A DNA stretch of 64,000 nt from an uncultured Bacteroidota bacterium (GTDB lineage Bacteria > Bacteroidota > Bacteroidia > Flavobacteriales > Flavobacteriaceae): positions 1 to 64,000 of the forward strand of contig CACKQW010000008.1 in assembly GCA_902602415.1 (NCBI GenBank), written 5' to 3'. The notes under the pieces were generated by a model. That model did no database searches, was not told where the DNA came from, and saw only the letters and a list, made by a program, of their open reading frames with translations. This document shows positions 1 through 64,000 of this stretch, piece after piece (position 1 is the first letter of the stretch; each line of letters opens with the position of its first letter). The translations under genes and the position numbers were made by a program.

Positions 1-14
1 TAAAACTTTTTACT

Positions 15-932
15 ATGAATAAAATTACTTTCTTGTGTAGAATTACATTATGTTTTTCTTTACTAACAACATCTTTTATTTACTCTCAATATGATGCAAC
101 CAATGCCCAAGTTGGAGATGAATTAACGGTGAATGGTATGCTATCTACAACAGCCATAGATCCGGAGGAAGGGGTTAATGGTAATGGAGGAGCTGAAGTC
201 CCTTATGGCTGGAATTATATGCAAGGCACTAACTACGCACCTACAAACACTGGAACTACCAACGGGGTTTGTCATTCAGAGGATAGACAATTCAAGATGT
301 ATCAAATGAACGGAAATTCAGGATCTTTTGTGAATCAACAAATTACAAATTTACCCACAGGAACATTTACTTATGATTACTGGACAAAATGGGCTGGAGT
401 TCCCGAATATGTAAACGAAAATGGGGAACCCTTAGAACCCAAGTTTACAATTCGTATTTATGATGAAGAATCAAGCTCCTGGGTAGCAGTTCACGAAGAA
501 GTTATTCCTCTTTCTGAAAATCAAATTTGGGCACAAACCACAGGTTCCTGGGTTAATGAAGAGGTTAGAGATATTAGAATACAATGGTATAAAAGAGGTG
601 GTAATGCTGCTAACCCTACTGGAATGAACAAGAGTATGTTTGTTGATAGTGTTAGTTTTACCTACACATCTACTTCTCTTTCCTTGGAAGATACTAGTTT
701 AACCGATTTAAAAATTTATCCCAATCCTTCCAGCGATGATTTTTTAACAATATCCTCAGCTGAACGAGGTGATAAATATGTTAAATTATTCAATGTTACT
801 GGTCAGATGGTAATGAATACAAAACTGGTACAAGATCAAAAATTAAATATTTCTTCCCTAAGTTCTGGATTCTATTTAGTGGAAGTCAGCATTAACGGAA
901 GATCTGATACAATAAAATTGGTTATTGAATAG
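15..932 (+). CDS. T9SS-secreted protein of unknown function
   Basis: 305 residues. The N-terminus is a signal peptide (basic MNKITF, hydrophobic core, then TSFIYSQ). The last 75 or so residues form a T9SS type A sorting domain: KIYPNPSSDD, then LFNVTGQM, then ISSLSSGFYLVEV and a basic end. The protein is therefore probably exported through the Sec and type IX systems and anchored or released at the surface. The middle (about 40-220) is rich in Trp, Tyr and Gly and looks like a beta-sandwich, perhaps carbohydrate binding, but I recognise no family. It sits just upstream of a sulfatase, but a strong terminator separates the two. The N-terminal ATG is close to the window edge, so its promoter is not visible. 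Confidence 0.85.
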   Translation: MNKITFLCRITLCFSLLTTSFIYSQYDATNAQVGDELTVNGMLSTTAIDPEEGVNGNGGAEVPYGWNYMQGTNYAPTNTGTTNGVCHSEDRQFKMYQMNGNSGSFVNQQITNLPTGTFTYDYWTKWAGVPEYVNENGEPLEPKFTIRIYDEESSSWVAVHEEVIPLSENQIWAQTTGSWVNEEVRDIRIQWYKRGGNAANPTGMNKSMFVDSVSFTYTSTSLSLEDTSLTDLKIYPNPSSDDFLTISSAERGDKYVKLFNVTGQMVMNTKLVQDQKLNISSLSSGFYLVEVSINGRSDTIKLVIE

Positions 933-952
933 CTAATTAACAAGCTTATTTC

Positions 953-1000
953 AAAATAATGCCAAGTAGTCCATTCTGCTTGGCATTATTTTGTTTATTT
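953..1000 (+). terminator. Rho-independent terminator after the T9SS protein
   Basis: A perfect 14-bp inverted repeat (AAAATAATGCCAAG at 953-966, its complement at 979-992) can extend inward by wobble and Watson-Crick pairs, and is followed by a T-rich stretch. It separates the T9SS gene from the sulfatase operon, so the two are probably transcribed separately. Confidence 0.88.
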
Positions 1001-1017
1001 TGTTTTAAATTTTTACC

Positions 1018-2601
1018 ATGCAATTCGTTAAGTATTTCATTATAGTCTTAATTGGATTTTTTTTAATTCCTGAGTCTGATAAAAAACAGATTGAGAATCA
1101 AAATAGACCTAATATAATTTTCATTCTTTCAGATGATCATACGACGAATGCAATTTCATCTTACGGAAGTATTTACAGCGATATAGCACCTACTCCAAAT
1201 ATTGATAAAATTGCTGGTGAAGGGGCAATTTTAAAAAATGTATTTGCTACAAACTCAATATGTGGTCCAAGCCGTGCATCTATCCTAACAGGAACTTATA
1301 GCAATGTAAATGGATATTATAAAAATTATAAAGGAGGAGTTTTTGATAATTCTCAATGGACATTTCCTAAAGAATTGCAAAAATCTGGTTATAATACTGC
1401 TTTAGTTGGTAAGTGGCATTTAGCATCAGAACCTAAAGGATTTAACTATTATAAATACCATGTTTCTAGAGGGCAACAAGGTTTTTATTGGGATCCTGTT
1501 TACAATGAAAATGGTGTTGAAATTAAAGAAAAAGGATATGCTACAAATCTTACTACTGATTATGCAATAAACTGGCTTAATAAAAGGGATAAAAAGGATC
1601 CCTTTTGCCTGTTACTGCAATATAAAGCCCCCCATAGACAGTGGCAGCCTGATTCAAAATATGAAAAGCTGTGGGAAAACACTGAGCTTCCCTACCCCAC
1701 TACATTTGATGATGACTATTCGACAAGGGAACTTACTGCAGGAAATACAGAGATGACTATGGATTATTTCTGTAGGGAGGACATGAAAATGATCCCACCA
1801 AAAAATTTAGCAGAAAGAGAAAAAAGAAAATGGCTTTCTTATGGTTTTAAAAGAAATGAAACAGTGATTGTTGACAGTGAATTATCAGAAATAGAAAACA
1901 GAAGAGCAAAGTTTCAAATTTATATTAAGGATTATCTTGCGACTATTAAATCTGTAGATGATAATATTGGCAGAGTATTGGATTATTTGGAGGAAAATAA
2001 CCTCTCAAAAAATACAATAATAATTTATGCATCTGATCAAGGATTTTTTATTGGAGAACACGGTTGGTTTGATAAAAGATTTATGTATGAAGAAAGCATA
2101 AGAATGCCCTTTGTAATAAAGTACCCTGGTTTGATTAAACCTGGAACTGTAAATAAAGATATTATAACAAATATTGATTTTGCCCCTACAATTTTAGAAA
2201 TGTTAGGATTAAAAGTTCCTATTTCTGTACAGGGAGAAAGTTTCTTTTCAAATTTAACTACCGGAAAGAATAAAACCTGGAGACAATCTATGTATTATCA
2301 TTATTATGAATATCCATTCTATCATCATGTTCAGCCACATTATGGAATAAGAAATGAAAGATATAAATTAATTCATTTTTACTATGATATGGATCAATGG
2401 GAATTATATGATTTAAAGAAAGATCCTGATGAGCTGAACAATATATATCTTTCAAAAAAAGAAAGTAAATTAGTATCAAAACTAAAATCTGAACTATATT
2501 CACTGAAGAAATATTACGGTAATGAATTAACTTATGAGGAAATGAGAAAAATTTCTGATACCGATTTTGGTGGTTTAGAATCAAAAAAGCTAAAGCAATG
2601 A
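1018..2601 (+). CDS. Sulfatase (S1 family, formylglycine-type)
   Basis: 527 residues. An N-terminal hydrophobic segment (about 4-17) suggests export. The sulfatase core begins with RPNIIFILSDDH, whose two Asp residues bind the metal. The maturation motif C-G-P-S-R is at 82-86, where Cys82 would be oxidised to formylglycine. A later metal-site motif is SDQGFFIGEHGW, and the C-terminus carries the usual YKLIHFY and LYDLKKDP elements. The enzyme would hydrolyse sulfate esters, most likely on sulfated algal or animal glycans; the exact substrate cannot be told. It overlaps galE by 4 bp. No SusC/SusD pair, glycoside hydrolase or sulfatase-maturing enzyme lies in this window, so it is not part of a visible polysaccharide utilisation locus. 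Confidence 0.92.
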   Translation: MQFVKYFIIVLIGFFLIPESDKKQIENQNRPNIIFILSDDHTTNAISSYGSIYSDIAPTPNIDKIAGEGAILKNVFATNSICGPSRASILTGTYSNVNGYYKNYKGGVFDNSQWTFPKELQKSGYNTALVGKWHLASEPKGFNYYKYHVSRGQQGFYWDPVYNENGVEIKEKGYATNLTTDYAINWLNKRDKKDPFCLLLQYKAPHRQWQPDSKYEKLWENTELPYPTTFDDDYSTRELTAGNTEMTMDYFCREDMKMIPPKNLAEREKRKWLSYGFKRNETVIVDSELSEIENRRAKFQIYIKDYLATIKSVDDNIGRVLDYLEENNLSKNTIIIYASDQGFFIGEHGWFDKRFMYEESIRMPFVIKYPGLIKPGTVNKDIITNIDFAPTILEMLGLKVPISVQGESFFSNLTTGKNKTWRQSMYYHYYEYPFYHHVQPHYGIRNERYKLIHFYYDMDQWELYDLKKDPDELNNIYLSKKESKLVSKLKSELYSLKKYYGNELTYEEMRKISDTDFGGLESKKLKQ

Positions 2602-3617
2602 AAGTTTTAGTGACTGGTGGATTAGGATATATTGGATCTCACACATGTGTTGAGCTTTCAAAAAAATACTCAGTAGTTATTGCTGATAATTTGATCAATA
2701 GTAAAATTGAGGTATTAGAAAGACTCAACAGTATTGCTCATTCAAAAGTAATTTTTGAAAAAATTGACCTTAGAAATAAAAAAGAAGTTGCCTTTCTTTT
2801 TGAGAAGCATGGAGATATTTCTGGGATTATTCATTTTGCCGCATTAAAAGCAGTTGGAGAAAGTGTGGAAAAACCGCTACTCTACTATGAAAATAATATT
2901 AATTCTCTGTTAAATATTTTAGAACAAGTACAGCAGCGTAATTCTAAAATCAATTTTATATTTAGTTCATCATGTACTGTTTACGGACAACCCATAAAGC
3001 TTCCAATAACTGAAGAAGAACCAGTTAAAAAAGCATTTTCTCCTTATGGAGAAACCAAGCAAATTTGTGAAAATATATTGTCTGCAAGTTCAAAATTAAA
3101 TAAATATTTAAGATCCATTTCATTAAGATACTTTAACCCTATTGGTGCTCATGAATCTGCAATGATTGGAGAACTTCCACTAGGAAAACCCCAAAACCTT
3201 ATTCCATATATAACACAATCCGTCGCTGGAGTAAGAGAGAAACTAACCATTTTTGGAGATGACTATGACACACCTGATGGTACATGTATCAGAGACTATA
3301 TCCATGTTACTGATCTTGCAGATGCACACATTAAAGCTTTAGAATATTTAATTGAAAAAGAATTCTCAACAAATGAAGTTTTTAATATTGGAACAGGAAA
3401 AGGCACCAGTGTTTTGGAAATTATTAATGCATTTGAAAGTAGTACAGGAAAAAAAATAAGTTATAAAATTGGAAAGAGAAGAAAAGGTGATGTGGACGCA
3501 ACTTATGCTGATAATAAAAAGGCTTTAAAATCCCTTAGTTGGAGTCCAAAATATTCTCTTGAGCAAGCCTTAGAATCTGCATGGAATTGGGAAAAAAATT
3601 ATAGAAAAATAAAATAA
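2598..3617 (+). CDS. galE: UDP-glucose 4-epimerase
   Basis: 339 residues, the normal size for GalE. The NAD-binding GGLGYIG is at 7-13. The catalytic Tyr150 and Lys154 sit in SPYGETK, with a Ser-rich strand (SSSC) at 123-126. Family hallmarks RYFNPIGAH and GTCIRDYIHV are present. The enzyme interconverts UDP-glucose and UDP-galactose in the cytoplasm, feeding surface glycan synthesis or galactose use. The ATG overlaps the sulfatase stop as ATGA, and its stop overlaps the next start as TAATG, so the three genes form one operon. A related sugar-nucleotide epimerase specificity cannot be excluded. Confidence 0.95.
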   Translation: MKVLVTGGLGYIGSHTCVELSKKYSVVIADNLINSKIEVLERLNSIAHSKVIFEKIDLRNKKEVAFLFEKHGDISGIIHFAALKAVGESVEKPLLYYENNINSLLNILEQVQQRNSKINFIFSSSCTVYGQPIKLPITEEEPVKKAFSPYGETKQICENILSASSKLNKYLRSISLRYFNPIGAHESAMIGELPLGKPQNLIPYITQSVAGVREKLTIFGDDYDTPDGTCIRDYIHVTDLADAHIKALEYLIEKEFSTNEVFNIGTGKGTSVLEIINAFESSTGKKISYKIGKRRKGDVDATYADNKKALKSLSWSPKYSLEQALESAWNWEKNYRKIK

Positions 3618-4348
3618 TGAGTAAAACTGTTACAGATGCAATAAAAGACAGAAGATCTGTTAGGAAGTATAAAGATGTTGAAATTGATCCAGAAAAGGTT
3701 AGAAAATGTATCGAAAATGCAACTCTTGCTCCTAATAGTAGTAATATGCAGCTATGGGAATTTATTCACATTACTGACAAGAAAATTTTAAAGAAAATAG
3801 CATATGCTTGCTTTAATCAAAATGCAGCGAAAACCTCCAAAAACATGGTTGTATTTGTTGCTAGAAGAGATAAATGGAGATCTAGAGCAAAAGAAAATTT
3901 AAATTTTTTAGAAAACTTATTTGATAAGCAAGAAAAAGAAGGTATTGATGTTAAAAAAAGAAGAATTCTCTCAAGAAGGTACTACAAAAAAATAATGCCG
4001 ACTATTTATTCCGATTTTTTTGGAATTATTGGGATTTATAAGAAATTACTTTCCTATATAATCGGTCTTTTCAGACCTATTTACAGAGAGGTTTTATTTT
4101 CTGACTTAAAGGTAGTTACACATAAAAGTGTTGCATTGGCTGCTGAAAATTTTATGCTAAGCATGAATGAAATTGGATATGATACCTGCCCAATGGAAGG
4201 AAGTGATACTACACGTGTAAAAAAGATATTGAATCTGCCTAGGAAAGCTGAAATTACCATGATTATTAGTTGTGGGATAAAAGATAAAAAAGGTATCTAT
4301 TCACCAAGATTCAGAGTTTCTTTTGATGAGGTATACAAAAGAGTTTAA
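3617..4348 (+). CDS. Nitroreductase-family flavoprotein
   Basis: 243 residues. The N-terminus matches the nitroreductase fold: the FMN-phosphate contact motif RRSVRKYKD at about 13-21, then ATLAPNSSNMQLWEF. The C-terminal part has the typical ALAAENFMLSMNEIGYDTCPM and the substrate-pocket end. Between them (about 75-165) is a basic, partly hydrophobic insertion longer than in small nitroreductases. The expected role is FMN-dependent NAD(P)H oxidation of quinones, nitro compounds or flavins; the physiological substrate is unknown. It is translationally coupled to galE. Confidence 0.8.
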   Translation: MSKTVTDAIKDRRSVRKYKDVEIDPEKVRKCIENATLAPNSSNMQLWEFIHITDKKILKKIAYACFNQNAAKTSKNMVVFVARRDKWRSRAKENLNFLENLFDKQEKEGIDVKKRRILSRRYYKKIMPTIYSDFFGIIGIYKKLLSYIIGLFRPIYREVLFSDLKVVTHKSVALAAENFMLSMNEIGYDTCPMEGSDTTRVKKILNLPRKAEITMIISCGIKDKKGIYSPRFRVSFDEVYKRV

Positions 4349-4366
4349 ATAAAGTAAAGAATATTT

Positions 4367-4374
4367 TATATTTG
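4367..4374 (+). promoter_or_regulatory. Bacteroidetes -7 element of the M28 peptidase gene
   Basis: TATATTTG matches TAnnTTTG 23 bp before the ATG at 4398. No clear TTG lies at the usual distance upstream, so only the -7 box is supported. Confidence 0.55.
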
Positions 4375-4397
4375 CACTTCAATTTAATTTACCAAAC

Positions 4398-6038
4398 ATG
4401 AACTTCAAAAATATTTTATCTCTATTTGCTTGTCTTTTAGTTTCAAATCATTTTATTTCTCAAGATTCAAATCAAGAAATTAAATCAATTCTAATAAAAG
4501 ATTTGATTAAAACCCCAAAAAAACTATCAAAAGAAGAAATTAAAAAAAAATCTTCTTTAAGGCTAAAAGAATCTTCAAAACAATATGGAAAATCTATAAC
4601 AAAAGAAGAGCTTAAAGAACTTCTTTACGTTTTTTCATCTGATGAATTTGAGGGACGTGGAACACCAAGTAAAGGACAAGATTTAGCAACAAATTTTTTA
4701 AAAGAAAAATATAAAGATCTTGGAATCAAACCTGCAAGAAAATATTCTTATGAGCATAAAGTTTTTCTTCAATTTGACGAGAAACCAATTTCGTATTTGA
4801 AAATTAATGAAAAGATATTTTCTTATCACAAGGACTATATTGCCTACAATAATGGCCCAGATGTTGAATTTATAGGATCGGAATTAGTTTATGTGGGATA
4901 TGGTATTGAAGATAAAAATTATGACAGCTATAATGGTCTTGATGTAAAGGGTAAAGTTGTTTTAGCTATCGGAGGCGAGCCTGTCGATGAAAACGGAAAT
5001 TATGTAATTAGCGGGGGAGATAAAAGATCTGAATGGTCAAGCAGAAATGAAATTACCAAAAAGAAACAGGCTGCATCAAAAAATGGAGCAAAAGTATTGA
5101 TATTAATCAATGACTACCTTTTTAATAGATATTCAAAGGAATATGCTATGAGTGATAACAATCTAGGAGAAAAAAGAATGTCTCTTGACAGTAAAAAGAC
5201 AAATGAAAAAACACAGGTTTTACTAGTTTCAAGTAAGAATAAAGATTTTCTACTTCAAAAAAATATGAAATTTGTTGATTTTGCGTTCAAAAAAAATTAT
5301 GATGCATTTTCTGCAAACAATATTGCTGCACTCATTAGAGGAAGCGAATTTCCAAACGAATATATTGTAATTACAGCCCATCTTGATCACGTTGGAATAC
5401 AAAATGGTGAAATTTATAATGGTGCAGATGATGATGGTTCTGGAAGCGTAGGAATACTAGAAATTGCTGAAGCTTTTTCAGAAGCAATAAAAGATGGATA
5501 TCCACCTAAAAGATCGATTTTATTTCTTCATGTAACTGCTGAAGAAAATGGTTTACTAGGATCTGAGTATTATACAGATTTTGATCCAATAGTTCCTCTT
5601 AATGAAACTATGGTTTGTTTAAATATGGACATGATTGGAAGAACTGAATCTAAAAGAAAAGAATCCGAGCCTGATGATTACATATACATTATTGGCTCTA
5701 AAATGCTATCAGATGATCTGCATAACATTAATGAAAAAGCAAATGAAGATTATGTAAACCTTAATTTAGACTACAGATATAACGATCCAAGCTCCCTTGT
5801 TTTTGAATCCGGTAGATATGTTGAAAACAATTATTATTACAGGTCAGATCATTATCACTTCGCTAAAAATAATATTCCCTCCATATTCTTTTTCAGCGGG
5901 GTACATGAGGACTATCACATGCCTACAGATACAGCTGAAAAAATATTATATGATATCTATGAAAAAAGAATTAAATTGATTTTTCATACAGCATGGGATC
6001 TGGCTAATGCAGATAAAAAAATAGAATTAAACAGATAG
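4398..6038 (+). CDS. M28-family zinc aminopeptidase, exported
   Basis: 546 residues with an N-terminal signal peptide (hydrophobic LFACLLVSNHFIS). A PA-type insert occupies about 150-290 (VGYGIEDKNYD, LDVKGKVVLA). The catalytic M28 domain follows: His328 in TAHLDH, the bridging Asp344 in NGADDDGSG, Glu382/383 in TAEENG, Asp411 in NMDMIG, and a C-terminal ligand His in DYHMPTD. These are the five zinc ligands and the catalytic Glu of the family. It probably acts in the periplasm or at the surface as an aminopeptidase on peptides. It has no T9SS tail. It ends one base before the convergent lipoprotein gene. Confidence 0.92.
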   Translation: MNFKNILSLFACLLVSNHFISQDSNQEIKSILIKDLIKTPKKLSKEEIKKKSSLRLKESSKQYGKSITKEELKELLYVFSSDEFEGRGTPSKGQDLATNFLKEKYKDLGIKPARKYSYEHKVFLQFDEKPISYLKINEKIFSYHKDYIAYNNGPDVEFIGSELVYVGYGIEDKNYDSYNGLDVKGKVVLAIGGEPVDENGNYVISGGDKRSEWSSRNEITKKKQAASKNGAKVLILINDYLFNRYSKEYAMSDNNLGEKRMSLDSKKTNEKTQVLLVSSKNKDFLLQKNMKFVDFAFKKNYDAFSANNIAALIRGSEFPNEYIVITAHLDHVGIQNGEIYNGADDDGSGSVGILEIAEAFSEAIKDGYPPKRSILFLHVTAEENGLLGSEYYTDFDPIVPLNETMVCLNMDMIGRTESKRKESEPDDYIYIIGSKMLSDDLHNINEKANEDYVNLNLDYRYNDPSSLVFESGRYVENNYYYRSDHYHFAKNNIPSIFFFSGVHEDYHMPTDTAEKILYDIYEKRIKLIFHTAWDLANADKKIELNR

Positions 6039-6039
6039 T

Positions 6040-6552
6040 CTAATCTTCGTCAGGTAAATCACGCTTCAATTGAGACCAACTGATTAGTTTACCGTTTTCA
6101 ATTTGATACCATTCCATGTAGGTTCCATCAGACCCGTTAAAACCAGCATGTACCCACTCTCCTCTATTATTTGAGAAATCAGATCCTTCAGGTTTTGTAG
6201 GTTTTACTGCATATGCATAAGTAGTTGTCCAAGCCCACTCTTCTCCTTCTTCCACTGATTCATCATAAGAATCTTTAATAATTGCCACAAACTCTTCTCC
6301 ATTAGAAGCAGTTTTTCCATTCTCAAAAATTAATGAAGCTTCATCAGCAACAAAAGATGCAAGTAATTCCCAGTCTTTTGCAGCCCAAGCGGCATCAATT
6401 TGATTAAATACATCGACAGTTTCTTGACTGCCTAACATTACTTGTTGACCTTCAAAAGGAGCAAAACCGACAGCTGATTCGTTACAATTTGATTGATTAT
6501 TTGCACACGATGCAAATACCAAAGAAATTAAAATTAAAAAGTAATTTTTCAT
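6040..6552 (-). CDS. NTF2/SnoaL-like lipoprotein
   Basis: 170 residues. The signal ends in a lipobox (LVFASC), so the mature protein is lipid-anchored at a Cys near position 16. The rest resembles an NTF2-like (SnoaL) cone fold: an initial helix VDVFNQIDAAWAAKDWELLASFVADEASLIF, then strands ending in YQIENGKLISWSQ. Such domains bind small hydrophobic ligands or act as isomerases; none can be named here. A second NTF2-like lipoprotein lies on the other side of the neighbouring MFS transporter. Confidence 0.75.
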   Translation of the reverse strand: MKNYFLILISLVFASCANNQSNCNESAVGFAPFEGQQVMLGSQETVDVFNQIDAAWAAKDWELLASFVADEASLIFENGKTASNGEEFVAIIKDSYDESVEEGEEWAWTTTYAYAVKPTKPEGSDFSNNRGEWVHAGFNGSDGTYMEWYQIENGKLISWSQLKRDLPDED

Positions 6553-6637
6553 AATTATTAAATGTTAAATGTTAAAAAATGAATTTAAGGATTAAAAATT
6601 AAATTTAAAAAAATGAGTTAAAATTATCAATTAATTT

Positions 6638-7927
6638 CTAATCTGCAATTGAGATCATGTGGGTAACTAATGCAGCTATTAAAGCAGGTATCGCAAAAAT
6701 GATAAAATTCATGGAAATACTTATTCCTGTACCAATTAAAATACCTGCAACTAAAGGACCTAAAACAGCACCCAGTCTGCCAGCTCCAATTCCCCATCCA
6801 ACCCCAGTAGTTCTAAACTCTGTCGGATATATCCTTGCAGCTACAGAATACAAGCCAACAAACCCTCCTTGAATAGTAAATCCTAAAACACCAAAAATAA
6901 GCAACATCCAGTCTGATCCAAAAAAGTGTTGAATTTGAGTCATGATAATGAAAGTCACAATTAAAAAAATTGATATGATTTTTTTCAAACCAAACTTTGA
7001 AGAAAAATATCCTTGAGCTACAATCCCAAAAAAAGCTCCAATATTAAAGACTGTTCCTGAATATATACCTAACTCCAGGGATAAACCCAATTCTGTGACC
7101 ATTTTAGGAATCCAACTGATTAAAAAATACAAACAAGCAAAAGAGAAGAAGAAAGCAGTCCATAATTTAATTGTTGAATCAATATGTTTCGCTTGAAATA
7201 AGCTATTTACTGGAATTTTACTAGCAAGATTGACTTTATTTGGTAAAGAATCAATCTTTGAAAAATCAAACTTTTTCAATATTAAATTGACGCGCGAAAG
7301 TGCATTTTTAGGCTGATTTTTAAGTAAAAAATCTACTGATTCAAGAAGAAAGAAATAAATGATTGGAATAAAAAATATTGAAATTATACCAAAGATTATA
7401 TATACAACTTCCCATGAATAATGTTTTAGAATGTAATTAGATAAATACCCTGCTAAAATAGCTCCTATGGGATATCCAGCTAAAATAAAACTAACCCAAA
7501 AATCCCTAGATCGATTAGGAGTATATTCAGAAACTAAAGAAACTGTACTTGCCAACATAGTCCCTATACCAATACCACTCAAAAATCTTAGAAAAATCAA
7601 ATGATAAATATTTGCACAGAAACCAGTTAATAAAATACCAATTGATATTATGATTGTACTGATCAAAATAATTTTTTTTCTTCCTATTTTATCAGCATAA
7701 GGTGCTAGTAATAATGCGCCTATTGCCATTCCTAATACACCTGAACTAAACACTACCCCTAAAGCTTCAAAAGAAATATCCCATGAAGAGGCAATGACAG
7801 GTGCAGTATAGGAAATAACAAGAACATCCATTCCATCAATTATATTCAAGAAAAAACAGATAAATATTATCAAAAATTGAAGAAAACTAATGTTACTAGA
7901 ATCAATTTTAGATGTTATTGTTTCCAT
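6638..7927 (-). CDS. MFS transporter, aromatic acid:H+ symporter (AAHS) type
   Basis: 429 residues with about 12 hydrophobic segments. The first helix carries NIIDGMDVLVISYTAP, a variant of the AAHS DG-D motif. The loop 2-3 motif GALLLAPYADKIGRKK and the later RIYPTEFRTTGVGWGIGAGR are both typical of the PcaK/AAHS branch. Expected role: proton-coupled uptake across the inner membrane of an aromatic acid or similar small organic acid. No catabolic gene for such a compound is adjacent. The gene is flanked by two NTF2-like lipoproteins, one on each side, and diverges from the one at 8041. Confidence 0.82.
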   Translation of the reverse strand: METITSKIDSSNISFLQFLIIFICFFLNIIDGMDVLVISYTAPVIASSWDISFEALGVVFSSGVLGMAIGALLLAPYADKIGRKKIILISTIIISIGILLTGFCANIYHLIFLRFLSGIGIGTMLASTVSLVSEYTPNRSRDFWVSFILAGYPIGAILAGYLSNYILKHYSWEVVYIIFGIISIFFIPIIYFFLLESVDFLLKNQPKNALSRVNLILKKFDFSKIDSLPNKVNLASKIPVNSLFQAKHIDSTIKLWTAFFFSFACLYFLISWIPKMVTELGLSLELGIYSGTVFNIGAFFGIVAQGYFSSKFGLKKIISIFLIVTFIIMTQIQHFFGSDWMLLIFGVLGFTIQGGFVGLYSVAARIYPTEFRTTGVGWGIGAGRLGAVLGPLVAGILIGTGISISMNFIIFAIPALIAALVTHMISIAD

Positions 7928-7964
7928 CAGGTTTTAATTTACTTTAAAATTAAGTGAAATAAAG

Positions 7965-7991
7965 TGAATATTATTATTTAATAAATATTCA
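7965..7991. repeat. Inverted repeat in the MFS/lipoprotein divergent intergenic region
   Basis: The arms TGAATATT (7965-7972) and AATATTCA (7984-7991) are perfect complements with an 11-bp spacer. They lie midway between the divergent starts at 7927 and 8041. It could be an operator, but the region is so AT-rich that chance is a real alternative. Confidence 0.35.
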
Positions 7992-8040
7992 TTTTGAAAA
8001 AAAATACTACATTTAAGTTCAATAATTAAACACGAATAAA

Positions 8041-8523
8041 ATGAAAAAAATTATAAGTTTACTTTTTACACTAAGCATCATTGTTAGTTGTAACCAAAAT
8101 ACCGTTGATTTAAAAATTGCTGAAGCTGAAGCTACTTCATTTCTTGAAAGTCAATTTGATTTTTTTAGCTCCGGAGATATTAATGAAGCAAAACAGACAT
8201 TTGATCCTGATGCAGTTTTAATCGGAACTGATGAGGCAGAATTTTTAAGTGGATGGGAAGAAGTAGAGCCATCTCTTGTGGGCCAATTTGCAGCAGTCAA
8301 ATCTCCAAAATTTAATTATAGAGATATGAATGTAGTTATTTCAGATGATGGCAAAATGGCTTCATACACACAAAGAGTTGACTTTAAATTCAAATCCGGT
8401 GAGGAGATTATTGAAATTAAAAATGTACGTGCTAGCGGAGTCATTAAGAAATTTGGTGATGATTGGAAAATCATGCAAGTACACTGGTCAATGGGAGTTC
8501 AAGGTCAGGTTGTAGAATATTAA
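8041..8523 (+). CDS. NTF2/SnoaL-like lipoprotein
   Basis: 160 residues. The signal peptide ends in a lipobox (SIIVSC), so lipidation at about Cys17 is likely. The mature part has the SnoaL-like pattern: a helix with FLESQFDFFSSGDINEAKQTFDPDAVLIGTD, then beta strands, then the end DDWKIMQVHWSM, which is common in SnoaL_3-type proteins. It is transcribed divergently from the MFS transporter and is followed by a strong terminator, so it is probably monocistronic. Function unknown; ligand binding or an accessory role for the transporter is inference only. Confidence 0.78.
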   Translation: MKKIISLLFTLSIIVSCNQNTVDLKIAEAEATSFLESQFDFFSSGDINEAKQTFDPDAVLIGTDEAEFLSGWEEVEPSLVGQFAAVKSPKFNYRDMNVVISDDGKMASYTQRVDFKFKSGEEIIEIKNVRASGVIKKFGDDWKIMQVHWSMGVQGQVVEY

Positions 8524-8534
8524 TTTTTTTACAT

Positions 8535-8568
8535 AAAAAAACCCTCCATTAGTTGAGGGTTTTTTTTT
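8535..8568 (+). terminator. Rho-independent terminator after the NTF2-like lipoprotein
   Basis: A 12-bp stem (AAAAAAACCCTC / GAGGGTTTTTTT) with an 8-nt loop runs into a T tract at 8560-8568. It stops plus-strand transcription just before the convergent tRNA-His gene. The A run on the other side would also let it work on the minus strand, behind the tRNA. Confidence 0.93.
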
Positions 8569-8569
8569 G

Positions 8570-8644
8570 GGTGGAAGACCGGATTCGAACCGGCGACCTC
8601 CTGAACCACAATCAGGCGTTCTAACCAACTGAACTACAACCACC
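8570..8644 (-). tRNA. tRNA-His (GTG)
   Basis: The minus strand folds as a tRNA: D arm from TAGTTCAG, anticodon stem CCTGA/TCAGG around the loop TTGTGGT (anticodon GTG), and a T arm around TTCGAAT. The extra 5' G at 8644 faces C73 at 8570, the G-1:C73 pair that identifies tRNA-His. CCA is not encoded. Positions 5-6 and 67-68 of the acceptor stem align as two adjacent U-U mismatches. Confidence 0.95.
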
Positions 8645-8654
8645 ATATCTGGTG

Positions 8655-8684
8655 CAAATGTAATTTTTTTGTGTATGTATACAA
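8655..8684 (-). promoter_or_regulatory. Promoter of tRNA-His (TTG-N19-TACATTTG)
   Basis: On the minus strand TTG (8684-8682) is followed after 19 bp by TACATTTG (8662-8655), an exact TAnnTTTG box. It lies about 10 bp upstream of the tRNA 5' end. Confidence 0.8.
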
Positions 8685-8698
8685 AAAAGTATTTTAAA

Positions 8699-9421
8699 TT
8701 ATTTTAGCTCCGTAATACTATTAATCAACGGGAATCGCGATGCGATAAAACCCTCAGCAGCTTCCACTCCTACTAACCTTCCTAAATCTCTTGCTCTGTA
8801 TGTGATACTGTCTAAAAAATTTTTTGTAGAAATCGGTGTGTTATCATTTGATTCCTTAGGGTTGAAAAATTGTGATTTATAACAATTAATAAGAATTAAT
8901 TTTTTATTAAGATAATCTGAAATATTAACTAAAAAATCAGGTTCTAAATTTTTCCACTGAATGTAATGATACACATTCATAGGCCTCCAAACATCTTGAA
9001 GATTCCCTTCAAGACTAGTCTTAATTTTTTTTAAACCACTTAAAAAACAGGCATCTATCACAAGTTTTGCAGCTTTTTGATGATCTATATGTCTATCATC
9101 TGGGGCATTACATATAATTATTTCAGGTCTATATCTTCTGATTTTTGAAATCAGCTGAATTTGATTATCTCTATTATTTTCAAAAAAACAATCATCTAAA
9201 AATAAATTATCTCTGAATACTGCGCCCATCTCATTTTTAGATAATTCCGCCTCGTTTTTTCTGATTTCTTTATTGCCTCTTGTTCCAAGTTCACCTTGAG
9301 TAAGATCCAAAAGACCAACTTTCTTACCCATTTCAATCTCTTTTATTAATGTACCACCACAGCCTAATTCAATATCATCAGGATGTGCGCCAATTGCTAA
9401 AATATCTACCTTTTCACTCAT
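8699..9421 (-). CDS. bshB1: Bacillithiol biosynthesis deacetylase BshB1
   Basis: 240 residues, the size and sequence pattern of BshB1 in the PIG-L/LmbE family. The zinc site is AHPDD at 12-16 (His13, Asp16) and RHIDHQ at 110-115 (His114). The early GCGGTLIKEIEMGKKVGLLDLTQGELGTRG pattern is BshB1-typical. It removes the acetyl group from GlcNAc-malate to give glucosaminyl-malate in bacillithiol synthesis. Its ATG overlaps the end of the upstream metB-like gene by 4 bp, which couples low-molecular-weight thiol synthesis with cysteine/methionine metabolism. bshA and bshC are not in the window. Confidence 0.92.
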   Translation of the reverse strand: MSEKVDILAIGAHPDDIELGCGGTLIKEIEMGKKVGLLDLTQGELGTRGNKEIRKNEAELSKNEMGAVFRDNLFLDDCFFENNRDNQIQLISKIRRYRPEIIICNAPDDRHIDHQKAAKLVIDACFLSGLKKIKTSLEGNLQDVWRPMNVYHYIQWKNLEPDFLVNISDYLNKKLILINCYKSQFFNPKESNDNTPISTKNFLDSITYRARDLGRLVGVEAAEGFIASRFPLINSITELK

Positions 9422-10578
9422 TTTTTACATTTATGAATCGCTAAATTTATATCTTCAATTAAATCTTCAGGGTCTTCAATACCAACAGAAAACCTTATCA
9501 AGTTATCAACTATTCCTTGCTCAATTCTTTCCTTCTTAGAAAGTAATTGATGAGAAGTTTCAGCAGGAGATAACATGGTACTCTCTACTCCCGCAAAACT
9601 CATCGAAGGATTGATTAGTTCCAAGGAGGTTAAAAACTCTTTAGGACTTATATTTTTTTTAAGTTCAAATGAAATCACAGCTCCAAAACCATCCATCTGT
9701 TTACAGGCAATTGCATAGAATTCATTATTCTCAATCCCAGGAAAATGAACTTTTTCAATGCTAGAACTATCATTAAGAAATGAGCTTAATATTTTTGCAT
9801 TTTTTTGCTGCTCATAAAATCTAACTGTTAAAGTTTTCATACTTCTTTCAAGTAACCATGCAGTGTAATCACTTAGACTACCGCCAAACTTTTTTGAAAA
9901 ACTCCATATTTTATCAATTTTTTCCTTTGACGATGCAACTGCTCCTGCACAAATATCACTGTGTCCACCAAAATATTTAGTGGCACTGTGAATTACAATA
10001 TCAATTCCAAGTTTGTGAGGCTTTTGAATAATAGGAGTTGCAAAAGTATTATCGATGTAGGAAACTAAGCTGTGAGATTTAGATAAGTTCGCGATGTCAG
10101 AAATATCTACTATTTTCAAAAGAGGATTGGATGGTGTTTCAATGTAAATTGCTTTAGTGTTTTTTCTTATTTCCCTCTCAAAATCAGAAACTAACAAACC
10201 TTTGGTAAAAGAATATTCAATACCAAAGTTATTGAAATATTTTTCTATCAAACTTCTGGTACCTCCATATATATCATTCTGAACAACTATGTGATCTCCA
10301 GATGATAAGAATGCCATTAATGAAGAAGAAATAGCAGCCATTCCAGAACCAAGAATTAAAGCTTCCTCTGTTTCTTCTAATGAAGCAATTTTTTTTGATA
10401 AATACTCTTGATTAGGAGTTGAACTATATCTAGGGTATCTGTCTTTATCTTTATCAATATATTCATATGATGTTCCCATATATATTGGGGAAATGGAACC
10501 ACCAAATTGTTCATCAATAATTCTACCTACATGAGTACAAGTAGTACTCATGCCTTTATATTTTTTTTTCAGAGGCAT
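9418..10578 (-). CDS. metB: Cys/Met-metabolism PLP enzyme, probable cystathionine gamma-synthase
   Basis: 386 residues, the family length. The PLP-binding Lys201 lies in IHSATKYFGGHSD. Also present are LGSGMAAISSSLMAFLSSGD, NDIYGGTRSL, YIETPSNPL and the C-terminal SFAGVESTMLSPAETSH, which is replaced by a different loop in gamma-lyases. The likely reaction is joining an activated homoserine with cysteine to cystathionine, but cystathionine gamma-lyase or beta-lyase activity cannot be separated by eye. A downstream ATG (codon 10, MSTTCTHVG) is an alternative start. The gene begins 8 bp after ccsBA and overlaps bshB1. Confidence 0.82.
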   Translation of the reverse strand: MPLKKKYKGMSTTCTHVGRIIDEQFGGSISPIYMGTSYEYIDKDKDRYPRYSSTPNQEYLSKKIASLEETEEALILGSGMAAISSSLMAFLSSGDHIVVQNDIYGGTRSLIEKYFNNFGIEYSFTKGLLVSDFEREIRKNTKAIYIETPSNPLLKIVDISDIANLSKSHSLVSYIDNTFATPIIQKPHKLGIDIVIHSATKYFGGHSDICAGAVASSKEKIDKIWSFSKKFGGSLSDYTAWLLERSMKTLTVRFYEQQKNAKILSSFLNDSSSIEKVHFPGIENNEFYAIACKQMDGFGAVISFELKKNISPKEFLTSLELINPSMSFAGVESTMLSPAETSHQLLSKKERIEQGIVDNLIRFSVGIEDPEDLIEDINLAIHKCKK

Positions 10579-10586
10579 TCCGAAAT

Positions 10587-13500
10587 TTAAGCAATATTTT
10601 TCAAATACTTTTTATACTTGGGATAAGCAATTAGACTAAGTATAAAAATAATTAGGAGGGTAATAGAAATAAATACAATACTTATTTCTTGATCATCCTT
10701 TGCATAAGAGTGCAAACCAGCCAGGTAAAAATTTACTCCAAAATATGTCATGATTATAGATGCAAAAGACAATATAGATGCAACATTGAAGGTAAAGTTA
10801 CTTTTCAAACCAGGAATTATTCTCATGTGGATAACAAATGCATAAACCATAATACTTATCAGTGCCCAAGTCTCCTTTGGATCCCAGCCCCAATACCTTC
10901 CCCAACTTTCATTAGCCCACATCCCACCTAGAAAATTTCCAATTGTTAACATAACTAGTCCTACAGTCATAGACATCTCATTGATAAGTGAAAGCTCTTT
11001 GATATTTAAATCAATGACTTTGAAATTATTTTTGTTAATCAAAATCATTAAAATGAGAGAGACAAAACCTAATATCATGCTTATTGTAAATGGCCCATAA
11101 CTCCCAACAATAACCGCTACGTGTATCATTAGCCAATAACTATCCAATACAGGAACCAAATTGGCAATAGATGGATCCATCCAACTCCAATGAGCTATCA
11201 TGAGAATCATTGAAGTAACAAAAGTTGTTGATGCTAAAGTTAATTCACTTTTTCTTCCAAAATAAAGTCCAAATAACATAGTTGCCCAAGCAACATAAAT
11301 CATAGATTCGTATCCATCGCTCCAAGGAGCATGACCAGAAATATACCATCTTGAAATTAAACCAATCAAGTGAATCACAAAAAGAATGTATATGGCAGAA
11401 ATTGAAATTTTAATTAAGGTGTCTATTATTTTTTTTCTGTAAAAAATTTGAATAATTAGAAAAATAAACAAAAAGAAACTTGCATATAAATACCAACTAA
11501 ATAAAGATTTAAAAATATCATATTTGTTATAAAGTATTTCAGCATTTATTTTATTATCAGTAAGCATTACATCAGCACCATATTTTGACTGGGTATTTTT
11601 TATCGCTTTTAAAATTTCATCTGCATCAGTATAATCATTAGATTTTTTACCCTGATTTAAGAAATATAGATAAGTTTTAAATCCTGTATTGATAAAGTTT
11701 GAATAGAGAGAATCTGTGTTAATTTCTTTGAAAAATCTATTTTCACTTGGGGAAATCCACTCATTATTTTCATCATTTGGAACAGGGAAGATTTTTAGAT
11801 TAGATCCCTCAATTGAATTATATAATAGGTTAACCCTTTGATCAGTTTCTTTGAACTCTTTTTGAAATGCATTTGGAACAGCTGCTCTGTAAGACTCTTC
11901 AAGGTAAGGAGCTAGCTTATACTCTCCCCTTTCTGTGAAGAAATCAATAAGTGCAGCTCTTTTGATATTTTTGTCTAGTCCGATAATACTTCTTATTGAA
12001 TCTCCCTTTTTTGATTTTAGAAAAATTAAGGGAACATTATACCATAAAAGTGGACTTTCTTGCATGGATAAAAATACTTGATTAGCGTCAAATTCATTGT
12101 AGTGATCTTTTTTGCTCAGCTTTCTTAATAGCTCAGATGCATATGTATGTACAGGCATCATTCTACCTCCCAAATCTTGAATTACAATTTTTGCAAATTT
12201 ATCAGCCTGCTCTTTGTCAACAATATTATTTTTTAAAATGGAATCAATAGCTCCTAAATTTGTGTTTTCAGCACTGGTGTGCACGCCATAGGTTTGAGAA
12301 AATGAGCTAAAAGTGAAAAATAATAATGCTATTGATAAAATTTTAATCTTATTTTTTCGAGTTATATCTAATCTTTTTTTCAATGAGTCAAATCTTGTGA
12401 ATCTCGCAAAAAGTATTACCGTCAAACCAATATAAAGCAGTATATATCCAATATAGGTTAACAGAGTCCCCCAAAAGTCATGATTAACAGAAAGAATTGT
12501 TCCCTTTTCATCAGGATCAAAGGAAGCTTGAAAAAATCTATATCCCTTATAATTTAATATGTTGTTCATATAAATTCTGTAATCAAATGGGTTTTCATCA
12601 ATTACGGTTACCTCACTAGCAAAAGAAGAGTAGCTTTTTTCTGTCCCTGGGTACTTTTCAGCAATGAAATCATTTAATTTTATTGAAAATGGTAAATCAA
12701 ATACTTTGGAACCATACCTGATAGAAAACTCTTTTCCACCAATTTTAAAAGACTTGAAGGGATTATTTGTACCCTTTCCTCCAATCACTCGTATTTTTTT
12801 TGAATCATTAGTAGTTGAGATTAATAATTCAATTCCATCTTGATCGGACTTTAAAAGTTCAGATTTTTTTACCACATCAAATTTTCCCTTAATCACAGTT
12901 TTTGGAAATACTATTGATTGATCATTAATAATATATCTAGATCTTAAACTCAGGGGTTCTGTAGAACCAGCTTTCAAAAAACCTTGAGACATCGAGGCCA
13001 TGACTAAAAATTCAGCATCATAAGGTGAATTGATAAATAAGTTTAAGTTTTCATCATAAGTGATATTTACTGCACCTTCCACATAATTGTTCAATGTATA
13101 AAGGGTATTGTGAACATTTTCAACGGAGCCATCTTTTATAAAGTGGTTGTGCGGCATACCAGTTGCTGATTCCACAAGCTTTAAATAATATTCCCCATTT
13201 TCATCTTCAACTATATCTTCCTCTGCACCGCTAATAAAATCTGTCAGTTTGATCGTTATAGGTTCTCTGTTGTAATTTGTTGAGATATAAAAATCATTTT
13301 CCATCCTTGGTGAAAAGTCAACTTCTTTTTCAATTGGTAATCTCAAAAGTTGCCCATTCACGTCAACAGAATCTCCGTCTATGTTTATATTTACATATGT
13401 TTTTTCGGAAAGAAAAGCATTTTCAGTTGATCCTTCTCTAATACTCATTACACCCTCAAACCCAATATATCTGGTTATAAAAGCCCCAATTAGTATAAAG

Positions 13501-13766
13501 ATCCATGAAAAATGGAGTAAGAGCACTGGCCACTTCCTTTTATTTAATAAATTGTATTTGAAAATATTTCCAATAAAATTAATAACAAAAAACAGCATAA
13601 TTAACTCAAACCACCAAGCATTGTATACATAATTTCGAGTTAATGGTGTGGGTGAAGTTTCTTGGCCTGCATCAAGAAAGGTACCAACAGCCATTGCTAT
13701 AATAAACACGATAAACAGCAACCCGGTTAATCTGTTTGAAAAAACAATTTTTTTTATGAAATTCAT
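10587..13766 (-). CDS. ccsBA: Fused cytochrome c biogenesis protein CcsBA (ResB-CcsA)
   Basis: 1059 residues. The N-terminal half is ResB-like: membrane segments near 10-30, 50-70 and 80-100, then a large extracytoplasmic domain to about 430. A second periplasmic region (about 490-730) includes GGRMMPVHTYASELLRKL, a stretch conserved in Bacteroidetes proteins of this type. The C-terminal 330 residues are CcsA, with the Trp-rich haem-handling motif NESWGRYWGWDPKETW and several membrane helices. The system II fusion delivers haem to apocytochromes c outside the inner membrane. It is first of the ccsBA-metB-bshB1 run. A TAAATTTG box lies at 13790-13783 upstream. Confidence 0.93.
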   Translation of the reverse strand: MNFIKKIVFSNRLTGLLFIVFIIAMAVGTFLDAGQETSPTPLTRNYVYNAWWFELIMLFFVINFIGNIFKYNLLNKRKWPVLLLHFSWIFILIGAFITRYIGFEGVMSIREGSTENAFLSEKTYVNINIDGDSVDVNGQLLRLPIEKEVDFSPRMENDFYISTNYNREPITIKLTDFISGAEEDIVEDENGEYYLKLVESATGMPHNHFIKDGSVENVHNTLYTLNNYVEGAVNITYDENLNLFINSPYDAEFLVMASMSQGFLKAGSTEPLSLRSRYIINDQSIVFPKTVIKGKFDVVKKSELLKSDQDGIELLISTTNDSKKIRVIGGKGTNNPFKSFKIGGKEFSIRYGSKVFDLPFSIKLNDFIAEKYPGTEKSYSSFASEVTVIDENPFDYRIYMNNILNYKGYRFFQASFDPDEKGTILSVNHDFWGTLLTYIGYILLYIGLTVILFARFTRFDSLKKRLDITRKNKIKILSIALLFFTFSSFSQTYGVHTSAENTNLGAIDSILKNNIVDKEQADKFAKIVIQDLGGRMMPVHTYASELLRKLSKKDHYNEFDANQVFLSMQESPLLWYNVPLIFLKSKKGDSIRSIIGLDKNIKRAALIDFFTERGEYKLAPYLEESYRAAVPNAFQKEFKETDQRVNLLYNSIEGSNLKIFPVPNDENNEWISPSENRFFKEINTDSLYSNFINTGFKTYLYFLNQGKKSNDYTDADEILKAIKNTQSKYGADVMLTDNKINAEILYNKYDIFKSLFSWYLYASFFLFIFLIIQIFYRKKIIDTLIKISISAIYILFVIHLIGLISRWYISGHAPWSDGYESMIYVAWATMLFGLYFGRKSELTLASTTFVTSMILMIAHWSWMDPSIANLVPVLDSYWLMIHVAVIVGSYGPFTISMILGFVSLILMILINKNNFKVIDLNIKELSLINEMSMTVGLVMLTIGNFLGGMWANESWGRYWGWDPKETWALISIMVYAFVIHMRIIPGLKSNFTFNVASILSFASIIMTYFGVNFYLAGLHSYAKDDQEISIVFISITLLIIFILSLIAYPKYKKYLKNIA

Positions 13767-13782
13767 GAGAAATTTAGGATTA

Positions 13783-13790
13783 CAAATTTA
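13783..13790 (-). promoter_or_regulatory. -7 element upstream of ccsBA
   Basis: TAAATTTG on the minus strand matches TAnnTTTG and lies 17-24 bp before the ccsBA ATG. No TTG is found at the usual spacing, so only the -7 box is supported. Confidence 0.5.
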
Positions 13791-13859
13791 ATACCAAATT
13801 GAGATATATTAAACCTTATTTGACTAATAATTTTGAAAATTTTAGTAATTTTCTTTTTC

Positions 13860-14606
13860 ATGATTAATTTATCAATAATTGGGAGTGGTAATGTTGGAAA
13901 ACATTTTATAGCATTGGTGCAAAACTCTAAAGATTTAAATCTAATCCAATGGCTCTCTAGAAGTGAATCTTGCTATCAAAAAATTAAAACTACATCGGAT
14001 TTTAAAAATATTGAAAAAGCAGATGTCTATGTAATTTGTGTAAGTGATAGCTCAATACATGAAGTAAGCAAAACATTAAACCTTCACAATCAATTAATTG
14101 TTCATACTTCAGGAATAAATCACTTTAATATTTTATGTGATAATAATCGTCGCGGAGTCTTTTATCCTTTACAAACTTTTACAAAAGAAAATAAAACACG
14201 CGAATTAGAAATACCAATATGCATTGAATCTGAATATAATGAGGATATAAAGTTATTGATTGATTTATGTAAATACTTGAATTTAAAATACTATCAAGTT
14301 GATTATGAAAAAAGGAAAATCTTACATCTAGCAGCAGTTTTTAGTAATAATTTCTCAAATCATTTGTATTCCATAGCTTATAAAATTACTAAGAATAATA
14401 ATATTGATTTTGATATTTTGAAACCTCTAATACAAGAAACTGCGAATAAAATTTTACTTTTAGAACCTGCAAAAGCGCAAACAGGACCAGCTAGACGAGA
14501 TGATATGGTCACAATTAATAATCACTTAAAATTATTAAAGAATGATGATTATAGAAATATTTATAAAACTTTCACACAACTAATCAAAGATGAAAATAAA
14601 TTATAA
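13860..14606 (+). CDS. DUF2520 Rossmann-fold oxidoreductase-like protein
   Basis: The track starts at 13833, but the ATG at 13860 gives MINLSIIGSGNVGKHF, the expected beginning of the nucleotide-binding strand, so I use it (248 residues). The N-terminal half has the dinucleotide motif GSGNVG and the strand DVYVICVSDSSI. The C-terminal half carries the DUF2520 features GVFYPLQTF, HLAAVFSNNFSNHL and a conserved basic stretch (AQTGPARRDD). The fold is that of 6-phosphogluconate dehydrogenase relatives. Its substrate is unknown. It overlaps the kdsC-like gene by 17 bp, an arrangement common in Flavobacteriia. Confidence 0.85.
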   Translation: MINLSIIGSGNVGKHFIALVQNSKDLNLIQWLSRSESCYQKIKTTSDFKNIEKADVYVICVSDSSIHEVSKTLNLHNQLIVHTSGINHFNILCDNNRRGVFYPLQTFTKENKTRELEIPICIESEYNEDIKLLIDLCKYLNLKYYQVDYEKRKILHLAAVFSNNFSNHLYSIAYKITKNNNIDFDILKPLIQETANKILLLEPAKAQTGPARRDDMVTINNHLKLLKNDDYRNIYKTFTQLIKDENKL

Positions 14607-15093
14607 AGAAAAATTAAAAAAAATAAAAGCATTTGTTTTTGATGTTGATGGAGTACTAACAAATGGTGATTTATTGATAAGCGAATCTGGTGAACTATTA
14701 AGAACTATGAATGTTAAAGATGGTTTTGCAATGAAGTATGCAATTGACAATGAATACTTGATTACTATTATCTCGGGGGGTACAAATGAAGCTGTTAGAG
14801 AAAGATTAGTGAAATTAGGGATTAATCAAGTTTTTTTAGGTAGTGATAATAAAATTAAGGAGTTAGAAAAACTAGCTAAAGAAAATAATTTAAAAAAAGA
14901 AGAGATATTAGTAATGGGTGATGATATTCTCGATATTCCAATATTAAAAAATGCTGGAATATCTTGTTGTCCTCAAGATGCAGTTCAAGAGGTAAAAAAA
15001 ATATGTGACTATGTTTCTTTCAAAAAAGGAGGTTGTGGGGCGGTACGAGAGATTATTGAACAAGTAATGAAAATTCAGAAAAAATGGATTTAA
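14590..15093 (+). CDS. kdsC: KdsC-like HAD phosphatase (3-deoxy-D-manno-octulosonate 8-phosphate phosphatase)
   Basis: 167 residues, matching the cap-less C0-type HAD phosphatase KdsC. Motif I is FDVDGVLT with nucleophile Asp18 and acid/base Asp20. Motif II is IISGG, and motif III includes MGDDILDIPIL. The C-terminal KKGGCGAVREIIEQ matches the KdsC tail that reaches a neighbouring subunit. It would dephosphorylate Kdo-8-phosphate for lipopolysaccharide core synthesis. Related HAD phosphatases acting on other sugar phosphates are possible, since no kdsA or kdsB is near. Confidence 0.88.
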   Translation: MKINYKEKLKKIKAFVFDVDGVLTNGDLLISESGELLRTMNVKDGFAMKYAIDNEYLITIISGGTNEAVRERLVKLGINQVFLGSDNKIKELEKLAKENNLKKEEILVMGDDILDIPILKNAGISCCPQDAVQEVKKICDYVSFKKGGCGAVREIIEQVMKIQKKWI

Positions 15094-15185
15094 AAAAATC
15101 TAAATGGAAAAAAGAATTTTCTCTTCTATTGATTCTTAATTTTTTATATTTCCTGTTTTTTTGGTTCATCACTAACAATTACTGA
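15084..15185 (+). CDS. Possible 33-residue membrane peptide
   Basis: This ORF is too short for the track. It starts at an ATG that overlaps the kdsC stop by 10 bp and ends 2 bp before the TTG start of the symporter. The peptide has a basic N-terminus (MDLKKSKWKKEF), one strongly hydrophobic segment (LLLILNFLYFLFFWF) and a short polar tail, the layout of a single-pass membrane peptide. It also fills an otherwise unusual gap in a tight operon. I know no family for it. It could be a chance ORF. Confidence 0.4.
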   Translation: MDLKKSKWKKEFSLLLILNFLYFLFFWFITNNY

Positions 15186-15187
15186 AT

Positions 15188-16879
15188 TTGGTTGCGATTG
15201 ATTGGATAATATTGGTTCTTACACTACTGGTTATAATCGCCTATGGCACTTATAAATCTTTAGGCGCAAAAACATCTAATGAATATATAAAGGCAGGAAA
15301 TAGTGCCAAATGGTGGACTATTGGCCTTTCAGTGATGGCAACACAAGCAAGTGCCATAACTTTTTTATCCACACCGGGACAAGCATTTAATGATGGGATG
15401 GGGTTTGTGCAATTTTATTTTGGGTTACCCATAGCAGTAATTATTATATGTCTTGTTTTTATTCCAATTTACCACAAACTTAAAGTATACACTGCATATG
15501 AATTTTTGGAGAAGAGGTTTGATCAAAAAACAAGGACACTTACTGCATTACTTTTTTTAATTCAAAGAAGTTTATCTGCTGGGATTACAATTTTTGCTCC
15601 TGCAATAATACTTTCATCTGTTCTGGGATGGGATTTAATAATGGTAAATATTATAATCGGTAGTTTAGTGATTTTTTATACTGTTTCAGGTGGAACCAAG
15701 GCTGTAAATTATACTCAAAAGTATCAGATGATCATAATATTTTTTGGGTTATTTGCTATTTTATTTATAATATTCAAACTTCTTCCCGAGCAAATAAATT
15801 TTCAAAATGCATTGGAAATTGCATCAATTAGCGGAAAATTAGAAGTTTTAGATTTTTCCTTTGACTTAGAAAATAGATATACAGTTTGGAGTGGTATAAT
15901 TGGAGGTACATTTCTAATGCTCTCCTATTTTGGAACTGATCAAAGTCAGGTTCAAAGATATTTATCAGGAAAATCCCTCAGAGAAATGCAATTAGGAATG
16001 ATATTTAACGGGATATTAAAAGTGCCAATGCAATTTTTTATTTTATTCATTGGGGTAATGGTATTCATTTTTTATCAATTTAATCTATCACCCTTGAACT
16101 TTAATCCACAAGCAAACAAGGTTATTGTTGGGTCGTCATATGAAAATGAATACAAAAATTTAAAAAATAAATTAAATGAAATTCACTTTGAAAAAGTTAG
16201 TAAGATTAATGAAATTATTGAAGATAAAATTGAAAACAAAAAAATTGAAATTATCAAATTAGAAAAGGAGGAAATAAAAATTAGACAAAAAGCAAAATTA
16301 TTAATAGAAAAAGCAGGAGCTGAAAAATCAATAAAAGTAGAAACTAATGATAAAGATTATATTTTTATAAATTTTATTTTAAATCATCTTCCCAAGGGGT
16401 TGATTGGGCTTCTTATAGCTGTTATCCTTAGTGCAGCCATGTCATCAACATCAAGTGAAATAAATGCCTTAGCTACAACAACAACCATGGATCTCATCAA
16501 AAGGAACTACGCAAATATTGATGAAAAAAAAATAGTCTATTTGACTAAATTTTTTACATTATTGTGGGGAATTTGTGCAATTATTATTGCATGTGTTGCA
16601 TTCCTGGCTGATAACTTAATACAACTTGTAAACATTATCGGATCAATTTTTTACGGAAATGTACTCGGGATTTTTTTAATAGCTCTTTTTACTAAGAAAA
16701 TTCGATCTCTTTCAGTATTTACATCGGCAATAATCACTCAAATTGCAATAATTTATATTTGGTGGATAGATATCATTCCATTTCTTTGGCTAAATATTCT
16801 TGGTTGTTTTCTTGTAACTGCCCTGTCCGCTTTTATTGAACTTTTCTTGTCTATTTCAAATTTTTCCAGCTCTGAATAG
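15188..16879 (+). CDS. Sodium:solute symporter (SSS/SLC5 family)
   Basis: 563 residues with about 13 membrane segments. The N-terminus DWIILVLTLLVIIAYGTYKS and the SNEYIKAGNSAKWWTIGLSVMATQASAITFLSTPG region are typical of the family. The later AAMSSTSSEINALATTTTMDL supplies the conserved Ser/Thr residues near the sodium site. A charged, coiled-coil-like insertion (about 318-395: many Lys, Glu and Ile) sits between two membrane helices. The substrate is unknown (sugar, carboxylate or similar). The only fitting start is TTG at 15188, since the next ATG is about 50 codons in. The 3' end overlaps the convergent DUF2911 gene by 29 bp. Confidence 0.9.
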   Translation: MVAIDWIILVLTLLVIIAYGTYKSLGAKTSNEYIKAGNSAKWWTIGLSVMATQASAITFLSTPGQAFNDGMGFVQFYFGLPIAVIIICLVFIPIYHKLKVYTAYEFLEKRFDQKTRTLTALLFLIQRSLSAGITIFAPAIILSSVLGWDLIMVNIIIGSLVIFYTVSGGTKAVNYTQKYQMIIIFFGLFAILFIIFKLLPEQINFQNALEIASISGKLEVLDFSFDLENRYTVWSGIIGGTFLMLSYFGTDQSQVQRYLSGKSLREMQLGMIFNGILKVPMQFFILFIGVMVFIFYQFNLSPLNFNPQANKVIVGSSYENEYKNLKNKLNEIHFEKVSKINEIIEDKIENKKIEIIKLEKEEIKIRQKAKLLIEKAGAEKSIKVETNDKDYIFINFILNHLPKGLIGLLIAVILSAAMSSTSSEINALATTTTMDLIKRNYANIDEKKIVYLTKFFTLLWGICAIIIACVAFLADNLIQLVNIIGSIFYGNVLGIFLIALFTKKIRSLSVFTSAIITQIAIIYIWWIDIIPFLWLNILGCFLVTALSAFIELFLSISNFSSSE

Positions 16880-17705
16880 AAGCTTCGTTCATTTTAATAT
16901 AATTTTCATTTCCTGATTTTTTTGCCATTTTTAATGATTTTTTTGCAACTGAAATAGCTTTTTTAAATAATTTATTTTCTGCTAAAATCAAAGAATATTG
17001 CCTCAATTGCCAAAATCTTGGATTTTCATTAGAATTCATAGCTAATTCCATGTATTCTAATGCTTTTTTTGAATCAATTTTTTGATCATTCATGAATACT
17101 GCAGCCTTGTAATAATCTGAAAATGTCGGCTTATTATTTAAAACCTCAGAAATCTTCAACATAACATTTTTAGTAGTTGGTACATTAATCCGAACTGGAA
17201 CGTAGGTATTATCCCATAATATTGCCATAACTGCAGCATCATTACTTAAAAAATCAAAAGATATTTGCAGAGTCTCTGCTTTTATAGACTCGGGTAAATT
17301 ATATGAATCAACTCTAGTTTTTAAAACAACTTTGTTTTCATCCCAATTTCTTGGAACACCCCAAACATCAGTTTCAGCATAAAAAATGATATCCCAATAA
17401 TTTGTATTTGGAATTGTGTACAATGAATAAGTACCCGCTTTTAAGGTGGCTGAGTTAATTAATACATCGTCTGAAAAGGAGATTTTTGTACTTTCATCAG
17501 CCCCAGTTCTCCAAATTTTGTCATAGGGCACTAAAGAACCAAAGATGTTTCTATTTTTTACAGAAGGTCTGGAATACTCAACACTAATTTCTGTCAAACC
17601 AACCGTTTGAAATAATTTTGATTTTGGACTTGCAGCAGGGATTTCCAGCTGTGCCATTACGGTGCTGAATGACATAAATAGAACAAAAGTGAATATGCGT
17701 TTCAT
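16851..17705 (-). CDS. DUF2911-domain exported protein
   Basis: 284 residues. A clear signal peptide (MKRIFTFVLFMSFSTVMAQ) precedes the DUF2911 domain with its hallmark EVEYSRP-like segment (ISVEYSRPSVKNRNIFG), then YDKIWRTGADEST and AGTYSLYTIPN. The C-terminal 90 residues are helical, TPR-like repeats (ALEYMELAMNSNE, KAISVAKKSLKMAKKSG). It is probably periplasmic. The biochemical function of DUF2911 is not established. It is divergent from the photolyase island and convergent with the symporter. Confidence 0.87.
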   Translation of the reverse strand: MKRIFTFVLFMSFSTVMAQLEIPAASPKSKLFQTVGLTEISVEYSRPSVKNRNIFGSLVPYDKIWRTGADESTKISFSDDVLINSATLKAGTYSLYTIPNTNYWDIIFYAETDVWGVPRNWDENKVVLKTRVDSYNLPESIKAETLQISFDFLSNDAAVMAILWDNTYVPVRINVPTTKNVMLKISEVLNNKPTFSDYYKAAVFMNDQKIDSKKALEYMELAMNSNENPRFWQLRQYSLILAENKLFKKAISVAKKSLKMAKKSGNENYIKMNEASIQSWKNLK

Positions 17706-17721
17706 ATTTATAAAGTTTTAT

Positions 17722-17729
17722 TAGTTTTG
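17722..17729 (+). promoter_or_regulatory. Possible -7 element of the photolyase island
   Basis: TAGTTTTG fits TAnnTTTG and lies 24-31 bp before the aquaporin-like ATG, the first gene of the 11-gene run. No TTG is at the expected distance upstream. It sits beside the promoter of the divergent DUF2911 gene, so the two may compete. Confidence 0.45.
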
Positions 17730-17732
17730 TTT

Positions 17733-17761
17733 CAAATTTAATGAAATAATATCATGAACAA
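17733..17761 (-). promoter_or_regulatory. Promoter of the DUF2911 gene (TTG-N18-TAAATTTG)
   Basis: On the minus strand TTG (17761-17759) precedes TAAATTTG (17740-17733) by 18 bp, about 28 bp before the start at 17705. The TTG falls inside the first codons of the divergent aquaporin-like gene. Confidence 0.65.
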
Positions 17762-18377
17762 GTATATAACAGAATTTATAGGAACTTTTTTTCTAGTATT
17801 AATTATTGGAATTACAAATAATCCAATTGCGATTGGAATAGGTCTTTCAGTTCTCGTCTACATGGGTGCTCATATATCTGGAGCTCACTACAATCCCGTT
17901 GTATCATTAGCTATGTTTATTCAAAAAGAAATTAATAAATCGGAGCTACTATATTATATAATTTCTCAACTGATAGCATCCCTTGCTGCAACCTTTGTTG
18001 TACAAAATTTTGATATTAATTCGTTTGAAGTTATTGCTAATACAAGTAACAGAGCTTCATTTCTGTTGGCTGAAATACTATTTACTTTTCTGCTTGTTTT
18101 TGTAATATTAAATGTCGCTTTGCATCCAAAACTGAAAAATAATCAATTTTATGGATTCGCAATTGGATTAACAGTAGCTGCTGGCGCGTTGACGGTTGGT
18201 GATATTTCTGGAGCAGTTTTTAATCCAGCTGTTAGTTTTGGTCCTTCATTTTTTGCGATAGTAGATCCAAATGAACTTTCATCATCTGTTCAGTCTAATG
18301 ATTTTTTTATCTACTATTTAATTGCGACATTAATTGGCTCATTAATTGCTAGTTATCTCTTCAAAAGAGTGAATTAA
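17754..18377 (+). CDS. MIP/aquaporin-family channel with altered selectivity residue
   Basis: 207 residues with six predicted membrane segments and two half-helix motifs. The first is SGAHYNPVVSLA (NPV rather than NPA), the second SGAVFNPAVSFGP. In classical aquaporins the second reads NPARSFGP, and that Arg forms the narrow selectivity filter; here it is Val. The channel probably passes water or a small neutral solute, but the specificity is uncertain. It is the first gene of the photolyase island, and its stop overlaps the flavin reductase start (TAATG), so it belongs to that operon. Confidence 0.82.
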   Translation: MNKYITEFIGTFFLVLIIGITNNPIAIGIGLSVLVYMGAHISGAHYNPVVSLAMFIQKEINKSELLYYIISQLIASLAATFVVQNFDINSFEVIANTSNRASFLLAEILFTFLLVFVILNVALHPKLKNNQFYGFAIGLTVAAGALTVGDISGAVFNPAVSFGPSFFAIVDPNELSSSVQSNDFFIYYLIATLIGSLIASYLFKRVN

Positions 18378-18997
18378 TGTTTTTTGATGAACACCAAATT
18401 GAAAAGCTAGAAAAGATATATCGGGTAAACCTAATGAATTCTTGTTCTGGTTACAAATCAGCAAATTTAATTGGAACAATTTCTAATAATGGCCAATATA
18501 ATCTTGCAGTTTTTAGTTCGATTGTTCATTTGGGCTCTAATCCACCCCTATTAGGATTTTTTCTTAGACCAACAGAGCTTGTACCTAGACATACATACTT
18601 AAATATTAAAGAGAAGGAATTTTACACAATAAATTCAATTGATAAACTGAATTTTGAAAAAGCACACCACACATCTGCTAAATACCCTAGAGATATTAGT
18701 GAATTTGATATTACAGGAATAAAACCAAAAATTATCACCGATTTCCCCGCACCTTTTGTTGATTCATCAAGTATTAAAATTGGAATGAAGTTTGTGGAAG
18801 AGATAAAAATCAAACATAACAGATCAAGGTTAATAGTTGGTAAAATAGTTAGTTTGGATGTAAAGGATGAAATGCTAAATAATGATGGTTTTATAGACCT
18901 TTATAAATCCCAAATAGCAACAATTAGCGGTTGTGATGGTTATTCATTTCCTGTAAAAAATGAAAGACAAGGTTACCAAAAGCCACGCAAAATCTAA
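18377..18997 (+). CDS. Flavin reductase-like FMN-binding protein
   Basis: 206 residues with the split-barrel flavin reductase pattern: [41 protein letters not shown] near the N-terminus, where flavin is bound, then [17 protein letters not shown] and [15 protein letters not shown]. The family reduces FMN/FAD with NAD(P)H or serves as a flavin-binding oxidoreductase. In this operon it could supply or recycle reduced flavin for the two photolyase-type proteins, but that is inference. It overlaps the DUF2256 gene by 38 bp. Confidence 0.82.
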
Positions 18998-19127
18998 TAA
19001 AAGCTATTTACCCACAAAAGAGTGTCCAGTTTGTAATCGTCCATTTACTTGGAGAAAAAAATGGAAAAGAAATTGGGAAAATGTAATCTACTGTTCAAAA
19101 AAATGTAAACAAATTGGAAGAGGTTAA
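18960..19127 (+). CDS. DUF2256 zinc-ribbon-like small protein
   Basis: This 55-residue gene is missing from the ORF track because of its length. After a basic N-terminus it carries the DUF2256 signature: [14 protein letters not shown], then YCSKKC. The cysteines at 22, 25, 45 and 49 form a CxxC/CxxxC metal site, probably zinc. It overlaps the flavin reductase gene by 38 bp and the photolyase-related gene by 14 bp, in different frames. DUF2256 is often found beside, or fused to, photolyase/cryptochrome genes, which fits this context. The molecular role is unknown. Confidence 0.9.
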
Positions 19128-20592
19128 CATAATTTTCCCTAATCAGCTTTTTGAAGAGAATCCACTTTTCAAATTTGAAGTGCCAACCTTTTTAGTTGAG
19201 GAAACTCTTTTTTTCAAGGAATTTAATTTTCACAAACAGAAAATATTTTTCCATAGGCTTAGCATGAAAAAATATGAAAAATATTGTAAAAATTTCTTAT
19301 CAGAAGTGTTTTACGTTGAGTCACATAAAAAAGATGCAAATATTGTAGAATTAATTACCAATCTCAAGTTGAAAGGATTAAAAAAAATTAACCTAATTGA
19401 ATTTGATGACAATTGGTTGAAAAAAAGATTAGTTAGTATTTCTGAGGGTTTAACTTTAAATTTTGCTGAAACACCACAATTTCTAAATTCAAATGATCAA
19501 AATAGTGTTTTTTTTAAAAATGATAAAGTAAAATTTTTTCAAACAAGCTTTTATAAATCACAACGAAAGAGAACGGATATTTTGATGATTAATGACAAAC
19601 CCTCAGGTGGAAAATGGACATATGATGATGAAAACAGAAAAAAATATCCTGCTAAAAAAACCCCACCTGACATTAAATTTCCAGAAATTAGTAATTCAAG
19701 TCTTTATGATGATTCAGTGAAATATGTTAATGAGAATTTTAAAGATAATATTGGAAAGTTAAACGAAAAGTTCAGATATCCAACAGATTACAAGGAAGCA
19801 AAAGTATGGTTTGAAAATTTTTTAAATGAAAGATTCCTTGAATTTGGAGATTATGAAGATGCCATAGTAAAAGAATTTTCCATTTTAAACCACAGCTTAA
19901 TATCACCCCTACTCAACTCAGGTTTATTGACACCCAAGTATGTAGTTGAAAGAATTTTAACTTTTGCGGACCAAAAAAATATTCCTATCAATTCAAATGA
20001 AGGAATCATCAGACAAATTATAGGATGGAGAGAATTTATCAGAGGAATATATGTCGCAAAGGGCTCGTATGAAAGGACACGAAATTTTTGGAATTTTAAA
20101 AAAGAAATGCCAGAATCATTTTACACTGGAAATACCGGAATTGAACCGGTTGATGATTGTATTAGAAAAGTATTAGATACTGGTTATTTACATCATATTG
20201 AAAGACTAATGATAATTGGTAATTTTATGTTTTTATGTGAAATAAAGCCAGATGATGTTTACAGTTGGTTTATGGAGCTATTTATTGATTCCTATGATTG
20301 GGTAATGGTACCTAATGTTTATGGAATGAGTCAGTATGCGGATGGTGGGTTGATGTCTACAAAGCCATACATAAGTAGCAGTAATTATATTATGAAAATG
20401 AGTAATTACAAAAAGGCTGATTGGCAACAAATATGGGACAGTCTCTACTGGCGATTTATTTCTAATAATGCAGATTTTTTTAAGTCTAACCCCAGGCTAT
20501 CAATGATGGTTATTACACTTAACAGAATGAATAAAGAAAAACTAAACAATTATCATAAAATAGCAAATGATTTTTTAAATAATCTGAAATGA
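19114..20592 (+). CDS. Cryptochrome/photolyase-related protein (DPRP/FeS-BCP-like, lacking Fe-S cysteines)
   Basis: 492 residues. The N-terminal alpha/beta antenna-type domain opens with [15 protein letters not shown]. The FAD-binding helical domain has [43 protein letters not shown] and the very conserved [18 protein letters not shown]. Relatives such as PhrB of Agrobacterium carry a [4Fe-4S] cluster bound partly by a Cys-rich loop after this motif. Here that loop reads [17 protein letters not shown] and the last 100 or so residues have no Cys, so three of four ligands are missing. The function is therefore (6-4) repair, light sensing or something derived. TTG at 19114 is the only fitting start. 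Confidence 0.88.
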
Positions 20593-20993
20593 TTTTTAAT
20601 TCCACATATACTGACCCAGAAAAAGATCTTGAGGTAGATAAGATTATTGGTAAAAAATTCAATTTAATCGAATCAATTCTCATGGGTGGAATAGGATCAA
20701 AAAGACTTATTTTAGAAAGTTTCAGTGTAAAGTTTAAAAACCATATTAAAGAAGGGTTTGATTTAAATTATGTAAACATAGAACTACGAAAAAAAGGAAT
20801 TAAGGTTTTTATTACAAACAGGCAAAAGCGAATTACATGGGTTATCCCCTACTTCAGATTGGTAATTTATAAAACTCCTTTTTTTTCAATTCACAGTAAT
20901 GGAAGTTTTTTGAAGTTTAGCAATAAACTAAATCACAAAGAAAATTTGTCGTTTTTTAGAAAGCTAGCAAAAATAAAATCTAATCAATTTTAA
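20589..20993 (+). CDS. Unknown small protein of the photolyase island
   Basis: 134 residues, no family recognised. The first 60 residues are mixed; the middle (about 60-115) alternates hydrophobic and polar residues (VNIELRKKGIKVFITNR, ITWVIPYFRLVIYK, FFSIHSNGSFLKF), suggesting a small beta-barrel of PH-like type. The C-terminus is a basic helix. There is no signal peptide or membrane helix. It overlaps the photolyase-related gene as ATGA and lies 4 bp before the TIGR03643 gene, so its role is probably tied to this operon. Confidence 0.75.
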   Translation: MIFNSTYTDPEKDLEVDKIIGKKFNLIESILMGGIGSKRLILESFSVKFKNHIKEGFDLNYVNIELRKKGIKVFITNRQKRITWVIPYFRLVIYKTPFFSIHSNGSFLKFSNKLNHKENLSFFRKLAKIKSNQF

Positions 20994-20997
20994 TCAA

Positions 20998-21279
20998 ATG
21001 TTCAGAAAATTTAATGGCACAGATATTGATAGAATCATAGAAATGGCATGGGAAGATAGAACTACTTTTGATGCTATTTACCAGAACTTCAGATTAAGTG
21101 AATCTGAAGTTATCCAATTAATGAGAAAAAGTTTAAAACCATCAAGTTTTAGACTTTGGAGAAAAAGGGTTACTGGTAGAAAAACAAAACATTTAAAAAA
21201 AAGAGACTTTACTGAAGGTAGATTTAAATGTAGCAGACAAAAGCATATTAGTTTAAACAAAATTAGTAAACGCAAATGA
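20998..21279 (+). CDS. TIGR03643-family protein (DUF2805-like)
   Basis: 93 residues. The sequence DIDRIIEMAWEDRTTFDAI, then LSESEVIQLMRKSLKPSSFRLWRKRVTGRKTKH is the TIGR03643 signature. The middle looks like a helix-turn-helix with basic recognition-type residues, and the C-terminal 30 residues are strongly basic, so nucleic-acid binding is plausible but unproven. The family tends to occur with photolyase/cryptochrome genes. It overlaps the next gene by 4 bp. Confidence 0.87.
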   Translation: MFRKFNGTDIDRIIEMAWEDRTTFDAIYQNFRLSESEVIQLMRKSLKPSSFRLWRKRVTGRKTKHLKKRDFTEGRFKCSRQKHISLNKISKRK

Positions 21280-21497
21280 AAATTATTGATAAGGCAATAG
21301 AGTTTGAAAATAGAAAGCACACGTACAAAAGCACCAATGAAAAAATTGTTGCATCTAGAGAAGTTAAAAACTTGATTTTAGACTTAAACGAAGTATACAA
21401 AAAAAATAAAGATTCCGAGATTATGGAAATGATGAAACGGCTGACTGCAATAAAAAGAAAGGTTGAGAAAAGATTAAAAGGTAGACCACAAGTATAA
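21276..21497 (+). CDS. Unknown 73-residue helical protein
   Basis: A charged, all-helical small protein (IDKAIEFENRKHTYKS, ASREVKNLILDLNEVYKK, MKRLTAIKRKVEKRLKG). There is no Cys, signal or membrane segment. It overlaps the TIGR03643 stop as ATGA and is followed with no gap by the SDR gene. No known family. Its small size, helix content and basic end recall an adaptor or nucleic-acid-associated protein, but that is speculation. The 84-residue minus-strand ORF over it is a shadow. Confidence 0.72.
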   Translation: MKIIDKAIEFENRKHTYKSTNEKIVASREVKNLILDLNEVYKKNKDSEIMEMMKRLTAIKRKVEKRLKGRPQV

Positions 21498-22181
21498 ATG
21501 AAAAATATTGTAATCATTGGTGGAACTAAAGGAATTGGAAAAGCTATTGTAGCTTCTCTTGTTACTAATAATAATATAACTTGCTTAAGTAGAAATAAAT
21601 CTGAATTTTCTCATGACAACTACAGTCATATCAAATACAATTCTTTAGAAGACGATTTACCAGAAATTGAATTTGTTGACTGTTTGATATACTGTCCTGG
21701 CTCAATCAATTTAAAACCCATCACAAACTTAAGTATAGATGACTTCAGAAACGATTTTGAAATTAATGTCATAGGCGCTGTTAAATGTATCAAAAAGTAT
21801 TTGCCACAGCTTAAAAACGGTGTAAACCCATCGATTTTGCTTTTCAGTACTGTAGCTACTAAATTAGGAATGCCATATCACGCTTCTGTTTCCGTCGCGA
21901 AATCTGGTATTGATGGACTTGTCAAAACTTTAGGTGCTGAATTATCCCCTAAAATTAGAATTAATGCAATTGCCCCTACTATTACGGATACAGAATTAGC
22001 ATCAAAGATTTTAAGAAATGAAAAAGTTATTGAGAATATGATAGAAAGACATCCACTAAAAAAAATACTTTCTGCAGATGAAGTGTCCAAAATGGCTGAA
22101 TTTTTAATCTCTGATAAATCATCATCAATCTCTGGTCAGATTTTCAATATGGACGCAGGGATAGTTTCCTTTAAAAGTTAA
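21498..22181 (+). CDS. Divergent short-chain dehydrogenase/reductase
   Basis: 227 residues with the SDR fold: the nucleotide motif GGTKGIG at 8-14, the strand DCLIYCPGSI, NVIGAVKCIKKYLP, and the end GQIFNMDAG. The usual Tyr-x-x-x-Lys is not intact: the region reads MPYHASVSVAK, so the position four before the Lys is Val and the only nearby Tyr is eight before it. Catalysis may use other residues or be lost. It lies directly between two photolyase-associated small genes and a glutathione peroxidase. The substrate is unknown. Confidence 0.85.
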   Translation: MKNIVIIGGTKGIGKAIVASLVTNNNITCLSRNKSEFSHDNYSHIKYNSLEDDLPEIEFVDCLIYCPGSINLKPITNLSIDDFRNDFEINVIGAVKCIKKYLPQLKNGVNPSILLFSTVATKLGMPYHASVSVAKSGIDGLVKTLGAELSPKIRINAIAPTITDTELASKILRNEKVIENMIERHPLKKILSADEVSKMAEFLISDKSSSISGQIFNMDAGIVSFKS

Positions 22182-22185
22182 TTAT

Positions 22186-22749
22186 ATGGGTAAGATTGTT
22201 AGTTTATTCTTGATAATGATTTTAACCTACACAGGTTTAAAACTTAGTAATACTTCTACAAATAACATTCTTAACATGAAATCTATTTATGAAATTCCAC
22301 TGAATGATATTAATGGTAAACCCCTTGACCTTAGTCAATTTAAGGGTAAATATATTTTATTTGTAAACGTGGCTTCCAAGTGTGGGTTTACAAAACAGTA
22401 CAGAGAATTACAGCAACTTTATGTTAATAATCAAGAAAAAATAGTTGTTATTGGAGTGCCCTGTAACCAATTTGGAAACCAAGAACCTGGAAATGAAAAG
22501 CAAATTTCTCTTTTTTGTTCAGAAAAATATAATGTTACTTTTCCTATGACTGAAAAATTAAAAGTAAGAGGTTCTGAACAGCACATGTTATATGCATGGC
22601 TAACTTCAAAAGAATTAAATGGTAGTAAAAATTCAAGTGTTAAATGGAATTTTCAAAAATACTTGGTTGGTCCTGAAGGTAATTTAGTGGATTATTGGTA
22701 TTCTCTTACCAGCCCCTCAAGCTCGAAAATTACCAACTATTTAAGATGA
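22186..22749 (+). CDS. Glutathione peroxidase-family thiol peroxidase
   Basis: 187 residues. A hydrophobic N-terminus (about 4-20) suggests a membrane anchor or signal. The peroxidase core begins at about 34 with the peroxidatic Cys66 in NVASKCGFT, Gln95 in PCNQFGNQEPG and the WNF motif (VKWNFQKYLV) later, so the catalytic triad is present in its Cys (not selenocysteine) form. It reduces hydroperoxides, in bacteria usually with thioredoxin. In this operon it suggests protection against light-generated peroxides. It overlaps the SRPBCC start by 4 bp. Confidence 0.92.
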   Translation: MGKIVSLFLIMILTYTGLKLSNTSTNNILNMKSIYEIPLNDINGKPLDLSQFKGKYILFVNVASKCGFTKQYRELQQLYVNNQEKIVVIGVPCNQFGNQEPGNEKQISLFCSEKYNVTFPMTEKLKVRGSEQHMLYAWLTSKELNGSKNSSVKWNFQKYLVGPEGNLVDYWYSLTSPSSSKITNYLR

Positions 22750-23210
22750 AAATTTATTCTTTAAACAGGTCTATCAGTATTCCTGTAAGCAAGCCGGAAG
22801 CTTGGAATTTTTTCAGTAACCCTCACAACCTCTCCGTTATTACACCAAAATCCATGAATTTTAAGGTATTAAAAGTAGATTCAGATAAAATTTATGACGG
22901 CCAGCATATTCATTATAAAGTTTCTCCATTATTTGGAATAAACATGAATTGGACTTCACTGATTTCAGGGGTAGTTGAACAAAAATGTTTTACTGATACA
23001 CAAGTAAATGGACCTTACAAATATTGGCATCACAAACATATTTTTGAAAAAATTAGTGGAGGTATTAAAATAATAGATAAAGTTAACTATGGGATCCCAT
23101 TTGGTCCCATCGGCGATATTTTCCATCCCATTTTAGTTAAAAATAAACTAGATTATATTTTTGGGTACAGAAATTCAAAAATTAAAGAAATATTTGGTGA
23201 AATAAAATGA
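22746..23210 (+). CDS. SRPBCC-family ligand-binding protein
   Basis: I use the ATG at 22746 rather than the track start at 22695, because MKIYSLNRSISIPVSKPEAW opens the expected first strand and ATG overlaps the gpx stop as ATGA. This gives 154 residues. The START/Bet v1-like pattern is WNFFSNPHNLSVITPKSMNF, then a GQHIHYKV-WTSLISG barrel and a long C-terminal helix (IFHPILVKNKLDYIFGYRNSKIKEIF). Such proteins are frequent in photolyase-linked gene clusters. The ligand is unknown. It overlaps the photolyase start by 4 bp. Confidence 0.85.
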   Translation: MKIYSLNRSISIPVSKPEAWNFFSNPHNLSVITPKSMNFKVLKVDSDKIYDGQHIHYKVSPLFGINMNWTSLISGVVEQKCFTDTQVNGPYKYWHHKHIFEKISGGIKIIDKVNYGIPFGPIGDIFHPILVKNKLDYIFGYRNSKIKEIFGEIK

Positions 23211-24496
23211 AAACATTTTCAATTTTTTGGTTTAGAAGAGATATTAGATTAGAAGATAATATTGGTTTATCTCACGCTACAAAATCAAAATACCCTGTTA
23301 TACCAATATTTATTTTTGATGAAAAAATAACTTTAAATCTTCCAAAAAATGATACGAGAATTAATTTTATATATAAAAATTTAAAAAAATTAGACGATTT
23401 ACTTCGAGAAAAATTTAATTCTAAACTTCAGGTATTCAAAGGAGATCCTATTGATATAATTAATAGAATAGTTAAAGAATATAATGTTAAAGAGGTTTAC
23501 ACAAATCATGACTATGAACCATATGCAATTAAAAGGGATAGTTTAGTTTGTAAAAATCTTAAGAATAATAAAATACCTTTCTATACTTTTAAAGATCAAG
23601 TTATTTTTGAAAAAAATGAAGTAATTAAAGACAACGGAACACCATATATAGTTTTTACTCCTTATATGCGCAAATGGAAAGAGACCCTCAAGAAAAATTA
23701 TTTAGTTTTAGAACATAGTGAATTGTCTAATAATTTTCATAACCTTAATAAGTATAATCTCAAGGAAATAAGTGAATATGGATTTGAAAAAAACTTCTCA
23801 GAAGTACTTAATTTTGATGTTTCAAAAAAAATAATTGAAGAGTATGAAAAGAAGAGAAATTTCCCGTCGCTAAATTCAACATCTAAAATTGGTCCTTTCC
23901 TAAGGTTTGGAGTAATTAGTATTCGATCCCTTGTTAAATATGTTTTAAAATTTGATAATGATACATTTTTAAATGAGCTAATTTGGAGAGAATTTTTTAT
24001 GCAAATTCTTTTTCATTTCCCAAATAGCTCAACTAATAGTTTTAAATCGAAGTATGACAATATAAAATGGACTAATGATAAAAAGATGTTTGAAGCATGG
24101 AAAAACGGAAAAACTGGTTTTCCTATTGTTGATGCTGGTATGAATGAATTAAATAAAACTGGCTTCATGCATAATAGAGTCAGAATGATAACTTCAAGTT
24201 TTCTTTGTAAACAATTACTTATTGATTGGAGATGGGGTGAAAAATATTTTGCATTAAAACTAAATGATTATGAAATGTCAAGCAATGTTGGAAACTGGCA
24301 ATGGGCATCAGGATCAGGCGTTGATGCGGCTCCTTATTTTAGGATTTTTAATCCTCAAACCCAGATTGAGAAATTTGACAAAAACTATGATTATATTAAC
24401 AATTGGGTAGATCTAAAAAATAATTATCCGAAAGAAATTGTTAATCATAAAGAAGCAAGAGAAAATTGCCTGAAAAGATATAAGATGTATGTCTAA
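23207..24496 (+). CDS. phrB: Deoxyribodipyrimidine photolyase (class I CPD type)
   Basis: 429 residues. The antenna domain opens with FWFRRDIRLEDNIGL. The FAD domain has LNELIWREFFMQIL, TGFPIVDAGMNELNKTGFMHNR, and NWQWASGSGVDAAPYFRIFNP; Trp residues in these motifs fit the electron-transfer chain and the lesion pocket. It would use blue light to split cyclobutane pyrimidine dimers in DNA. It is slightly shorter than the E. coli enzyme (about 470 residues). It is the last gene of the island and ends one base before the convergent murA stop. Confidence 0.93.
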   Translation: MKTFSIFWFRRDIRLEDNIGLSHATKSKYPVIPIFIFDEKITLNLPKNDTRINFIYKNLKKLDDLLREKFNSKLQVFKGDPIDIINRIVKEYNVKEVYTNHDYEPYAIKRDSLVCKNLKNNKIPFYTFKDQVIFEKNEVIKDNGTPYIVFTPYMRKWKETLKKNYLVLEHSELSNNFHNLNKYNLKEISEYGFEKNFSEVLNFDVSKKIIEEYEKKRNFPSLNSTSKIGPFLRFGVISIRSLVKYVLKFDNDTFLNELIWREFFMQILFHFPNSSTNSFKSKYDNIKWTNDKKMFEAWKNGKTGFPIVDAGMNELNKTGFMHNRVRMITSSFLCKQLLIDWRWGEKYFALKLNDYEMSSNVGNWQWASGSGVDAAPYFRIFNPQTQIEKFDKNYDYINNWVDLKNNYPKEIVNHKEARENCLKRYKMYV

Positions 24497-24497
24497 A

Positions 24498-25805
24498 CTA
24501 TATCCTTTCTATTTTTGCACCTAGAGCTTTTAATCTTAAATCAATATTTTCATATCCCCTATCTATCTGCTCAATATTATGTATAATAGATTCACCTTTA
24601 GCAGACAATGCGGCAATTAATAATGAAATCCCAGCACGAATATCTGGAGAGCTCATTATAGTTCCTTTAAGTGTGGATTTAAAATCATGTCCAATAACAG
24701 TAGCACGATGAGGATCACATAAAATAATTTTGGCACCCATATCAATCAATTTATCTACAAAAAAGAGCCTACTTTCAAACATCTTTTGATGAATTAATAA
24801 ACTTCCTTTCGCCTGCGTTGCAATCACCAATAATATACTTAATAAGTCGGGGCTTAAACCAGGCCAAGGAGCATCTGAAATAGTAAGTACAGATCCATCA
24901 ATATAATTTTTGATTTTATAACCATTCTTATGTTCATTTATTAAAAGATCATCATTTACTTTAACTAAATTAATTCCAAGTGATTCAAATGCATTAGGAA
25001 TAATTCCAAGGTTATCCCAGCTTACATTTTTAATTCTTATACTACTTTTAGTCATAGCTGCAAGCCCTATCCAACTACCAATTTCAATCATATCAGGAAG
25101 AACCTTGTGATTTGCACCTCCCAAAGCATCAACACCATTAATTTTTAATAAATTAGAACCTAAACCAGAAATTTTTGCACCCATGGAAATCAAAAGTTTA
25201 CAAAGCTGCTGTATATATGGCTCGCAGGCAGCATTGTAAATAGTTGTTTCACCTTTTGCGAGGGATGCTGCCATTATAATATTTGCAGTACCTGTAACAG
25301 ATGCTTCTTCCATCAAAATATAGGTCCCAACTAATTGTTTAGCCTTAACCGAATAAAAGCGACTTTCTTTGTCATATGTGAATTGAGCTCCTAACTTAAT
25401 TAACCCCCCAAAATGAGTGTCAAGCCTCCTTCTTCCAATTTTATCTCCGCCAGGTCTTGGGATGCTTGCAATTCCAAACCTGGCTAATAGTGGACCAACA
25501 ATCATAATTGATCCTCTAATACTTTTCCCATCTGTCTTAAACTTTTCAGAGCCAAGGGATTTTAAATTAATATTTTCAGCTTTAAAACTGTATTTATTTG
25601 GGTTAATTTTTTTTACTTTAACCCCCATAGATGAAAGAAGATTTATCAGTTTATTAACATCAATAATATCAGGAATATTACTTATAACTACCTCCTTTGA
25701 AGTTAAAAGTGTAGCACATATTATTTGAAGAGCTTCGTTTTTAGCCCCTTGAGGGACAACATCACCATTTAATTTGTTTCCACCTTGTATTCTAAAAGCT
25801 TGCAC
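24498..25805 (-). CDS. murA: UDP-N-acetylglucosamine 1-carboxyvinyltransferase MurA (Asp variant)
   Basis: 435 residues, full length. It opens with FRIQGGNKLNGDVVPQGAKNEAL, whose Lys and Asn bind substrate. The active-site loop reads RPGGDKIGRRRLDTH: the position of the fosfomycin-target Cys (Cys115 in E. coli) is Asp121 here. The SPDIRAG and ERGYENI-like end (IDRGYENIDLRLKALGA) are present. It makes UDP-GlcNAc-enolpyruvate, the first committed peptidoglycan precursor. It is 11 bp downstream of the DUF4290 gene, an association seen widely in Bacteroidetes. Confidence 0.96.
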   Translation of the reverse strand: MQAFRIQGGNKLNGDVVPQGAKNEALQIICATLLTSKEVVISNIPDIIDVNKLINLLSSMGVKVKKINPNKYSFKAENINLKSLGSEKFKTDGKSIRGSIMIVGPLLARFGIASIPRPGGDKIGRRRLDTHFGGLIKLGAQFTYDKESRFYSVKAKQLVGTYILMEEASVTGTANIIMAASLAKGETTIYNAACEPYIQQLCKLLISMGAKISGLGSNLLKINGVDALGGANHKVLPDMIEIGSWIGLAAMTKSSIRIKNVSWDNLGIIPNAFESLGINLVKVNDDLLINEHKNGYKIKNYIDGSVLTISDAPWPGLSPDLLSILLVIATQAKGSLLIHQKMFESRLFFVDKLIDMGAKIILCDPHRATVIGHDFKSTLKGTIMSSPDIRAGISLLIAALSAKGESIIHNIEQIDRGYENIDLRLKALGAKIERI

Positions 25806-25816
25806 CTTTTTTTAAA

Positions 25817-26449
25817 TTAAAATCTTTTACGACCCTTATTATTTTTCTTAAAATACTTTTTATTAGAAAATCTCTTTTTGGATCTCATTAAAACAGAAGC
25901 ATCTAGCAAAGTTTCTTTAGAGTTTCTGAGATCAATTTTTGAATTTGAAAGTTCATACAGATGATCAAAGATAACTTGGTCCTCAACACTATCTTTATTC
26001 CAATTAAGAAAGCATTTTTTCATATGATTAGCAATAATATAAACTAATGCATCTTTCTTATCCCCTGAATCCCATTTTACTGCTTCATCTATCATAATTT
26101 TAATATTGTTACCATAAAATCTATACTTTGGAAAATTTTGAGGATAAGACAATGGATCAGGTTTTGCTAAAAGCTCTTCTTTTTTTGGTTTTTCAAAAGG
26201 AGAATCAACATCTAATTTGAAATCAGACATGATAAAAAGTTGATCCCATAGTTTGTGTTGAAAATCAGAAACATCTCTCAAATGTGGCTGCAAATTACCC
26301 ATAACGGAGATTATCGATTTAGCAATTTTATTCCTTTCATCTTTTGATTTTTGAGAAGATGCGTGATGAATCATTTTTTGAATATGTCTACCATACTCAG
26401 GAATAATCAGATCTTCCCTTATCGTGTTATATTCTAAGTTATCTTTCAA
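25817..26449 (-). CDS. DUF4290-domain protein, murA partner
   Basis: 210 residues. The DUF4290 pattern is LEYNTIREDLIIPEYGRHIQKMI, then MGNLQPHLRDVSDFQHKLWDQL. The final 40 residues are very basic (RSKKRFSNKKYFKKNNKGRKRF), suggesting nucleic-acid or membrane contact. No enzymatic motif is visible. In Bacteroidetes this gene commonly sits directly upstream of murA, which makes a link to cell-wall synthesis plausible. Function unknown. Confidence 0.88.
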   Translation of the reverse strand: MKDNLEYNTIREDLIIPEYGRHIQKMIHHASSQKSKDERNKIAKSIISVMGNLQPHLRDVSDFQHKLWDQLFIMSDFKLDVDSPFEKPKKEELLAKPDPLSYPQNFPKYRFYGNNIKIMIDEAVKWDSGDKKDALVYIIANHMKKCFLNWNKDSVEDQVIFDHLYELSNSKIDLRNSKETLLDASVLMRSKKRFSNKKYFKKNNKGRKRF

Positions 26450-26504
26450 TTTTTTTTTATTAGGTGAGTAATAAATCGCAAATTACAAAAAAATGTATTG
26501 TAGA

Positions 26505-26792
26505 TTACAATAAAATCACATTTTCAGTTTTTTCTGAAACTTCTTTATATTTTGTTATTATATAATCTGGATTATCTGCAATTAATGAGACAGATAGCGA
26601 AATATATTTTCTGTTTTTTGAAAACTTAACAATAAATTCTGCTGAGGTTTTACTAAAAATTTCCTTTATAATTTCACTTTGATCATCATTTTCAATAAAA
26701 ATAAATTTAAATATGTATTTTGATGGCCATGAACTGGTTTCCTTTAAAAGTTTTCTCAGCTTATGATAAAAAACTTTATTCTCACTGCTCAT
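26505..26792 (-). CDS. DUF493 (YbeD-like) family protein
   Basis: The track start (26831) gives a poor leader; the ATG at 26792 yields MSSENKVFYHKLRKLLKET, a typical DUF493 start, so I use it (95 residues). The ferredoxin-like fold shows as WPSKYIFKFIF, KISKTSAEFIVKFSKNRKYISLSVSL and DYIITKYKEVSEKTENVILL. E. coli YbeD belongs to this family; its role is uncertain, with a regulatory ACT-like fold. It is divergent from the NTPase gene at 26852. Confidence 0.82.
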   Translation of the reverse strand: MSSENKVFYHKLRKLLKETSSWPSKYIFKFIFIENDDQSEIIKEIFSKTSAEFIVKFSKNRKYISLSVSLIADNPDYIITKYKEVSEKTENVILL

Positions 26793-26851
26793 ATTCTTAT
26801 AATATTTAAATTTACATATCAATTTAATCATAATTAACGAATTTATAGTGT

Positions 26852-27379
26852 ATGAGAGTTGTTATTACAGGAGGACCAGGGACTGGAAAAACTTCAATAA
26901 TTGAATACTTAAATAAGATGAATTTTAATGTATTCAAAGAATCTTCGAGGGAGGTCACAAAAAAGTTTAAAAACATTGGTTCTGAGCAATATTTTTTATC
27001 AAATCCTATAGACTTCAGTAATATTTTGATTAATAAAAGAAAGATGCAATTTAAAAAAGGGTCAAAAAGTAAAAATGAATATTTTTATTACGATAGAGGT
27101 ATACCAGATGTTTTGGCATACCTAAACTTTAAAAAAATTGATTATGAAAGTTCAATGATCAGTGACATTTTAGAATTTAATTACGATGCTATTTTTCTTG
27201 CGGAGCCTTGGAAAGCAATATATAAAAACGATTCAGAGAGGTACGAAACTTACGACGAGTTACTAGAAATTGATATACAGATTAAAAAAATTTATAAACA
27301 ACTAGGATATAACATTATTATTCTACCAAAAAAATCAGTAGAGGATAGAGTGAATTTTATATTAGAAACTTTACATTGA
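26852..27379 (+). CDS. P-loop NTPase (AAA_28-like)
   Basis: 175 residues. The Walker A is GGPGTGKTS at 7-15. An acidic DRGIPD motif (about 86-91) and the later FLAEPWKAIYKNDSERYETYDE fit AAA_28-type ATP-binding proteins related to nucleoside or nicotinamide riboside kinases, which use the DRG motif in base/ribose handling. A kinase role on a nucleoside or similar small molecule is therefore plausible but not shown. Its TGA overlaps the TTG start of fmt. Confidence 0.82.
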   Translation: MRVVITGGPGTGKTSIIEYLNKMNFNVFKESSREVTKKFKNIGSEQYFLSNPIDFSNILINKRKMQFKKGSKSKNEYFYYDRGIPDVLAYLNFKKIDYESSMISDILEFNYDAIFLAEPWKAIYKNDSERYETYDELLEIDIQIKKIYKQLGYNIIILPKKSVEDRVNFILETLH

Positions 27380-28332
27380 ACAAAATAAAAACAAATATAA
27401 TTTTTATGGGTACATCTGAATTTGGATTGCCCACCCTTGAGCAAATTAAAAAAAATTTTAATCTCCTTGCAGTTGTTACAAACTATGATAAACCCTCTGG
27501 AAGAGGTCTAAAAATTAAAAATTCTGCTGTTAAAGAATATGCATTAAAAAAAAATATTGAGCTTTTACAGCCTAAAAATTTAAAAGATCAAAACTTTATC
27601 GAAAAAATAAAAAAATTTAAACCAGATTTTATTATTGTTGTAGCATTCAGAATGCTACCTAAAGTTATCTGGAGTATTCCAAAGCATGGAACAATAAACT
27701 TACATGCCTCACTACTTCCAAATTATAGAGGCGCAGCCCCTATTAATTGGGCTCTAATCAATGGGGAAAAATATACAGGGGTTACTACTTTTTTTATTGA
27801 TGATGAAATTGATACAGGAGATATTTTATTGCAGAAAAAAATAAAAATAAACGAAACTGATAATGCTGAAGACTTACATAACTCACTAAGTAAAAAAGGT
27901 TCTTTATTAATGCATAAAACAATAAGTAGAGTGTTAAATAACAGTATTAAGCCCAGTAAGCAAGAATCAAATAAAGCCTGTAAAACTGCATACAAATTAA
28001 ATAAAGATAATATAAAAATTAATTGGGAAACCAAACCAATTGAGATATACAATAAAATCAGAGGACTTTCTCCATACCCTGGAGCTAGAACCACAATTAT
28101 TGATTCCAAACTTAAAACAAAAAAAAATATTATAATCTATGATTGCGATTATAAACTAATGAATAATAAGCTTGACCCCGGACATATTATTATTTCAAAA
28201 AAAGATTTTAAAATAAGCTGTATTGATGGATATATTCTGATTAAGGATATTAAAATTGAAGGTAAAAAAAGAATGAAAATAAAATCATTTTTAAATGGTT
28301 TTAATGGTAATAATGAGTTAATAGCAAAATGA
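27376..28332 (+). CDS. fmt: Methionyl-tRNA formyltransferase
   Basis: 318 residues. The start is TTG, overlapping the previous stop; the next ATG (27406) would cut into the first strand KTNIIFMGTSEFG. The formyl-transfer motif NLHASLLPNYRGAAPINWALINGE carries the catalytic Asn and His, and DEIDTGDIL supplies the catalytic Asp. The C-terminal OB-fold-like domain is present but short and Lys-rich. It formylates initiator Met-tRNA using 10-formyl-tetrahydrofolate. It overlaps yqgE by 4 bp. Confidence 0.95.
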   Translation: MNKIKTNIIFMGTSEFGLPTLEQIKKNFNLLAVVTNYDKPSGRGLKIKNSAVKEYALKKNIELLQPKNLKDQNFIEKIKKFKPDFIIVVAFRMLPKVIWSIPKHGTINLHASLLPNYRGAAPINWALINGEKYTGVTTFFIDDEIDTGDILLQKKIKINETDNAEDLHNSLSKKGSLLMHKTISRVLNNSIKPSKQESNKACKTAYKLNKDNIKINWETKPIEIYNKIRGLSPYPGARTTIIDSKLKTKKNIIIYDCDYKLMNNKLDPGHIIISKKDFKISCIDGYILIKDIKIEGKKRMKIKSFLNGFNGNNELIAK

Positions 28333-28886
28333 AAAAAATAAATCCTGGAAATTTATTAATATCTACGCCAAATATACTTTCTGATTACTATTTTAAAAGA
28401 TCAATTGTTTTAATAACTGAAATAAATGATATAGAGGTAATGGGATTAATTATCAATAAACAAATGGATTATAATCTATCTGATATTGATTCATCGGTTA
28501 ATGAAAAAAAAATAAAAGTATTTTCAGGTGGCCCAGTAAACCAAGACAACTTATTTTTCATCCATGATGAACCAGAGATTATTAAAAATAGTAGATTTTG
28601 TTATGACAATTTATGTTTTGGTGGAGATTATGAGAAACTTATTCAAATGATTAATAACAAAGAGATTGATTGGAGAAATAAAGTAAAATTTTTTTCAGGT
28701 TATTCAGGCTGGACACTAGAGCAGTTGAATCAGGAGATAAAAGAAGGTAGTTGGATTATTGATAATAAAAAAAATATCAATGTTTTTGAAAACAATGTAA
28801 AATATTTGTGGAAAAATAAAATCAAAAAATCTAATTCCAAATTTAAAATATGGTTAAATGCACCTAACGATCCTCAGAATAATTAA
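28329..28886 (+). CDS. yqgE: YqgE/AlgH-family protein
   Basis: 185 residues. The family pattern is PGNLLISTPNI, YFKRSIVLITE, VMGLIINK, FSGGPVNQDNLFFIH and the C-terminal FFSGYSGWTLEQLNQEIKEGSWII. The molecular function of YqgE is not established; AlgH in Pseudomonas was linked to alginate regulation. It is translationally coupled to fmt. Its TAA overlaps the convergent stop as TTAA. Confidence 0.92.
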   Translation: MKKINPGNLLISTPNILSDYYFKRSIVLITEINDIEVMGLIINKQMDYNLSDIDSSVNEKKIKVFSGGPVNQDNLFFIHDEPEIIKNSRFCYDNLCFGGDYEKLIQMINNKEIDWRNKVKFFSGYSGWTLEQLNQEIKEGSWIIDNKKNINVFENNVKYLWKNKIKKSNSKFKIWLNAPNDPQNN

Positions 28887-29272
28887 GTTGATCCAAGAAC
28901 CATTTTCAAATCAGAAATATGATTAGTCCACAACAATTTGGACTCTTCAACCTCATCCTCATCCTCAGCAAAATCCGTTACAATTAAACTCACATCCTTG
29001 GTAATTTCATCAAACTGAATTCTAAATTCAAAAAAATAATTTGTGGTTTCATCATCTATCCACTGAAATTTAATTTTTTCACCATTAGTTTTTTGTAATA
29101 ATTTTGCTTTTTCCTCTGAACCATCCCATATAAAAATAAATATTTCTCCTCTTGAATTTACATTATCTGCAAACCACTCGGATAATCCAGATGGAGTTGA
29201 TATATACTGAAATAACAGCTTTTGAGAAGCTTTTATAGGGAATTCCATTTCAAATTTTACTTTATCACTCAT
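28883..29272 (-). CDS. START-like (SRPBCC/AHSA1) domain protein
   Basis: 129 residues. A helix-grip START-like pattern: FEMEFPIKASQKLLFQYISTPSGLSEWFAD, then strands FIFIWDGSEEKAKLL, KIKFQWIDDET, FEFRIQFDE and the terminal helix LLWTNHISDLKMVLG. The AHSA1-type LSEWF motif is common in this group. No catalytic residues are seen. Acidic overall. It is probably a small cytosolic ligand-binding protein, and its function is unknown. Confidence 0.82.
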   Translation of the reverse strand: MSDKVKFEMEFPIKASQKLLFQYISTPSGLSEWFADNVNSRGEIFIFIWDGSEEKAKLLQKTNGEKIKFQWIDDETTNYFFEFRIQFDEITKDVSLIVTDFAEDEDEVEESKLLWTNHISDLKMVLGST

Positions 29273-29353
29273 GTTAGTTTAATTTGATAGGTGTTAATAT
29301 ATACATTTATTCTTTTCAAATTAAAAAATAGGTAAATAATTTATTAGCATAAG

Positions 29354-29384
29354 TTGAATAAAAAAGATTATAACTTTATATTTG
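29354..29384 (+). promoter_or_regulatory. Promoter of tRNA-Met (TTG-N20-TATATTTG)
   Basis: TTG at 29354-29356 is followed after 20 bp by TATATTTG at 29377-29384, an exact TAnnTTTG box ending 15 bp before the tRNA 5' end. Confidence 0.82.
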
Positions 29385-29399
29385 GCAACAATTTAAAAG

Positions 29400-29473
29400 G
29401 GCGAGATAGCTCAGTTGGTCAGAGCGTCGGATTCATAACCCGGAGGTCCCGAGTTCAAATCTCGGTCTCGCTA
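29400..29473 (+). tRNA. tRNA-Met (CAT)
   Basis: The acceptor stem GGCGAGA pairs with TCTCGCT (one G-U), the D arm starts TAGCTCAG, and the T arm is CCGAG/CTCGG around TTCAAAT. The anticodon loop TTCATAA gives CAT. The first acceptor pair is G-U, so this is not the initiator type with a 1-72 C-A mismatch; elongator Met is most likely. tRNA-Ile2 (lysidine-modified CAT) is the other possibility. CCA is not encoded. Confidence 0.93.
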
Positions 29474-29485
29474 CAAAATAGTAAG

Positions 29486-29519
29486 ACGGTTGCACTATTA
29501 CGGAGTAGCCGTTTTTTTT
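29486..29519 (+). terminator. Terminator after tRNA-Met
   Basis: An imperfect hairpin beginning ACGG and ending CCGT (29486-29512), with further inner pairs around a small bulge, is followed by an uninterrupted T run (29512-29519). It overlaps the 3' end of the convergent hisS gene. Confidence 0.7.
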
Positions 29520-30877
29520 AATTTTGAAATGATTTGATTTATTGATAATTCATATTGATCCCCACTTTTCATATTTTTTAGTCTCAGAAACTTACTTTTT
29601 CTTTCCTCCTCACCATATAAAATAACAAATGGTATTTCTTTTTGGTTTGCATATTTTAACTGTTTTTTCAGGGGTATAGAATCAGGGTAAAAATCAGCTA
29701 CAATATCTGCATTCCTCAATGCATTTGTAAATTTAATAATATCTTCATTATAATCTGTTCCAAAATTTGTAAACAATACTTTTATCATTTTACTTCTAAA
29801 CTCTGGAAATAACTTTAATTTATCTAACGTTAAAAATATCCTGTCTAAACCAAAACTAATTCCAACACCACTTGTATCTTTTAATCCAAAAATTTCAGTT
29901 AAATTATCATACCTTCCACCACCTGCGATAGAACCAAAACTTTTATCTTTTTGAACAACTTCAAAAATAACTCCAGTATAATAATCTATTCCTCTTGCCA
30001 AAGAAATATCAAAAACTAAATTTGTTATTAAAAGCTTTTGCTTTGAAAAATATTTAAAAATGAACTCTAGCTCATTCAGACCTTGAATACCAATACTTGA
30101 TTTTTCATAGAATTTTTTGAAAAAATCAATATTTGAACCAATATTTTTTGATTTTGATATTAAATCAAAAATTGAATCAACTTGATCTGAAGAAAATCCT
30201 TTGATTATAAGAATATCTTTTATTTTTTTACTTTCAACTTTATCCAGCTTATCCAATTGATTTACCAATATTGAAAATTTATCTTCACAATCCAAGATTT
30301 CACATAAACCTAGCAGAAGTTTTCTATTATTCAGCTTTATTATACAACCATTTAAATTAAGGTCATTGAATATATTATCGAATAAATGAATAAATTCGAT
30401 TTCTTGCATCAGGGATTTAGAACCAACAACATCAGCATCACATTGTAAAAACTCTCTGAATCTTCCTTTTTGAGGTTTATCTGCTCTCCAAACATTTTGA
30501 ATCTGTGATCTTTTGAAAGGAAATGTTAATTCATTAAAATGTTGAGATACATATCTCGCAAATGGGACAGTTAAATCATATTTCAAAGCTTTATCACAAA
30601 TCTTATTTGCCAGATTAGATACATCTTCAAAATCTAATTCAGCTGGGTTTAAACCCTTCAAAAAGTTTCCTGATTTTAATATCTTAAATATCAAACGCTC
30701 ACCCTCATCACCATATTTACCCAACAATGTTGAGGTTTTTTCAAAACTTGGCGTTTCCAAGGGTGAATACCCATACTTGGTGAAATTTTTTTTAATTATA
30801 TCTATAATATAATTCCTCTTATAAATCTGTGATGATTCAAAGTCTCGAGTTCCTTTTGCGGGAAGTGGCTTATGCAT
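29498..30877 (-). CDS. hisS: Histidyl-tRNA synthetase
   Basis: 459 residues, the class II HisRS. Motif 1 lies near the N-terminus (AKGTRDFESS start, LETPSFE). Motif 2 is QNVWRADKPQKGRFREFLQCDADVVG, and the histidine-specific ARGIDYYTGVIFEV and motif 3 SGVGISFGLDRIF are present. The C-terminal anticodon-binding domain follows. It charges tRNA-His, whose gene is also in this window at 8570 but not adjacent. A terminator lies just upstream of its start, so it has its own promoter. Confidence 0.97.
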   Translation of the reverse strand: MHKPLPAKGTRDFESSQIYKRNYIIDIIKKNFTKYGYSPLETPSFEKTSTLLGKYGDEGERLIFKILKSGNFLKGLNPAELDFEDVSNLANKICDKALKYDLTVPFARYVSQHFNELTFPFKRSQIQNVWRADKPQKGRFREFLQCDADVVGSKSLMQEIEFIHLFDNIFNDLNLNGCIIKLNNRKLLLGLCEILDCEDKFSILVNQLDKLDKVESKKIKDILIIKGFSSDQVDSIFDLISKSKNIGSNIDFFKKFYEKSSIGIQGLNELEFIFKYFSKQKLLITNLVFDISLARGIDYYTGVIFEVVQKDKSFGSIAGGGRYDNLTEIFGLKDTSGVGISFGLDRIFLTLDKLKLFPEFRSKMIKVLFTNFGTDYNEDIIKFTNALRNADIVADFYPDSIPLKKQLKYANQKEIPFVILYGEEERKSKFLRLKNMKSGDQYELSINQIISKLKKTATP

Positions 30878-30903
30878 AATATAAATTTAATTAATTTTAA
30901 AAA

Positions 30904-30930
30904 AAAACACCTACAAATTGCAGGTGTTTT
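30904..30930 (-). terminator. Terminator of the rpsF-rpsR-rplI operon
   Basis: The arms AAAACACCT (30904-30912) and AGGTGTTTT (30922-30930) form a 9-bp stem. On the minus strand the stem is followed by a run of T (complement of the A run before 30904). It sits between rplI and hisS. Confidence 0.85.
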
Positions 30931-30952
30931 AAAACTTGTTTTAGATAAAAAA

Positions 30953-31405
30953 CTATTTTTTTTCTGCAACAACATCAAACGGAACTTCAAATATAACATC
31001 ACGATGTAGCCTTATTTTAGCTTTATATGATCCTAACTGCTTAATATTATTTCCACTAATTATAATAGACTTTTTATCCAATTCCACTCCATTAACCGAT
31101 AATTCTTTTGAAATATCACTATTATTAACTGAGCCAAATAACTTAACCCCCTCACCTACTTTGGCTTTGATTTTAATTTTGATTTTTGAAATTGTTTTTT
31201 CCAACTCTTTTGCGTCTTCAATAATTTTTTTATCCTTTACTACACTTTGCCTAAGATTTTCAGCTAAAACTTTTTTAGCAGAGGGAGTTGCAAGAATAGC
31301 GGAACCATTAGGAATCAAAAAATTTCTCCCAAATCCGTTTTTAACTTCAACGATATCATCTTTGAACCCAACACCCTCAACGTCTTTTTTTAAAATAATT
31401 TCCAT
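30953..31405 (-). CDS. rplI: 50S ribosomal protein L9
   Basis: 150 residues. The N-terminal domain has the L9 signature MEIILKKDVEGVGFKDDIVEVKNGFGRNFLIPNGSAILAT, then a long charged linker helix, then the C-terminal domain with KLFGSVNNSDIS and IRLHRDVIFEV. It binds 23S rRNA near the L1 stalk. It is the last gene of the rpsF-rpsR-rplI operon. Confidence 0.97.
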   Translation of the reverse strand: MEIILKKDVEGVGFKDDIVEVKNGFGRNFLIPNGSAILATPSAKKVLAENLRQSVVKDKKIIEDAKELEKTISKIKIKIKAKVGEGVKLFGSVNNSDISKELSVNGVELDKKSIIISGNNIKQLGSYKAKIRLHRDVIFEVPFDVVAEKK

Positions 31406-31416
31406 ATTGATATATT

Positions 31417-31713
31417 TTATTTTAGAAGATCAGCTACATATGGTAAAAGCGCAAGATGTCTTGCTCTTTTTACTGCAACAGAAACTTTTCTTTGATACTT
31501 TAATGAAGTTCCAGTAATTCTCCTTGGTAAAAGCTTACCTTGTTCATTTATAAATTTCAGTAAAAAATCGGAATCTTTGTAATCGACATATTTGATTCCA
31601 TATTTTTTAAACCTACAATATTTTTTTACAGTAGAATTATCGATATCAAGCGGTGTTAAATATCTAATTTCTCCGCTTTTTTTCCCGGACGCCTCTTCTT
31701 GAATTGTTGACAT
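31417..31713 (-). CDS. rpsR: 30S ribosomal protein S18
   Basis: 98 residues, of which the C-terminal 70 are S18: [64 protein letters not shown]. The basic RRITG motif and the RARHLALLP end are diagnostic. The N-terminal extension is typical of Bacteroidetes. It binds S6 on the 30S platform, and the S6 gene is immediately upstream. Confidence 0.97.
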
Positions 31714-31715
31714 AG

Positions 31716-32057
31716 TTATACTTTTTTAGTTTTACTTCTTTCTCTTCTTTTTTCAGCCCAATCAACTGCATGCTTGTCGAGTTTTACAGTTAAGTATCTC
31801 ATAAACCTTTCATCTCTTCTAAATTCGAGCTCAAGATCGGAAATAACATTTGGTTCAACAGTATATTCAAATAAATGATAAAAACCACTTTTTTTATTTT
31901 GGATTGGGTAAGCTAGTTTTTTTAAACCCCAATCCTCTTTAGAAATAAATTTAGCACCTTTAGATGTTAAAAACTTTTCATATTTTAGGACTGTTTCCTT
32001 TGTCTGTTCATCAGACAAAACGGGATTTAAAATGAAAACAGTTTCGTAATGATTCAT
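31716..32057 (-). CDS. rpsF: 30S ribosomal protein S6
   Basis: The track begins at 32084, but the ATG at 32057 gives [18 protein letters not shown], the normal S6 start (113 residues). The ferredoxin-like fold is seen in [30 protein letters not shown] and the [15 protein letters not shown] region. The first gene of the operon with rpsR and rplI. A TATTTTTG box (32089-32082) lies about 25 bp upstream on the minus strand. Confidence 0.96.
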
Positions 32058-32081
32058 TATTGTTTTTTTTATTAATGCGTG

Positions 32082-32089
32082 CAAAAATA
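32082..32089 (-). promoter_or_regulatory. -7 element upstream of rpsF
   Basis: TATTTTTG on the minus strand fits TAnnTTTG and is well placed for the ATG at 32057. No TTG at the standard distance. Confidence 0.5.
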
Positions 32090-32157
32090 TATAATTTTCT
32101 GATGTTTTGATAATTTTTTGCTCACTATTTTTAGAAGGAAAATACTTATATTATAAA

Positions 32158-34599
32158 TTAATAAGGATCAACATCTACAATTATCCTCACAGGTCTAAAT
32201 TCTGATATTGAATGCAAGGAATTAATTGATTTTTTAATTATTTTTTTTACACCTGATAATGAATAATCATCAGGAATTTTTATTAACACACTCTTTAAAT
32301 ATTTATTTCTGATTTTTGAAATATATGGGAACTCAGGCCCAAGTATATTGGATTTAAAATATGGATATACTCTACTATGAAACCACTGAGAAGAATTATT
32401 TACTTTACTAATATTTTGATGTTTGAATGTTATTTTGATAAGCTTTACGTAAGGTGGATATTTAAAACTTTCTCTGTCCAGTATTTGTTCTTGATAAAAA
32501 TCAGTTTCTTTGCCATAAATGATTTTCTGCAGTATTTGGTTTCTAGGGTTATTGGTTTGTATAATTACTTCTCCTTTTTCATCAGATCTACCAGATCTAC
32601 CGGAAACTTGTTGAATAAGTTGATAACATCGCTCATATGATCTAAAATCAGGAAAATTTAATGAATTATCGATATTCATTATTCCCACCAGATTAACATT
32701 TTTAAAATCTAATCCTTTAGTAACCATTTGTGTTCCGATTAAAACATCAAATTCTAAATTTTCAAAAGATTGAATTATTTTCTTATAACTATTTTTTCCT
32801 CTGGTTGTGTCATAATCTAATCTTGCAACTCTTAAATCTGGAAAAAAATCTTTTAACTCTAATTCCACTTGCTCTGTTCCAAATCCCTTCGAAATCACAT
32901 CTCTACTGCCACATTTAATGCAATTATCAATTGATTTATCCTCAAATCCGCAATAGTGACATTTTAAAGAATTTTTAGATAAATGTAATGTGAGACTTAC
33001 ATCACAATTTATACATCTTGGGACATGATGGCAAATATTGCACTCCAAGACTGGAGAATAACCTCTTCTATTTTGAAATAATATAATTTGTTTACCATAC
33101 TTTTGATTTAATTTAATTTTTTGAAGTAAAATGTCAGAAAATAAACCATATTTTTTGTGATTATTTCTTTTTTCAAGCATGTCAACTAATTGAATTTCTG
33201 GCATAGGGATATTTTTATACCGCTGGTTTAATTCTACATATGCGAACTTTTCTGCAATCTTTGCATTCAAATAACTTTCAATAGATGGTGTAGCTGTACC
33301 TAATAAAATATTAGCACCATGGATGTTAGATAAAATAATGGATGCATCTCTTGCATTGTATCTCGGGGATGGATCAAATTGTTTATAGGAAACTTCATGC
33401 TCCTCATCAACAATTATCAACTTTAAATTGGTAAAAGGCAAAAAAATAGATGATCTAGCCCCAATAATTATTTTTGATTCATTTGTGGAAATTAGCTCAT
33501 TCCAAAGTTCTGCTCGCTGATTGATATTAAGGCCAGAGTGATACACAGTTAAATTTTTGGAAAAAAACTTACTCAAACGATTTACCAGCTGCGTGGTTAA
33601 GGCTATCTCAGGAACTAAAAATAAAATTTGATTTGCATGCTTTAAATATTTTTTAATTAAACTAATGTATATTTCTGTTTTTCCAGATGATGTAACTCCC
33701 TTAAATAGGACAATATTATTTGATTTAAACTTCAAATTAATTTCGTCCAATGATTTCTGTTGCAATTCGCTTAAAACTATTTTTTTAGGTTTTGAATTTC
33801 CAAGCATGATATTTCTTTTAACCTCTTTTTCAAAAATTTCAAATATCCCTTTTTCTTCCATTCTTTTTAAAACTGATGCATATGAAGATTTTAATTGCTT
33901 GAAATCAGAAATTTTAATATCATCATTTGAATTTATTTTTAATTGTTTGTAATAATCATAAAAAAGTTGTTGATTTTTTGATTTGCTAATTAGTTCATAG
34001 ATATTTTTTTCCTTTACACCATGTTTTAATCTGACATACTTAGCGTATTTTATGCTATACCTAGAGTATGTTTTTTCTTCAATTAAAAGAAAGCCTTTTT
34101 CACTGAGATTATGAATAATTTTAAAAACATTTGTTTTAGTTATTATTGCTGAAGACTGCTCTACTGATAACTGATTATTTATTTCCAGTGCATCTATTAA
34201 CAAATATTCGTTATCATTAAGGTCTGACTTGATAATATTCGCCTTTGGATTTATAGAAATTACCGTCTCACTCTGAAGCAATAAATTACTTGGTAAAGCA
34301 GCCTTTAAAACATCACCGATGGGACACATATAGTACTTTGAAATCCAATCCCAAAATATTAATTGATCTTCATTTACAACCGGGCTATTATCAATAATTT
34401 GATGAATTGATTTCAATTCAAAGGATCCTTCAAACTCTTTATGAACAGAATGAGCAATTGCGGTTATAAATTTTGATTTTCCAAAAGGAACTATAATACG
34501 CATCCCAGGTTTTATGAAATCAAATTCCTGCTTTGAAACAAAATATGTAAATTTTTGATCAAGGGGAAGAGGTAAGATTACTTCTACATTATAACTCAT
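32158..34599 (-). CDS. priA: Primosomal protein N' (replication restart helicase PriA)
   Basis: 813 residues. An N-terminal DNA-binding part precedes the helicase core. Walker A is GVTSSGKTE, the DExH box is VDEEHE and motif VI contains QVSGRSGR. A zinc-binding insertion carries four CxxC pairs (CNICHHVPRCINC, CHYCGF, CIKCGS). It reloads the replisome at stalled forks. Length and motif order fit a complete gene. It lies upstream of the ribosomal operon and divergent from rlmH. Confidence 0.96.
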   Translation of the reverse strand: MSYNVEVILPLPLDQKFTYFVSKQEFDFIKPGMRIIVPFGKSKFITAIAHSVHKEFEGSFELKSIHQIIDNSPVVNEDQLIFWDWISKYYMCPIGDVLKAALPSNLLLQSETVISINPKANIIKSDLNDNEYLLIDALEINNQLSVEQSSAIITKTNVFKIIHNLSEKGFLLIEEKTYSRYSIKYAKYVRLKHGVKEKNIYELISKSKNQQLFYDYYKQLKINSNDDIKISDFKQLKSSYASVLKRMEEKGIFEIFEKEVKRNIMLGNSKPKKIVLSELQQKSLDEINLKFKSNNIVLFKGVTSSGKTEIYISLIKKYLKHANQILFLVPEIALTTQLVNRLSKFFSKNLTVYHSGLNINQRAELWNELISTNESKIIIGARSSIFLPFTNLKLIIVDEEHEVSYKQFDPSPRYNARDASIILSNIHGANILLGTATPSIESYLNAKIAEKFAYVELNQRYKNIPMPEIQLVDMLEKRNNHKKYGLFSDILLQKIKLNQKYGKQIILFQNRRGYSPVLECNICHHVPRCINCDVSLTLHLSKNSLKCHYCGFEDKSIDNCIKCGSRDVISKGFGTEQVELELKDFFPDLRVARLDYDTTRGKNSYKKIIQSFENLEFDVLIGTQMVTKGLDFKNVNLVGIMNIDNSLNFPDFRSYERCYQLIQQVSGRSGRSDEKGEVIIQTNNPRNQILQKIIYGKETDFYQEQILDRESFKYPPYVKLIKITFKHQNISKVNNSSQWFHSRVYPYFKSNILGPEFPYISKIRNKYLKSVLIKIPDDYSLSGVKKIIKKSINSLHSISEFRPVRIIVDVDPY

Positions 34600-34667
34600 T
34601 GAAAAAAAAGTAATTAAATTTATCGAATATTCCTAATACTTTATTATCTATACAATATTGATTTTAT

Positions 34668-35135
34668 ATGAATTTTAAAATAATTTATCTAAGCAGTGAA
34701 AAAAATAGTAATATAGAAATATTAGTTAATAATTATATAAAAAAAATAAAACATATAGCTGATGTGGAATTATTTAAAATTCACAATAAAAATAAATCCA
34801 AAAAGAATAAGTTTAATATTGATTATGAATCAAATTTGATAATAAATCAATTATCAAAAAATGATATCAATATCCTAATAGATGAAAAAGGAGATATCTA
34901 TGAAACAATTGAGTTTTCTAAGTTCATCCAAAAAAACTTTCTTTATAGTTCAAAGAAAATTGTTTTCATTATTGGTGGTGCATATGGCTTTAATAAAGAA
35001 TTAAATAAAAAAGTTGAAAAAAAAATATCTTTATCAAAATTTACATTTACACATGATATTGCAAGGCTATTATTAATTGAACAAATTTACAGAGCATTAA
35101 CTGTGATTAAAAATTTTCCCTATCACAATCATTAA
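34668..35135 (+). CDS. rlmH: 23S rRNA (pseudouridine1915-N3)-methyltransferase RlmH
   Basis: 155 residues, the SPOUT-family size. The SAM-binding knot region shows LIDEKGDIYETIEFSKFIQ, then FIIGGAYGFN, and the C-terminus ARLLLIEQIYRALTVIKNFPYHN, the RlmH end with its YH motif. It methylates pseudouridine 1915 in helix 69 of 23S rRNA. Its stop overlaps the rdgB start (TAATG). Confidence 0.96.
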   Translation: MNFKIIYLSSEKNSNIEILVNNYIKKIKHIADVELFKIHNKNKSKKNKFNIDYESNLIINQLSKNDINILIDEKGDIYETIEFSKFIQKNFLYSSKKIVFIIGGAYGFNKELNKKVEKKISLSKFTFTHDIARLLLIEQIYRALTVIKNFPYHNH

Positions 35136-35725
35136 TGGAAATATTATTTGCAACACATAATAAGAATAAATTGATAGAGGTAAAAAATTTACTTCCTAAA
35201 GGTATTACAATTTTAAGCCTAGAAGACATTAATTATTCTAACGAGGTAATTGAAGACAAAAAAACAATAATAGAAAATGCTGTCAAAAAAGCTTCTGAAA
35301 TTTATAAAATTACAGGGAGAAATTGTTTTGCTGATGATACAGGCTTAGAAGTTGAAGAACTAGGAGGAAAACCAGGGGTTCACTCTAAAAGATTTGCTGG
35401 TAAAAATGCAGATAGTATGAAAAATATAAAAAAACTGTTAAAATTAATGAAAAACAAATCAAACAGGAAAGCAAGGTTTGTAACAGTAATTTCGTTAATT
35501 ATTGATGGTAAAATCAAAACTTTTCAGGGTATTTGTAACGGACAGATAGCAAAAGAAAAAAAAGGAGATAAAGGATTTGGATATGATTCTATTTTTATTC
35601 CAAAAGGCGAGAAATTAACTTTTGCACAAATGGAAATGCATAAAAAAAATACAATCGCCCACAGAGCAATTGCAGTTAAAAAACTTGTATTTTTTTTAAC
35701 AGAGCAATTCAATGCAAATTCATAA
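35135..35725 (+). CDS. rdgB: Non-canonical purine NTP pyrophosphatase (RdgB/HAM1)
   Basis: 196 residues. It opens with FATHNKNKLIEVKNLLP, which binds the triphosphate. The catalytic FADDTGLEVEELGGKPGVHSKRFAG and the C-terminal GFGYDSIFIPKGEKLTFAQM and SHRxxA-like HRAIAVKKL are present. It hydrolyses ITP, dITP and XTP to keep them out of nucleic acids. Coupled to rlmH. Confidence 0.96.
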   Translation: MEILFATHNKNKLIEVKNLLPKGITILSLEDINYSNEVIEDKKTIIENAVKKASEIYKITGRNCFADDTGLEVEELGGKPGVHSKRFAGKNADSMKNIKKLLKLMKNKSNRKARFVTVISLIIDGKIKTFQGICNGQIAKEKKGDKGFGYDSIFIPKGEKLTFAQMEMHKKNTIAHRAIAVKKLVFFLTEQFNANS

Positions 35726-35754
35726 CTTGTTATCAGAAATAAGTATTTTAAGGA

Positions 35755-36528
35755 ATGAATAAATTGTTTTTTTTATTTTTTTTGATTGGCATGTCCTTAA
35801 GTTCACAAGAAATGACCTCCGTAAAGGGAGTAATATTAAATTCCAAAACATCTAAGCCACTTGAAAATGTCAATATTGTAAATCTTAATAAAGTCATCGG
35901 TACTTCTACAAACACAAGAGGAGAATTTGAAATAAGAGTTCAAGCTGACGATACATTACATTTTTCTTATTTAGGATTCAAATCAATCAAAGTTAGAGTA
36001 ACTAATGATTGGATTAAATTCGGCTCAAATACAACAATTGAACTAACAGAAATGGCATTAGCTCTTGAAGAAGTAGTAGTTTCTGAATTAAAATTAACAG
36101 GATACCTTGAAATTGATATTAAGCAAGTACCCATAAATAATAATTACAGGTATAGCATCTCTGGTTTACCAAATGTTGGATACGAATCAAGTGCTAGACC
36201 TGAAAGTGCAGTTACAAAAGCTCTTAATGCTATTTTCAATCCTGTTGATTTTCTGTATAATATTTTTGGAAAAGAACCTAATCAACTGAGAAAATTAAGG
36301 AGAATGAAGGAAGATGATCAAATTAGAAATGCCCTAGTTAATAGATTCGATCGGGAAATGCTAATTGAATTTTTGAACATTGATAAAAATGATTTAGAAA
36401 TGCTTATCAATCAATGTAATTATTCACAGGATTTCATTAAAAATGCAAATGATTTACAAATTTTAGATGCCATTAGTGAATGTTATGAAGAATATAAAGT
36501 TTTAAATAGATCTATAAAAAATAATTAA
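35755..36528 (+). CDS. Exported protein with carboxypeptidase-like regulatory domain
   Basis: 257 residues. Signal peptide MNKLFFLFFLIGMSLSSQ. A CarboxypepD_reg-like beta-sandwich follows at about 22-105: VKGVILNSKTSKPLENVNIVN, GTSTNTRGEFEI, FSYLGFKSIKV, then LEEVVV, the motif that in TonB-dependent receptors leads into the plug. Here no receptor barrel follows; the C-terminal 140 residues are charged and helical (QLRKLRRMKEDDQIRNALVNRFD). Probably a periplasmic protein of unknown role, common in Flavobacteriia. Its stop shares TTAA with the convergent gene. Confidence 0.82.
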   Translation: MNKLFFLFFLIGMSLSSQEMTSVKGVILNSKTSKPLENVNIVNLNKVIGTSTNTRGEFEIRVQADDTLHFSYLGFKSIKVRVTNDWIKFGSNTTIELTEMALALEEVVVSELKLTGYLEIDIKQVPINNNYRYSISGLPNVGYESSARPESAVTKALNAIFNPVDFLYNIFGKEPNQLRKLRRMKEDDQIRNALVNRFDREMLIEFLNIDKNDLEMLINQCNYSQDFIKNANDLQILDAISECYEEYKVLNRSIKNN

Positions 36529-37385
36529 ACTCGATTCTTAATTTGATTATAAAAAACAGCTGTTATCACGTAACTCAACGGTATAAACCATAATAATCCT
36601 ACAAAAAAAGTAAATATTGATGTTAAAACAGCTATAATAACTAAAACTATTTGAAGAACTAAGTATTTTCTTTTGAACCCCTTCATCATTTTTCTACTTT
36701 TTTGGATTGCCTCCCAAGCATCAATTGAGTAGTCTTCGGCCATTATTAAGAAAGTCATAGAGTATGGAAGAGATGCAATTATAAAAGGTATTATTATTGA
36801 AAAACAAAAACTAGCAATTAGAAAAAAAACAAAAAATATTAAATCAAAAAAATCACTTTCAAAAGAAAATAATTTAAAAGGTGTTAAAAGAGCATTCCAA
36901 TCATAATTAATAGTAAATGCTTCGAAAGATTGACCAAAGAATAAATCCAGATAGAGCAAAAACAATAAAAAGTTAATAGAGCAAAATACCAACAGAATTA
37001 AAAAACCTACAAAAATTACAATCAATGTAATGATTAAATATGCTAAAAGATTATTACCAAAATTAAATTTAAATCCATCCAATATATTTTCGACTTTGGG
37101 AAAATTATTATTAACAATATTTAATGAGTAGATACAATAACCAACAGTAATGGGGCCACTAATAATAAAACCAAAAATACCACCAACTGCAGGAATTGAT
37201 TGAATTAGAGCTTGAAATATGCCTGCAACTAAAAAAATACAGATTGCCTGAAACCACTTTCCCTTCAGAGAAAAAAAAGTTTCCTTGAATAAGGAATTTA
37301 AACTTAAAGACAATTTATTATTTTTCAAGAGAGTAAAATTAATAATTAAAATAAATAATTGGTTAACTTTGCCATTCTTTAACAT
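36525..37385 (-). CDS. Multi-pass membrane protein resembling DUF975
   Basis: 286 residues with five or six hydrophobic segments. The segment SLFKETFFSLKGKWFQAICIFLVAGIF and the following GPITVGYCIYSLNIVNN resemble DUF975-type integral membrane proteins. The end has YSIDAWEAIQKSRKMMKGFKRKYLVL, then two more hydrophobic stretches. No catalytic or transport motif is seen. The first 20 residues are not clearly structured, so an internal non-ATG start is possible. It diverges from purB and is convergent with the preceding gene. Confidence 0.65.
   Translation of the reverse strand: MLKNGKVNQLFILIINFTLLKNNKLSLSLNSLFKETFFSLKGKWFQAICIFLVAGIFQALIQSIPAVGGIFGFIISGPITVGYCIYSLNIVNNNFPKVENILDGFKFNFGNNLLAYLIITLIVIFVGFLILLVFCSINFLLFLLYLDLFFGQSFEAFTINYDWNALLTPFKLFSFESDFFDLIFFVFFLIASFCFSIIIPFIIASLPYSMTFLIMAEDYSIDAWEAIQKSRKMMKGFKRKYLVLQIVLVIIAVLTSIFTFFVGLLWFIPLSYVITAVFYNQIKNRV
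37364..37371 (+). promoter_or_regulatory. -7 element upstream of purB
   Basis: TAACTTTG fits TAnnTTTG and lies 23-30 bp before the purB ATG. It falls inside the first codons of the divergent membrane-protein gene. No TTG at the standard distance. Confidence 0.5.
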
Positions 37386-37393
37386 ATAATTAT

Positions 37394-38737
37394 ATGTCAG
37401 AATTTAATTTAAATGCTATTTCACCAATTGATGGAAGATATGCAACAATTACATCAGAGTTGCAGGATTATTTTTCAGAGTATGCGTTGATTAAATATAG
37501 AATTAAAGTTGAAATAGAATACTTTATTTCTCTCTGTGAGTTTAATCTTCCTCAGTTAAAGAATTTCAATAAGAGAAATTTTTCAAAATTAAGAGAAATT
37601 TATTCAAATTTTAATATGAAAGATGCACGTAGTGTCAAATTAATTGAAAAGAAAACTAATCATGACGTCAAAGCTGTAGAGTATTTTATCAAACAAAAAT
37701 TTAATGACTTAAACATTGGAGAGTACTCAGAATTTATCCATTTTGGATTGACTTCTCAAGATATTAATAACACAGCAATTCCCTTAATTCTCAAAGATAT
37801 TTTACAAGAAGTGTATTTTGATAAAATTGATAATATTTTAAAAGCTCTTGATGATAAAATAAACAAATGGAAAAATATTCCTATGTTATCAAGAACTCAT
37901 GGGCAAGCTGCTTCCCCAACTAAACTAGGAAAAGAGATAAATGTTTTTAAGGTAAGAATTCATGAGCAATTAAGTTTACTAAAAAAAATTCCCATCTCTG
38001 CAAAATTTGGAGGAGCAACAGGAAATTTTAATGCTCACATTGTGGCTTATGAAAAATATAACTGGTTAGAATTTTCTAAAAAATTCATAGAGAAAAAATT
38101 ACATCTAAAGCATTCCTTTCCAACCACCCAAATTGATCATTATGATTATTTGGCAGCAATTTTTGATAATTTGAAGAGAATAAATACTATTCTAATTGAT
38201 TTTAACAGAGATATTTGGCAATATATTTCAATGGACTATTTCACCCAAAGTGTTAATAAAAATGAAGTTGGAAGTTCTGCGATGCCACATAAAGTAAATC
38301 CAATAGATTTTGAAAATAGTGAAGGAAATTTATCTTTTGCAAATAATATATTTGAATTTCTTTCTAGAAAACTGCCAATTTCGAGATTACAAAGAGATCT
38401 AACAGACAGTACTGTATTAAGAAATATTGGTGTTCCGTTTGCACATACTATGATTGCTTTAAATTCGATTAATAAAGGATTAAATAAAATTGAGGTTAAT
38501 AAAAAAACAATTGATGAAGATCTAGAAAATAATTGGGCAGTTGTAGCAGAGGCAATACAAACTATCCTCAGAAGAGAAAATTACCCAAAACCCTATGAAG
38601 CGCTAAAAAATTTAACAAGAACAGGTAAAAAAATTAACCAAGAAAGAATTGTAGAATTTATTAATAAACTTGACATTAAAGAATCCATTAAAATAGAATT
38701 AAAAAAAATAAATCCAAGTAATTATACCGGAATATAA
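37394..38737 (+). CDS. purB: Adenylosuccinate lyase
   Basis: 447 residues, of the E. coli PurB type. It opens NAISPIDGRYATITSELQDYFSEYAL. The catalytic His lies in LSRTHGQAASPT, the TSQDINN loop precedes it, and the signature loop is GSSAMPHKVNPIDFENSEGN. It acts twice in purine synthesis, making AICAR and AMP by fumarate release. Followed after 12 bp by the S41 protease gene. Confidence 0.97.
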   Translation: MSEFNLNAISPIDGRYATITSELQDYFSEYALIKYRIKVEIEYFISLCEFNLPQLKNFNKRNFSKLREIYSNFNMKDARSVKLIEKKTNHDVKAVEYFIKQKFNDLNIGEYSEFIHFGLTSQDINNTAIPLILKDILQEVYFDKIDNILKALDDKINKWKNIPMLSRTHGQAASPTKLGKEINVFKVRIHEQLSLLKKIPISAKFGGATGNFNAHIVAYEKYNWLEFSKKFIEKKLHLKHSFPTTQIDHYDYLAAIFDNLKRINTILIDFNRDIWQYISMDYFTQSVNKNEVGSSAMPHKVNPIDFENSEGNLSFANNIFEFLSRKLPISRLQRDLTDSTVLRNIGVPFAHTMIALNSINKGLNKIEVNKKTIDEDLENNWAVVAEAIQTILRRENYPKPYEALKNLTRTGKKINQERIVEFINKLDIKESIKIELKKINPSNYTGI

Positions 38738-38749
38738 GTAATTTTCAGT

Positions 38750-40165
38750 ATGCATTTATTAAAAAAACTTTTCTTTCTTTTTTTTGCTTCATTACTGACC
38801 TACAGTTGTTTTGAAGACTTTGATGATCATGGAGCATATGCAAGTGAAATTAATGATTTTGTTTGGAAAGGAATGAATCTGATGTATTTATACAAACAAG
38901 AAATTAGTAATTTATCAAATGACAGATTCAATAACTCAGAAGAATATTCTTCTTATTTGAATAGTTTTGCAAGACCTGAAGATTTATTTGAATCCCTAAT
39001 ATATGAAAGACAAAATATTGATAAGTATAGCTACATAGTTGAAAACTATGCTCAATTGCAACAATCACAACAAGGAATCTCAATTTCAAATGGAATGGAG
39101 TTCGGGTTAGCTTTTGTTCCCAACTCTTCATTTGATATTTATGGATTTGTTAGGTATGTCCACCCTCAATCTCCAGCAGATGTAAATGGAATCAAAAGAG
39201 GTGATATTTTTACTGGAATTAATAATTCAACTCTTAATACTGACAACTATTTGGAGTTATTATCTCAAGATTCATACTCGGTCAATTTTGCAGATTATTT
39301 AGATAACAATACTGAAACAACCAATGATGACATGATTGAATCAAATGAAACCGATATACATTTGACCAAAATTTATTTAGAAAAAAATCCAATCTTTTTT
39401 TCAGAAATATTTACACACAACCAATCAAAAACTGGTTACATGATGTATAATCGCTTTTTAACAAATTATGAAAATAATTTAAACAGTATTTTCTCTGAAT
39501 TTAAATCAAATAATATTCAGAATTTAATCCTTGATTTGAGATATAACCCTGGAGGTGCAATTAATAATGCAGTATATTTATCATCTCTCATAACAGGTCA
39601 ATTTAATGATGAGATTTTTTGCTCGGACCAATGGAATAGTGAAATTCAAGAATTTTGGTTAAATAATAACCCTGAGAATTTAATCAGAAGATTTCAGACT
39701 TATGAAAATAGCTTATTTCTAAATAAAATCTACATCTTAACCTCTATAAGTACAGCATCTGCTAGTGAGCTTGTTATTAATTCTTTGAATCCTTACATAG
39801 ATGTTATACACATAGGTGAAACAACATATGGAAAATACCAAGGCTCACTTACTCTTTACGACTCTGAAAATTTTTCTGCTGAAAATATAAATCCTTCACA
39901 CAATTATGCACTTCAACCACTTGTATTTAAAATCCTAAATGCTGTTGGTAATACAGATTATTATGATGGATTACAACCTGACTATATTTTGCAAGAATTC
40001 CCAGGGAATATGGGTGAAATTGGAGATGAAAGTGAACCTTTACTTAACTTTACGCTAGATTTGATTAATTCAAAAAAAATTACATATACAAGATCTTCAT
40101 ATGTTAATTTTTTTGATGATAATTTAAGATTTGAACATTTAAATAAAGAAATGTATATTGAATAA
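38750..40165 (+). CDS. S41-family peptidase, lipoprotein
   Basis: 471 residues. The signal ends in a lipobox (LLTYSC), so the protein is lipid-anchored. A PDZ-like domain spans about 110-170 (FGFVRY-VHPQSPADVNGIKRGDIFTGI type). The S41 core shows LILDLRYNPGGAINNAVYLSSLI and the catalytic Ser in STASASELVINSL, with a Lys in TTYGKYQGS. The organisation is that of C-terminal-processing-protease relatives in Bacteroidetes. It would degrade or process proteins at the envelope. Substrate unknown. Confidence 0.9.
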   Translation: MHLLKKLFFLFFASLLTYSCFEDFDDHGAYASEINDFVWKGMNLMYLYKQEISNLSNDRFNNSEEYSSYLNSFARPEDLFESLIYERQNIDKYSYIVENYAQLQQSQQGISISNGMEFGLAFVPNSSFDIYGFVRYVHPQSPADVNGIKRGDIFTGINNSTLNTDNYLELLSQDSYSVNFADYLDNNTETTNDDMIESNETDIHLTKIYLEKNPIFFSEIFTHNQSKTGYMMYNRFLTNYENNLNSIFSEFKSNNIQNLILDLRYNPGGAINNAVYLSSLITGQFNDEIFCSDQWNSEIQEFWLNNNPENLIRRFQTYENSLFLNKIYILTSISTASASELVINSLNPYIDVIHIGETTYGKYQGSLTLYDSENFSAENINPSHNYALQPLVFKILNAVGNTDYYDGLQPDYILQEFPGNMGEIGDESEPLLNFTLDLINSKKITYTRSSYVNFFDDNLRFEHLNKEMYIE

Positions 40166-40166
40166 T

Positions 40167-40673
40167 ATGTTAAAAAATATCAAGAACATAAATCGAAACT
40201 TGGTTTTCATTATAATTTTTTTTGGAATTTTATCTAGAATTCTTCCATTACCACCTAACTTCTCCCCTGTTATTGCAATTACCTTATTTGGTAGCTTATA
40301 TTTTAAAGATAAAAATTTAGCATTTATTGCTCCAATTTCAATAATTCTCATTTCTGATTTAATTCTTGGTTTTATTCCTAATATTAATACTTATTTACCC
40401 TTAATATTTGTTTATTTTTTTTCAAGGAAAATAAATAGTATTGGTATAGTAAACCTGTTTATTGCCTCATTAATCTTTTTTCTGACGTCAAACTTTGGAG
40501 TTTGGATTCTTTCAAACTGGTATCCAAAAAGTTTTACAGGCTTGCTAATGTGTTATGAGGCAGCACTACCATTTTTTAGAAATACTCTTCTTTCAACTTT
40601 ACTGTTCGGGTTAATATTTAAGGTTTCGTTTGAAAGAACATCAAATTTTATAGTAAGCAAGATTAACAGTTAA
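40167..40673 (+). CDS. DUF6580-type membrane protein
   Basis: The track start at 40158 is a TTG inside the previous gene; the ATG at 40167 begins 1 bp after that stop and is preferred (168 residues). Five hydrophobic segments. The motifs RILPLPPNFSPVIAITLFG, SDLILGF, and NFGVWILSNWYPKSFTGLLMCYEAALPFF match the DUF6580 group of putative vitamin or cofactor transporters (ECF S-component-like). No transport partner is near. Its TAA shares TTAA with the convergent rmuC stop. Confidence 0.78.
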   Translation: MLKNIKNINRNLVFIIIFFGILSRILPLPPNFSPVIAITLFGSLYFKDKNLAFIAPISIILISDLILGFIPNINTYLPLIFVYFFSRKINSIGIVNLFIASLIFFLTSNFGVWILSNWYPKSFTGLLMCYEAALPFFRNTLLSTLLFGLIFKVSFERTSNFIVSKINS

Positions 40674-41779
40674 TTACTTTCAGGCTTTTCAATCATCCTA
40701 GATTGAAAATCAATAGATGAAGATCCTGAAATTTTAATAATATCCTTGTCAATTTTTTTGAACTCATTAGAGCTATCATTAAAATGATTAACAGCAGTTC
40801 CCAGTGTATTACCGAGCTTATCATGATATGTTTTGTATGCATTTAAATGATTGGATAACTTCTCCACATTTTTTACAATATCGTTAATTGAATCTTCAAT
40901 CTTCATATTGTGTAGGGCTTTTACAGTTATTTGTAGCATAGGAAAAAGACTCATTGGGGAAACAATCATAACCTTTTTTTCGTAAGCATAATTAACAAGA
41001 TCCCTTTGATTAATTTTCAAAGATCCAACTCTACTATTTAGAAGATCTTGATACAAACCATCAGCAGGAATAAACATATAAGCATAATCTGTTGTTTTTT
41101 CATTTGGCCGAATATATTTAGAAGTTTCATCAATTCTAGATTTAATATCTGCCTTAAATTTTTTTTCTAATTCTGCAAGCTCCTCTTTCTTACTTGATTC
41201 AATCATTTTATTATAATTGTCTAATGAAAATTTAGCATCAATTGGAATTATAAAATCTCCAACTCTTACAATGGCGTCAACGGCTTCTTTATTTGAAAAT
41301 GTGTATTGCATTTGAAACAACTCAGGAGGAAGAACATTCGCCAATAAGTTTTCCAATTGAATTTCCCCAAGCACCCCTCTTTGTTTTTGATTACCAAGAA
41401 TCTTTTCTAATGTTTTCATTTGATTTGCAAAACTGAGCACCTGTTCATTGGTTCCTTTTATCTTTTCCAACTCTGATGTTACATCCTTGATTACTTTATT
41501 AGATTCTTTGAATTGTTGTGTGATTGACTCAGAAGAAGACTTGTGATAATCATTTAACTGTTTATTAATATTGTTTAGCTTGGATTCTATTTCTGCTCTG
41601 TTGTCTTTTGAATTTGAATCAATTTCTTTCCTAATCTCTTGTATCTGAGTGTTAAGGTTATTTGAGAAGTTTAAAAGATCTGATGCTTCGATTGATTTAT
41701 TTGAGGATTTTATATTGAATATTAAATAAATTAATATAAAAACAACAGCGACTAATAAAACTATTATGAATATTTCCAT
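40670..41779 (-). CDS. rmuC: DNA recombination protein RmuC
   Basis: 369 residues. One N-terminal membrane helix (about 4-22), a long coiled coil (about 30-115) and the RmuC nuclease-like domain: GVLGEIQLENLLANVLPPELFQMQY, VDAIVRVGDFIIPIDAKFSLDNY and YAYMFIPADGLYQDLL. The Asp-Ala-Lys strand is the PD-(D/E)xK-like core. The family limits DNA rearrangement in E. coli. Complete length. Confidence 0.93.
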   Translation of the reverse strand: MEIFIIVLLVAVVFILIYLIFNIKSSNKSIEASDLLNFSNNLNTQIQEIRKEIDSNSKDNRAEIESKLNNINKQLNDYHKSSSESITQQFKESNKVIKDVTSELEKIKGTNEQVLSFANQMKTLEKILGNQKQRGVLGEIQLENLLANVLPPELFQMQYTFSNKEAVDAIVRVGDFIIPIDAKFSLDNYNKMIESSKKEELAELEKKFKADIKSRIDETSKYIRPNEKTTDYAYMFIPADGLYQDLLNSRVGSLKINQRDLVNYAYEKKVMIVSPMSLFPMLQITVKALHNMKIEDSINDIVKNVEKLSNHLNAYKTYHDKLGNTLGTAVNHFNDSSNEFKKIDKDIIKISGSSSIDFQSRMIEKPESN

Positions 41780-41826
41780 AAAGTCAATTTACAATTAAAT
41801 TTTAAAAATTTAAATGAAGAATTAAG

Positions 41827-44679
41827 CTATTTACTTAAATACATTTTTCTTCTTGAATATAACTCATAAAACTTATCATCTTGAAGATTATCAATAAATA
41901 AAATGCTTTCCCCGGTGCTTTTCATTTCTGGTCCCAGTTTTTTGTTAACATTAGGAAATTTGCTAAAGGAAAATACAGGTTCCTTGATTGCATAGCCTTT
42001 ATAAGTTGGCTTAAAATCAAAATCTTTAACCTTGTTTACTCCCAGCATAACTTTAGTTGCATAATTTACATATGGTTCTTTGTAAGCTTTAGAAATAAAG
42101 GGTACAGTTCTAGATGCCCTTGGATTTGCTTCAATTATATAAACTTTATCATTCACTATTGCAAACTGAACATTAATCAAGCCAACTGTATTCAAAGCCT
42201 TGGCAATTTTTTTTGTATGGTCTTTAATTTGCTGAATTACTAAATCTCCAAGATTAAAAGGAGGTAAACATGCGTTAGAATCACCTGAGTGAATTCCACA
42301 TGGCTCAATGTGCTCCATGATTCCAATAATATACACATCTTCTCCGTCACATATAGCATCCGCTTCAGCCTCTATTGCACCATCTAGGTAATGATCTAAT
42401 AAAAGGTTATTATCAGGGATTTTTCTTAAAAGATCAATAACATGCTCTTCCAACTCTTGTTTATTAATAACAATTTTCATTCCTTGACCACCAAGTACAT
42501 AAGAAGGTCTAACTAAAATCGGAAAATCCAGTTTCTCAGCGACTGCAAGTGCTTCATCTGCCGTTGATGCTGTATCAAACTTTGGGTAGGGAATTTTATT
42601 TTTTTTCAGAAGAGTTGAAAATGAACCTCTGTCTTCTGCCAGGTCTAATGATTTGTAATTAGTACCAATAATTTTGACTCCATATCTTTCTAATTTTTCT
42701 GCTAGTTTTAATGCAGTTTGTCCACCCAGCTGAACGATAACTCCTTCTGGTTTTTCGTGTTGAATAATATCATAAATATGTTCCCAAAATACAGGCTCAA
42801 AGTATAGTTTGTCAGCAATGTCGAAATCTGTTGAGACAGTCTCTGGGTTACAATTGATCATTATAGTTTCATATCCACACTCGGAACTTGCTAAAATACC
42901 ATGAACACAACAATAATCAAATTCAATTCCCTGTCCAATCCTATTTGGTCCTGATCCCAATACAATTATCTTTTTCTTTTCCGAAACATGGCTTTCATTT
43001 TCTGAAAATCTAGTACCATCTTTCGATTCAATTTCATTTTCAAAAGTGGAATAATAATAAGGAGTGAAAGCCTTAAATTCAGCTGCACAGGTATCAACCA
43101 ATTTATAAACTCTGTTTACATTCATTTCTTGTCTCTTGCTGTAAACTTCGCTTTCTAAACATTTTAAAATATGTGCAATTTGTCTATCTCCGTAACCTTT
43201 TTGTTTAGCTTCTAAAAGTAAATTTCTTGGAAGAGTATCAATTTTGAATTTGGATATTTCATTTTTTAAAATATGTAGCTCCTCATATTGTTTTAAAAAC
43301 CACATATCAATTTTTGTAAGCTCATAAATTCTGCTCAAAGGTATCCCAAGTTGAATTGCATCATATATTACAAAAACTCTATCCCATGAGGCAATTGATA
43401 ATTTAGAAATAATTGTTTCATAATCTTTTACTTCTTTGCCGTCTGCCCCGAGACCGTTTCTTTTAATTTCAAGAGATTGGGTCGCTTTATGCAAGGCTTC
43501 CTGAAATGATCTACCAATACCCATAACCTCTCCTACCGCCTTCATTTGAAGACCTAAGCGTCTATCACTACCTTCAAATTTGTCAAAATTCCATCTGGGA
43601 ATCTTTACAATTACATAATCAAGTGTAGGCTCAAATAGAGCGGAAGTTGATTTTGTAATTTGATTTTGTAATTCATCAAGATTATATCCGATAGCTAGTT
43701 TTGCAGCCACTTTTGCAATAGGATATCCAGTAGCTTTACTTGCAAGGGCAGATGATCTTGAAACACGGGGATTAATTTCAATTGCTATAATTTCCTCTTT
43801 TTCGTCAGGACTAACAGCAAATTGTACATTACAACCACCTGCAAAATCTCCAATACTTCTCATCATTTTAATTGCCATGTCCCTCATGCGTTGATAACAA
43901 GTATCACTTAGTGTCATTGCTGGTGCTACTGTAATGGAATCCCCTGTATGAATTCCCATCGGGTCCACGTTTTCAATTGAACAAATAATAACAACATTAT
44001 CATTTGAATCTCTCAAGAGCTCCAATTCATATTCTTTCCATCCTATTAAAGCCTTATCAATCATTACTTCATGAATAGGCGAAGTCTCAAGACCCCTAGT
44101 TAATAATTCATCAAAATCTTTTTCTTCATATACAAAAGAAGCACCTGTACCTCCAAGAGTAAAAGAAGCTCTAATGACAAGAGGAAAACCAAATTTTTGT
44201 GCTATTTCTTTTCCTCTTAAGTAAGATGTTGCAGTTTCTTGTGGGGCCATTGGAATACCTATCTCAAGCATCAGATTTCTAAATTTTTCTCTATCCTCTG
44301 TGATATTAATTGCACTTATATCAACTCCAATAATTTTCACATCAAAATCGTCCCAAATACCTTTTTCATCAGCCTCTATACATAAGTTTAGGGCAGTTTG
44401 CCCACCCATAGTTGGTAAAACAGCATCAATATTTGGATGTTTTTTTAAGACTTCAACTATCGAAGATGTATTAAGAGGAAGAAGATAAATATGATCAGCC
44501 ATGACAGGGTCTGTCATTATAGTTGCAGGATTAGAATTTATTAAAATGGTTTCAATTCCATCTTCTTTAAGTGAACGCAAGGCTTGCGATCCTGAATAAT
44601 CGAACTCACAAGCTTGACCTATGATAATAGGTCCAGATCCGACAATTAAAATTGATTTTAGGCTAATATCCTTAGGCAT
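41827..44679 (-). CDS. carB: Carbamoyl-phosphate synthase large subunit (short C-terminus)
   Basis: The track adds a TTG before the true ATG at 44679. 950 residues. The two ATP-grasp halves begin with ILIVGSGPIIIGQACEFDYSG and IIVLGSGPNRIGQGIEFDYCC. Conserved VNPATIMTDP-like loops and ARASRTVPFISK are present. It makes carbamoyl phosphate for pyrimidines and arginine. E. coli CarB has about 1070 residues; here the protein ends just after GPEMKSTGESILF, so the C-terminal MGS-like allosteric domain is missing. This short form is usual in Bacteroidetes. carA is not in the window. Confidence 0.96.
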   Translation of the reverse strand: MPKDISLKSILIVGSGPIIIGQACEFDYSGSQALRSLKEDGIETILINSNPATIMTDPVMADHIYLLPLNTSSIVEVLKKHPNIDAVLPTMGGQTALNLCIEADEKGIWDDFDVKIIGVDISAINITEDREKFRNLMLEIGIPMAPQETATSYLRGKEIAQKFGFPLVIRASFTLGGTGASFVYEEKDFDELLTRGLETSPIHEVMIDKALIGWKEYELELLRDSNDNVVIICSIENVDPMGIHTGDSITVAPAMTLSDTCYQRMRDMAIKMMRSIGDFAGGCNVQFAVSPDEKEEIIAIEINPRVSRSSALASKATGYPIAKVAAKLAIGYNLDELQNQITKSTSALFEPTLDYVIVKIPRWNFDKFEGSDRRLGLQMKAVGEVMGIGRSFQEALHKATQSLEIKRNGLGADGKEVKDYETIISKLSIASWDRVFVIYDAIQLGIPLSRIYELTKIDMWFLKQYEELHILKNEISKFKIDTLPRNLLLEAKQKGYGDRQIAHILKCLESEVYSKRQEMNVNRVYKLVDTCAAEFKAFTPYYYSTFENEIESKDGTRFSENESHVSEKKKIIVLGSGPNRIGQGIEFDYCCVHGILASSECGYETIMINCNPETVSTDFDIADKLYFEPVFWEHIYDIIQHEKPEGVIVQLGGQTALKLAEKLERYGVKIIGTNYKSLDLAEDRGSFSTLLKKNKIPYPKFDTASTADEALAVAEKLDFPILVRPSYVLGGQGMKIVINKQELEEHVIDLLRKIPDNNLLLDHYLDGAIEAEADAICDGEDVYIIGIMEHIEPCGIHSGDSNACLPPFNLGDLVIQQIKDHTKKIAKALNTVGLINVQFAIVNDKVYIIEANPRASRTVPFISKAYKEPYVNYATKVMLGVNKVKDFDFKPTYKGYAIKEPVFSFSKFPNVNKKLGPEMKSTGESILFIDNLQDDKFYELYSRRKMYLSK

Positions 44680-44714
44680 CAAAAAAGTTTGTTAAATGTA
44701 CTAATCAAAAAAAT

Positions 44715-44745
44715 AAAAAAAAAGGTGTTATCTAAAGTAACACCT
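44715..44745 (-). terminator. Terminator of rpmH
   Basis: The arms AGGTGTTA (44723-44730) and TAACACCT (44738-44745) form a perfect 8-bp stem with a 7-nt loop. On the minus strand it is followed by a T run (complement of 44715-44722). It separates rpmH from the co-directional carB. Confidence 0.88.
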
Positions 44746-44773
44746 GACTAAATATTAACAATTGTTAATCATT

Positions 44774-44932
44774 TTATTTTGGACTTTTTTCTGATGAAAC
44801 AGAAAGTTTTTTTCTCCCCTTTGCACGCCTTCTAGAAAGAACCTTTCTTCCTGCGGCAGTAGCCATTCTTTCACGAAAACCGTGTTTATTTTTTCTCTTA
44901 CGCTTCGATGGTTGGTAGGTTCTTTTACTCAT
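44774..44932 (-). CDS. rpmH: 50S ribosomal protein L34
   Basis: A 52-residue gene too short for the ORF track. The sequence [23 protein letters not shown], then [20 protein letters not shown] is L34, with the usual basic composition. It is transcribed alone: a strong promoter upstream and a terminator downstream. rnpA, which often follows rpmH, is not next to it. Confidence 0.97.
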
Positions 44933-44953
44933 AAAAAATGATTAAATCGCGGG

Positions 44954-44983
44954 CAAATATACAAAGAGTTTTTAGTTAAACAA
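44954..44983 (-). promoter_or_regulatory. Promoter of rpmH (TTG-N19-TATATTTG)
   Basis: On the minus strand TTG (44983-44981) precedes TATATTTG (44961-44954) by 19 bp, about 22 bp before the ATG. Confidence 0.82.
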
Positions 44984-45043
44984 ACCATTTATATATATTA
45001 TTAAAATTGTTTTTTTATTTTAGCTACAATAAATTTTTAATTT

Positions 45044-45604
45044 GTGTTTAATAAAAAATTCAAGTTAGTTATTGTTACAATTTTAATTGCCTTTTCAGTA
45101 TACCAATTTTATGAGGGGTTTATTGGAAATGGAATTATGTATCTATTCTTTTCATTATTTTTTCTGCTAATCTATTTCAAAAACGAATTTTTAATACTTG
45201 CCTTTTTCCAATTAAGAAAACAAAATATGATTGGTGCTGAAAAATGGTTAAATAAAATCAGAAACCCCAAATCTGCACTAATTACAAAACAACAAGGTTA
45301 TTATAATTATATGAGAGGACTCATCATTTCTCAAACCAACATGAATCAGGCAGAAAAATTTTTTAGAAATGCAATTGATCTTGGGCTTAACATGGATCAT
45401 GATCTAGCCATGGCAAAGCTGAATCTTTCTGGAATTCTTTTTACAAAAAGAAGAAAAGTTGAAGCTCAAAAGCTTTTGAAAGAGGCACAAGAGCTTGATA
45501 AACAAGGAATACTAAAAGAGCAAATTAAAATGATGAAAAATCAAATGAAAAGAGGAAATATGCCAAATCAGCACTACAACAGAGGTGGGTTCAGAGGGCG
45601 ATAG
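45044..45604 (+). CDS. Small membrane protein with TPR-like region
   Basis: 186 residues, starting at GTG (no ATG fits). Two hydrophobic segments at about 8-25 and 30-55, then a helical cytoplasmic or periplasmic part with TPR-like repeats: AEKWLNKIRNPKSALITKQQGYYNYMRGLI, AEKFFRNAIDLGLNMDHDLAMAKLNLSGIL and AQKLLKEAQELDKQG. The C-terminus is basic and Gly/Arg-rich. A family of this layout recurs in Flavobacteriia, but its function is unknown to me. Confidence 0.72.
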   Translation: MFNKKFKLVIVTILIAFSVYQFYEGFIGNGIMYLFFSLFFLLIYFKNEFLILAFFQLRKQNMIGAEKWLNKIRNPKSALITKQQGYYNYMRGLIISQTNMNQAEKFFRNAIDLGLNMDHDLAMAKLNLSGILFTKRRKVEAQKLLKEAQELDKQGILKEQIKMMKNQMKRGNMPNQHYNRGGFRGR

Positions 45605-46279
45605 TTAACTCATTGATATTATCTTTTCTAAATTTTCATTAAACCATTTAGCTCTGATAATTATCATCTCATGATTTCCTCCTTCAACTTTAATGCAATT
45701 ATCTATATTCTTAATTGGAAATATTTTATCTTCTGTTCCGTGAATATGAACCAAATTAGGGTTCACAGTATCATTTTTCCATCTTAACAAATTATCAACT
45801 GCCCACTTGAGATAATATTCTTCTCTTTCTGTCAAGTATCTCTCAGCTAAATCTATTCTTTTGTAAAATTTGTTAAGTTTAAACTTCACAGAATTTTTTA
45901 TGAGACTATCAAAAAGTGAGTATGGAATAGGCTTATCCAAACCATAATGCTTTGCTAATTTAAAAAGTTTCGGAAATTCTTTTTCACTTTTTACACTTGA
46001 AACAATAATAATTTTTTTTGTATCTACGATTTTACTCAACTCTTGTACAATTATTCCACCAAATGAGACTCCTAATAATATTACATTTTTGTGTTTTATC
46101 TTCATAGATAACCTCTTACAGTAATCTTTTAAATCTTCATTTAGCTTGGGCTTAATCCAATCTATTCTATGCAATTGATAACTTGAATTAGGAATTTTGA
46201 CGTTTTCAAAAATTTGTGAATTAGCAGCCAAACCAGGCATCATATATACATGATTTTTTTGTTTAATATCAGACATCAA
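45605..46279 (-). CDS. Alpha/beta hydrolase
   Basis: 224 residues. The fold is clear: YMMPGLAANSQIF (oxyanion region), nucleophile Ser in LLGVSFGGII, Asp in HIHGTEDKIFP and His in GGNHEMIIIRA. The catalytic triad is therefore complete. Substrate unknown; small size argues for an ester or thioester hydrolase in the cytoplasm. It begins at the base after the neighbouring convergent stop. Confidence 0.85.
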   Translation of the reverse strand: MMSDIKQKNHVYMMPGLAANSQIFENVKIPNSSYQLHRIDWIKPKLNEDLKDYCKRLSMKIKHKNVILLGVSFGGIIVQELSKIVDTKKIIIVSSVKSEKEFPKLFKLAKHYGLDKPIPYSLFDSLIKNSVKFKLNKFYKRIDLAERYLTEREEYYLKWAVDNLLRWKNDTVNPNLVHIHGTEDKIFPIKNIDNCIKVEGGNHEMIIIRAKWFNENLEKIISMS

Positions 46280-46302
46280 ATTAGCATTAATTAATTTTTT
46301 TT

Positions 46303-46310
46303 TATTTTTG
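46303..46310 (+). promoter_or_regulatory. -7 element of the short GNAT gene
   Basis: TATTTTTG fits TAnnTTTG, 22 bp before the ATG at 46333. No TTG at the usual spacing. Confidence 0.45.
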
Positions 46311-46332
46311 TATTAGGACCAAAGATATTTAC

Positions 46333-46617
46333 ATGCAAATTACTGATAATGATTTTCTTAGGCAATTTGAGGTTAAAGTTAATGATGGCTTGGCTATAAT
46401 CGAGTATTCGTTACAAGAAAGAAAAATATTTCTTACTAAAATAATTGTCCCTGAAATGTCTGATAAAGACGATTTTACAGAAAATTTTCTTTCAAATGTT
46501 TTGACTATTATAAGTGAAAAAAATGTGAGAGTTGTGCCAACTGCATCTGTTATTACGAAGTTTATTAGAAAAAATAGAAAATTTAAGGCTTTATTACCAG
46601 TTGGAATAAGAATATAA
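46333..46617 (+). CDS. Short GNAT-like protein (Acetyltransf_CG type), possibly non-catalytic
   Basis: 94 residues. The pattern RQFEVKVNDGLAIIEYSLQERKIFLTKIIVP, then VRVVPTASVITKFIRKN resembles the small single-domain GNAT group (Acetyltransf_CG). That group normally has an RGxG acetyl-CoA loop after the VP strand; here the segment reads EMSDKDDFTENF, with no Arg-Gly-x-Gly. The protein may bind acetyl-CoA weakly or not at all. The 3' end overlaps convergent mtaB by 24 bp. Confidence 0.6.
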   Translation: MQITDNDFLRQFEVKVNDGLAIIEYSLQERKIFLTKIIVPEMSDKDDFTENFLSNVLTIISEKNVRVVPTASVITKFIRKNRKFKALLPVGIRI

Positions 46618-47958
46618 ACTTTCTCTTTCTTTAATTTTTTCTTTGACCTTTGCCTTCATAAACCCTTCATCATCAATTTCAGTTAATTTAACTTTTACAA
46701 GTTTGTTGCATAAATACGGATTCCACGGGATTTTTACTTTGACATAATTTTCAGTAAATCCATGAATATATCCTGATTTATTTTCAGTTTCAAACAAAAC
46801 ATGTTTAATTTTATTGATTTGGGATTCGTAAAAAATTCTCTTTTTCTTTTCTGAAAGGGATCTTAACATTTTACTTCTTCTCGCCTTTTCTTCTACAGGG
46901 ACAAGATTATCCATTTTTGATGATTCTGTGTTTTCTCTTTCTGAATAAGTGAAAACATGTAAATACGAAATACTTAAACCCAGCAAAAAATTGTAAGTCT
47001 CTATAAAGTCATCTTCAGTTTCTCCAGGAAATCCAACAATTACATCTACCCCAATACATGCATTTTTTATTTTGTCTCTTATGTAGTTTATTTTATTCTG
47101 ATAAAGCTTTTTTTGATATCTTCTTCTCATCAATCCTAAAATCTTATCAGATCCGCTTTGAAGTGGGATATGGAAATGAGGAACAAATCTTTTGCTTGTT
47201 GAAATAAAATCAATTATTTCATTTTTCAATAAATTAGGTTCAATTGAAGAAATTCTAAATCTATCAATTCCTTCAAACTGATCAAGACCCTTAATCAGCT
47301 CTAAAAATGTGTGTTTATGTTTTTTATCACCAAATTCACCCTTTCCAAAATCTCCAATATTGACTCCTGTTAAAACAATTTCTTTAACCCCATTTTGAGA
47401 AATTGATTTGACATTATTAAATATATTTATCAAGCTATCGCTTCTCGACCCACCCCTGGCAAGTGGGATTGTGCAATAAGAGCATTTATAATCACAACCA
47501 TCTTGAATTTTTAAAAAGGACCTGGTTCTGTCATCAATTGAGAAGCTACTTTCATATGAATGAACCTCATTTATATTGCAGGAATGAATTATTGGCTTAG
47601 ATGCAACTTCTAGTGCATCTAAATAATTAACAATGTTAAATTTTTCGTTTGCTCCAAGAACTAGATGAACACCAGGAATTTTTGAAATTTCTTCTGGTTT
47701 CAATTGAGCATAACATCCAATAACAATATTCTTTGCTTTAGGATTTAACTTTTTTGCTTTATTTAAATAAGTTTTAAATTTCCTGTCTGCATTTTCAGTT
47801 ACAGAGCAGGTATTAATGATATAAAAGTCAGCTTTGCTGCTAAATGGGGTTAATGCATAACCATTTTTAGATAAGGATCTTGAAATTGTTGAAGTCTCAG
47901 TAAAATTGAGTTTACACCCTAGCGTGGATAATGCTACTTTTTTTTGAACTGATTCCAT
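46594..47958 (-). CDS. mtaB: tRNA t6A37 methylthiotransferase MtaB
   Basis: 454 residues. The N-terminal domain has the three cluster Cys: STLGCKLNF (15), NTCSVTENA (51) and IGCYAQ (82). The radical-SAM motif CDYKCSYCTIPLARGGSRS follows near 150. The C-terminal TRAM-like region starts near 395 (VLFETENKSGYIHGF). It adds a methylthio group to t6A37 of ANN-decoding tRNAs, and the LGCKLN start is typical of MtaB rather than MiaB. Confidence 0.94.
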   Translation of the reverse strand: MESVQKKVALSTLGCKLNFTETSTISRSLSKNGYALTPFSSKADFYIINTCSVTENADRKFKTYLNKAKKLNPKAKNIVIGCYAQLKPEEISKIPGVHLVLGANEKFNIVNYLDALEVASKPIIHSCNINEVHSYESSFSIDDRTRSFLKIQDGCDYKCSYCTIPLARGGSRSDSLINIFNNVKSISQNGVKEIVLTGVNIGDFGKGEFGDKKHKHTFLELIKGLDQFEGIDRFRISSIEPNLLKNEIIDFISTSKRFVPHFHIPLQSGSDKILGLMRRRYQKKLYQNKINYIRDKIKNACIGVDVIVGFPGETEDDFIETYNFLLGLSISYLHVFTYSERENTESSKMDNLVPVEEKARRSKMLRSLSEKKKRIFYESQINKIKHVLFETENKSGYIHGFTENYVKVKIPWNPYLCNKLVKVKLTEIDDEGFMKAKVKEKIKERESLYSYSNW

Positions 47959-48002
47959 TGATTAATTAAAAGGATTGTAAATTTACGAGTATTAAAAAAA
48001 AG

Positions 48003-49592
48003 TTGGTGAAAAATATTAAGTTATTTTCTCTTGTTTTCTTGTTTTTTTTAGCCTTTTCATGTGAAAAGAAAATTAAAATTGATAAAAAAACTGTGTTTAG
48101 ATACAATGAAACAAAAAATATAAATTCTTTAGATCCAATATTTGCTAAAGACTTGTCTAGCATTAAGGTTGTTAATCAACTTTTTAATGGCTTGGTTGAT
48201 TTAAATACTAAACTAGAAGTGATACCATCAATTGCTAAAAGTTGGAAGATATCCTCTGACGGAAAAGTTTATACATTTATTCTTAGAGATGATGTTTTTT
48301 TTCACCCCCACCCTGATTTAAAAGAAAGAAATGTCAAAGCTAGAGATTTTGAGTATAGTTTTGAAAGATTAATTGATCCAAACAATGCATCTCCAGGGAA
48401 ATGGGTCTTTGATAAAGTGGATAATTTTAAAGCTATTAACGATACTGTTTTTAAAATCACACTACATCAGCCCTATAATCCTTTTTTAGGAATATTAACA
48501 ATGAAATATTGCTCTGTTGTTCCAAAGGAGGTCATAGAATCAATAAATGCTGAATTTAGATCTTCGCCGATTGGTACTGGTCCCTTTAAGTTTAAGAGAT
48601 GGGAGGAAAATATTAAGTTGGTATTAAGAAAAAATGATGAATACTTTGAAAAAGATCAAAAAGGAGTGCAACTCCCCTATCTTGAAGCAATTTCAATAAC
48701 TTTTTTACCGGAGAAGCAAAGTGAATTTTTACAATTAATCAAAGATGAAATTGATATGATTTCAGGAATTGACAGTTCATTTAAAGATGAAATTTTAGAA
48801 ATTAATGGAGATATAAAAAATAAATATAAACAAAGCATTAAGATGCTTAAAGGGCCATTTCTAAACACTGAATATCTTGCTTTTTTTATGAGTTCAATGA
48901 AAAAAGAAGTTCAATCTCCATTAATAAGAAAGGCGATAAATGTAGGATTTGATAAACATAAAATGATCAGATTTTTGAGAAATGGAATTGGGAAACCAGC
49001 AAACGGAGGAATAATTCCAATAGGACTTAATGGTTATAAGATAAATGAAAATAACAGATATGACCCTAAAAAAGCCAAAGAATATATTGATCTATACAAG
49101 AAAATTACAAATGAAATTCCACATTTAAAACTAACAACTTCACCAGAATATGTCGTCTTTTGTGAATTTATTCAAAAAGAATTAGAAAAAATTGGGTTAA
49201 ATATTTCGATTGAAGTAATTCCAGGATCATCGTTAAGAGAGGCAAAAGCAAATGGAAAATTAGATTTTTTTAGGGCAAGCTGGGTTGCAGATTATCCAAG
49301 CGCAGAAAATTATCTTTCCCTTTTTTATAGTAAAAATCTTTCACCAGATGGGCCTAATTATACCCATTTTAAAGATGGTTTTTTCGATTCCATGTATAAT
49401 GAAATTGTGAGTGAAAAAATCGAAAAAAATAATATTTTAAAATATCAAAAATTAGATTCAATAGTTAACTCTAAGTATGTAATCGTTCCATTATTTTATG
49501 ATGAAATTGTAAGATTCATTTCAAAAAATATTACGGGAATGGAGCTAAATGCAATAAATACTCTTGATTTAAAGAGAGTTAAGAAAAAATAA
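48003..49592 (+). CDS. Peptide/solute-binding lipoprotein (SBP_bac_5)
   Basis: 529 residues. A lipobox ends in FLAFSC. The family pattern is FRYNETKNINSLDPIFAKD, LFNGLVDLN, IPSIAKSWKISSDGKVYTFILRDDV and the RYDPKKAKEYI and ADYPSAENYLSLFYS regions. It would bind oligopeptides or similar solutes for an ABC importer. No permease or ATPase of such an importer is adjacent, so it is an orphan. The start is TTG (48003) or GTG (48006); no ATG fits. It ends one base before the convergent gene. Confidence 0.9.
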   Translation: MVKNIKLFSLVFLFFLAFSCEKKIKIDKKTVFRYNETKNINSLDPIFAKDLSSIKVVNQLFNGLVDLNTKLEVIPSIAKSWKISSDGKVYTFILRDDVFFHPHPDLKERNVKARDFEYSFERLIDPNNASPGKWVFDKVDNFKAINDTVFKITLHQPYNPFLGILTMKYCSVVPKEVIESINAEFRSSPIGTGPFKFKRWEENIKLVLRKNDEYFEKDQKGVQLPYLEAISITFLPEKQSEFLQLIKDEIDMISGIDSSFKDEILEINGDIKNKYKQSIKMLKGPFLNTEYLAFFMSSMKKEVQSPLIRKAINVGFDKHKMIRFLRNGIGKPANGGIIPIGLNGYKINENNRYDPKKAKEYIDLYKKITNEIPHLKLTTSPEYVVFCEFIQKELEKIGLNISIEVIPGSSLREAKANGKLDFFRASWVADYPSAENYLSLFYSKNLSPDGPNYTHFKDGFFDSMYNEIVSEKIEKNNILKYQKLDSIVNSKYVIVPLFYDEIVRFISKNITGMELNAINTLDLKRVKKK

Positions 49593-49593
49593 C

Positions 49594-50019
49594 TTAATCA
49601 ATATATTTTTTCATTAAAATACTGTCAACTTTGAATCCATTTCTTGAATAAAATTTTTCAAGTTTCTCTTTACAAAATAATGTTATTCGATAACACCCTT
49701 TTTTTTTCGCAATTGCTATCAACTCTTTAATTAGAGACACTCCTACCATTTTTCCTCTGACTTCTTCATCAACTACAATATCCTCAATATGACCAGCAAC
49801 TTCTCCCCTAATTTTATTTTCGATAACGATACTTCCATAAGCAACTATTTTTTCATTAAAAACACCGACTATGGAATTCGAACTCGAGTTGGAGACAAAA
49901 CTATGCCAAGCGCTTTGTTTTTCTACAGAACCCAAATCAATTTCTTTTAGTTGATTCAGTAAAATAAATACCTCATCTAAATCAGCTTTTTCAATACCCC
50001 TGAATTGAACTTTACTCAT
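49594..50019 (-). CDS. GNAT acetyltransferase, GNA1-like
   Basis: 141 residues. The central block GHIEDIVVDEEVRGKMVGVSLIKEL and the later CYRITLFCKEKLEKFYSRNGF match the glucosamine-6-phosphate N-acetyltransferase (GNA1) group rather than generic GNATs. The acetyl-CoA loop is RGKMVG (usually RGKGLG). If it is a true GNA1, it would make GlcNAc-6-phosphate; bacterial peptidoglycan synthesis usually acetylates at the GlcN-1-P stage by GlmU instead. Specificity is inference. It lies 53 bp downstream of rpmE2. Confidence 0.78.
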   Translation of the reverse strand: MSKVQFRGIEKADLDEVFILLNQLKEIDLGSVEKQSAWHSFVSNSSSNSIVGVFNEKIVAYGSIVIENKIRGEVAGHIEDIVVDEEVRGKMVGVSLIKELIAIAKKKGCYRITLFCKEKLEKFYSRNGFKVDSILMKKYID

Positions 50020-50072
50020 TATTTCAAATATGAATTAACGTAAAAATAACAAAGATATAGATACTTAGGTAA

Positions 50073-50327
50073 TTATTTCTTTTTGAACTTAGCGTATTTA
50101 GTTCTAAACTTATCAACTCTACCTGCGGTATCAACAAGTTTAGCTTTGCCTGTGTAATATGGGTGAGATGTCCTTGAAATTTCAAGCTTCACTAAAGGAT
50201 ACTCCGTGCCATCAACAGAGATGGTTTCATTAGTTTCGGCAGTAGACTTGGTTAAGAAAACATCATTATTTGACATGTCTTTGAAAGCAACAATTCTATA
50301 ATTCTCTGGATGTATTCCTTTTTTCAT
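50073..50327 (-). CDS. rpmE2: 50S ribosomal protein L31 type B
   Basis: 84 residues. MKKGIHPENYRIVAFKDMSN, then the ISRTSHPYYTGKAKLVDTAGRVDKF pattern is the type B L31. It lacks the zinc-binding Cys pairs of the type A protein, as expected for this paralogue, which can replace the zinc form under zinc shortage. Strong own promoter upstream. Confidence 0.96.
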   Translation of the reverse strand: MKKGIHPENYRIVAFKDMSNNDVFLTKSTAETNETISVDGTEYPLVKLEISRTSHPYYTGKAKLVDTAGRVDKFRTKYAKFKKK

Positions 50328-50345
50328 TATTTTTCTTTAGAGGTG

Positions 50346-50375
50346 CAAATTTATTGATTTTTTGAAATTAAACAA
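50346..50375 (-). promoter_or_regulatory. Promoter of rpmE2 (TTG-N19-TAAATTTG)
   Basis: On the minus strand TTG (50375-50373) precedes TAAATTTG (50353-50346) by 19 bp, about 19 bp before the start codon. No Zur-like operator can be recognised by eye. Confidence 0.82.
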
Positions 50376-50419
50376 TAATTGATGAAAATTAATTTAATTT
50401 TTTTGGAATAACCTTTTTG

Positions 50420-50427
50420 TATATTTG
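50420..50427 (+). promoter_or_regulatory. -7 element of the DUF4199 gene
   Basis: TATATTTG lies 18-25 bp before the ATG at 50445. A TTG 14 bp upstream is too close to be standard. Confidence 0.5.
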
Positions 50428-50444
50428 AAAAAAAATATGCAGAA

Positions 50445-50960
50445 ATGGAAACTAACATGAAAAAAAATACGATAGATATTGGAGTTAAATTAGGAACTTT
50501 ATTATTCATTATAACAGCTTTGGTTTACGTAATAGATGTAAAACTATTTACGAACCCTTATTTAATGCTTGCATTTATGCTGCCGACCCTTATTTTTAGT
50601 ATATATTCTGTAATTAGTGCGAGAAAAATACAAAATCAAGTTATTTCTTTCAAAGAGGCATTTATATCATATTTCTTATGTGTTGCTATTGGATATTTTA
50701 TTGCTACCATTGGAAATATTGTTCTTTTTAAAATAATTGATCCGTCAGCTGCTGACCTTATACACGAGGAAATCATGTTATTTTCAAAAACAATGATGGA
50801 AAATTTTAACACCCCATCTGATATTATTAATGAAACAATGAATGAAATGCAAAACAACCATTCCTTTTCTTACAAAGCTATTTTTCAAAATTATGCAAAT
50901 GCACTTTTAAGGAATGCAATTTTTGGTCTCATTGTGGCAGGAATTTTAAAAAAATCCTAA
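50445..50960 (+). CDS. DUF4199-domain membrane protein
   Basis: 171 residues with four hydrophobic segments (about 18-32, 38-56, 75-98 and the C-terminus). The pattern QNQVISFKEAFISYFLCVAIGYFIATIGNIVLF and the long polar loop ending in ANALLRNAIFGLIVAGILKK match DUF4199. An ATG at 50457 (METNM) is an alternative start. Function unknown. It lies 6 bp upstream of the glycosyltransferase, which is a usual neighbour in Flavobacteriia. Confidence 0.85.
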   Translation: METNMKKNTIDIGVKLGTLLFIITALVYVIDVKLFTNPYLMLAFMLPTLIFSIYSVISARKIQNQVISFKEAFISYFLCVAIGYFIATIGNIVLFKIIDPSAADLIHEEIMLFSKTMMENFNTPSDIINETMNEMQNNHSFSYKAIFQNYANALLRNAIFGLIVAGILKKS

Positions 50961-50966
50961 TTATTA

Positions 50967-51914
50967 ATGCAAATTTCCGTTGTTTTACCGCTTTTAAATG
51001 AAAGAGAATCCCTTTTTGAATTAACTGATTCAATTGTTAATGTGATGAGATCATATGATTTTTCTTACGAAATCATCTTTATTGATGATGGAAGTAGTGA
51101 TAATTCATGGGAAATAATTCAACAAATTTCTCAAAGTAATGAGAATGTAAAAGCAATAAAGTTTCAAAAAAATTACGGAAAATCTCAGGCATTACATGTT
51201 GGATTTGATCTCTGTAATGGTGATGTTGTATTCACTATGGATGCAGATCTTCAGGATGACCCAAGAGAAATTCCAGAAATGTATGATTTAATCAAAAACG
51301 ATAATTATGATTTAGTTTCTGGATGGAAAAAGAAAAGATTTGATTCTTTGATTTTTAAAAATATCCCATCTAAAATCTTCAACTTTGCTGCTCGTATGAC
51401 ATCAGGCATTAAACTAAACGATTTTAATTGCGGTTTAAAAGCGTACAAAAAGAGCGTAGTAAAGTCTATCAATGTTTATGGTCAAATGCACAGATACATT
51501 CCGATTTTAGCTAAAAATGAAGGATTTACAAAAATTGGTGAAAAGATTGTAAATCACAAACCAAGAAAACATGGAAAAACAAAATTTGGACCTAGTAGAT
51601 TTTTACATGGTTTTTTAGATTTACTAACTGTTTGGTTTATTTCTAAATTTGCAAGAAGACCAATGCATCTTTTTGGGTCTCTTGGGCTTTTTATGATCTT
51701 AACGGGATTAATATTTGCAATATACTTAGGAATTGATAAGTTATTTTTAAACCCTGTTGGAAGATTAATCACTGAAAGGCCTGAATTCTTTATCAGTTTG
51801 GTAACCATGATTATTGGAAGTCAATTTTTTTCTATGGGGTTTATTGGTGAATTAATGTTAAAAAATGCACACAAAAAACCGCAATATCAGATTTCAAAAA
51901 AATTAAATTTGTGA
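50967..51914 (+). CDS. Glycosyltransferase family 2, polyprenyl-phosphate type
   Basis: 315 residues. The GT2 domain opens with ISVVLPLLNERESL and has FIDDGSSDNSWE and the metal motif MDADLQDDPREIPEM. Two membrane helices near the C-terminus (about 230-255 and 270-290) give the DPM1/GtrB-like layout. It would transfer a sugar from a nucleotide donor to undecaprenyl phosphate on the cytoplasmic face for envelope glycan modification. Donor unknown. Confidence 0.9.
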   Translation: MQISVVLPLLNERESLFELTDSIVNVMRSYDFSYEIIFIDDGSSDNSWEIIQQISQSNENVKAIKFQKNYGKSQALHVGFDLCNGDVVFTMDADLQDDPREIPEMYDLIKNDNYDLVSGWKKKRFDSLIFKNIPSKIFNFAARMTSGIKLNDFNCGLKAYKKSVVKSINVYGQMHRYIPILAKNEGFTKIGEKIVNHKPRKHGKTKFGPSRFLHGFLDLLTVWFISKFARRPMHLFGSLGLFMILTGLIFAIYLGIDKLFLNPVGRLITERPEFFISLVTMIIGSQFFSMGFIGELMLKNAHKKPQYQISKKLNL

Positions 51915-51979
51915 TTTATTTAACAGCTCAAAATAATCTAATAAATAGGTAAAGCCTAATTTTACCGCAATATCTACAT

Positions 51980-53689
51980 ATGAATAGTAATATTCAAAAA
52001 AGAATTGAAGAGTGGTCCAAAGACCCATTTTGTAATGAAACAATTCTAAAAGTCTCCGAATTAAAAAAAGATCCAGAGTTATTGTACGACTCCTTCTACA
52101 AAGAATTAGAATTTGGTACTGGTGGAATGCGTGGAATTTCAGGAGTTGGAACAAATAGAATCAATAAATATACAATTGGAAGAAATACTCAAGGAATAGC
52201 TAACTATATTAATAAAATTGAAAATGGAGTTAAGAAAGTAGTTATTGCTTATGATTGTCGAAATGACAGTGAATACCTAGCTAATGTTGTGGCAAATATA
52301 TTTTCAGCGAATAACATAAAAGTATTTCTTTTCTCATCTTTAAGGCCAACCCCCGAATTATCTTTCGCTGTAAAAAAATTAAATTGTATTTGTGGTATTG
52401 TATTAACAGCTTCTCATAATCCACCTGAATACAATGGGTATAAAGTTTATTGGAAGGATGGAGGGCAAATAGTTCCTCCTATTGATGATATACTCATTTC
52501 AAGAATTATGAAAGTTAAGTTCAATGCAATCAATTTCAAGCGCAATGACAAATTGATTCAGTTGATTGATAAAGAATTTGATGAATTATTTATAGATGTC
52601 TGCTTGAAAAATAGTTTAGATAACCGTGTTAAAAAGAGATCAGATAAAAAAATTGTTTTTACTTCTCTGCACGGAACAGCTTCAGAAATAATGCCAAATA
52701 CATTTAAGAAAGCTGGATATACAGCAGTAAAGTATGTTGAAAAACAAATGATACCTGATGGTAATTTTTCAACAGTAAAATCTCCAAATCCTGAGGAAAT
52801 TGAATCTTTTGAAATGGCACTAGAAATTGCAAAAGCAGAAAATTCAGACCTGGTTATTGGAACAGATCCTGATTCTGATCGTTTGGGAATTTCTGTAAGA
52901 GATCAAAATAAAAAATTAATACTTCTTAATGGCAACCAGCTAATGATAGTTGTATTTGACTATTTACTTAATAAAATAAATGAAACTAAATCATTAGATA
53001 ATAGTTACTACATAGCATCCACTGTTGTATCTACTCCAATGATTGAAAAAATAGGTAGATTTCATAATGTTGATGTTAGACTAGGGCTTACAGGTTTTAA
53101 GTGGATCGCAAAAATGATAGAAGACTTTCCTAATCAAAATTTTATTGCTGGAGGTGAGGAAAGTTATGGTATTATGATAGGATCAAATGTCAGAGATAAA
53201 GATGCAATTTCTGCTTCATTATTAGTAAGTGAAATGATGTCATTTTATCAAGAAAAAAATTCTTCTATTTTTGAAGAATTAATAAAAATTTATCAAAAAA
53301 TTGGTTTTTATAAAGAAAGATTAATATCTGTAAAAAAAACAGGTGAAAAGGGGTTAAATGAAATTAATGATATCATGACGAATTACAGAAATAATCCATT
53401 CCAAAAATTAAATGAATCTAGAATTAAATTCATTAAAGATTATAAAAAATCAGAAGAAAAAAATCTTATCACCAACAAAATAAATAAGCTTAAGTTTCCA
53501 AAATCTAATGTTTTAGAATTTGAAGCAGAAAATGGTTATAAACTGATTTTTAGACCAAGTGGTACTGAGCCTAAGATAAAAATGTATATTAGTGTAAATA
53601 CGAAACTAGAAATCAAACAAGATTTTGAAAAAACAGAAATGTTTTTGGAAAATGAAATTAATAAGATTATTAACGAAATTAATTTATGA
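51980..53689 (+). CDS. Phosphoglucomutase/phosphomannomutase (phosphosugar mutase)
   Basis: 569 residues. Four-domain alpha-D-phosphohexomutase: FGTGGMRGISGVG near the N-terminus, the phosphoserine loop TASHNPPEYNGYK, the metal loop GTDPDSDRLG, the sugar loop GGEESYG and the phosphate loop RPSGTEPKIKMY. It interconverts hexose 1- and 6-phosphates; glucose is the most common substrate of this subgroup. It overlaps the ABC exporter start by 4 bp. Confidence 0.94.
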   Translation: MNSNIQKRIEEWSKDPFCNETILKVSELKKDPELLYDSFYKELEFGTGGMRGISGVGTNRINKYTIGRNTQGIANYINKIENGVKKVVIAYDCRNDSEYLANVVANIFSANNIKVFLFSSLRPTPELSFAVKKLNCICGIVLTASHNPPEYNGYKVYWKDGGQIVPPIDDILISRIMKVKFNAINFKRNDKLIQLIDKEFDELFIDVCLKNSLDNRVKKRSDKKIVFTSLHGTASEIMPNTFKKAGYTAVKYVEKQMIPDGNFSTVKSPNPEEIESFEMALEIAKAENSDLVIGTDPDSDRLGISVRDQNKKLILLNGNQLMIVVFDYLLNKINETKSLDNSYYIASTVVSTPMIEKIGRFHNVDVRLGLTGFKWIAKMIEDFPNQNFIAGGEESYGIMIGSNVRDKDAISASLLVSEMMSFYQEKNSSIFEELIKIYQKIGFYKERLISVKKTGEKGLNEINDIMTNYRNNPFQKLNESRIKFIKDYKKSEEKNLITNKINKLKFPKSNVLEFEAENGYKLIFRPSGTEPKIKMYISVNTKLEIKQDFEKTEMFLENEINKIINEINL

Positions 53690-55518
53690 ATAAAAATTAT
53701 TTTTCAAGAATTTTTAGTTACGCATGGGTCTATAAAAAGTATTTTGTCCTAAATATAATGTCTAATATATTCTATGCTTTTTTTGGAACTATGTCAATGA
53801 TTTCCCTATTTCCTATGCTCAAAGTTTTATTTGAGCAAACAGAAGCCATGACAACTCCCCCAGTTTGGAGAGGTGGATTAGAGATTGTTGGATTTGCAGA
53901 AGACTATCTAAATTTTTTTGTTACCACAAAGAAAATGGAAGGCAATAATGATGTGTTAATTTTCATGGTTGGATTAATTGTTATTACTTTTTTACTTAAA
54001 AATATCTTCAACTATCTATCAATGTTCTTTATCACTTTTTTAAGAAATGGAGTTGTATTTGATATTAGGAATCAGATTTACAACAAAATTTTAATGCTTT
54101 CCCTTCCTTTTTATAGTGAAAAAAATAAAGGAGATATTGTGGCAAGAATATCATCGGATGTTCAAGAACTTGATAATTCATTTTTATCAATTTTTGCACT
54201 TATTGTCAAAGAACCAATAATGATATTATTTACATTGATTTCTATGTTTATAATAAGTCCTAAACTAAGTGTTTTTGTTATTATTTTTATTCCATTGTGT
54301 GGTTTAGTTATTTCTATTGTAGGGAAATCATTAAGAAGAAAATCACTAAGAGTACAAAATGAACAAGGAAAATTCATATCAATTGTTGATGAAACTATTT
54401 CAGGATTAAAAATTTTAAAAGTTTTTAATGCTGAAAGTATATTTTCTCAAAAATTTTATTCATCTACAAGTAGATTTTACAAGTTTTCAAACTCAGTATT
54501 AAACAGAAAAAATATAGCTGGTCCCCTAAGTGAATTTTTAGGTATCACTGCGATTTCAGGAGTTTTATGGTTTGGAGGAATGATGGTGCTAAGAGAAAAT
54601 GCATTAGATGCTAGTGCTTTTATTGTCTACCTAGGCCTGGCTTATAATATTTTAACGCCAGCAAAAGCATTAAGTGGAGCAACTTACAAGTTGAAAAAAG
54701 CCTCTGCGTCAGCCGATAGAATCTTTCAGGTAATCGACAATAATAGCATAATAAATGAAAAAATAAATGCTAAGCAGATTCAAGACTTTAAAAAAGAAAT
54801 TAAGCTTAATAAAGTAACATTTAGATATGAAAACACTGATGTAATTAAGGATTTAAATATCAAGATAACAAAAGGACAATCTGTGGCATTAGTTGGTCAA
54901 TCGGGTAGTGGAAAATCAACAATTGCAAACTTAATATGTAGATTTTATGACATAAATGAAGGAAGCATAACCATTGATGGTGTAGATATCAAAAATATAA
55001 AGAAGAAATCTTTAAGAGATTTAATAGGGCTTGTAACACAAGACGCAATCCTTTTCAATGATTCCATAAAAAATAATTTACTTATTGCCAAGCCTTCAGC
55101 AACTGATCAAGAAATTATTGATGCATTAAAAGTAGCTAACGCATGGGAATTTGTTAAAGATTTACCTCAAAAAATAAATCATAATATTGGTGAATCTGGA
55201 AATAAACTCTCAGGAGGTCAAAAACAAAGACTTAGCATTGCAAGAGCAGTGCTAAAAAATCCATCTATTCTTGTTCTTGACGAGGCAACATCAGCCCTGG
55301 ATAGTGAAAGTGAAAAATTAGTCCAAGATGCTTTAATTAATCTTATGAAAAATAAAACATCCATTGTAATTGCGCATAGACTATCTACTATTCAAAATGC
55401 AGATAAAATTATTGTTCTTGACAATGGCAAAATAATTGAAGAAGGGAAACACAAAGAACTAATGTCAAAAAAAGGAACTTACAATGCTCTTGTGAAAATG
55501 CAATCTTTGATTAGTTAG
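53686..55518 (+). CDS. ABC exporter (fused permease-ATPase, MsbA-like)
   Basis: 610 residues. Six membrane segments in the first 340 residues, then the ATPase: Walker A GQSGSGKST, Q-loop VTQDAIL, signature LSGGQKQR, Walker B ILVLDEATSALD and the H-loop IAHRLSTI. A half-transporter that probably works as a homodimer, exporting lipid, LPS core or another amphiphile. Coupled to the phosphosugar mutase. The substrate cannot be told from sequence. Confidence 0.92.
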   Translation: MNKNYFSRIFSYAWVYKKYFVLNIMSNIFYAFFGTMSMISLFPMLKVLFEQTEAMTTPPVWRGGLEIVGFAEDYLNFFVTTKKMEGNNDVLIFMVGLIVITFLLKNIFNYLSMFFITFLRNGVVFDIRNQIYNKILMLSLPFYSEKNKGDIVARISSDVQELDNSFLSIFALIVKEPIMILFTLISMFIISPKLSVFVIIFIPLCGLVISIVGKSLRRKSLRVQNEQGKFISIVDETISGLKILKVFNAESIFSQKFYSSTSRFYKFSNSVLNRKNIAGPLSEFLGITAISGVLWFGGMMVLRENALDASAFIVYLGLAYNILTPAKALSGATYKLKKASASADRIFQVIDNNSIINEKINAKQIQDFKKEIKLNKVTFRYENTDVIKDLNIKITKGQSVALVGQSGSGKSTIANLICRFYDINEGSITIDGVDIKNIKKKSLRDLIGLVTQDAILFNDSIKNNLLIAKPSATDQEIIDALKVANAWEFVKDLPQKINHNIGESGNKLSGGQKQRLSIARAVLKNPSILVLDEATSALDSESEKLVQDALINLMKNKTSIVIAHRLSTIQNADKIIVLDNGKIIEEGKHKELMSKKGTYNALVKMQSLIS

Positions 55519-55613
55519 AGTTCTGTTCAAAAAGAGTTAATAACTATTTAAATTAATAGAGTATATTTCAAACTTATTAGAATAATTTCATACTTAATTT
55601 CTGATAAATTTTT

Positions 55614-58600
55614 ATGATATCTTTTTTTGAATCTTCAGAAAAAAATATTTTCGCAGTACAATCTAATAAACCTCTCTCGGAACAAAACTGCAACAAACTC
55701 CAGTGGTTATTTGGAAATGCAAAAAAACTGAAAGAAAAATCCATAGTAAATAATTTTATTGGTCCTCGATCCTCAATGATCTCCCCATGGAGTACCAATG
55801 CTGTTGAAATGTGTGAAAATATGGGTATTGATGGTATAGCTAGAATTGAAAAGTATTTTTATGACGAGAATTCTAATTTTTCTTTTGATCCGATGACTAA
55901 CGAAAAATTTAAATGTTTAGATCAAAATATTTTTAAATTAAATATTACTCCAGTGGAAATATTGGAAATTAAAAATATTAGAAAATATAATGTAGAAGAA
56001 GGTCTAGCATTAAGCCATAATGAAGTTGAATTTTTGGAAGATGTTGCTAAAAAAATTGGAAGAAACCTTACAGATTCTGAAGTTTTTGGTTTCTCTCAGG
56101 TGAATTCTGAGCATTGTAGACATAAAATTTTTAACGGAACATTTATTATAGATAAAGAAGTAAAAAAAGAATCACTTTTTTCACTAATCAAAAAAACTTC
56201 TAAATTAAACTCAAAAAATTTAGTATCTGCTTATAAAGATAATGTGGCATTTATAGCCGGACCTGAAATTACGCAATTTGCACCCAAAAATTCAAGTTTC
56301 TCCGACTTCTACGAAAGCAAGAAAATTGATTCAGTTATTTCTTTAAAGGCAGAAACCCATAATTTTCCAACTACTGTTGAACCATTTAACGGAGCAGCTA
56401 CTGGCTCAGGTGGAGAAATCAGAGATAGATTAGCGGGTGGAAAAGGATCTCTGCCAATTGCTGGTACAGCAGTTTACATGACCCCATATTCTAGAGTTAG
56501 TGATTACCCTTGGGAAAAATCTATTGATGAAAGGAATTGGTTATATCAAAATCCATCTGACATACTTATCAAAGCATCCAATGGTGCGTCTGATTTTGGA
56601 AATAAATTTGGTCAACCCTTAATTTGTGGGTCAGTACTAACTTTTGAGAATAAATTTGAAAATAATATCCAATCATTTGATAAGGTTATTATGTTGGCTG
56701 GCGGTATAGGATATGCTAATAAAAATCATGCAACAAAAGAGAAACCGAAAAAAGGAGATATAATTGTAATACTTGGGGGAGATAATTATAAAATTGGAAT
56801 GGGTGGTGCAGCAGTTTCCTCAGCTGATACCGGTAACTTTTCAACTGGAATTGAACTAAATGCAGTCCAACGTTCAAATCCTGAAATGCAGAAAAGAGTT
56901 GCAAATGCCATTCGAGGAACAATAGAGGATTCTAAAAATTGTATTATTTCAATTCATGATCATGGCGCGGGGGGCCATCTTAATTGTCTAACAGAGCTTG
57001 TAGAAGAAACAGGAGGCTATATAGAACTAGATAAGCTCCCAATTGGTGACCCAACTTTGTCAAATAAAGAAATAATTGGAAATGAATCCCAAGAAAGAAT
57101 GGGACTTATTATTAATAAATCTGATTTAGATAAATTTTTTAAAATATGTAAAAGAGAAAAAGCTCCCATGTATGTAGTTGGGGAAGTAACAGATGATAAA
57201 ATATTTGAAATACATTCGAAAAAATCTGGAAAAAGCTGTGTAAAGTTAGAACTAAAACATTTTTTTGGCAGTTCTCCTAAAACTATCTTGAAAGACACTT
57301 CAATTTCAGCTAATTATCCAAAAATCAATTACAAGGAAGACGATATATATGATTATTTAAAAAGTATATTTCAACTTGAATCTGTTGGTTGCAAAGACTG
57401 GCTGACCAATAAAGTTGATAGATGTGTGGGGGGGCGAATTGCAAAACAGCAATGCGCAGGTGAACTTCAATTACCACTAAATAATTGTGGAGTAGTTGCA
57501 TTAGATTTCTCAGGGGACAATGGAATTGCCACATCGATTGGACACTCCCCTATTTCAGGTTTAATTGATCCTGCTGCAGGTAGTAAAAATAGTATTGCTG
57601 AAGCACTTACCAATATTATTTGGGCACCTTTAAATGAAAAAATTAGAGGAATTTCACTATCAGCAAATTGGATGTGGCCATGTAAGAACATTGGTGAAGA
57701 TGCCAGACTATATAAAGCTGTTGAAGCGGCATCAAACTTTTCAATTGAATTAGGCATAAATATACCTACAGGAAAAGATTCTCTATCCATGAATCAAAAA
57801 TATAAGGACAAACAAGTAAAATCACCAGGAACAGTTATCATTTCTGCTACAGCGCATTGCACTGATATAAATAATATAATTGAGCCTGTTTTCAAGAAAA
57901 AAAATGGTTCGATTTATTATGTCAATATTTCCTCTGATAGTTATTTTCTTGGTGGGTCAGCATTAGGGCAAATAATTGGGTCAATTGGAAAAAAATGTCC
58001 GTCTGTTAAAAATCCGAAATTCTTCGTAAAAACCTTCAATACAATTCAAGAATTAATTGGTAAAAAACAAATTATTGCTGGTCATGATATAGGTTCTGGA
58101 GGTCTAATTACAACAATTATGGAAATGTGTTTTGCATCAGTTAATATTGGTGCTGAAATTGATATTTCTGAAATTGGTGATGATGATATTATAAAAAAAT
58201 TATTCTCTGAAAATACAGGTTTAGTATTTCAATCTGTGGATGACTCAATTGAAATAAATTTAATTGAAAATTCAATTGAATTTTATAAAATTGGTGAAGT
58301 TGTTGAAGGAGATAATCTCACAGTATCAAATAAAAACAAAAAATACACATTTAATATTTCCGAATACAGAGATGTTTGGTTTAAGACTTCTACAATATTG
58401 GATAGGAAACAGACAGCTAATCAGTTAGCAGATGTGAGATTCAATAACTACAAGAAACAACCTCTAAATTTTACTTTTCCTAAAAAATTTAATGGTAATA
58501 TTCCTGAATTCATAGGCAATAATAAACCTGTTGCAGCAATTTTAAGAGAAAAAGGAAGTAATAGTGAAAGAGAATTAGCAAATGCACTACACCTTGCTGG

Positions 58601-59273
58601 TTTTATGGTAAAAGATATTCATATGACTGATTTAATTTCTGGTAAAGAAGATCTAAAAGATATTAAGTTTTTAGGTGCTGTTGGTGGTTTTTCCAACTCT
58701 GATGTTTTAGGATCCGCAAAAGGTTGGGCAGGTTCATTTAAATACAACAAAAAAGCTAAAAAATACTTGACTGATTTTTTCAACAGAAAAGACACTCTAT
58801 CGATTGGCATTTGTAATGGATGTCAGTTGTTTATGGAGTTAGATTTAATTTATCCAATGCATAAAAATCATGGGAAAATGACTTTCAACGAATCCCAAAA
58901 ACATGAGAGTAATTTTACCTCTGTTAATATTATAAAAAATAATTCAGTAATGCTTGGATCATTAGAGGGACTAAATCTTGGAGTTTGGATCAGTCATGGA
59001 GAAGGAAAGTTTGATTTACCTCATGAAATAGAAAATTATAATATTACAGCAACCTACTCTTACAATGAATACCCTTCTAACCCAAATGGATCTGACTTCA
59101 ACACAGCAATGCTTTGCAGCCATGATGGAAGACATCTTGTAACCATGCCTCATATTGAAAGATCTATATTTAAATGGAACTGGGCATATTATCCAGAAAA
59201 TGTTAAAGGAAAAGTAAGTCCTTGGATTATGGCATTTATTAATGCAAGGAATTGGATAATTAAAAAAAAGTAA
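55614..59273 (+). CDS. purL: Phosphoribosylformylglycinamidine synthase (large PurL)
   Basis: 1219 residues, the single-chain form of FGAM synthase. The FGAM domain has FSQVNSEHCRHKIF, KAETHNFPTTVEPFNGAATGSGGEIRD and the CVGGRIAKQQCAG region. The C-terminal glutaminase has the nucleophile Cys in ICNGCQLFMEL and the HGEGKF and catalytic His-Glu end. It converts FGAR to FGAM with glutamine and ATP in purine synthesis. purB is at 37394, but the two are not linked. Confidence 0.97.
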   Translation: MISFFESSEKNIFAVQSNKPLSEQNCNKLQWLFGNAKKLKEKSIVNNFIGPRSSMISPWSTNAVEMCENMGIDGIARIEKYFYDENSNFSFDPMTNEKFKCLDQNIFKLNITPVEILEIKNIRKYNVEEGLALSHNEVEFLEDVAKKIGRNLTDSEVFGFSQVNSEHCRHKIFNGTFIIDKEVKKESLFSLIKKTSKLNSKNLVSAYKDNVAFIAGPEITQFAPKNSSFSDFYESKKIDSVISLKAETHNFPTTVEPFNGAATGSGGEIRDRLAGGKGSLPIAGTAVYMTPYSRVSDYPWEKSIDERNWLYQNPSDILIKASNGASDFGNKFGQPLICGSVLTFENKFENNIQSFDKVIMLAGGIGYANKNHATKEKPKKGDIIVILGGDNYKIGMGGAAVSSADTGNFSTGIELNAVQRSNPEMQKRVANAIRGTIEDSKNCIISIHDHGAGGHLNCLTELVEETGGYIELDKLPIGDPTLSNKEIIGNESQERMGLIINKSDLDKFFKICKREKAPMYVVGEVTDDKIFEIHSKKSGKSCVKLELKHFFGSSPKTILKDTSISANYPKINYKEDDIYDYLKSIFQLESVGCKDWLTNKVDRCVGGRIAKQQCAGELQLPLNNCGVVALDFSGDNGIATSIGHSPISGLIDPAAGSKNSIAEALTNIIWAPLNEKIRGISLSANWMWPCKNIGEDARLYKAVEAASNFSIELGINIPTGKDSLSMNQKYKDKQVKSPGTVIISATAHCTDINNIIEPVFKKKNGSIYYVNISSDSYFLGGSALGQIIGSIGKKCPSVKNPKFFVKTFNTIQELIGKKQIIAGHDIGSGGLITTIMEMCFASVNIGAEIDISEIGDDDIIKKLFSENTGLVFQSVDDSIEINLIENSIEFYKIGEVVEGDNLTVSNKNKKYTFNISEYRDVWFKTSTILDRKQTANQLADVRFNNYKKQPLNFTFPKKFNGNIPEFIGNNKPVAAILREKGSNSERELANALHLAGFMVKDIHMTDLISGKEDLKDIKFLGAVGGFSNSDVLGSAKGWAGSFKYNKKAKKYLTDFFNRKDTLSIGICNGCQLFMELDLIYPMHKNHGKMTFNESQKHESNFTSVNIIKNNSVMLGSLEGLNLGVWISHGEGKFDLPHEIENYNITATYSYNEYPSNPNGSDFNTAMLCSHDGRHLVTMPHIERSIFKWNWAYYPENVKGKVSPWIMAFINARNWIIKKK

Positions 59274-59306
59274 ATTTTGTGGAATGATATTTGGTTTTAA
59301 TCATAT

Positions 59307-61706
59307 ATGAAATTGAAACTTATTTATTTTTTTTGTTTTTTCTACTTGATTTCATTTTCACAGAAAAAAGTCACTTTCCACAAGGCAAAAGTAAATTATT
59401 CCTCATCAAAAGATTTAAATCTACTAGAAGATAATGGTATCTCTGTAGAGCATGGAATCCATAAAAAAAACTATTTTTTAATTTCTGATTTTTCTGAAAA
59501 TGAATTAAAAACCATAAAGAACTTAGGTTTAAACTATTCAATTATCATCGAAAATGTGTCTGAATATTATAAAAAGCAAAATACTGTTAAAATTTCAGAA
59601 AATAATTTCGAATTATGTAATTCATCAAATGATTATTCAACACCAGAAAACTATTTTGAAAAAGATCCTGAAGATTTTGGTGGATTTTATACGTATGATG
59701 AAATGCTTGATCAATTAGATTTGATGTATTCTTTATACCCAAATTTAATTAGCCCGAGACAAGAGATTAAAGATGATAACAATACAGACACTCCACATAT
59801 TCATGAAACTTTTGAAGGGAGATTTTTACAATATGTAAAAATCTCAGACAATCCAAATCTTAATGAAATAATGGATGAGCCCCAAATATTATATACCTCT
59901 CTCCATCATGCGAGAGAACCAGCATCGCTGCAGCAATTAATTTATTTTATGTGGTACATATTAGAGAATTATGAAACCAATGATGAAATAAAAAATATAA
60001 TTGATGGTAGTGAATTATATTTTGTTCCATGTGTTAATCCTGATGGATATATTATGAATGAAATAATGGAGCCCAACGGTGGTGGTTTGTGGAGAAAAAA
60101 TACTTTTAATGGTCATGGTGTTGATAATAACAGAAACTATAATTACATAGATGAAAATGGAAATGAAATTTGGGATACAACTGGAACTTCTAATAATCCC
60201 AACGGTCAAACCTACCCGGGTGAATATCCTTTTTCTGAAGCTGAAAATCGAGCAATTAAGTATTTAGTCGAAAATAATGATTTCAAGATCGCATTAAATA
60301 ATCACACATATGGTAACCTATTACTTTATCCATTTGGGTATGAATATGATACTTATACTGAGGATAATTCAATATTTGAATTTATATCTAATTCATTGGT
60401 CCTTGAAAATGGTTACGATAATATTATCAGCTCAGAATTATATCCTGCTTCGGGTGATAGTGATGATTTTATGTATGGAATGCTGCAAACTGAAAATGGT
60501 GAAATTAGAAATAAAATATTTGCTATGACACCTGAAATTGGTAGTTCGTTTTGGCCGCAAGCCTCTCAAATTGAGAAGATATGTAAAGACATGCTTTATT
60601 TTAACTTAACTGCTGCAAAAATTATTGGAAATTATGGGGTTTTAACAGACTTAAATCAAGAATTTGTTCTGGATAATAACTTTGAAGCATTATTTAATTT
60701 TCGAAGAATTGGCTTAGCTAATAATGAACCATTTGTAATATCCATTGTTCCAATTTCAGAAAATATTAATAATATTACTTCTGATCCAGTTGTGTTTAAT
60801 TTTAATGAAATAGGTCAATTTGAAAACGGATCAATATTTATTAATATTGATGAGAATACTAATGATGGAGATGAAATTGTTTACAAATATATAATTGATA
60901 ATGGTTCATTTACTGAAGAGGTTTTAGTAACAAAAATATTTGGTGAACCCATAACTATTTTGGAGGACAACAGCAACTTTCCTTTCAATACATGGAATTT
61001 TTCAACCTGGGGATCCACAGATGAAGATTTTTTCTCACCAGAAACAAGTATAACAGATTCACCATATTCAAATTACAATAATGAGTCATTAGAATTCTTA
61101 GTGCTGCAAGAATTAATTGATCTAAATGGATTTTCTTCTGCTCAAATTAACTTTTTTGCTAAATGGGAAATTGAATCTGGTTTTGACTACGTGCAATTAG
61201 AAATTTCTAACGATGAAGGAAACTCTTGGAATCCTCAATGCGGAAAATTTACAAATCTTGGAAGAGAGAATACATTTGAAGCGTTTAATGAGCCTCTTTA
61301 TGACGGAAATCAATATGAATGGGTAAATGAGGTAATTGACTTAAGTGATTTTTTAGGAGATGAAATACTAATTAGATTTAAATTATATACAGATCAATAC
61401 TTAAGACAAGACGGATTCTATTTTGATGAATTTAAAATACTTGGTTTTTCAGAAAATCTAAATACTTCAAATTTTCAAAATGATCAAGTAATCATATATC
61501 CCACACTTGTTGAAAACAATGTAAAAATTAACTCCATTAAAAATATTTCCAAAATTTTAATACATAATTCTCTTGGAAAAAAAGTATTAGAATTAAATGG
61601 AAATAATATTTTAGAAATAAACTTAAATGAAATTGACACAGGAGTATATTTTATTAAACTTTTTGATGGTAAAAGATTTATTAATAGAAAGTTGATTAAA
61701 AAATAA
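59307..61706 (+). CDS. M14 zinc carboxypeptidase with T9SS sorting domain
   Basis: 799 residues with a signal peptide (FCFFYLISFSQ). The M14 domain (about 110-450) has zinc ligands His and Glu in LHHAREPAS, the third His in LNNHTYGN, and the catalytic Glu in AMTPEIGSSFWP; NRNYNY is substrate binding. Then come beta-rich domains (about 460-720, with INFFAKWEIESGFDYVQLEIS resembling an immune-inhibitor-A/CUB-like module) and a T9SS type A tail (VIIYPTLVENNVKI, LGKKVLEL, GVYFIKLF). A surface exopeptidase for protein degradation. Confidence 0.94.
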   Translation: MKLKLIYFFCFFYLISFSQKKVTFHKAKVNYSSSKDLNLLEDNGISVEHGIHKKNYFLISDFSENELKTIKNLGLNYSIIIENVSEYYKKQNTVKISENNFELCNSSNDYSTPENYFEKDPEDFGGFYTYDEMLDQLDLMYSLYPNLISPRQEIKDDNNTDTPHIHETFEGRFLQYVKISDNPNLNEIMDEPQILYTSLHHAREPASLQQLIYFMWYILENYETNDEIKNIIDGSELYFVPCVNPDGYIMNEIMEPNGGGLWRKNTFNGHGVDNNRNYNYIDENGNEIWDTTGTSNNPNGQTYPGEYPFSEAENRAIKYLVENNDFKIALNNHTYGNLLLYPFGYEYDTYTEDNSIFEFISNSLVLENGYDNIISSELYPASGDSDDFMYGMLQTENGEIRNKIFAMTPEIGSSFWPQASQIEKICKDMLYFNLTAAKIIGNYGVLTDLNQEFVLDNNFEALFNFRRIGLANNEPFVISIVPISENINNITSDPVVFNFNEIGQFENGSIFINIDENTNDGDEIVYKYIIDNGSFTEEVLVTKIFGEPITILEDNSNFPFNTWNFSTWGSTDEDFFSPETSITDSPYSNYNNESLEFLVLQELIDLNGFSSAQINFFAKWEIESGFDYVQLEISNDEGNSWNPQCGKFTNLGRENTFEAFNEPLYDGNQYEWVNEVIDLSDFLGDEILIRFKLYTDQYLRQDGFYFDEFKILGFSENLNTSNFQNDQVIIYPTLVENNVKINSIKNISKILIHNSLGKKVLELNGNNILEINLNEIDTGVYFIKLFDGKRFINRKLIKK

Positions 61707-61716
61707 TTTTTTTAAT

Positions 61717-61738
61717 TTTACTATGCAAGCATAGTAAA
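61717..61738. promoter_or_regulatory. Palindromic operator upstream of marR
   Basis: A perfect inverted repeat with arms TTTACTATGC and GCATAGTAAA and a 2-bp AA spacer. The 2-nt loop is too small and no T run follows, so it is not a terminator. It ends 6 bp before the marR ATG, where a MarR dimer would block transcription or translation. It fits autoregulation. Confidence 0.75.
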
Positions 61739-61744
61739 TTCATC

Positions 61745-62209
61745 ATGAAAAAACATACTTTTAAAAAATTACCAATAGATTACATTTACGGTATAACTTC
61801 AGGGAATATAAAAAAAATGTTTCATAAAGAAGCATTATTATATGATGGTTCCTATTCTATTGGTTTTACTTTACTTAGCATTGATCCTAAAAATGGATCA
61901 CCATCAACTTCAATTGGACCTATCATGGGTCTAAAGTCAAATAGTTTATCCAGAATTCTGAATTCTATGGAGGCTAAGAATTTAATCAAACGAAAACCAA
62001 ATCCAAATGACGGAAGGGGAATTTTAATTTACCTTACTGAACTTGGATTAAAAAAAAGAAAAATTACTCAATCCAAGGTTTCAGAATTTAATGAAACTAT
62101 AAAAAATTTAATTAGTGAATCAGATTTGGATATCTTTTATGAGGTTTCCTACTCAATAAATAAGATTATAAATGAAACAATAATGTTCAGTAGTAATAAT
62201 AAAAAATAA
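61745..62209 (+). CDS. MarR-family transcriptional regulator
   Basis: 154 residues. The winged-helix core reads LLSIDPKNGSPSTSIGPIMGLKSNSLSRILNSMEAKNLIKRKPNPNDGRGILIYLTELGL: the recognition helix is around LKSNSLSRILNSM, and the wing contains the typical PNDGR. Flanking helices would form the dimer interface. A perfect palindrome sits directly before the start. In Flavobacteriia, MarR relatives of this kind control fatty-acid degradation genes, but none are in this window, so its targets are unknown. It ends one base before the convergent plsC-like gene. Confidence 0.9.
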   Translation: MKKHTFKKLPIDYIYGITSGNIKKMFHKEALLYDGSYSIGFTLLSIDPKNGSPSTSIGPIMGLKSNSLSRILNSMEAKNLIKRKPNPNDGRGILIYLTELGLKKRKITQSKVSEFNETIKNLISESDLDIFYEVSYSINKIINETIMFSSNNKK

Positions 62210-62210
62210 T

Positions 62211-62963
62211 TTATTGCTGAGGCACCTTAAGAAATGAAGAATGTTGCTCAATAGAAAACTCAATTTTCTTGATAATTTCCTCTGTACTATCTTTTAGATA
62301 ATCAATTTTAAGTGGCTTTTTAATTGTCATTGACATAAGAACATTCTTTTTCTTAACCCTAATTCCCTTTTTATCAAAAGATCTTCTAAAACCATCAATA
62401 ACAATTGGAATTACAATTGGCTTGTATTGTTTAATTAAATGTGCTGTGCCCTTTCTAATTGGCTTAAACGGAGTTGTCGTTCCTTGTGGAAAAGTAATTA
62501 CCCAACCATCATTTAAAGCTTTACCAATGTTTGATATATCACTAAACTTAACTCCTCTTTTAATATCTTCGCCTTTACTTCTCCAAGTTCTTTCAATACT
62601 AACTGATCCAGCATAAGCTAAAATTTTTGGTAAAATTCCAGCATTCATTGTTTCTTTTGCAGCTATGTAGTATATATTTAATTTTGGATTCCATAGATAC
62701 CCAATATTTTTTATTGTATCAACTCTTCCACTCAAACTAGCGTTAAATACGTGAAGCATGGCCACAACATCCGCAAAATATGTTTGGTGATTTGAAATAA
62801 ATAATACATTTCTTTCTGGGAGTTTTCTGATGATTTCAGATCCCTCAATCTTTAATTCGTTAAAACCTCTGAATCTAATATGGCTAAGAGCACCTAATAA
62901 TCGAATAAGCCACTTTTTTAAAAATAATATGTGGCCAAAAGGGTTTCTCTTTAAAATGGACAT
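62211..62963 (-). CDS. 1-acyl-glycerol-3-phosphate acyltransferase-like protein (PlsC family)
   Basis: 250 residues. Motif I reads ISNHQTYFADVVA, where His and Asp are separated by five residues instead of the usual four (HX4D). Motif III is FPQGTTTPF, with Gln in place of the usual Glu of FPEGT. Both changes make canonical PlsC activity uncertain, although the surrounding sequence (GYLWNPKLNIYYIAAKETM, YAGSVSIERTW) is coherent. A basic N-terminal segment may contact the membrane. It lies 7 bp downstream of trxB. Confidence 0.82.
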   Translation of the reverse strand: MSILKRNPFGHILFLKKWLIRLLGALSHIRFRGFNELKIEGSEIIRKLPERNVLFISNHQTYFADVVAMLHVFNASLSGRVDTIKNIGYLWNPKLNIYYIAAKETMNAGILPKILAYAGSVSIERTWRSKGEDIKRGVKFSDISNIGKALNDGWVITFPQGTTTPFKPIRKGTAHLIKQYKPIVIPIVIDGFRRSFDKKGIRVKKKNVLMSMTIKKPLKIDYLKDSTEEIIKKIEFSIEQHSSFLKVPQQ

Positions 62964-62970
62964 TTATAAG

Positions 62971-63906
62971 TTAATTTTCCTTGGAAGCCAAATACTTTTC
63001 AGCGTCAAGAGCTGCCATACATCCAGTACCTGCAGCTGTTATCGCTTGTCGGTAAGTATGGTCAGCTGCATCTCCAGAAACAAAAACGCCCTGAATATTA
63101 GTCTTTGTTGATCCAGGCTTATTTATGATATATCCAGTTTCATCCATTTCTAGAAAAGGCTTGAATACGTCTGTATTAGGTTTATGACCTATAGCTACAA
63201 AAAAACCAGTTGCTGGAATTTCATTTAGTTCACCGGTAATATTATTTTTTGTTAACACTGAAGTTACAACTTGCCCATCGCCTTTGATTTCAACTGCCGA
63301 TGTATTAAATAATATTTGAATATTGTTTGTCTTTTGTACTCTCTCCTGCATAATTTTGGATGCTCTAAAATTATCTTTTCTTACTAACATTATCACTTTT
63401 TTACAAAGCTTAGATAAGTAATGTGCTTCCTCACATGCAGAATCACCTCCACCAACAATTACAACATCTTGATTCTTATAAAAAAACCCATCGCAAACTG
63501 CACATGCGGAAACTCCCCCTCCAAGTTCCAGGTATTTTTTTTCAGATTCTAAGCCTAAATATTTTGCAGAGGCTCCTGTCGAAATAATTACAGATTCACA
63601 TTCAAGTTCGTGATTATCAGCCCAAAGCTTTAAACCATTACTAAAATCAACTTTTGTGATCCAACCATTTCTAATATCAGTTCCAAATCTTTCAGATTGT
63701 TTTTGAAGATCAATCATCATATCTGGTCCAGAAATTCCCTCAGGATATCCAGGAAAATTCTCAACATCAGTAGTAGTTGTTAATTGACCACCAGGTTGAA
63801 TACCTTGATATAAAACTGGATATAAATTAGCTCTGGCTGCATAAATAGCAGCAGTGTATCCAGCAGGACCCGATCCAATAATTAAACACTTTATTTTCTC
63901 CGCCAT
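62971..63906 (-). CDS. trxB: Thioredoxin reductase
   Basis: 311 residues. FAD-binding IIGSGPAGYTAAIYAARANLYPVLYQG, the redox pair in CAVCDGFFY, the NADPH site VVIVGGGDSACEEAHYLS and the C-terminal GVFVSGDAADHTYRQAITAAGTGC are all present. It reduces thioredoxin with NADPH. The thiol peroxidase in the photolyase island could draw on this system. Starts 7 bp upstream of the plsC-like gene, so likely one operon. Confidence 0.97.
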   Translation of the reverse strand: MAEKIKCLIIGSGPAGYTAAIYAARANLYPVLYQGIQPGGQLTTTTDVENFPGYPEGISGPDMMIDLQKQSERFGTDIRNGWITKVDFSNGLKLWADNHELECESVIISTGASAKYLGLESEKKYLELGGGVSACAVCDGFFYKNQDVVIVGGGDSACEEAHYLSKLCKKVIMLVRKDNFRASKIMQERVQKTNNIQILFNTSAVEIKGDGQVVTSVLTKNNITGELNEIPATGFFVAIGHKPNTDVFKPFLEMDETGYIINKPGSTKTNIQGVFVSGDAADHTYRQAITAAGTGCMAALDAEKYLASKEN

Positions 63907-63966
63907 TCTTAAAAATTATTGCAAACAAAAATAGATAAATATTGTTTATTAAAATACAAATTTGAA

Positions 63967-64000
63967 TTATTTAATGATCACTTTTTTTGTAACTTCAAGG
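63967..64000 (-). CDS. 3' end of a probable T9SS-tailed protein (cut by the window)
   Basis: On the minus strand the window edge reads a frame ending LEVTKKVIIK and a stop at 63967-63969. The short Val/Ile/Lys-rich end fits a T9SS type A sorting domain terminus (compare LVIE and the LIKK end of the other tails here). Only 10 residues are visible, so this is a weak call. It is transcribed towards trxB. Confidence 0.4.
   Translation of the reverse strand, partial: LEVTKKVIIK

Follow-up and report, generated by a model that had tools for sequence, protein, structure and literature searches.

Our comparative analyses show that two small genes, DUF2256 and DUF2805 (TIGR03643), closely accompany the prokaryotic 6-4-type photolyase DPRP across Bacteroidota genomes. 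We propose, with a probability of about 0.45, that the probable photolyase operon of a streamlined marine flavobacterium encodes both proteins as dedicated partners of its 6-4 photolyase that would help in lesion handling at the DNA level. Photolyase clusters of marine Flavobacteriia and prokaryotic 6-4 photolyases devoid of the iron-sulphur (Fe-S) cluster have already been published, and the tie between DUF2256, DUF2805 and photolyase appears to be new: our literature search found no paper joining DUF2256 and TIGR03643 with photolyase, and photolyases are not the subject of the available text of papers naming DUF2256 or DUF2805. In the studies consulted, prokaryotic 6-4 photolyases were assayed without these proteins; if both accompany the enzyme naturally, whether or not it has the cluster, a portion of the mechanism may escape such assays. 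Our prediction provides a first functional lead, cheap to test, for two widespread families that have no assigned function, and it touches on what the Fe-S cluster does in these enzymes.

Co-occurrence of DUF2256 and DUF2805 with DPRP

In the window, the whole stretch of 64,000 nucleotides that we analysed, the zinc-finger-like DUF2256 protein (55 aa) is encoded at 18960..19127 on the + strand and DUF2805 (93 aa, with a helix-turn-helix-like core and a basic C-terminal tail) at 20998..21279 (+). The former matches PF10013 with 71.2 bits (cut-off 25) and keeps the CPVC and YCSKKC cysteine motif of the family, which the available text of PMC4047054 places in the TRASH clan. The latter matches TIGR03643 with 121 bits (cut-off 66.55) and its Pfam counterpart with 120.9 bits (cut-off 22.5); its predicted model has a pLDDT of 75, with weak structural matches to helix-turn-helix proteins (E > 1).

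Among 158 Flavobacteriales genomes, DUF2256 occurs in 61, DPRP in 62 and both in 59, against an expected 24 (p 5e-37 by Fisher's test, which ignores phylogenetic relatedness). The corresponding figures for 297 Bacteroidota are 92, 100 and 85, with seven genomes carrying DUF2256 without DPRP. DUF2805, leaving out a weaker paralogue, is accompanied by DPRP in 59 of 68 cases in Flavobacteriales and in 70 of 76 across the sampled phylum, where 30 of the 100 DPRP genomes have no DUF2805. Both small genes were found in 57 of the 60 DPRP genomes examined, and the joint pattern extends to variation within the genus g37, nine genomes of which have all three genes and eight none of them (only the weaker DUF2805 paralogue). 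As for the controls, Caulobacter and S. elongatus have DPRP and DUF2256, Haloferax has DPRP and no DUF2256, DUF2805 is absent from the DPRP-bearing controls, and E. coli gave no match to DUF2256 or DUF2805. DUF2256 and DUF2805 are confined almost exactly to DPRP genomes and therefore likely work with this enzyme.

The original prediction expected the small genes to lie near photolyase genes in other genomes as well, which held only in part: DUF2805 was within 6 kb of a photolyase gene in 21 of 69 places, and U134, the 134-aa protein of the same run, near one in 12 of 27. Because the co-occurrence of DUF2256 and DUF2805 with DPRP is near-perfect, this distance does not refute the photolyase link.

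Shared ecology combined with joint transfer, the genes of light-exposed aerobes having moved on the same elements, could produce such a pattern, including the joint presence and absence within a genus. Beyond the Bacteroidota sample, among annotated proteobacterial plasmids, DPRP, DUF2256 and TIGR03643 adjoin in Acinetobacter, and DPRP occurs together with DUF2256 in Rhizobium and Novosphingobium. These plasmid pairings speak for the partner reading, and that mobilizable plasmids carry the triad also favours joint transfer. Several plasmid copies of DUF2256, and of TIGR03643, have no DPRP nearby, which counts against the partner reading. We nevertheless consider joint transfer quite unlikely to account for the co-occurrence, since the genes are often unlinked (49 of 66 DUF2256-DPRP pairs outside Flavobacteriales are not neighbours), since genes with the photolyase domain PF03441, present in 103 of the 158 genomes, display no matching one-to-one pattern with the small genes, and since the three DPRP genomes missing one partner also miss the other.

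An Fe-S-less photolyase and its proposed partners

The DPRP gene of the window (19114..20592, +, 492 aa) belongs to the wider prokaryotic 6-4 group by its matches to PF04244 (152 bits, cut-off 22.1) and PF03441 (32.9 bits, cut-off 27), and its nearest structures are 6-4 photolyases, including PhrB (4dja/5kcm). As had been predicted, it is devoid of the Fe-S loop: the C-x2-C...C segment, which would contribute to the four cysteines of the FeS-BCP enzymes, is replaced by 16 residues, and PhrB C350 pairs with P345 in the structure-match alignment. We take PhrB H365/H366 to be the HH pair near the active site, and W342, W390 and Y391 to serve in electron transfer. In the window protein the HH pair is kept as H360/H361 and W390 as W385, with Y337 standing for W342 and F386 for Y391. 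DPRP would be the Fe-S-less prokaryotic 6-4 photolyase of the operon, its activity being assumed from the family. It resembles, by features rather than by tree, the subgroup M enzymes (P. marinus PromaPL, PMC9178010), which are also of PF04244 type and miss the four Fe-S cysteines; a difference is that ten further genes share the run of the window enzyme. The altered cofactor set had been thought particular to this island, an idea that we discard: Fe-S-less enzymes form a published subgroup (PMC9178010), the trait is clade-wide, and half of the DPRPs sampled share it.

Since both small genes accompany DPRP with Fe-S ligands (28 of 29) and without them (27 of 29), and often unlinked, DUF2256 and DUF2805 are not Fe-S assembly factors. 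They might instead be maturation factors that load another cofactor or an antenna into DPRP, as their tight pairing with a single enzyme type and the location of a Pantoea soli DUF2256 gene near a lumazine synthase gene would allow. We judge this improbable, as DUF2256 occurs both in Caulobacter and in S. elongatus, 8-HDF being the antenna of the enzyme in the latter, and is therefore not specific to one antenna, and as the S. elongatus enzyme SePhrB acquires FAD, its Fe-S cluster and 8-HDF when made in E. coli (PMC9178010), that is, without the partners.

We favour, in place of maturation, a role as partners in repair, and all the biochemical steps that follow for the small proteins are ones that we infer. 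The zinc-finger DUF2256 and the helix-turn-helix-like DUF2805 would be small basic DNA-binding accessories of 6-4 photorepair that help DPRP to locate damaged DNA, or to stay bound to it, in a crowded cellular interior. SePhrB is able to repair 6-4 lesions both in vitro and inside E. coli cells (PMC9178010); as E. coli has no match to either family, neither partner is a strict requirement of the reaction. A broader and more doubtful proposal is that many bacteria do not rely on a single enzyme for 6-4 photorepair in the cell: DPRP would act together with two small DNA-binding partners independently of the Fe-S cluster, with the operon representing a natural compact set that adds the PH-like U134 and U73.

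Regulation

The main rival to the partner reading is a regulatory role, which we find somewhat unlikely. DUF2805 would bind photolyase promoters and DUF2256 would use its cysteine site to sense light or the redox state, both travelling with DPRP as its controllers. The helix-turn-helix-like core and basic tail of DUF2805 and the cysteine site of DUF2256 suit these tasks; such proteins would function when unlinked, and SePhrB activity in E. coli in their absence would be accounted for. In addition, Pfam and NCBIfam searches revealed no dedicated regulator among the eleven genes of the run, in agreement with the original prediction for LitR/CarH-type proteins. By contrast, longer relatives of the run that keep both small genes also have a TetR gene at the head of the cluster, and dedicated regulators usually adjoin their targets, whereas DUF2256 and DUF2805 are often distant from DPRP and other photolyases. 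A TetR_C_23 search of 21 congeners gave no match, and neither did its controls.

An adjacent MerR-B12 or ECF/anti-sigma gene, as expected of an operon under LitR/CarH or RpoE-ChrR control, is likewise missing among the eleven genes. The LitR (PplR/PmlR) light-inducible operons of Pseudomonas contain photolyase, SDR, folE, cryB and small unknown genes (PMC9758184). The longer flavobacterial operon shares FolE with them; the run of the window differs in having no LitR/LOV gene, another gene order, and additional GPx, SRPBCC, U134 and U73 genes. In Vibrio, blue light induces the photolyase gene cry1 through RpoE-ChrR; the likeness to this photo-oxidative stress regulon (Vibrio, Rhodobacter; PMC11976125, PMC7074977) lies in the photolyase, the window run having no ECF sigma or ChrR gene.

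Upstream of the run, TAGTTTTG (17722..17729, +), 24 nt ahead of the first start codon, matches the Bacteroidota -7 element TAnnTTTG and is a weak candidate promoter. The site occurs in the window, L033 and L034 and is missing in the other eight congeners; being restricted to these three closest genomes, it was rejected as a genus-wide motif. Sigma-70-like and terminator-like sites were not above the level of shuffled sequences.

The eleven-gene run and its other members

As originally described, a run of eleven consecutive genes spans 17754-24496 of the + strand, with intergenic gaps of -38 to +4 nt. If gaps up to 10 nt are allowed, this is the longest run in the window, the runner-up having three genes; nevertheless, spacing alone is weak operon evidence because 25 of the 42 co-directional pairs in the window (about 60%) are equally close. 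Conserved gene order is the stronger argument: it is kept in nine congeners whose loci are complete (L033-L037, L039-L042), a count that leaves out L038, cut by a contig end. Other Flavobacteriaceae have a longer form with extra TetR, ABC1 kinase, FolE and TspO genes, and L050, L065 and L112 share the block U134-DUF2805-(FolE)-U73-SDR-GPx-(TspO)-SRPBCC-photolyase. The eleven genes are thus probably one photorepair and oxidative-protection operon, which would be co-transcribed as a single photoprotection unit, and probably a shortened version of the longer flavobacterial one. The tracking of the 6-4-type photolyase by DUF2256 and DUF2805 across genomes agrees with the earlier view of such a unit with small proteins tied to photolyase. 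A photolyase cluster is enriched in proteorhodopsin-bearing marine Flavobacteriia (PMC5932025); the available text of that study names neither DUF2256 nor TIGR03643, its annotation setting aside groups labelled DUF or unknown, and describes neither the DPRP pairing nor the streamlined eleven-gene form. The island also offers a compact natural gene set for expression.

Pfam and NCBIfam matches bore out the family calls for the flavin reductase, DUF2256, DPRP (with FAD_binding_7), DUF2805, SDR, glutathione peroxidase and photolyase, and the 134-aa and 73-aa proteins matched no family, as foreseen. The first gene (17754..18377, +) encodes a putative aquaporin-like membrane protein of 207 aa with two NP-type motifs, whose homologues at the equivalent place are confined to the host genus. 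It is followed by a flavin-reductase-like split-barrel protein (18377..18997, +, 206 aa; PF01613, E 1e-15; nearest solved structure 3fge, E 1e-50) that may help to hold flavin in the reduced state. U134 (20589..20993, +) has no sequence match in Pfam, NCBIfam or PDB; its AF2 model (pLDDT 92) fits a seven-strand barrel with a closing helix at the C-terminus, and the top Foldseek matches in PDB are mostly PH/PTB domains (all E > 1e-3, TM about 0.3-0.5), so that a PH-like fold is predicted. U73 (21276..21497, +, 73 aa) is a charged protein with no database match and a family alignment of 24 members.

The SDR-fold protein (21498..22181, +, 227 aa; PF13561, E 1e-34) keeps the Lys of the Ser-Tyr-x3-Lys motif and has no Tyr four residues ahead, as the original prediction had noticed; this absence is clade-wide rather than peculiar to the window genome, its relatives having ASVSVAK or ASVATSK at the YxxxK site. 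The next gene encodes a glutathione-peroxidase family protein with an N-terminal hydrophobic stretch (22186..22749, +, 187 aa; PF00255, E 6.5e-38). The SRPBCC assignment of the following one (22746..23210, +, 154 aa, its start moved to the ATG at 22746) is less secure, with a sub-threshold Polyketide_cyc match (E 0.086); its orthologues occupy the equivalent position in congeners as well as in L050, L065, L081 and L112. Together with the PH-like protein, these three proteins probably handle oxidised lipids or redox damage.

The last gene (23207..24496, +, 429 aa; PF00875/PF03441) encodes a class I-like CPD photolyase, its nearest structures being the CPD photolyases 2e0i, 1owl and 1tez. The lesion-binding residues of class I enzymes, E274, W277, N341, R342, M345 and W384 in E. 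coli numbering, are conserved in it within ELIWREF, MHNRVRM and NWQW.

Co-occurrence of DUF2256 and DUF2805 with 6-4-type photolyases

Our comparative analyses show that DUF2256, a 55-aa zinc-finger-like protein, and, within Bacteroidota, DUF2805 (TIGR03643; 93 aa, helix-turn-helix-like) behave as partners of the prokaryotic 6-4-type photolyase (DPRP, PF04244), a relationship for which we found no earlier description. Among 158 Flavobacteriales genomes, DUF2256 occurred in 61 and DPRP in 62, with both present in 59 against 24 expected (p 5e-37, our co-occurrence p-values treating as independent genomes that are related), and 59 of the 68 genomes encoding DUF2805 (weaker paralogue excluded) also had DPRP. 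Across 297 Bacteroidota, DUF2256 was found in 92 genomes and DPRP in 100, 85 of them shared, and DPRP accompanied DUF2805 in 70 of 76. Both partners were present in 57 of the 60 DPRP-bearing genomes that were read, the remaining three (G134, G177 and G191) having neither. Given the assumption of independence behind the p-values, a better argument comes from a single genus, g37, in which nine genomes contain the whole triad and eight contain none of the three, having only the weaker DUF2805 paralogue. Linkage is not the cause of the pattern, since outside Flavobacteriales DUF2256 and DPRP are not adjacent in 49 of the 66 pairs that genomes share. The original prediction that the small genes accompany photolyase genes thus stands for co-occurrence of these two families, but not for adjacency, which is often missing.

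The weaker, 97-aa DUF2805 paralogue shows no link with DPRP (9 of 18 cases have DPRP) and occurs in DPRP-less genomes, including G060, G062, G136, G153, G157, G165, G181 and G189 of g37. Two Flavobacteriales genomes, G113 and G178, have kept DUF2256, adjoined by DUF2805 in G178, with no DPRP detected, possibly owing to recent DPRP loss or an assembly gap.

Possible roles of the two partners

Both partners occur with 28 of 29 DPRPs that have the Fe-S cysteines and with 27 of 29 that lack them, which rules out a function as Fe-S assembly factors. Loading of a single antenna is also unlikely, because DUF2256 is present in the control genomes of Caulobacter and of Synechococcus elongatus, whose 6-4 photolyase uses 8-HDF instead of the usual lumazine (PMC9178010). 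Several results speak against strict dependence on the partners: the S. elongatus enzyme, SePhrB, repairs 6-4 lesions inside E. coli (PMC9178010), where our control search found neither DUF2256 nor DUF2805; DUF2805 is missing from the DPRP-bearing controls and from 30 of the 100 DPRP genomes of the phylum sample, and the Haloferax control has DPRP without DUF2256. The partners therefore act outside the bare chemistry, either improving repair in the native cell or intervening in regulation or delivery. Over its main rival, a regulatory role, we prefer a mechanism in which DUF2256 and DUF2805 would be DNA-level accessories for finding or handling lesions in the cell, because of their co-occurrence with DPRP, their zinc-finger and helix-turn-helix-like character and the exclusion of Fe-S and antenna loading. 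The predicted DUF2805 structure has a helical core and an uncertain basic tail, with weak matches to helix-turn-helix domains.

The eleven-gene island and related clusters

The eleven consecutive + strand ORFs at 17754-24496 are present as predicted, and Pfam/NCBIfam searches bore out the families proposed (flavin-reductase-like, DUF2256, DPRP photolyase, TIGR03643/DUF2805, SDR, glutathione peroxidase and photolyase); SRPBCC matched only below threshold, and the 134-aa and 73-aa proteins (U134 and U73) had no match in either database. Taking ATG 22746 as the SRPBCC start, intergenic gaps range from -38 to +4 nt, making the island the longest run with gaps ≤10 nt among the 64 gene calls of the window (the second longest has three genes). 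Spacing this tight is common in so compact a genome (25 of 42 co-directional pairs), and the stronger argument for one putative unit is conserved order, the identical eleven genes recurring in the same order in nine congeners whose loci are complete (L033-L037, L039-L042). A divergent gene at 16851-17705 (- strand), presumably DUF2911-like, faces the operon across 48 nt, a position kept in congeners, and one short promoter region would therefore be common to both.

The original prediction also held that the cofactor set was altered. The window DPRP indeed lacks the C-x2-C...C loop (PhrB Cys350 aligns with Pro345) and the SDR its tyrosine, but neither feature is particular to the island: of 60 independently picked DPRPs from Flavobacteriales genomes, 29 have the loop, 29 lack it and two are undecided, and the SDR tyrosine is likewise absent in the relatives shown. 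Being common among relatives, these oddities are therefore clade traits. The 84 Fe-S-less enzymes among the 85 homologues first compared form a biased count, most having been picked by similarity to the window copy. Fe-S-less prokaryotic 6-4 photolyases, PromaPL included, were already described as subgroup M (PMC9178010). In the window CPD photolyase, the residues that bind the lesion are retained.

Photoprotection clusters of this class are known, and the island is a streamlined example. A longer version with three PF00875/PF03441-type photolyases (about 2400-16300) occurs in loci L050, L065 (Paucihalobacter ruber) and L112, and L081 has a similar set. Its order, with the extra family names tested in L050, is TetR, ABC1 kinase, flavin reductase, NAD-binding/DUF2867 fusion protein, DUF2256, photolyase, DPRP, photolyase, U134, DUF2805, GTP cyclohydrolase I, U73, SDR, peroxidase, TspO, SRPBCC and photolyase. 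The window operon looks like this unit minus TetR, ABC1, the DUF2867 protein, two photolyases, FolE and TspO, plus aquaporin, a direction of loss and gain that we infer; the DPRP tree places window-type and longer-type groups in separate clades without resolving the branching order between groups. The genome of the window has a second photolyase-family gene (486 aa), situated on a different contig (C18, about 1405-2865; locus L002), and homologues of about its length stand within the photolyase cluster of other Flavobacteriaceae. Many other Flavobacteriaceae show the order DUF2805-photolyase(s)-flavin reductase-DUF2256-DPRP, often followed by U134; a further gene comes before this arrangement, identified as DUF2452 in the single locus checked (L053, 4603-5007, just before DUF2805). 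A gene of similar size precedes DUF2805 in many Flavobacteriaceae, and the window operon has no DUF2452. In the DPRP tree, locus L109 is nearly identical to the flavobacterial L107; its contig, labelled Rhodobacteraceae, is probably misbinned.

U134, U73 and plasmid neighbourhoods

Of the 158 genomes, 27 encode U134, and 23 of these also have DPRP against 10.6 expected; U134 lies ≤6 kb from a photolyase-type gene in at least 12 of the 27, many genomes being fragmented. U73 occurs in eight genomes, seven of which also have U134, and at least 8 of its 12 copies, again in often fragmented genomes, lie ≤2 kb from DUF2805. The high-confidence U134 model predicts helices, a barrel of seven strands and a helix at the C-terminus; PH and PTB domains make up most of its closest solved structures, none with a significant E-value.

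DPRP, DUF2256 and TIGR03643 stand side by side on two Acinetobacter plasmids, and DUF2256 accompanies DPRP on Rhizobium and Novosphingobium plasmids; the other plasmid copies examined had no DPRP in their plasmid neighbourhood. In one Acinetobacter plasmid (L186, 3486-7234), NAD(+) diphosphatase and lipocalin genes follow TIGR03643, DUF2256 and DPRP. A Pantoea soli plasmid (L122, 2858-4147), with no DPRP nearby, carries a 6,7-dimethyl-8-ribityllumazine synthase gene ~0.7 kb from DUF2256; the product of this enzyme, 6,7-dimethyl-8-ribityllumazine, is the antenna in several 6-4 photolyases.
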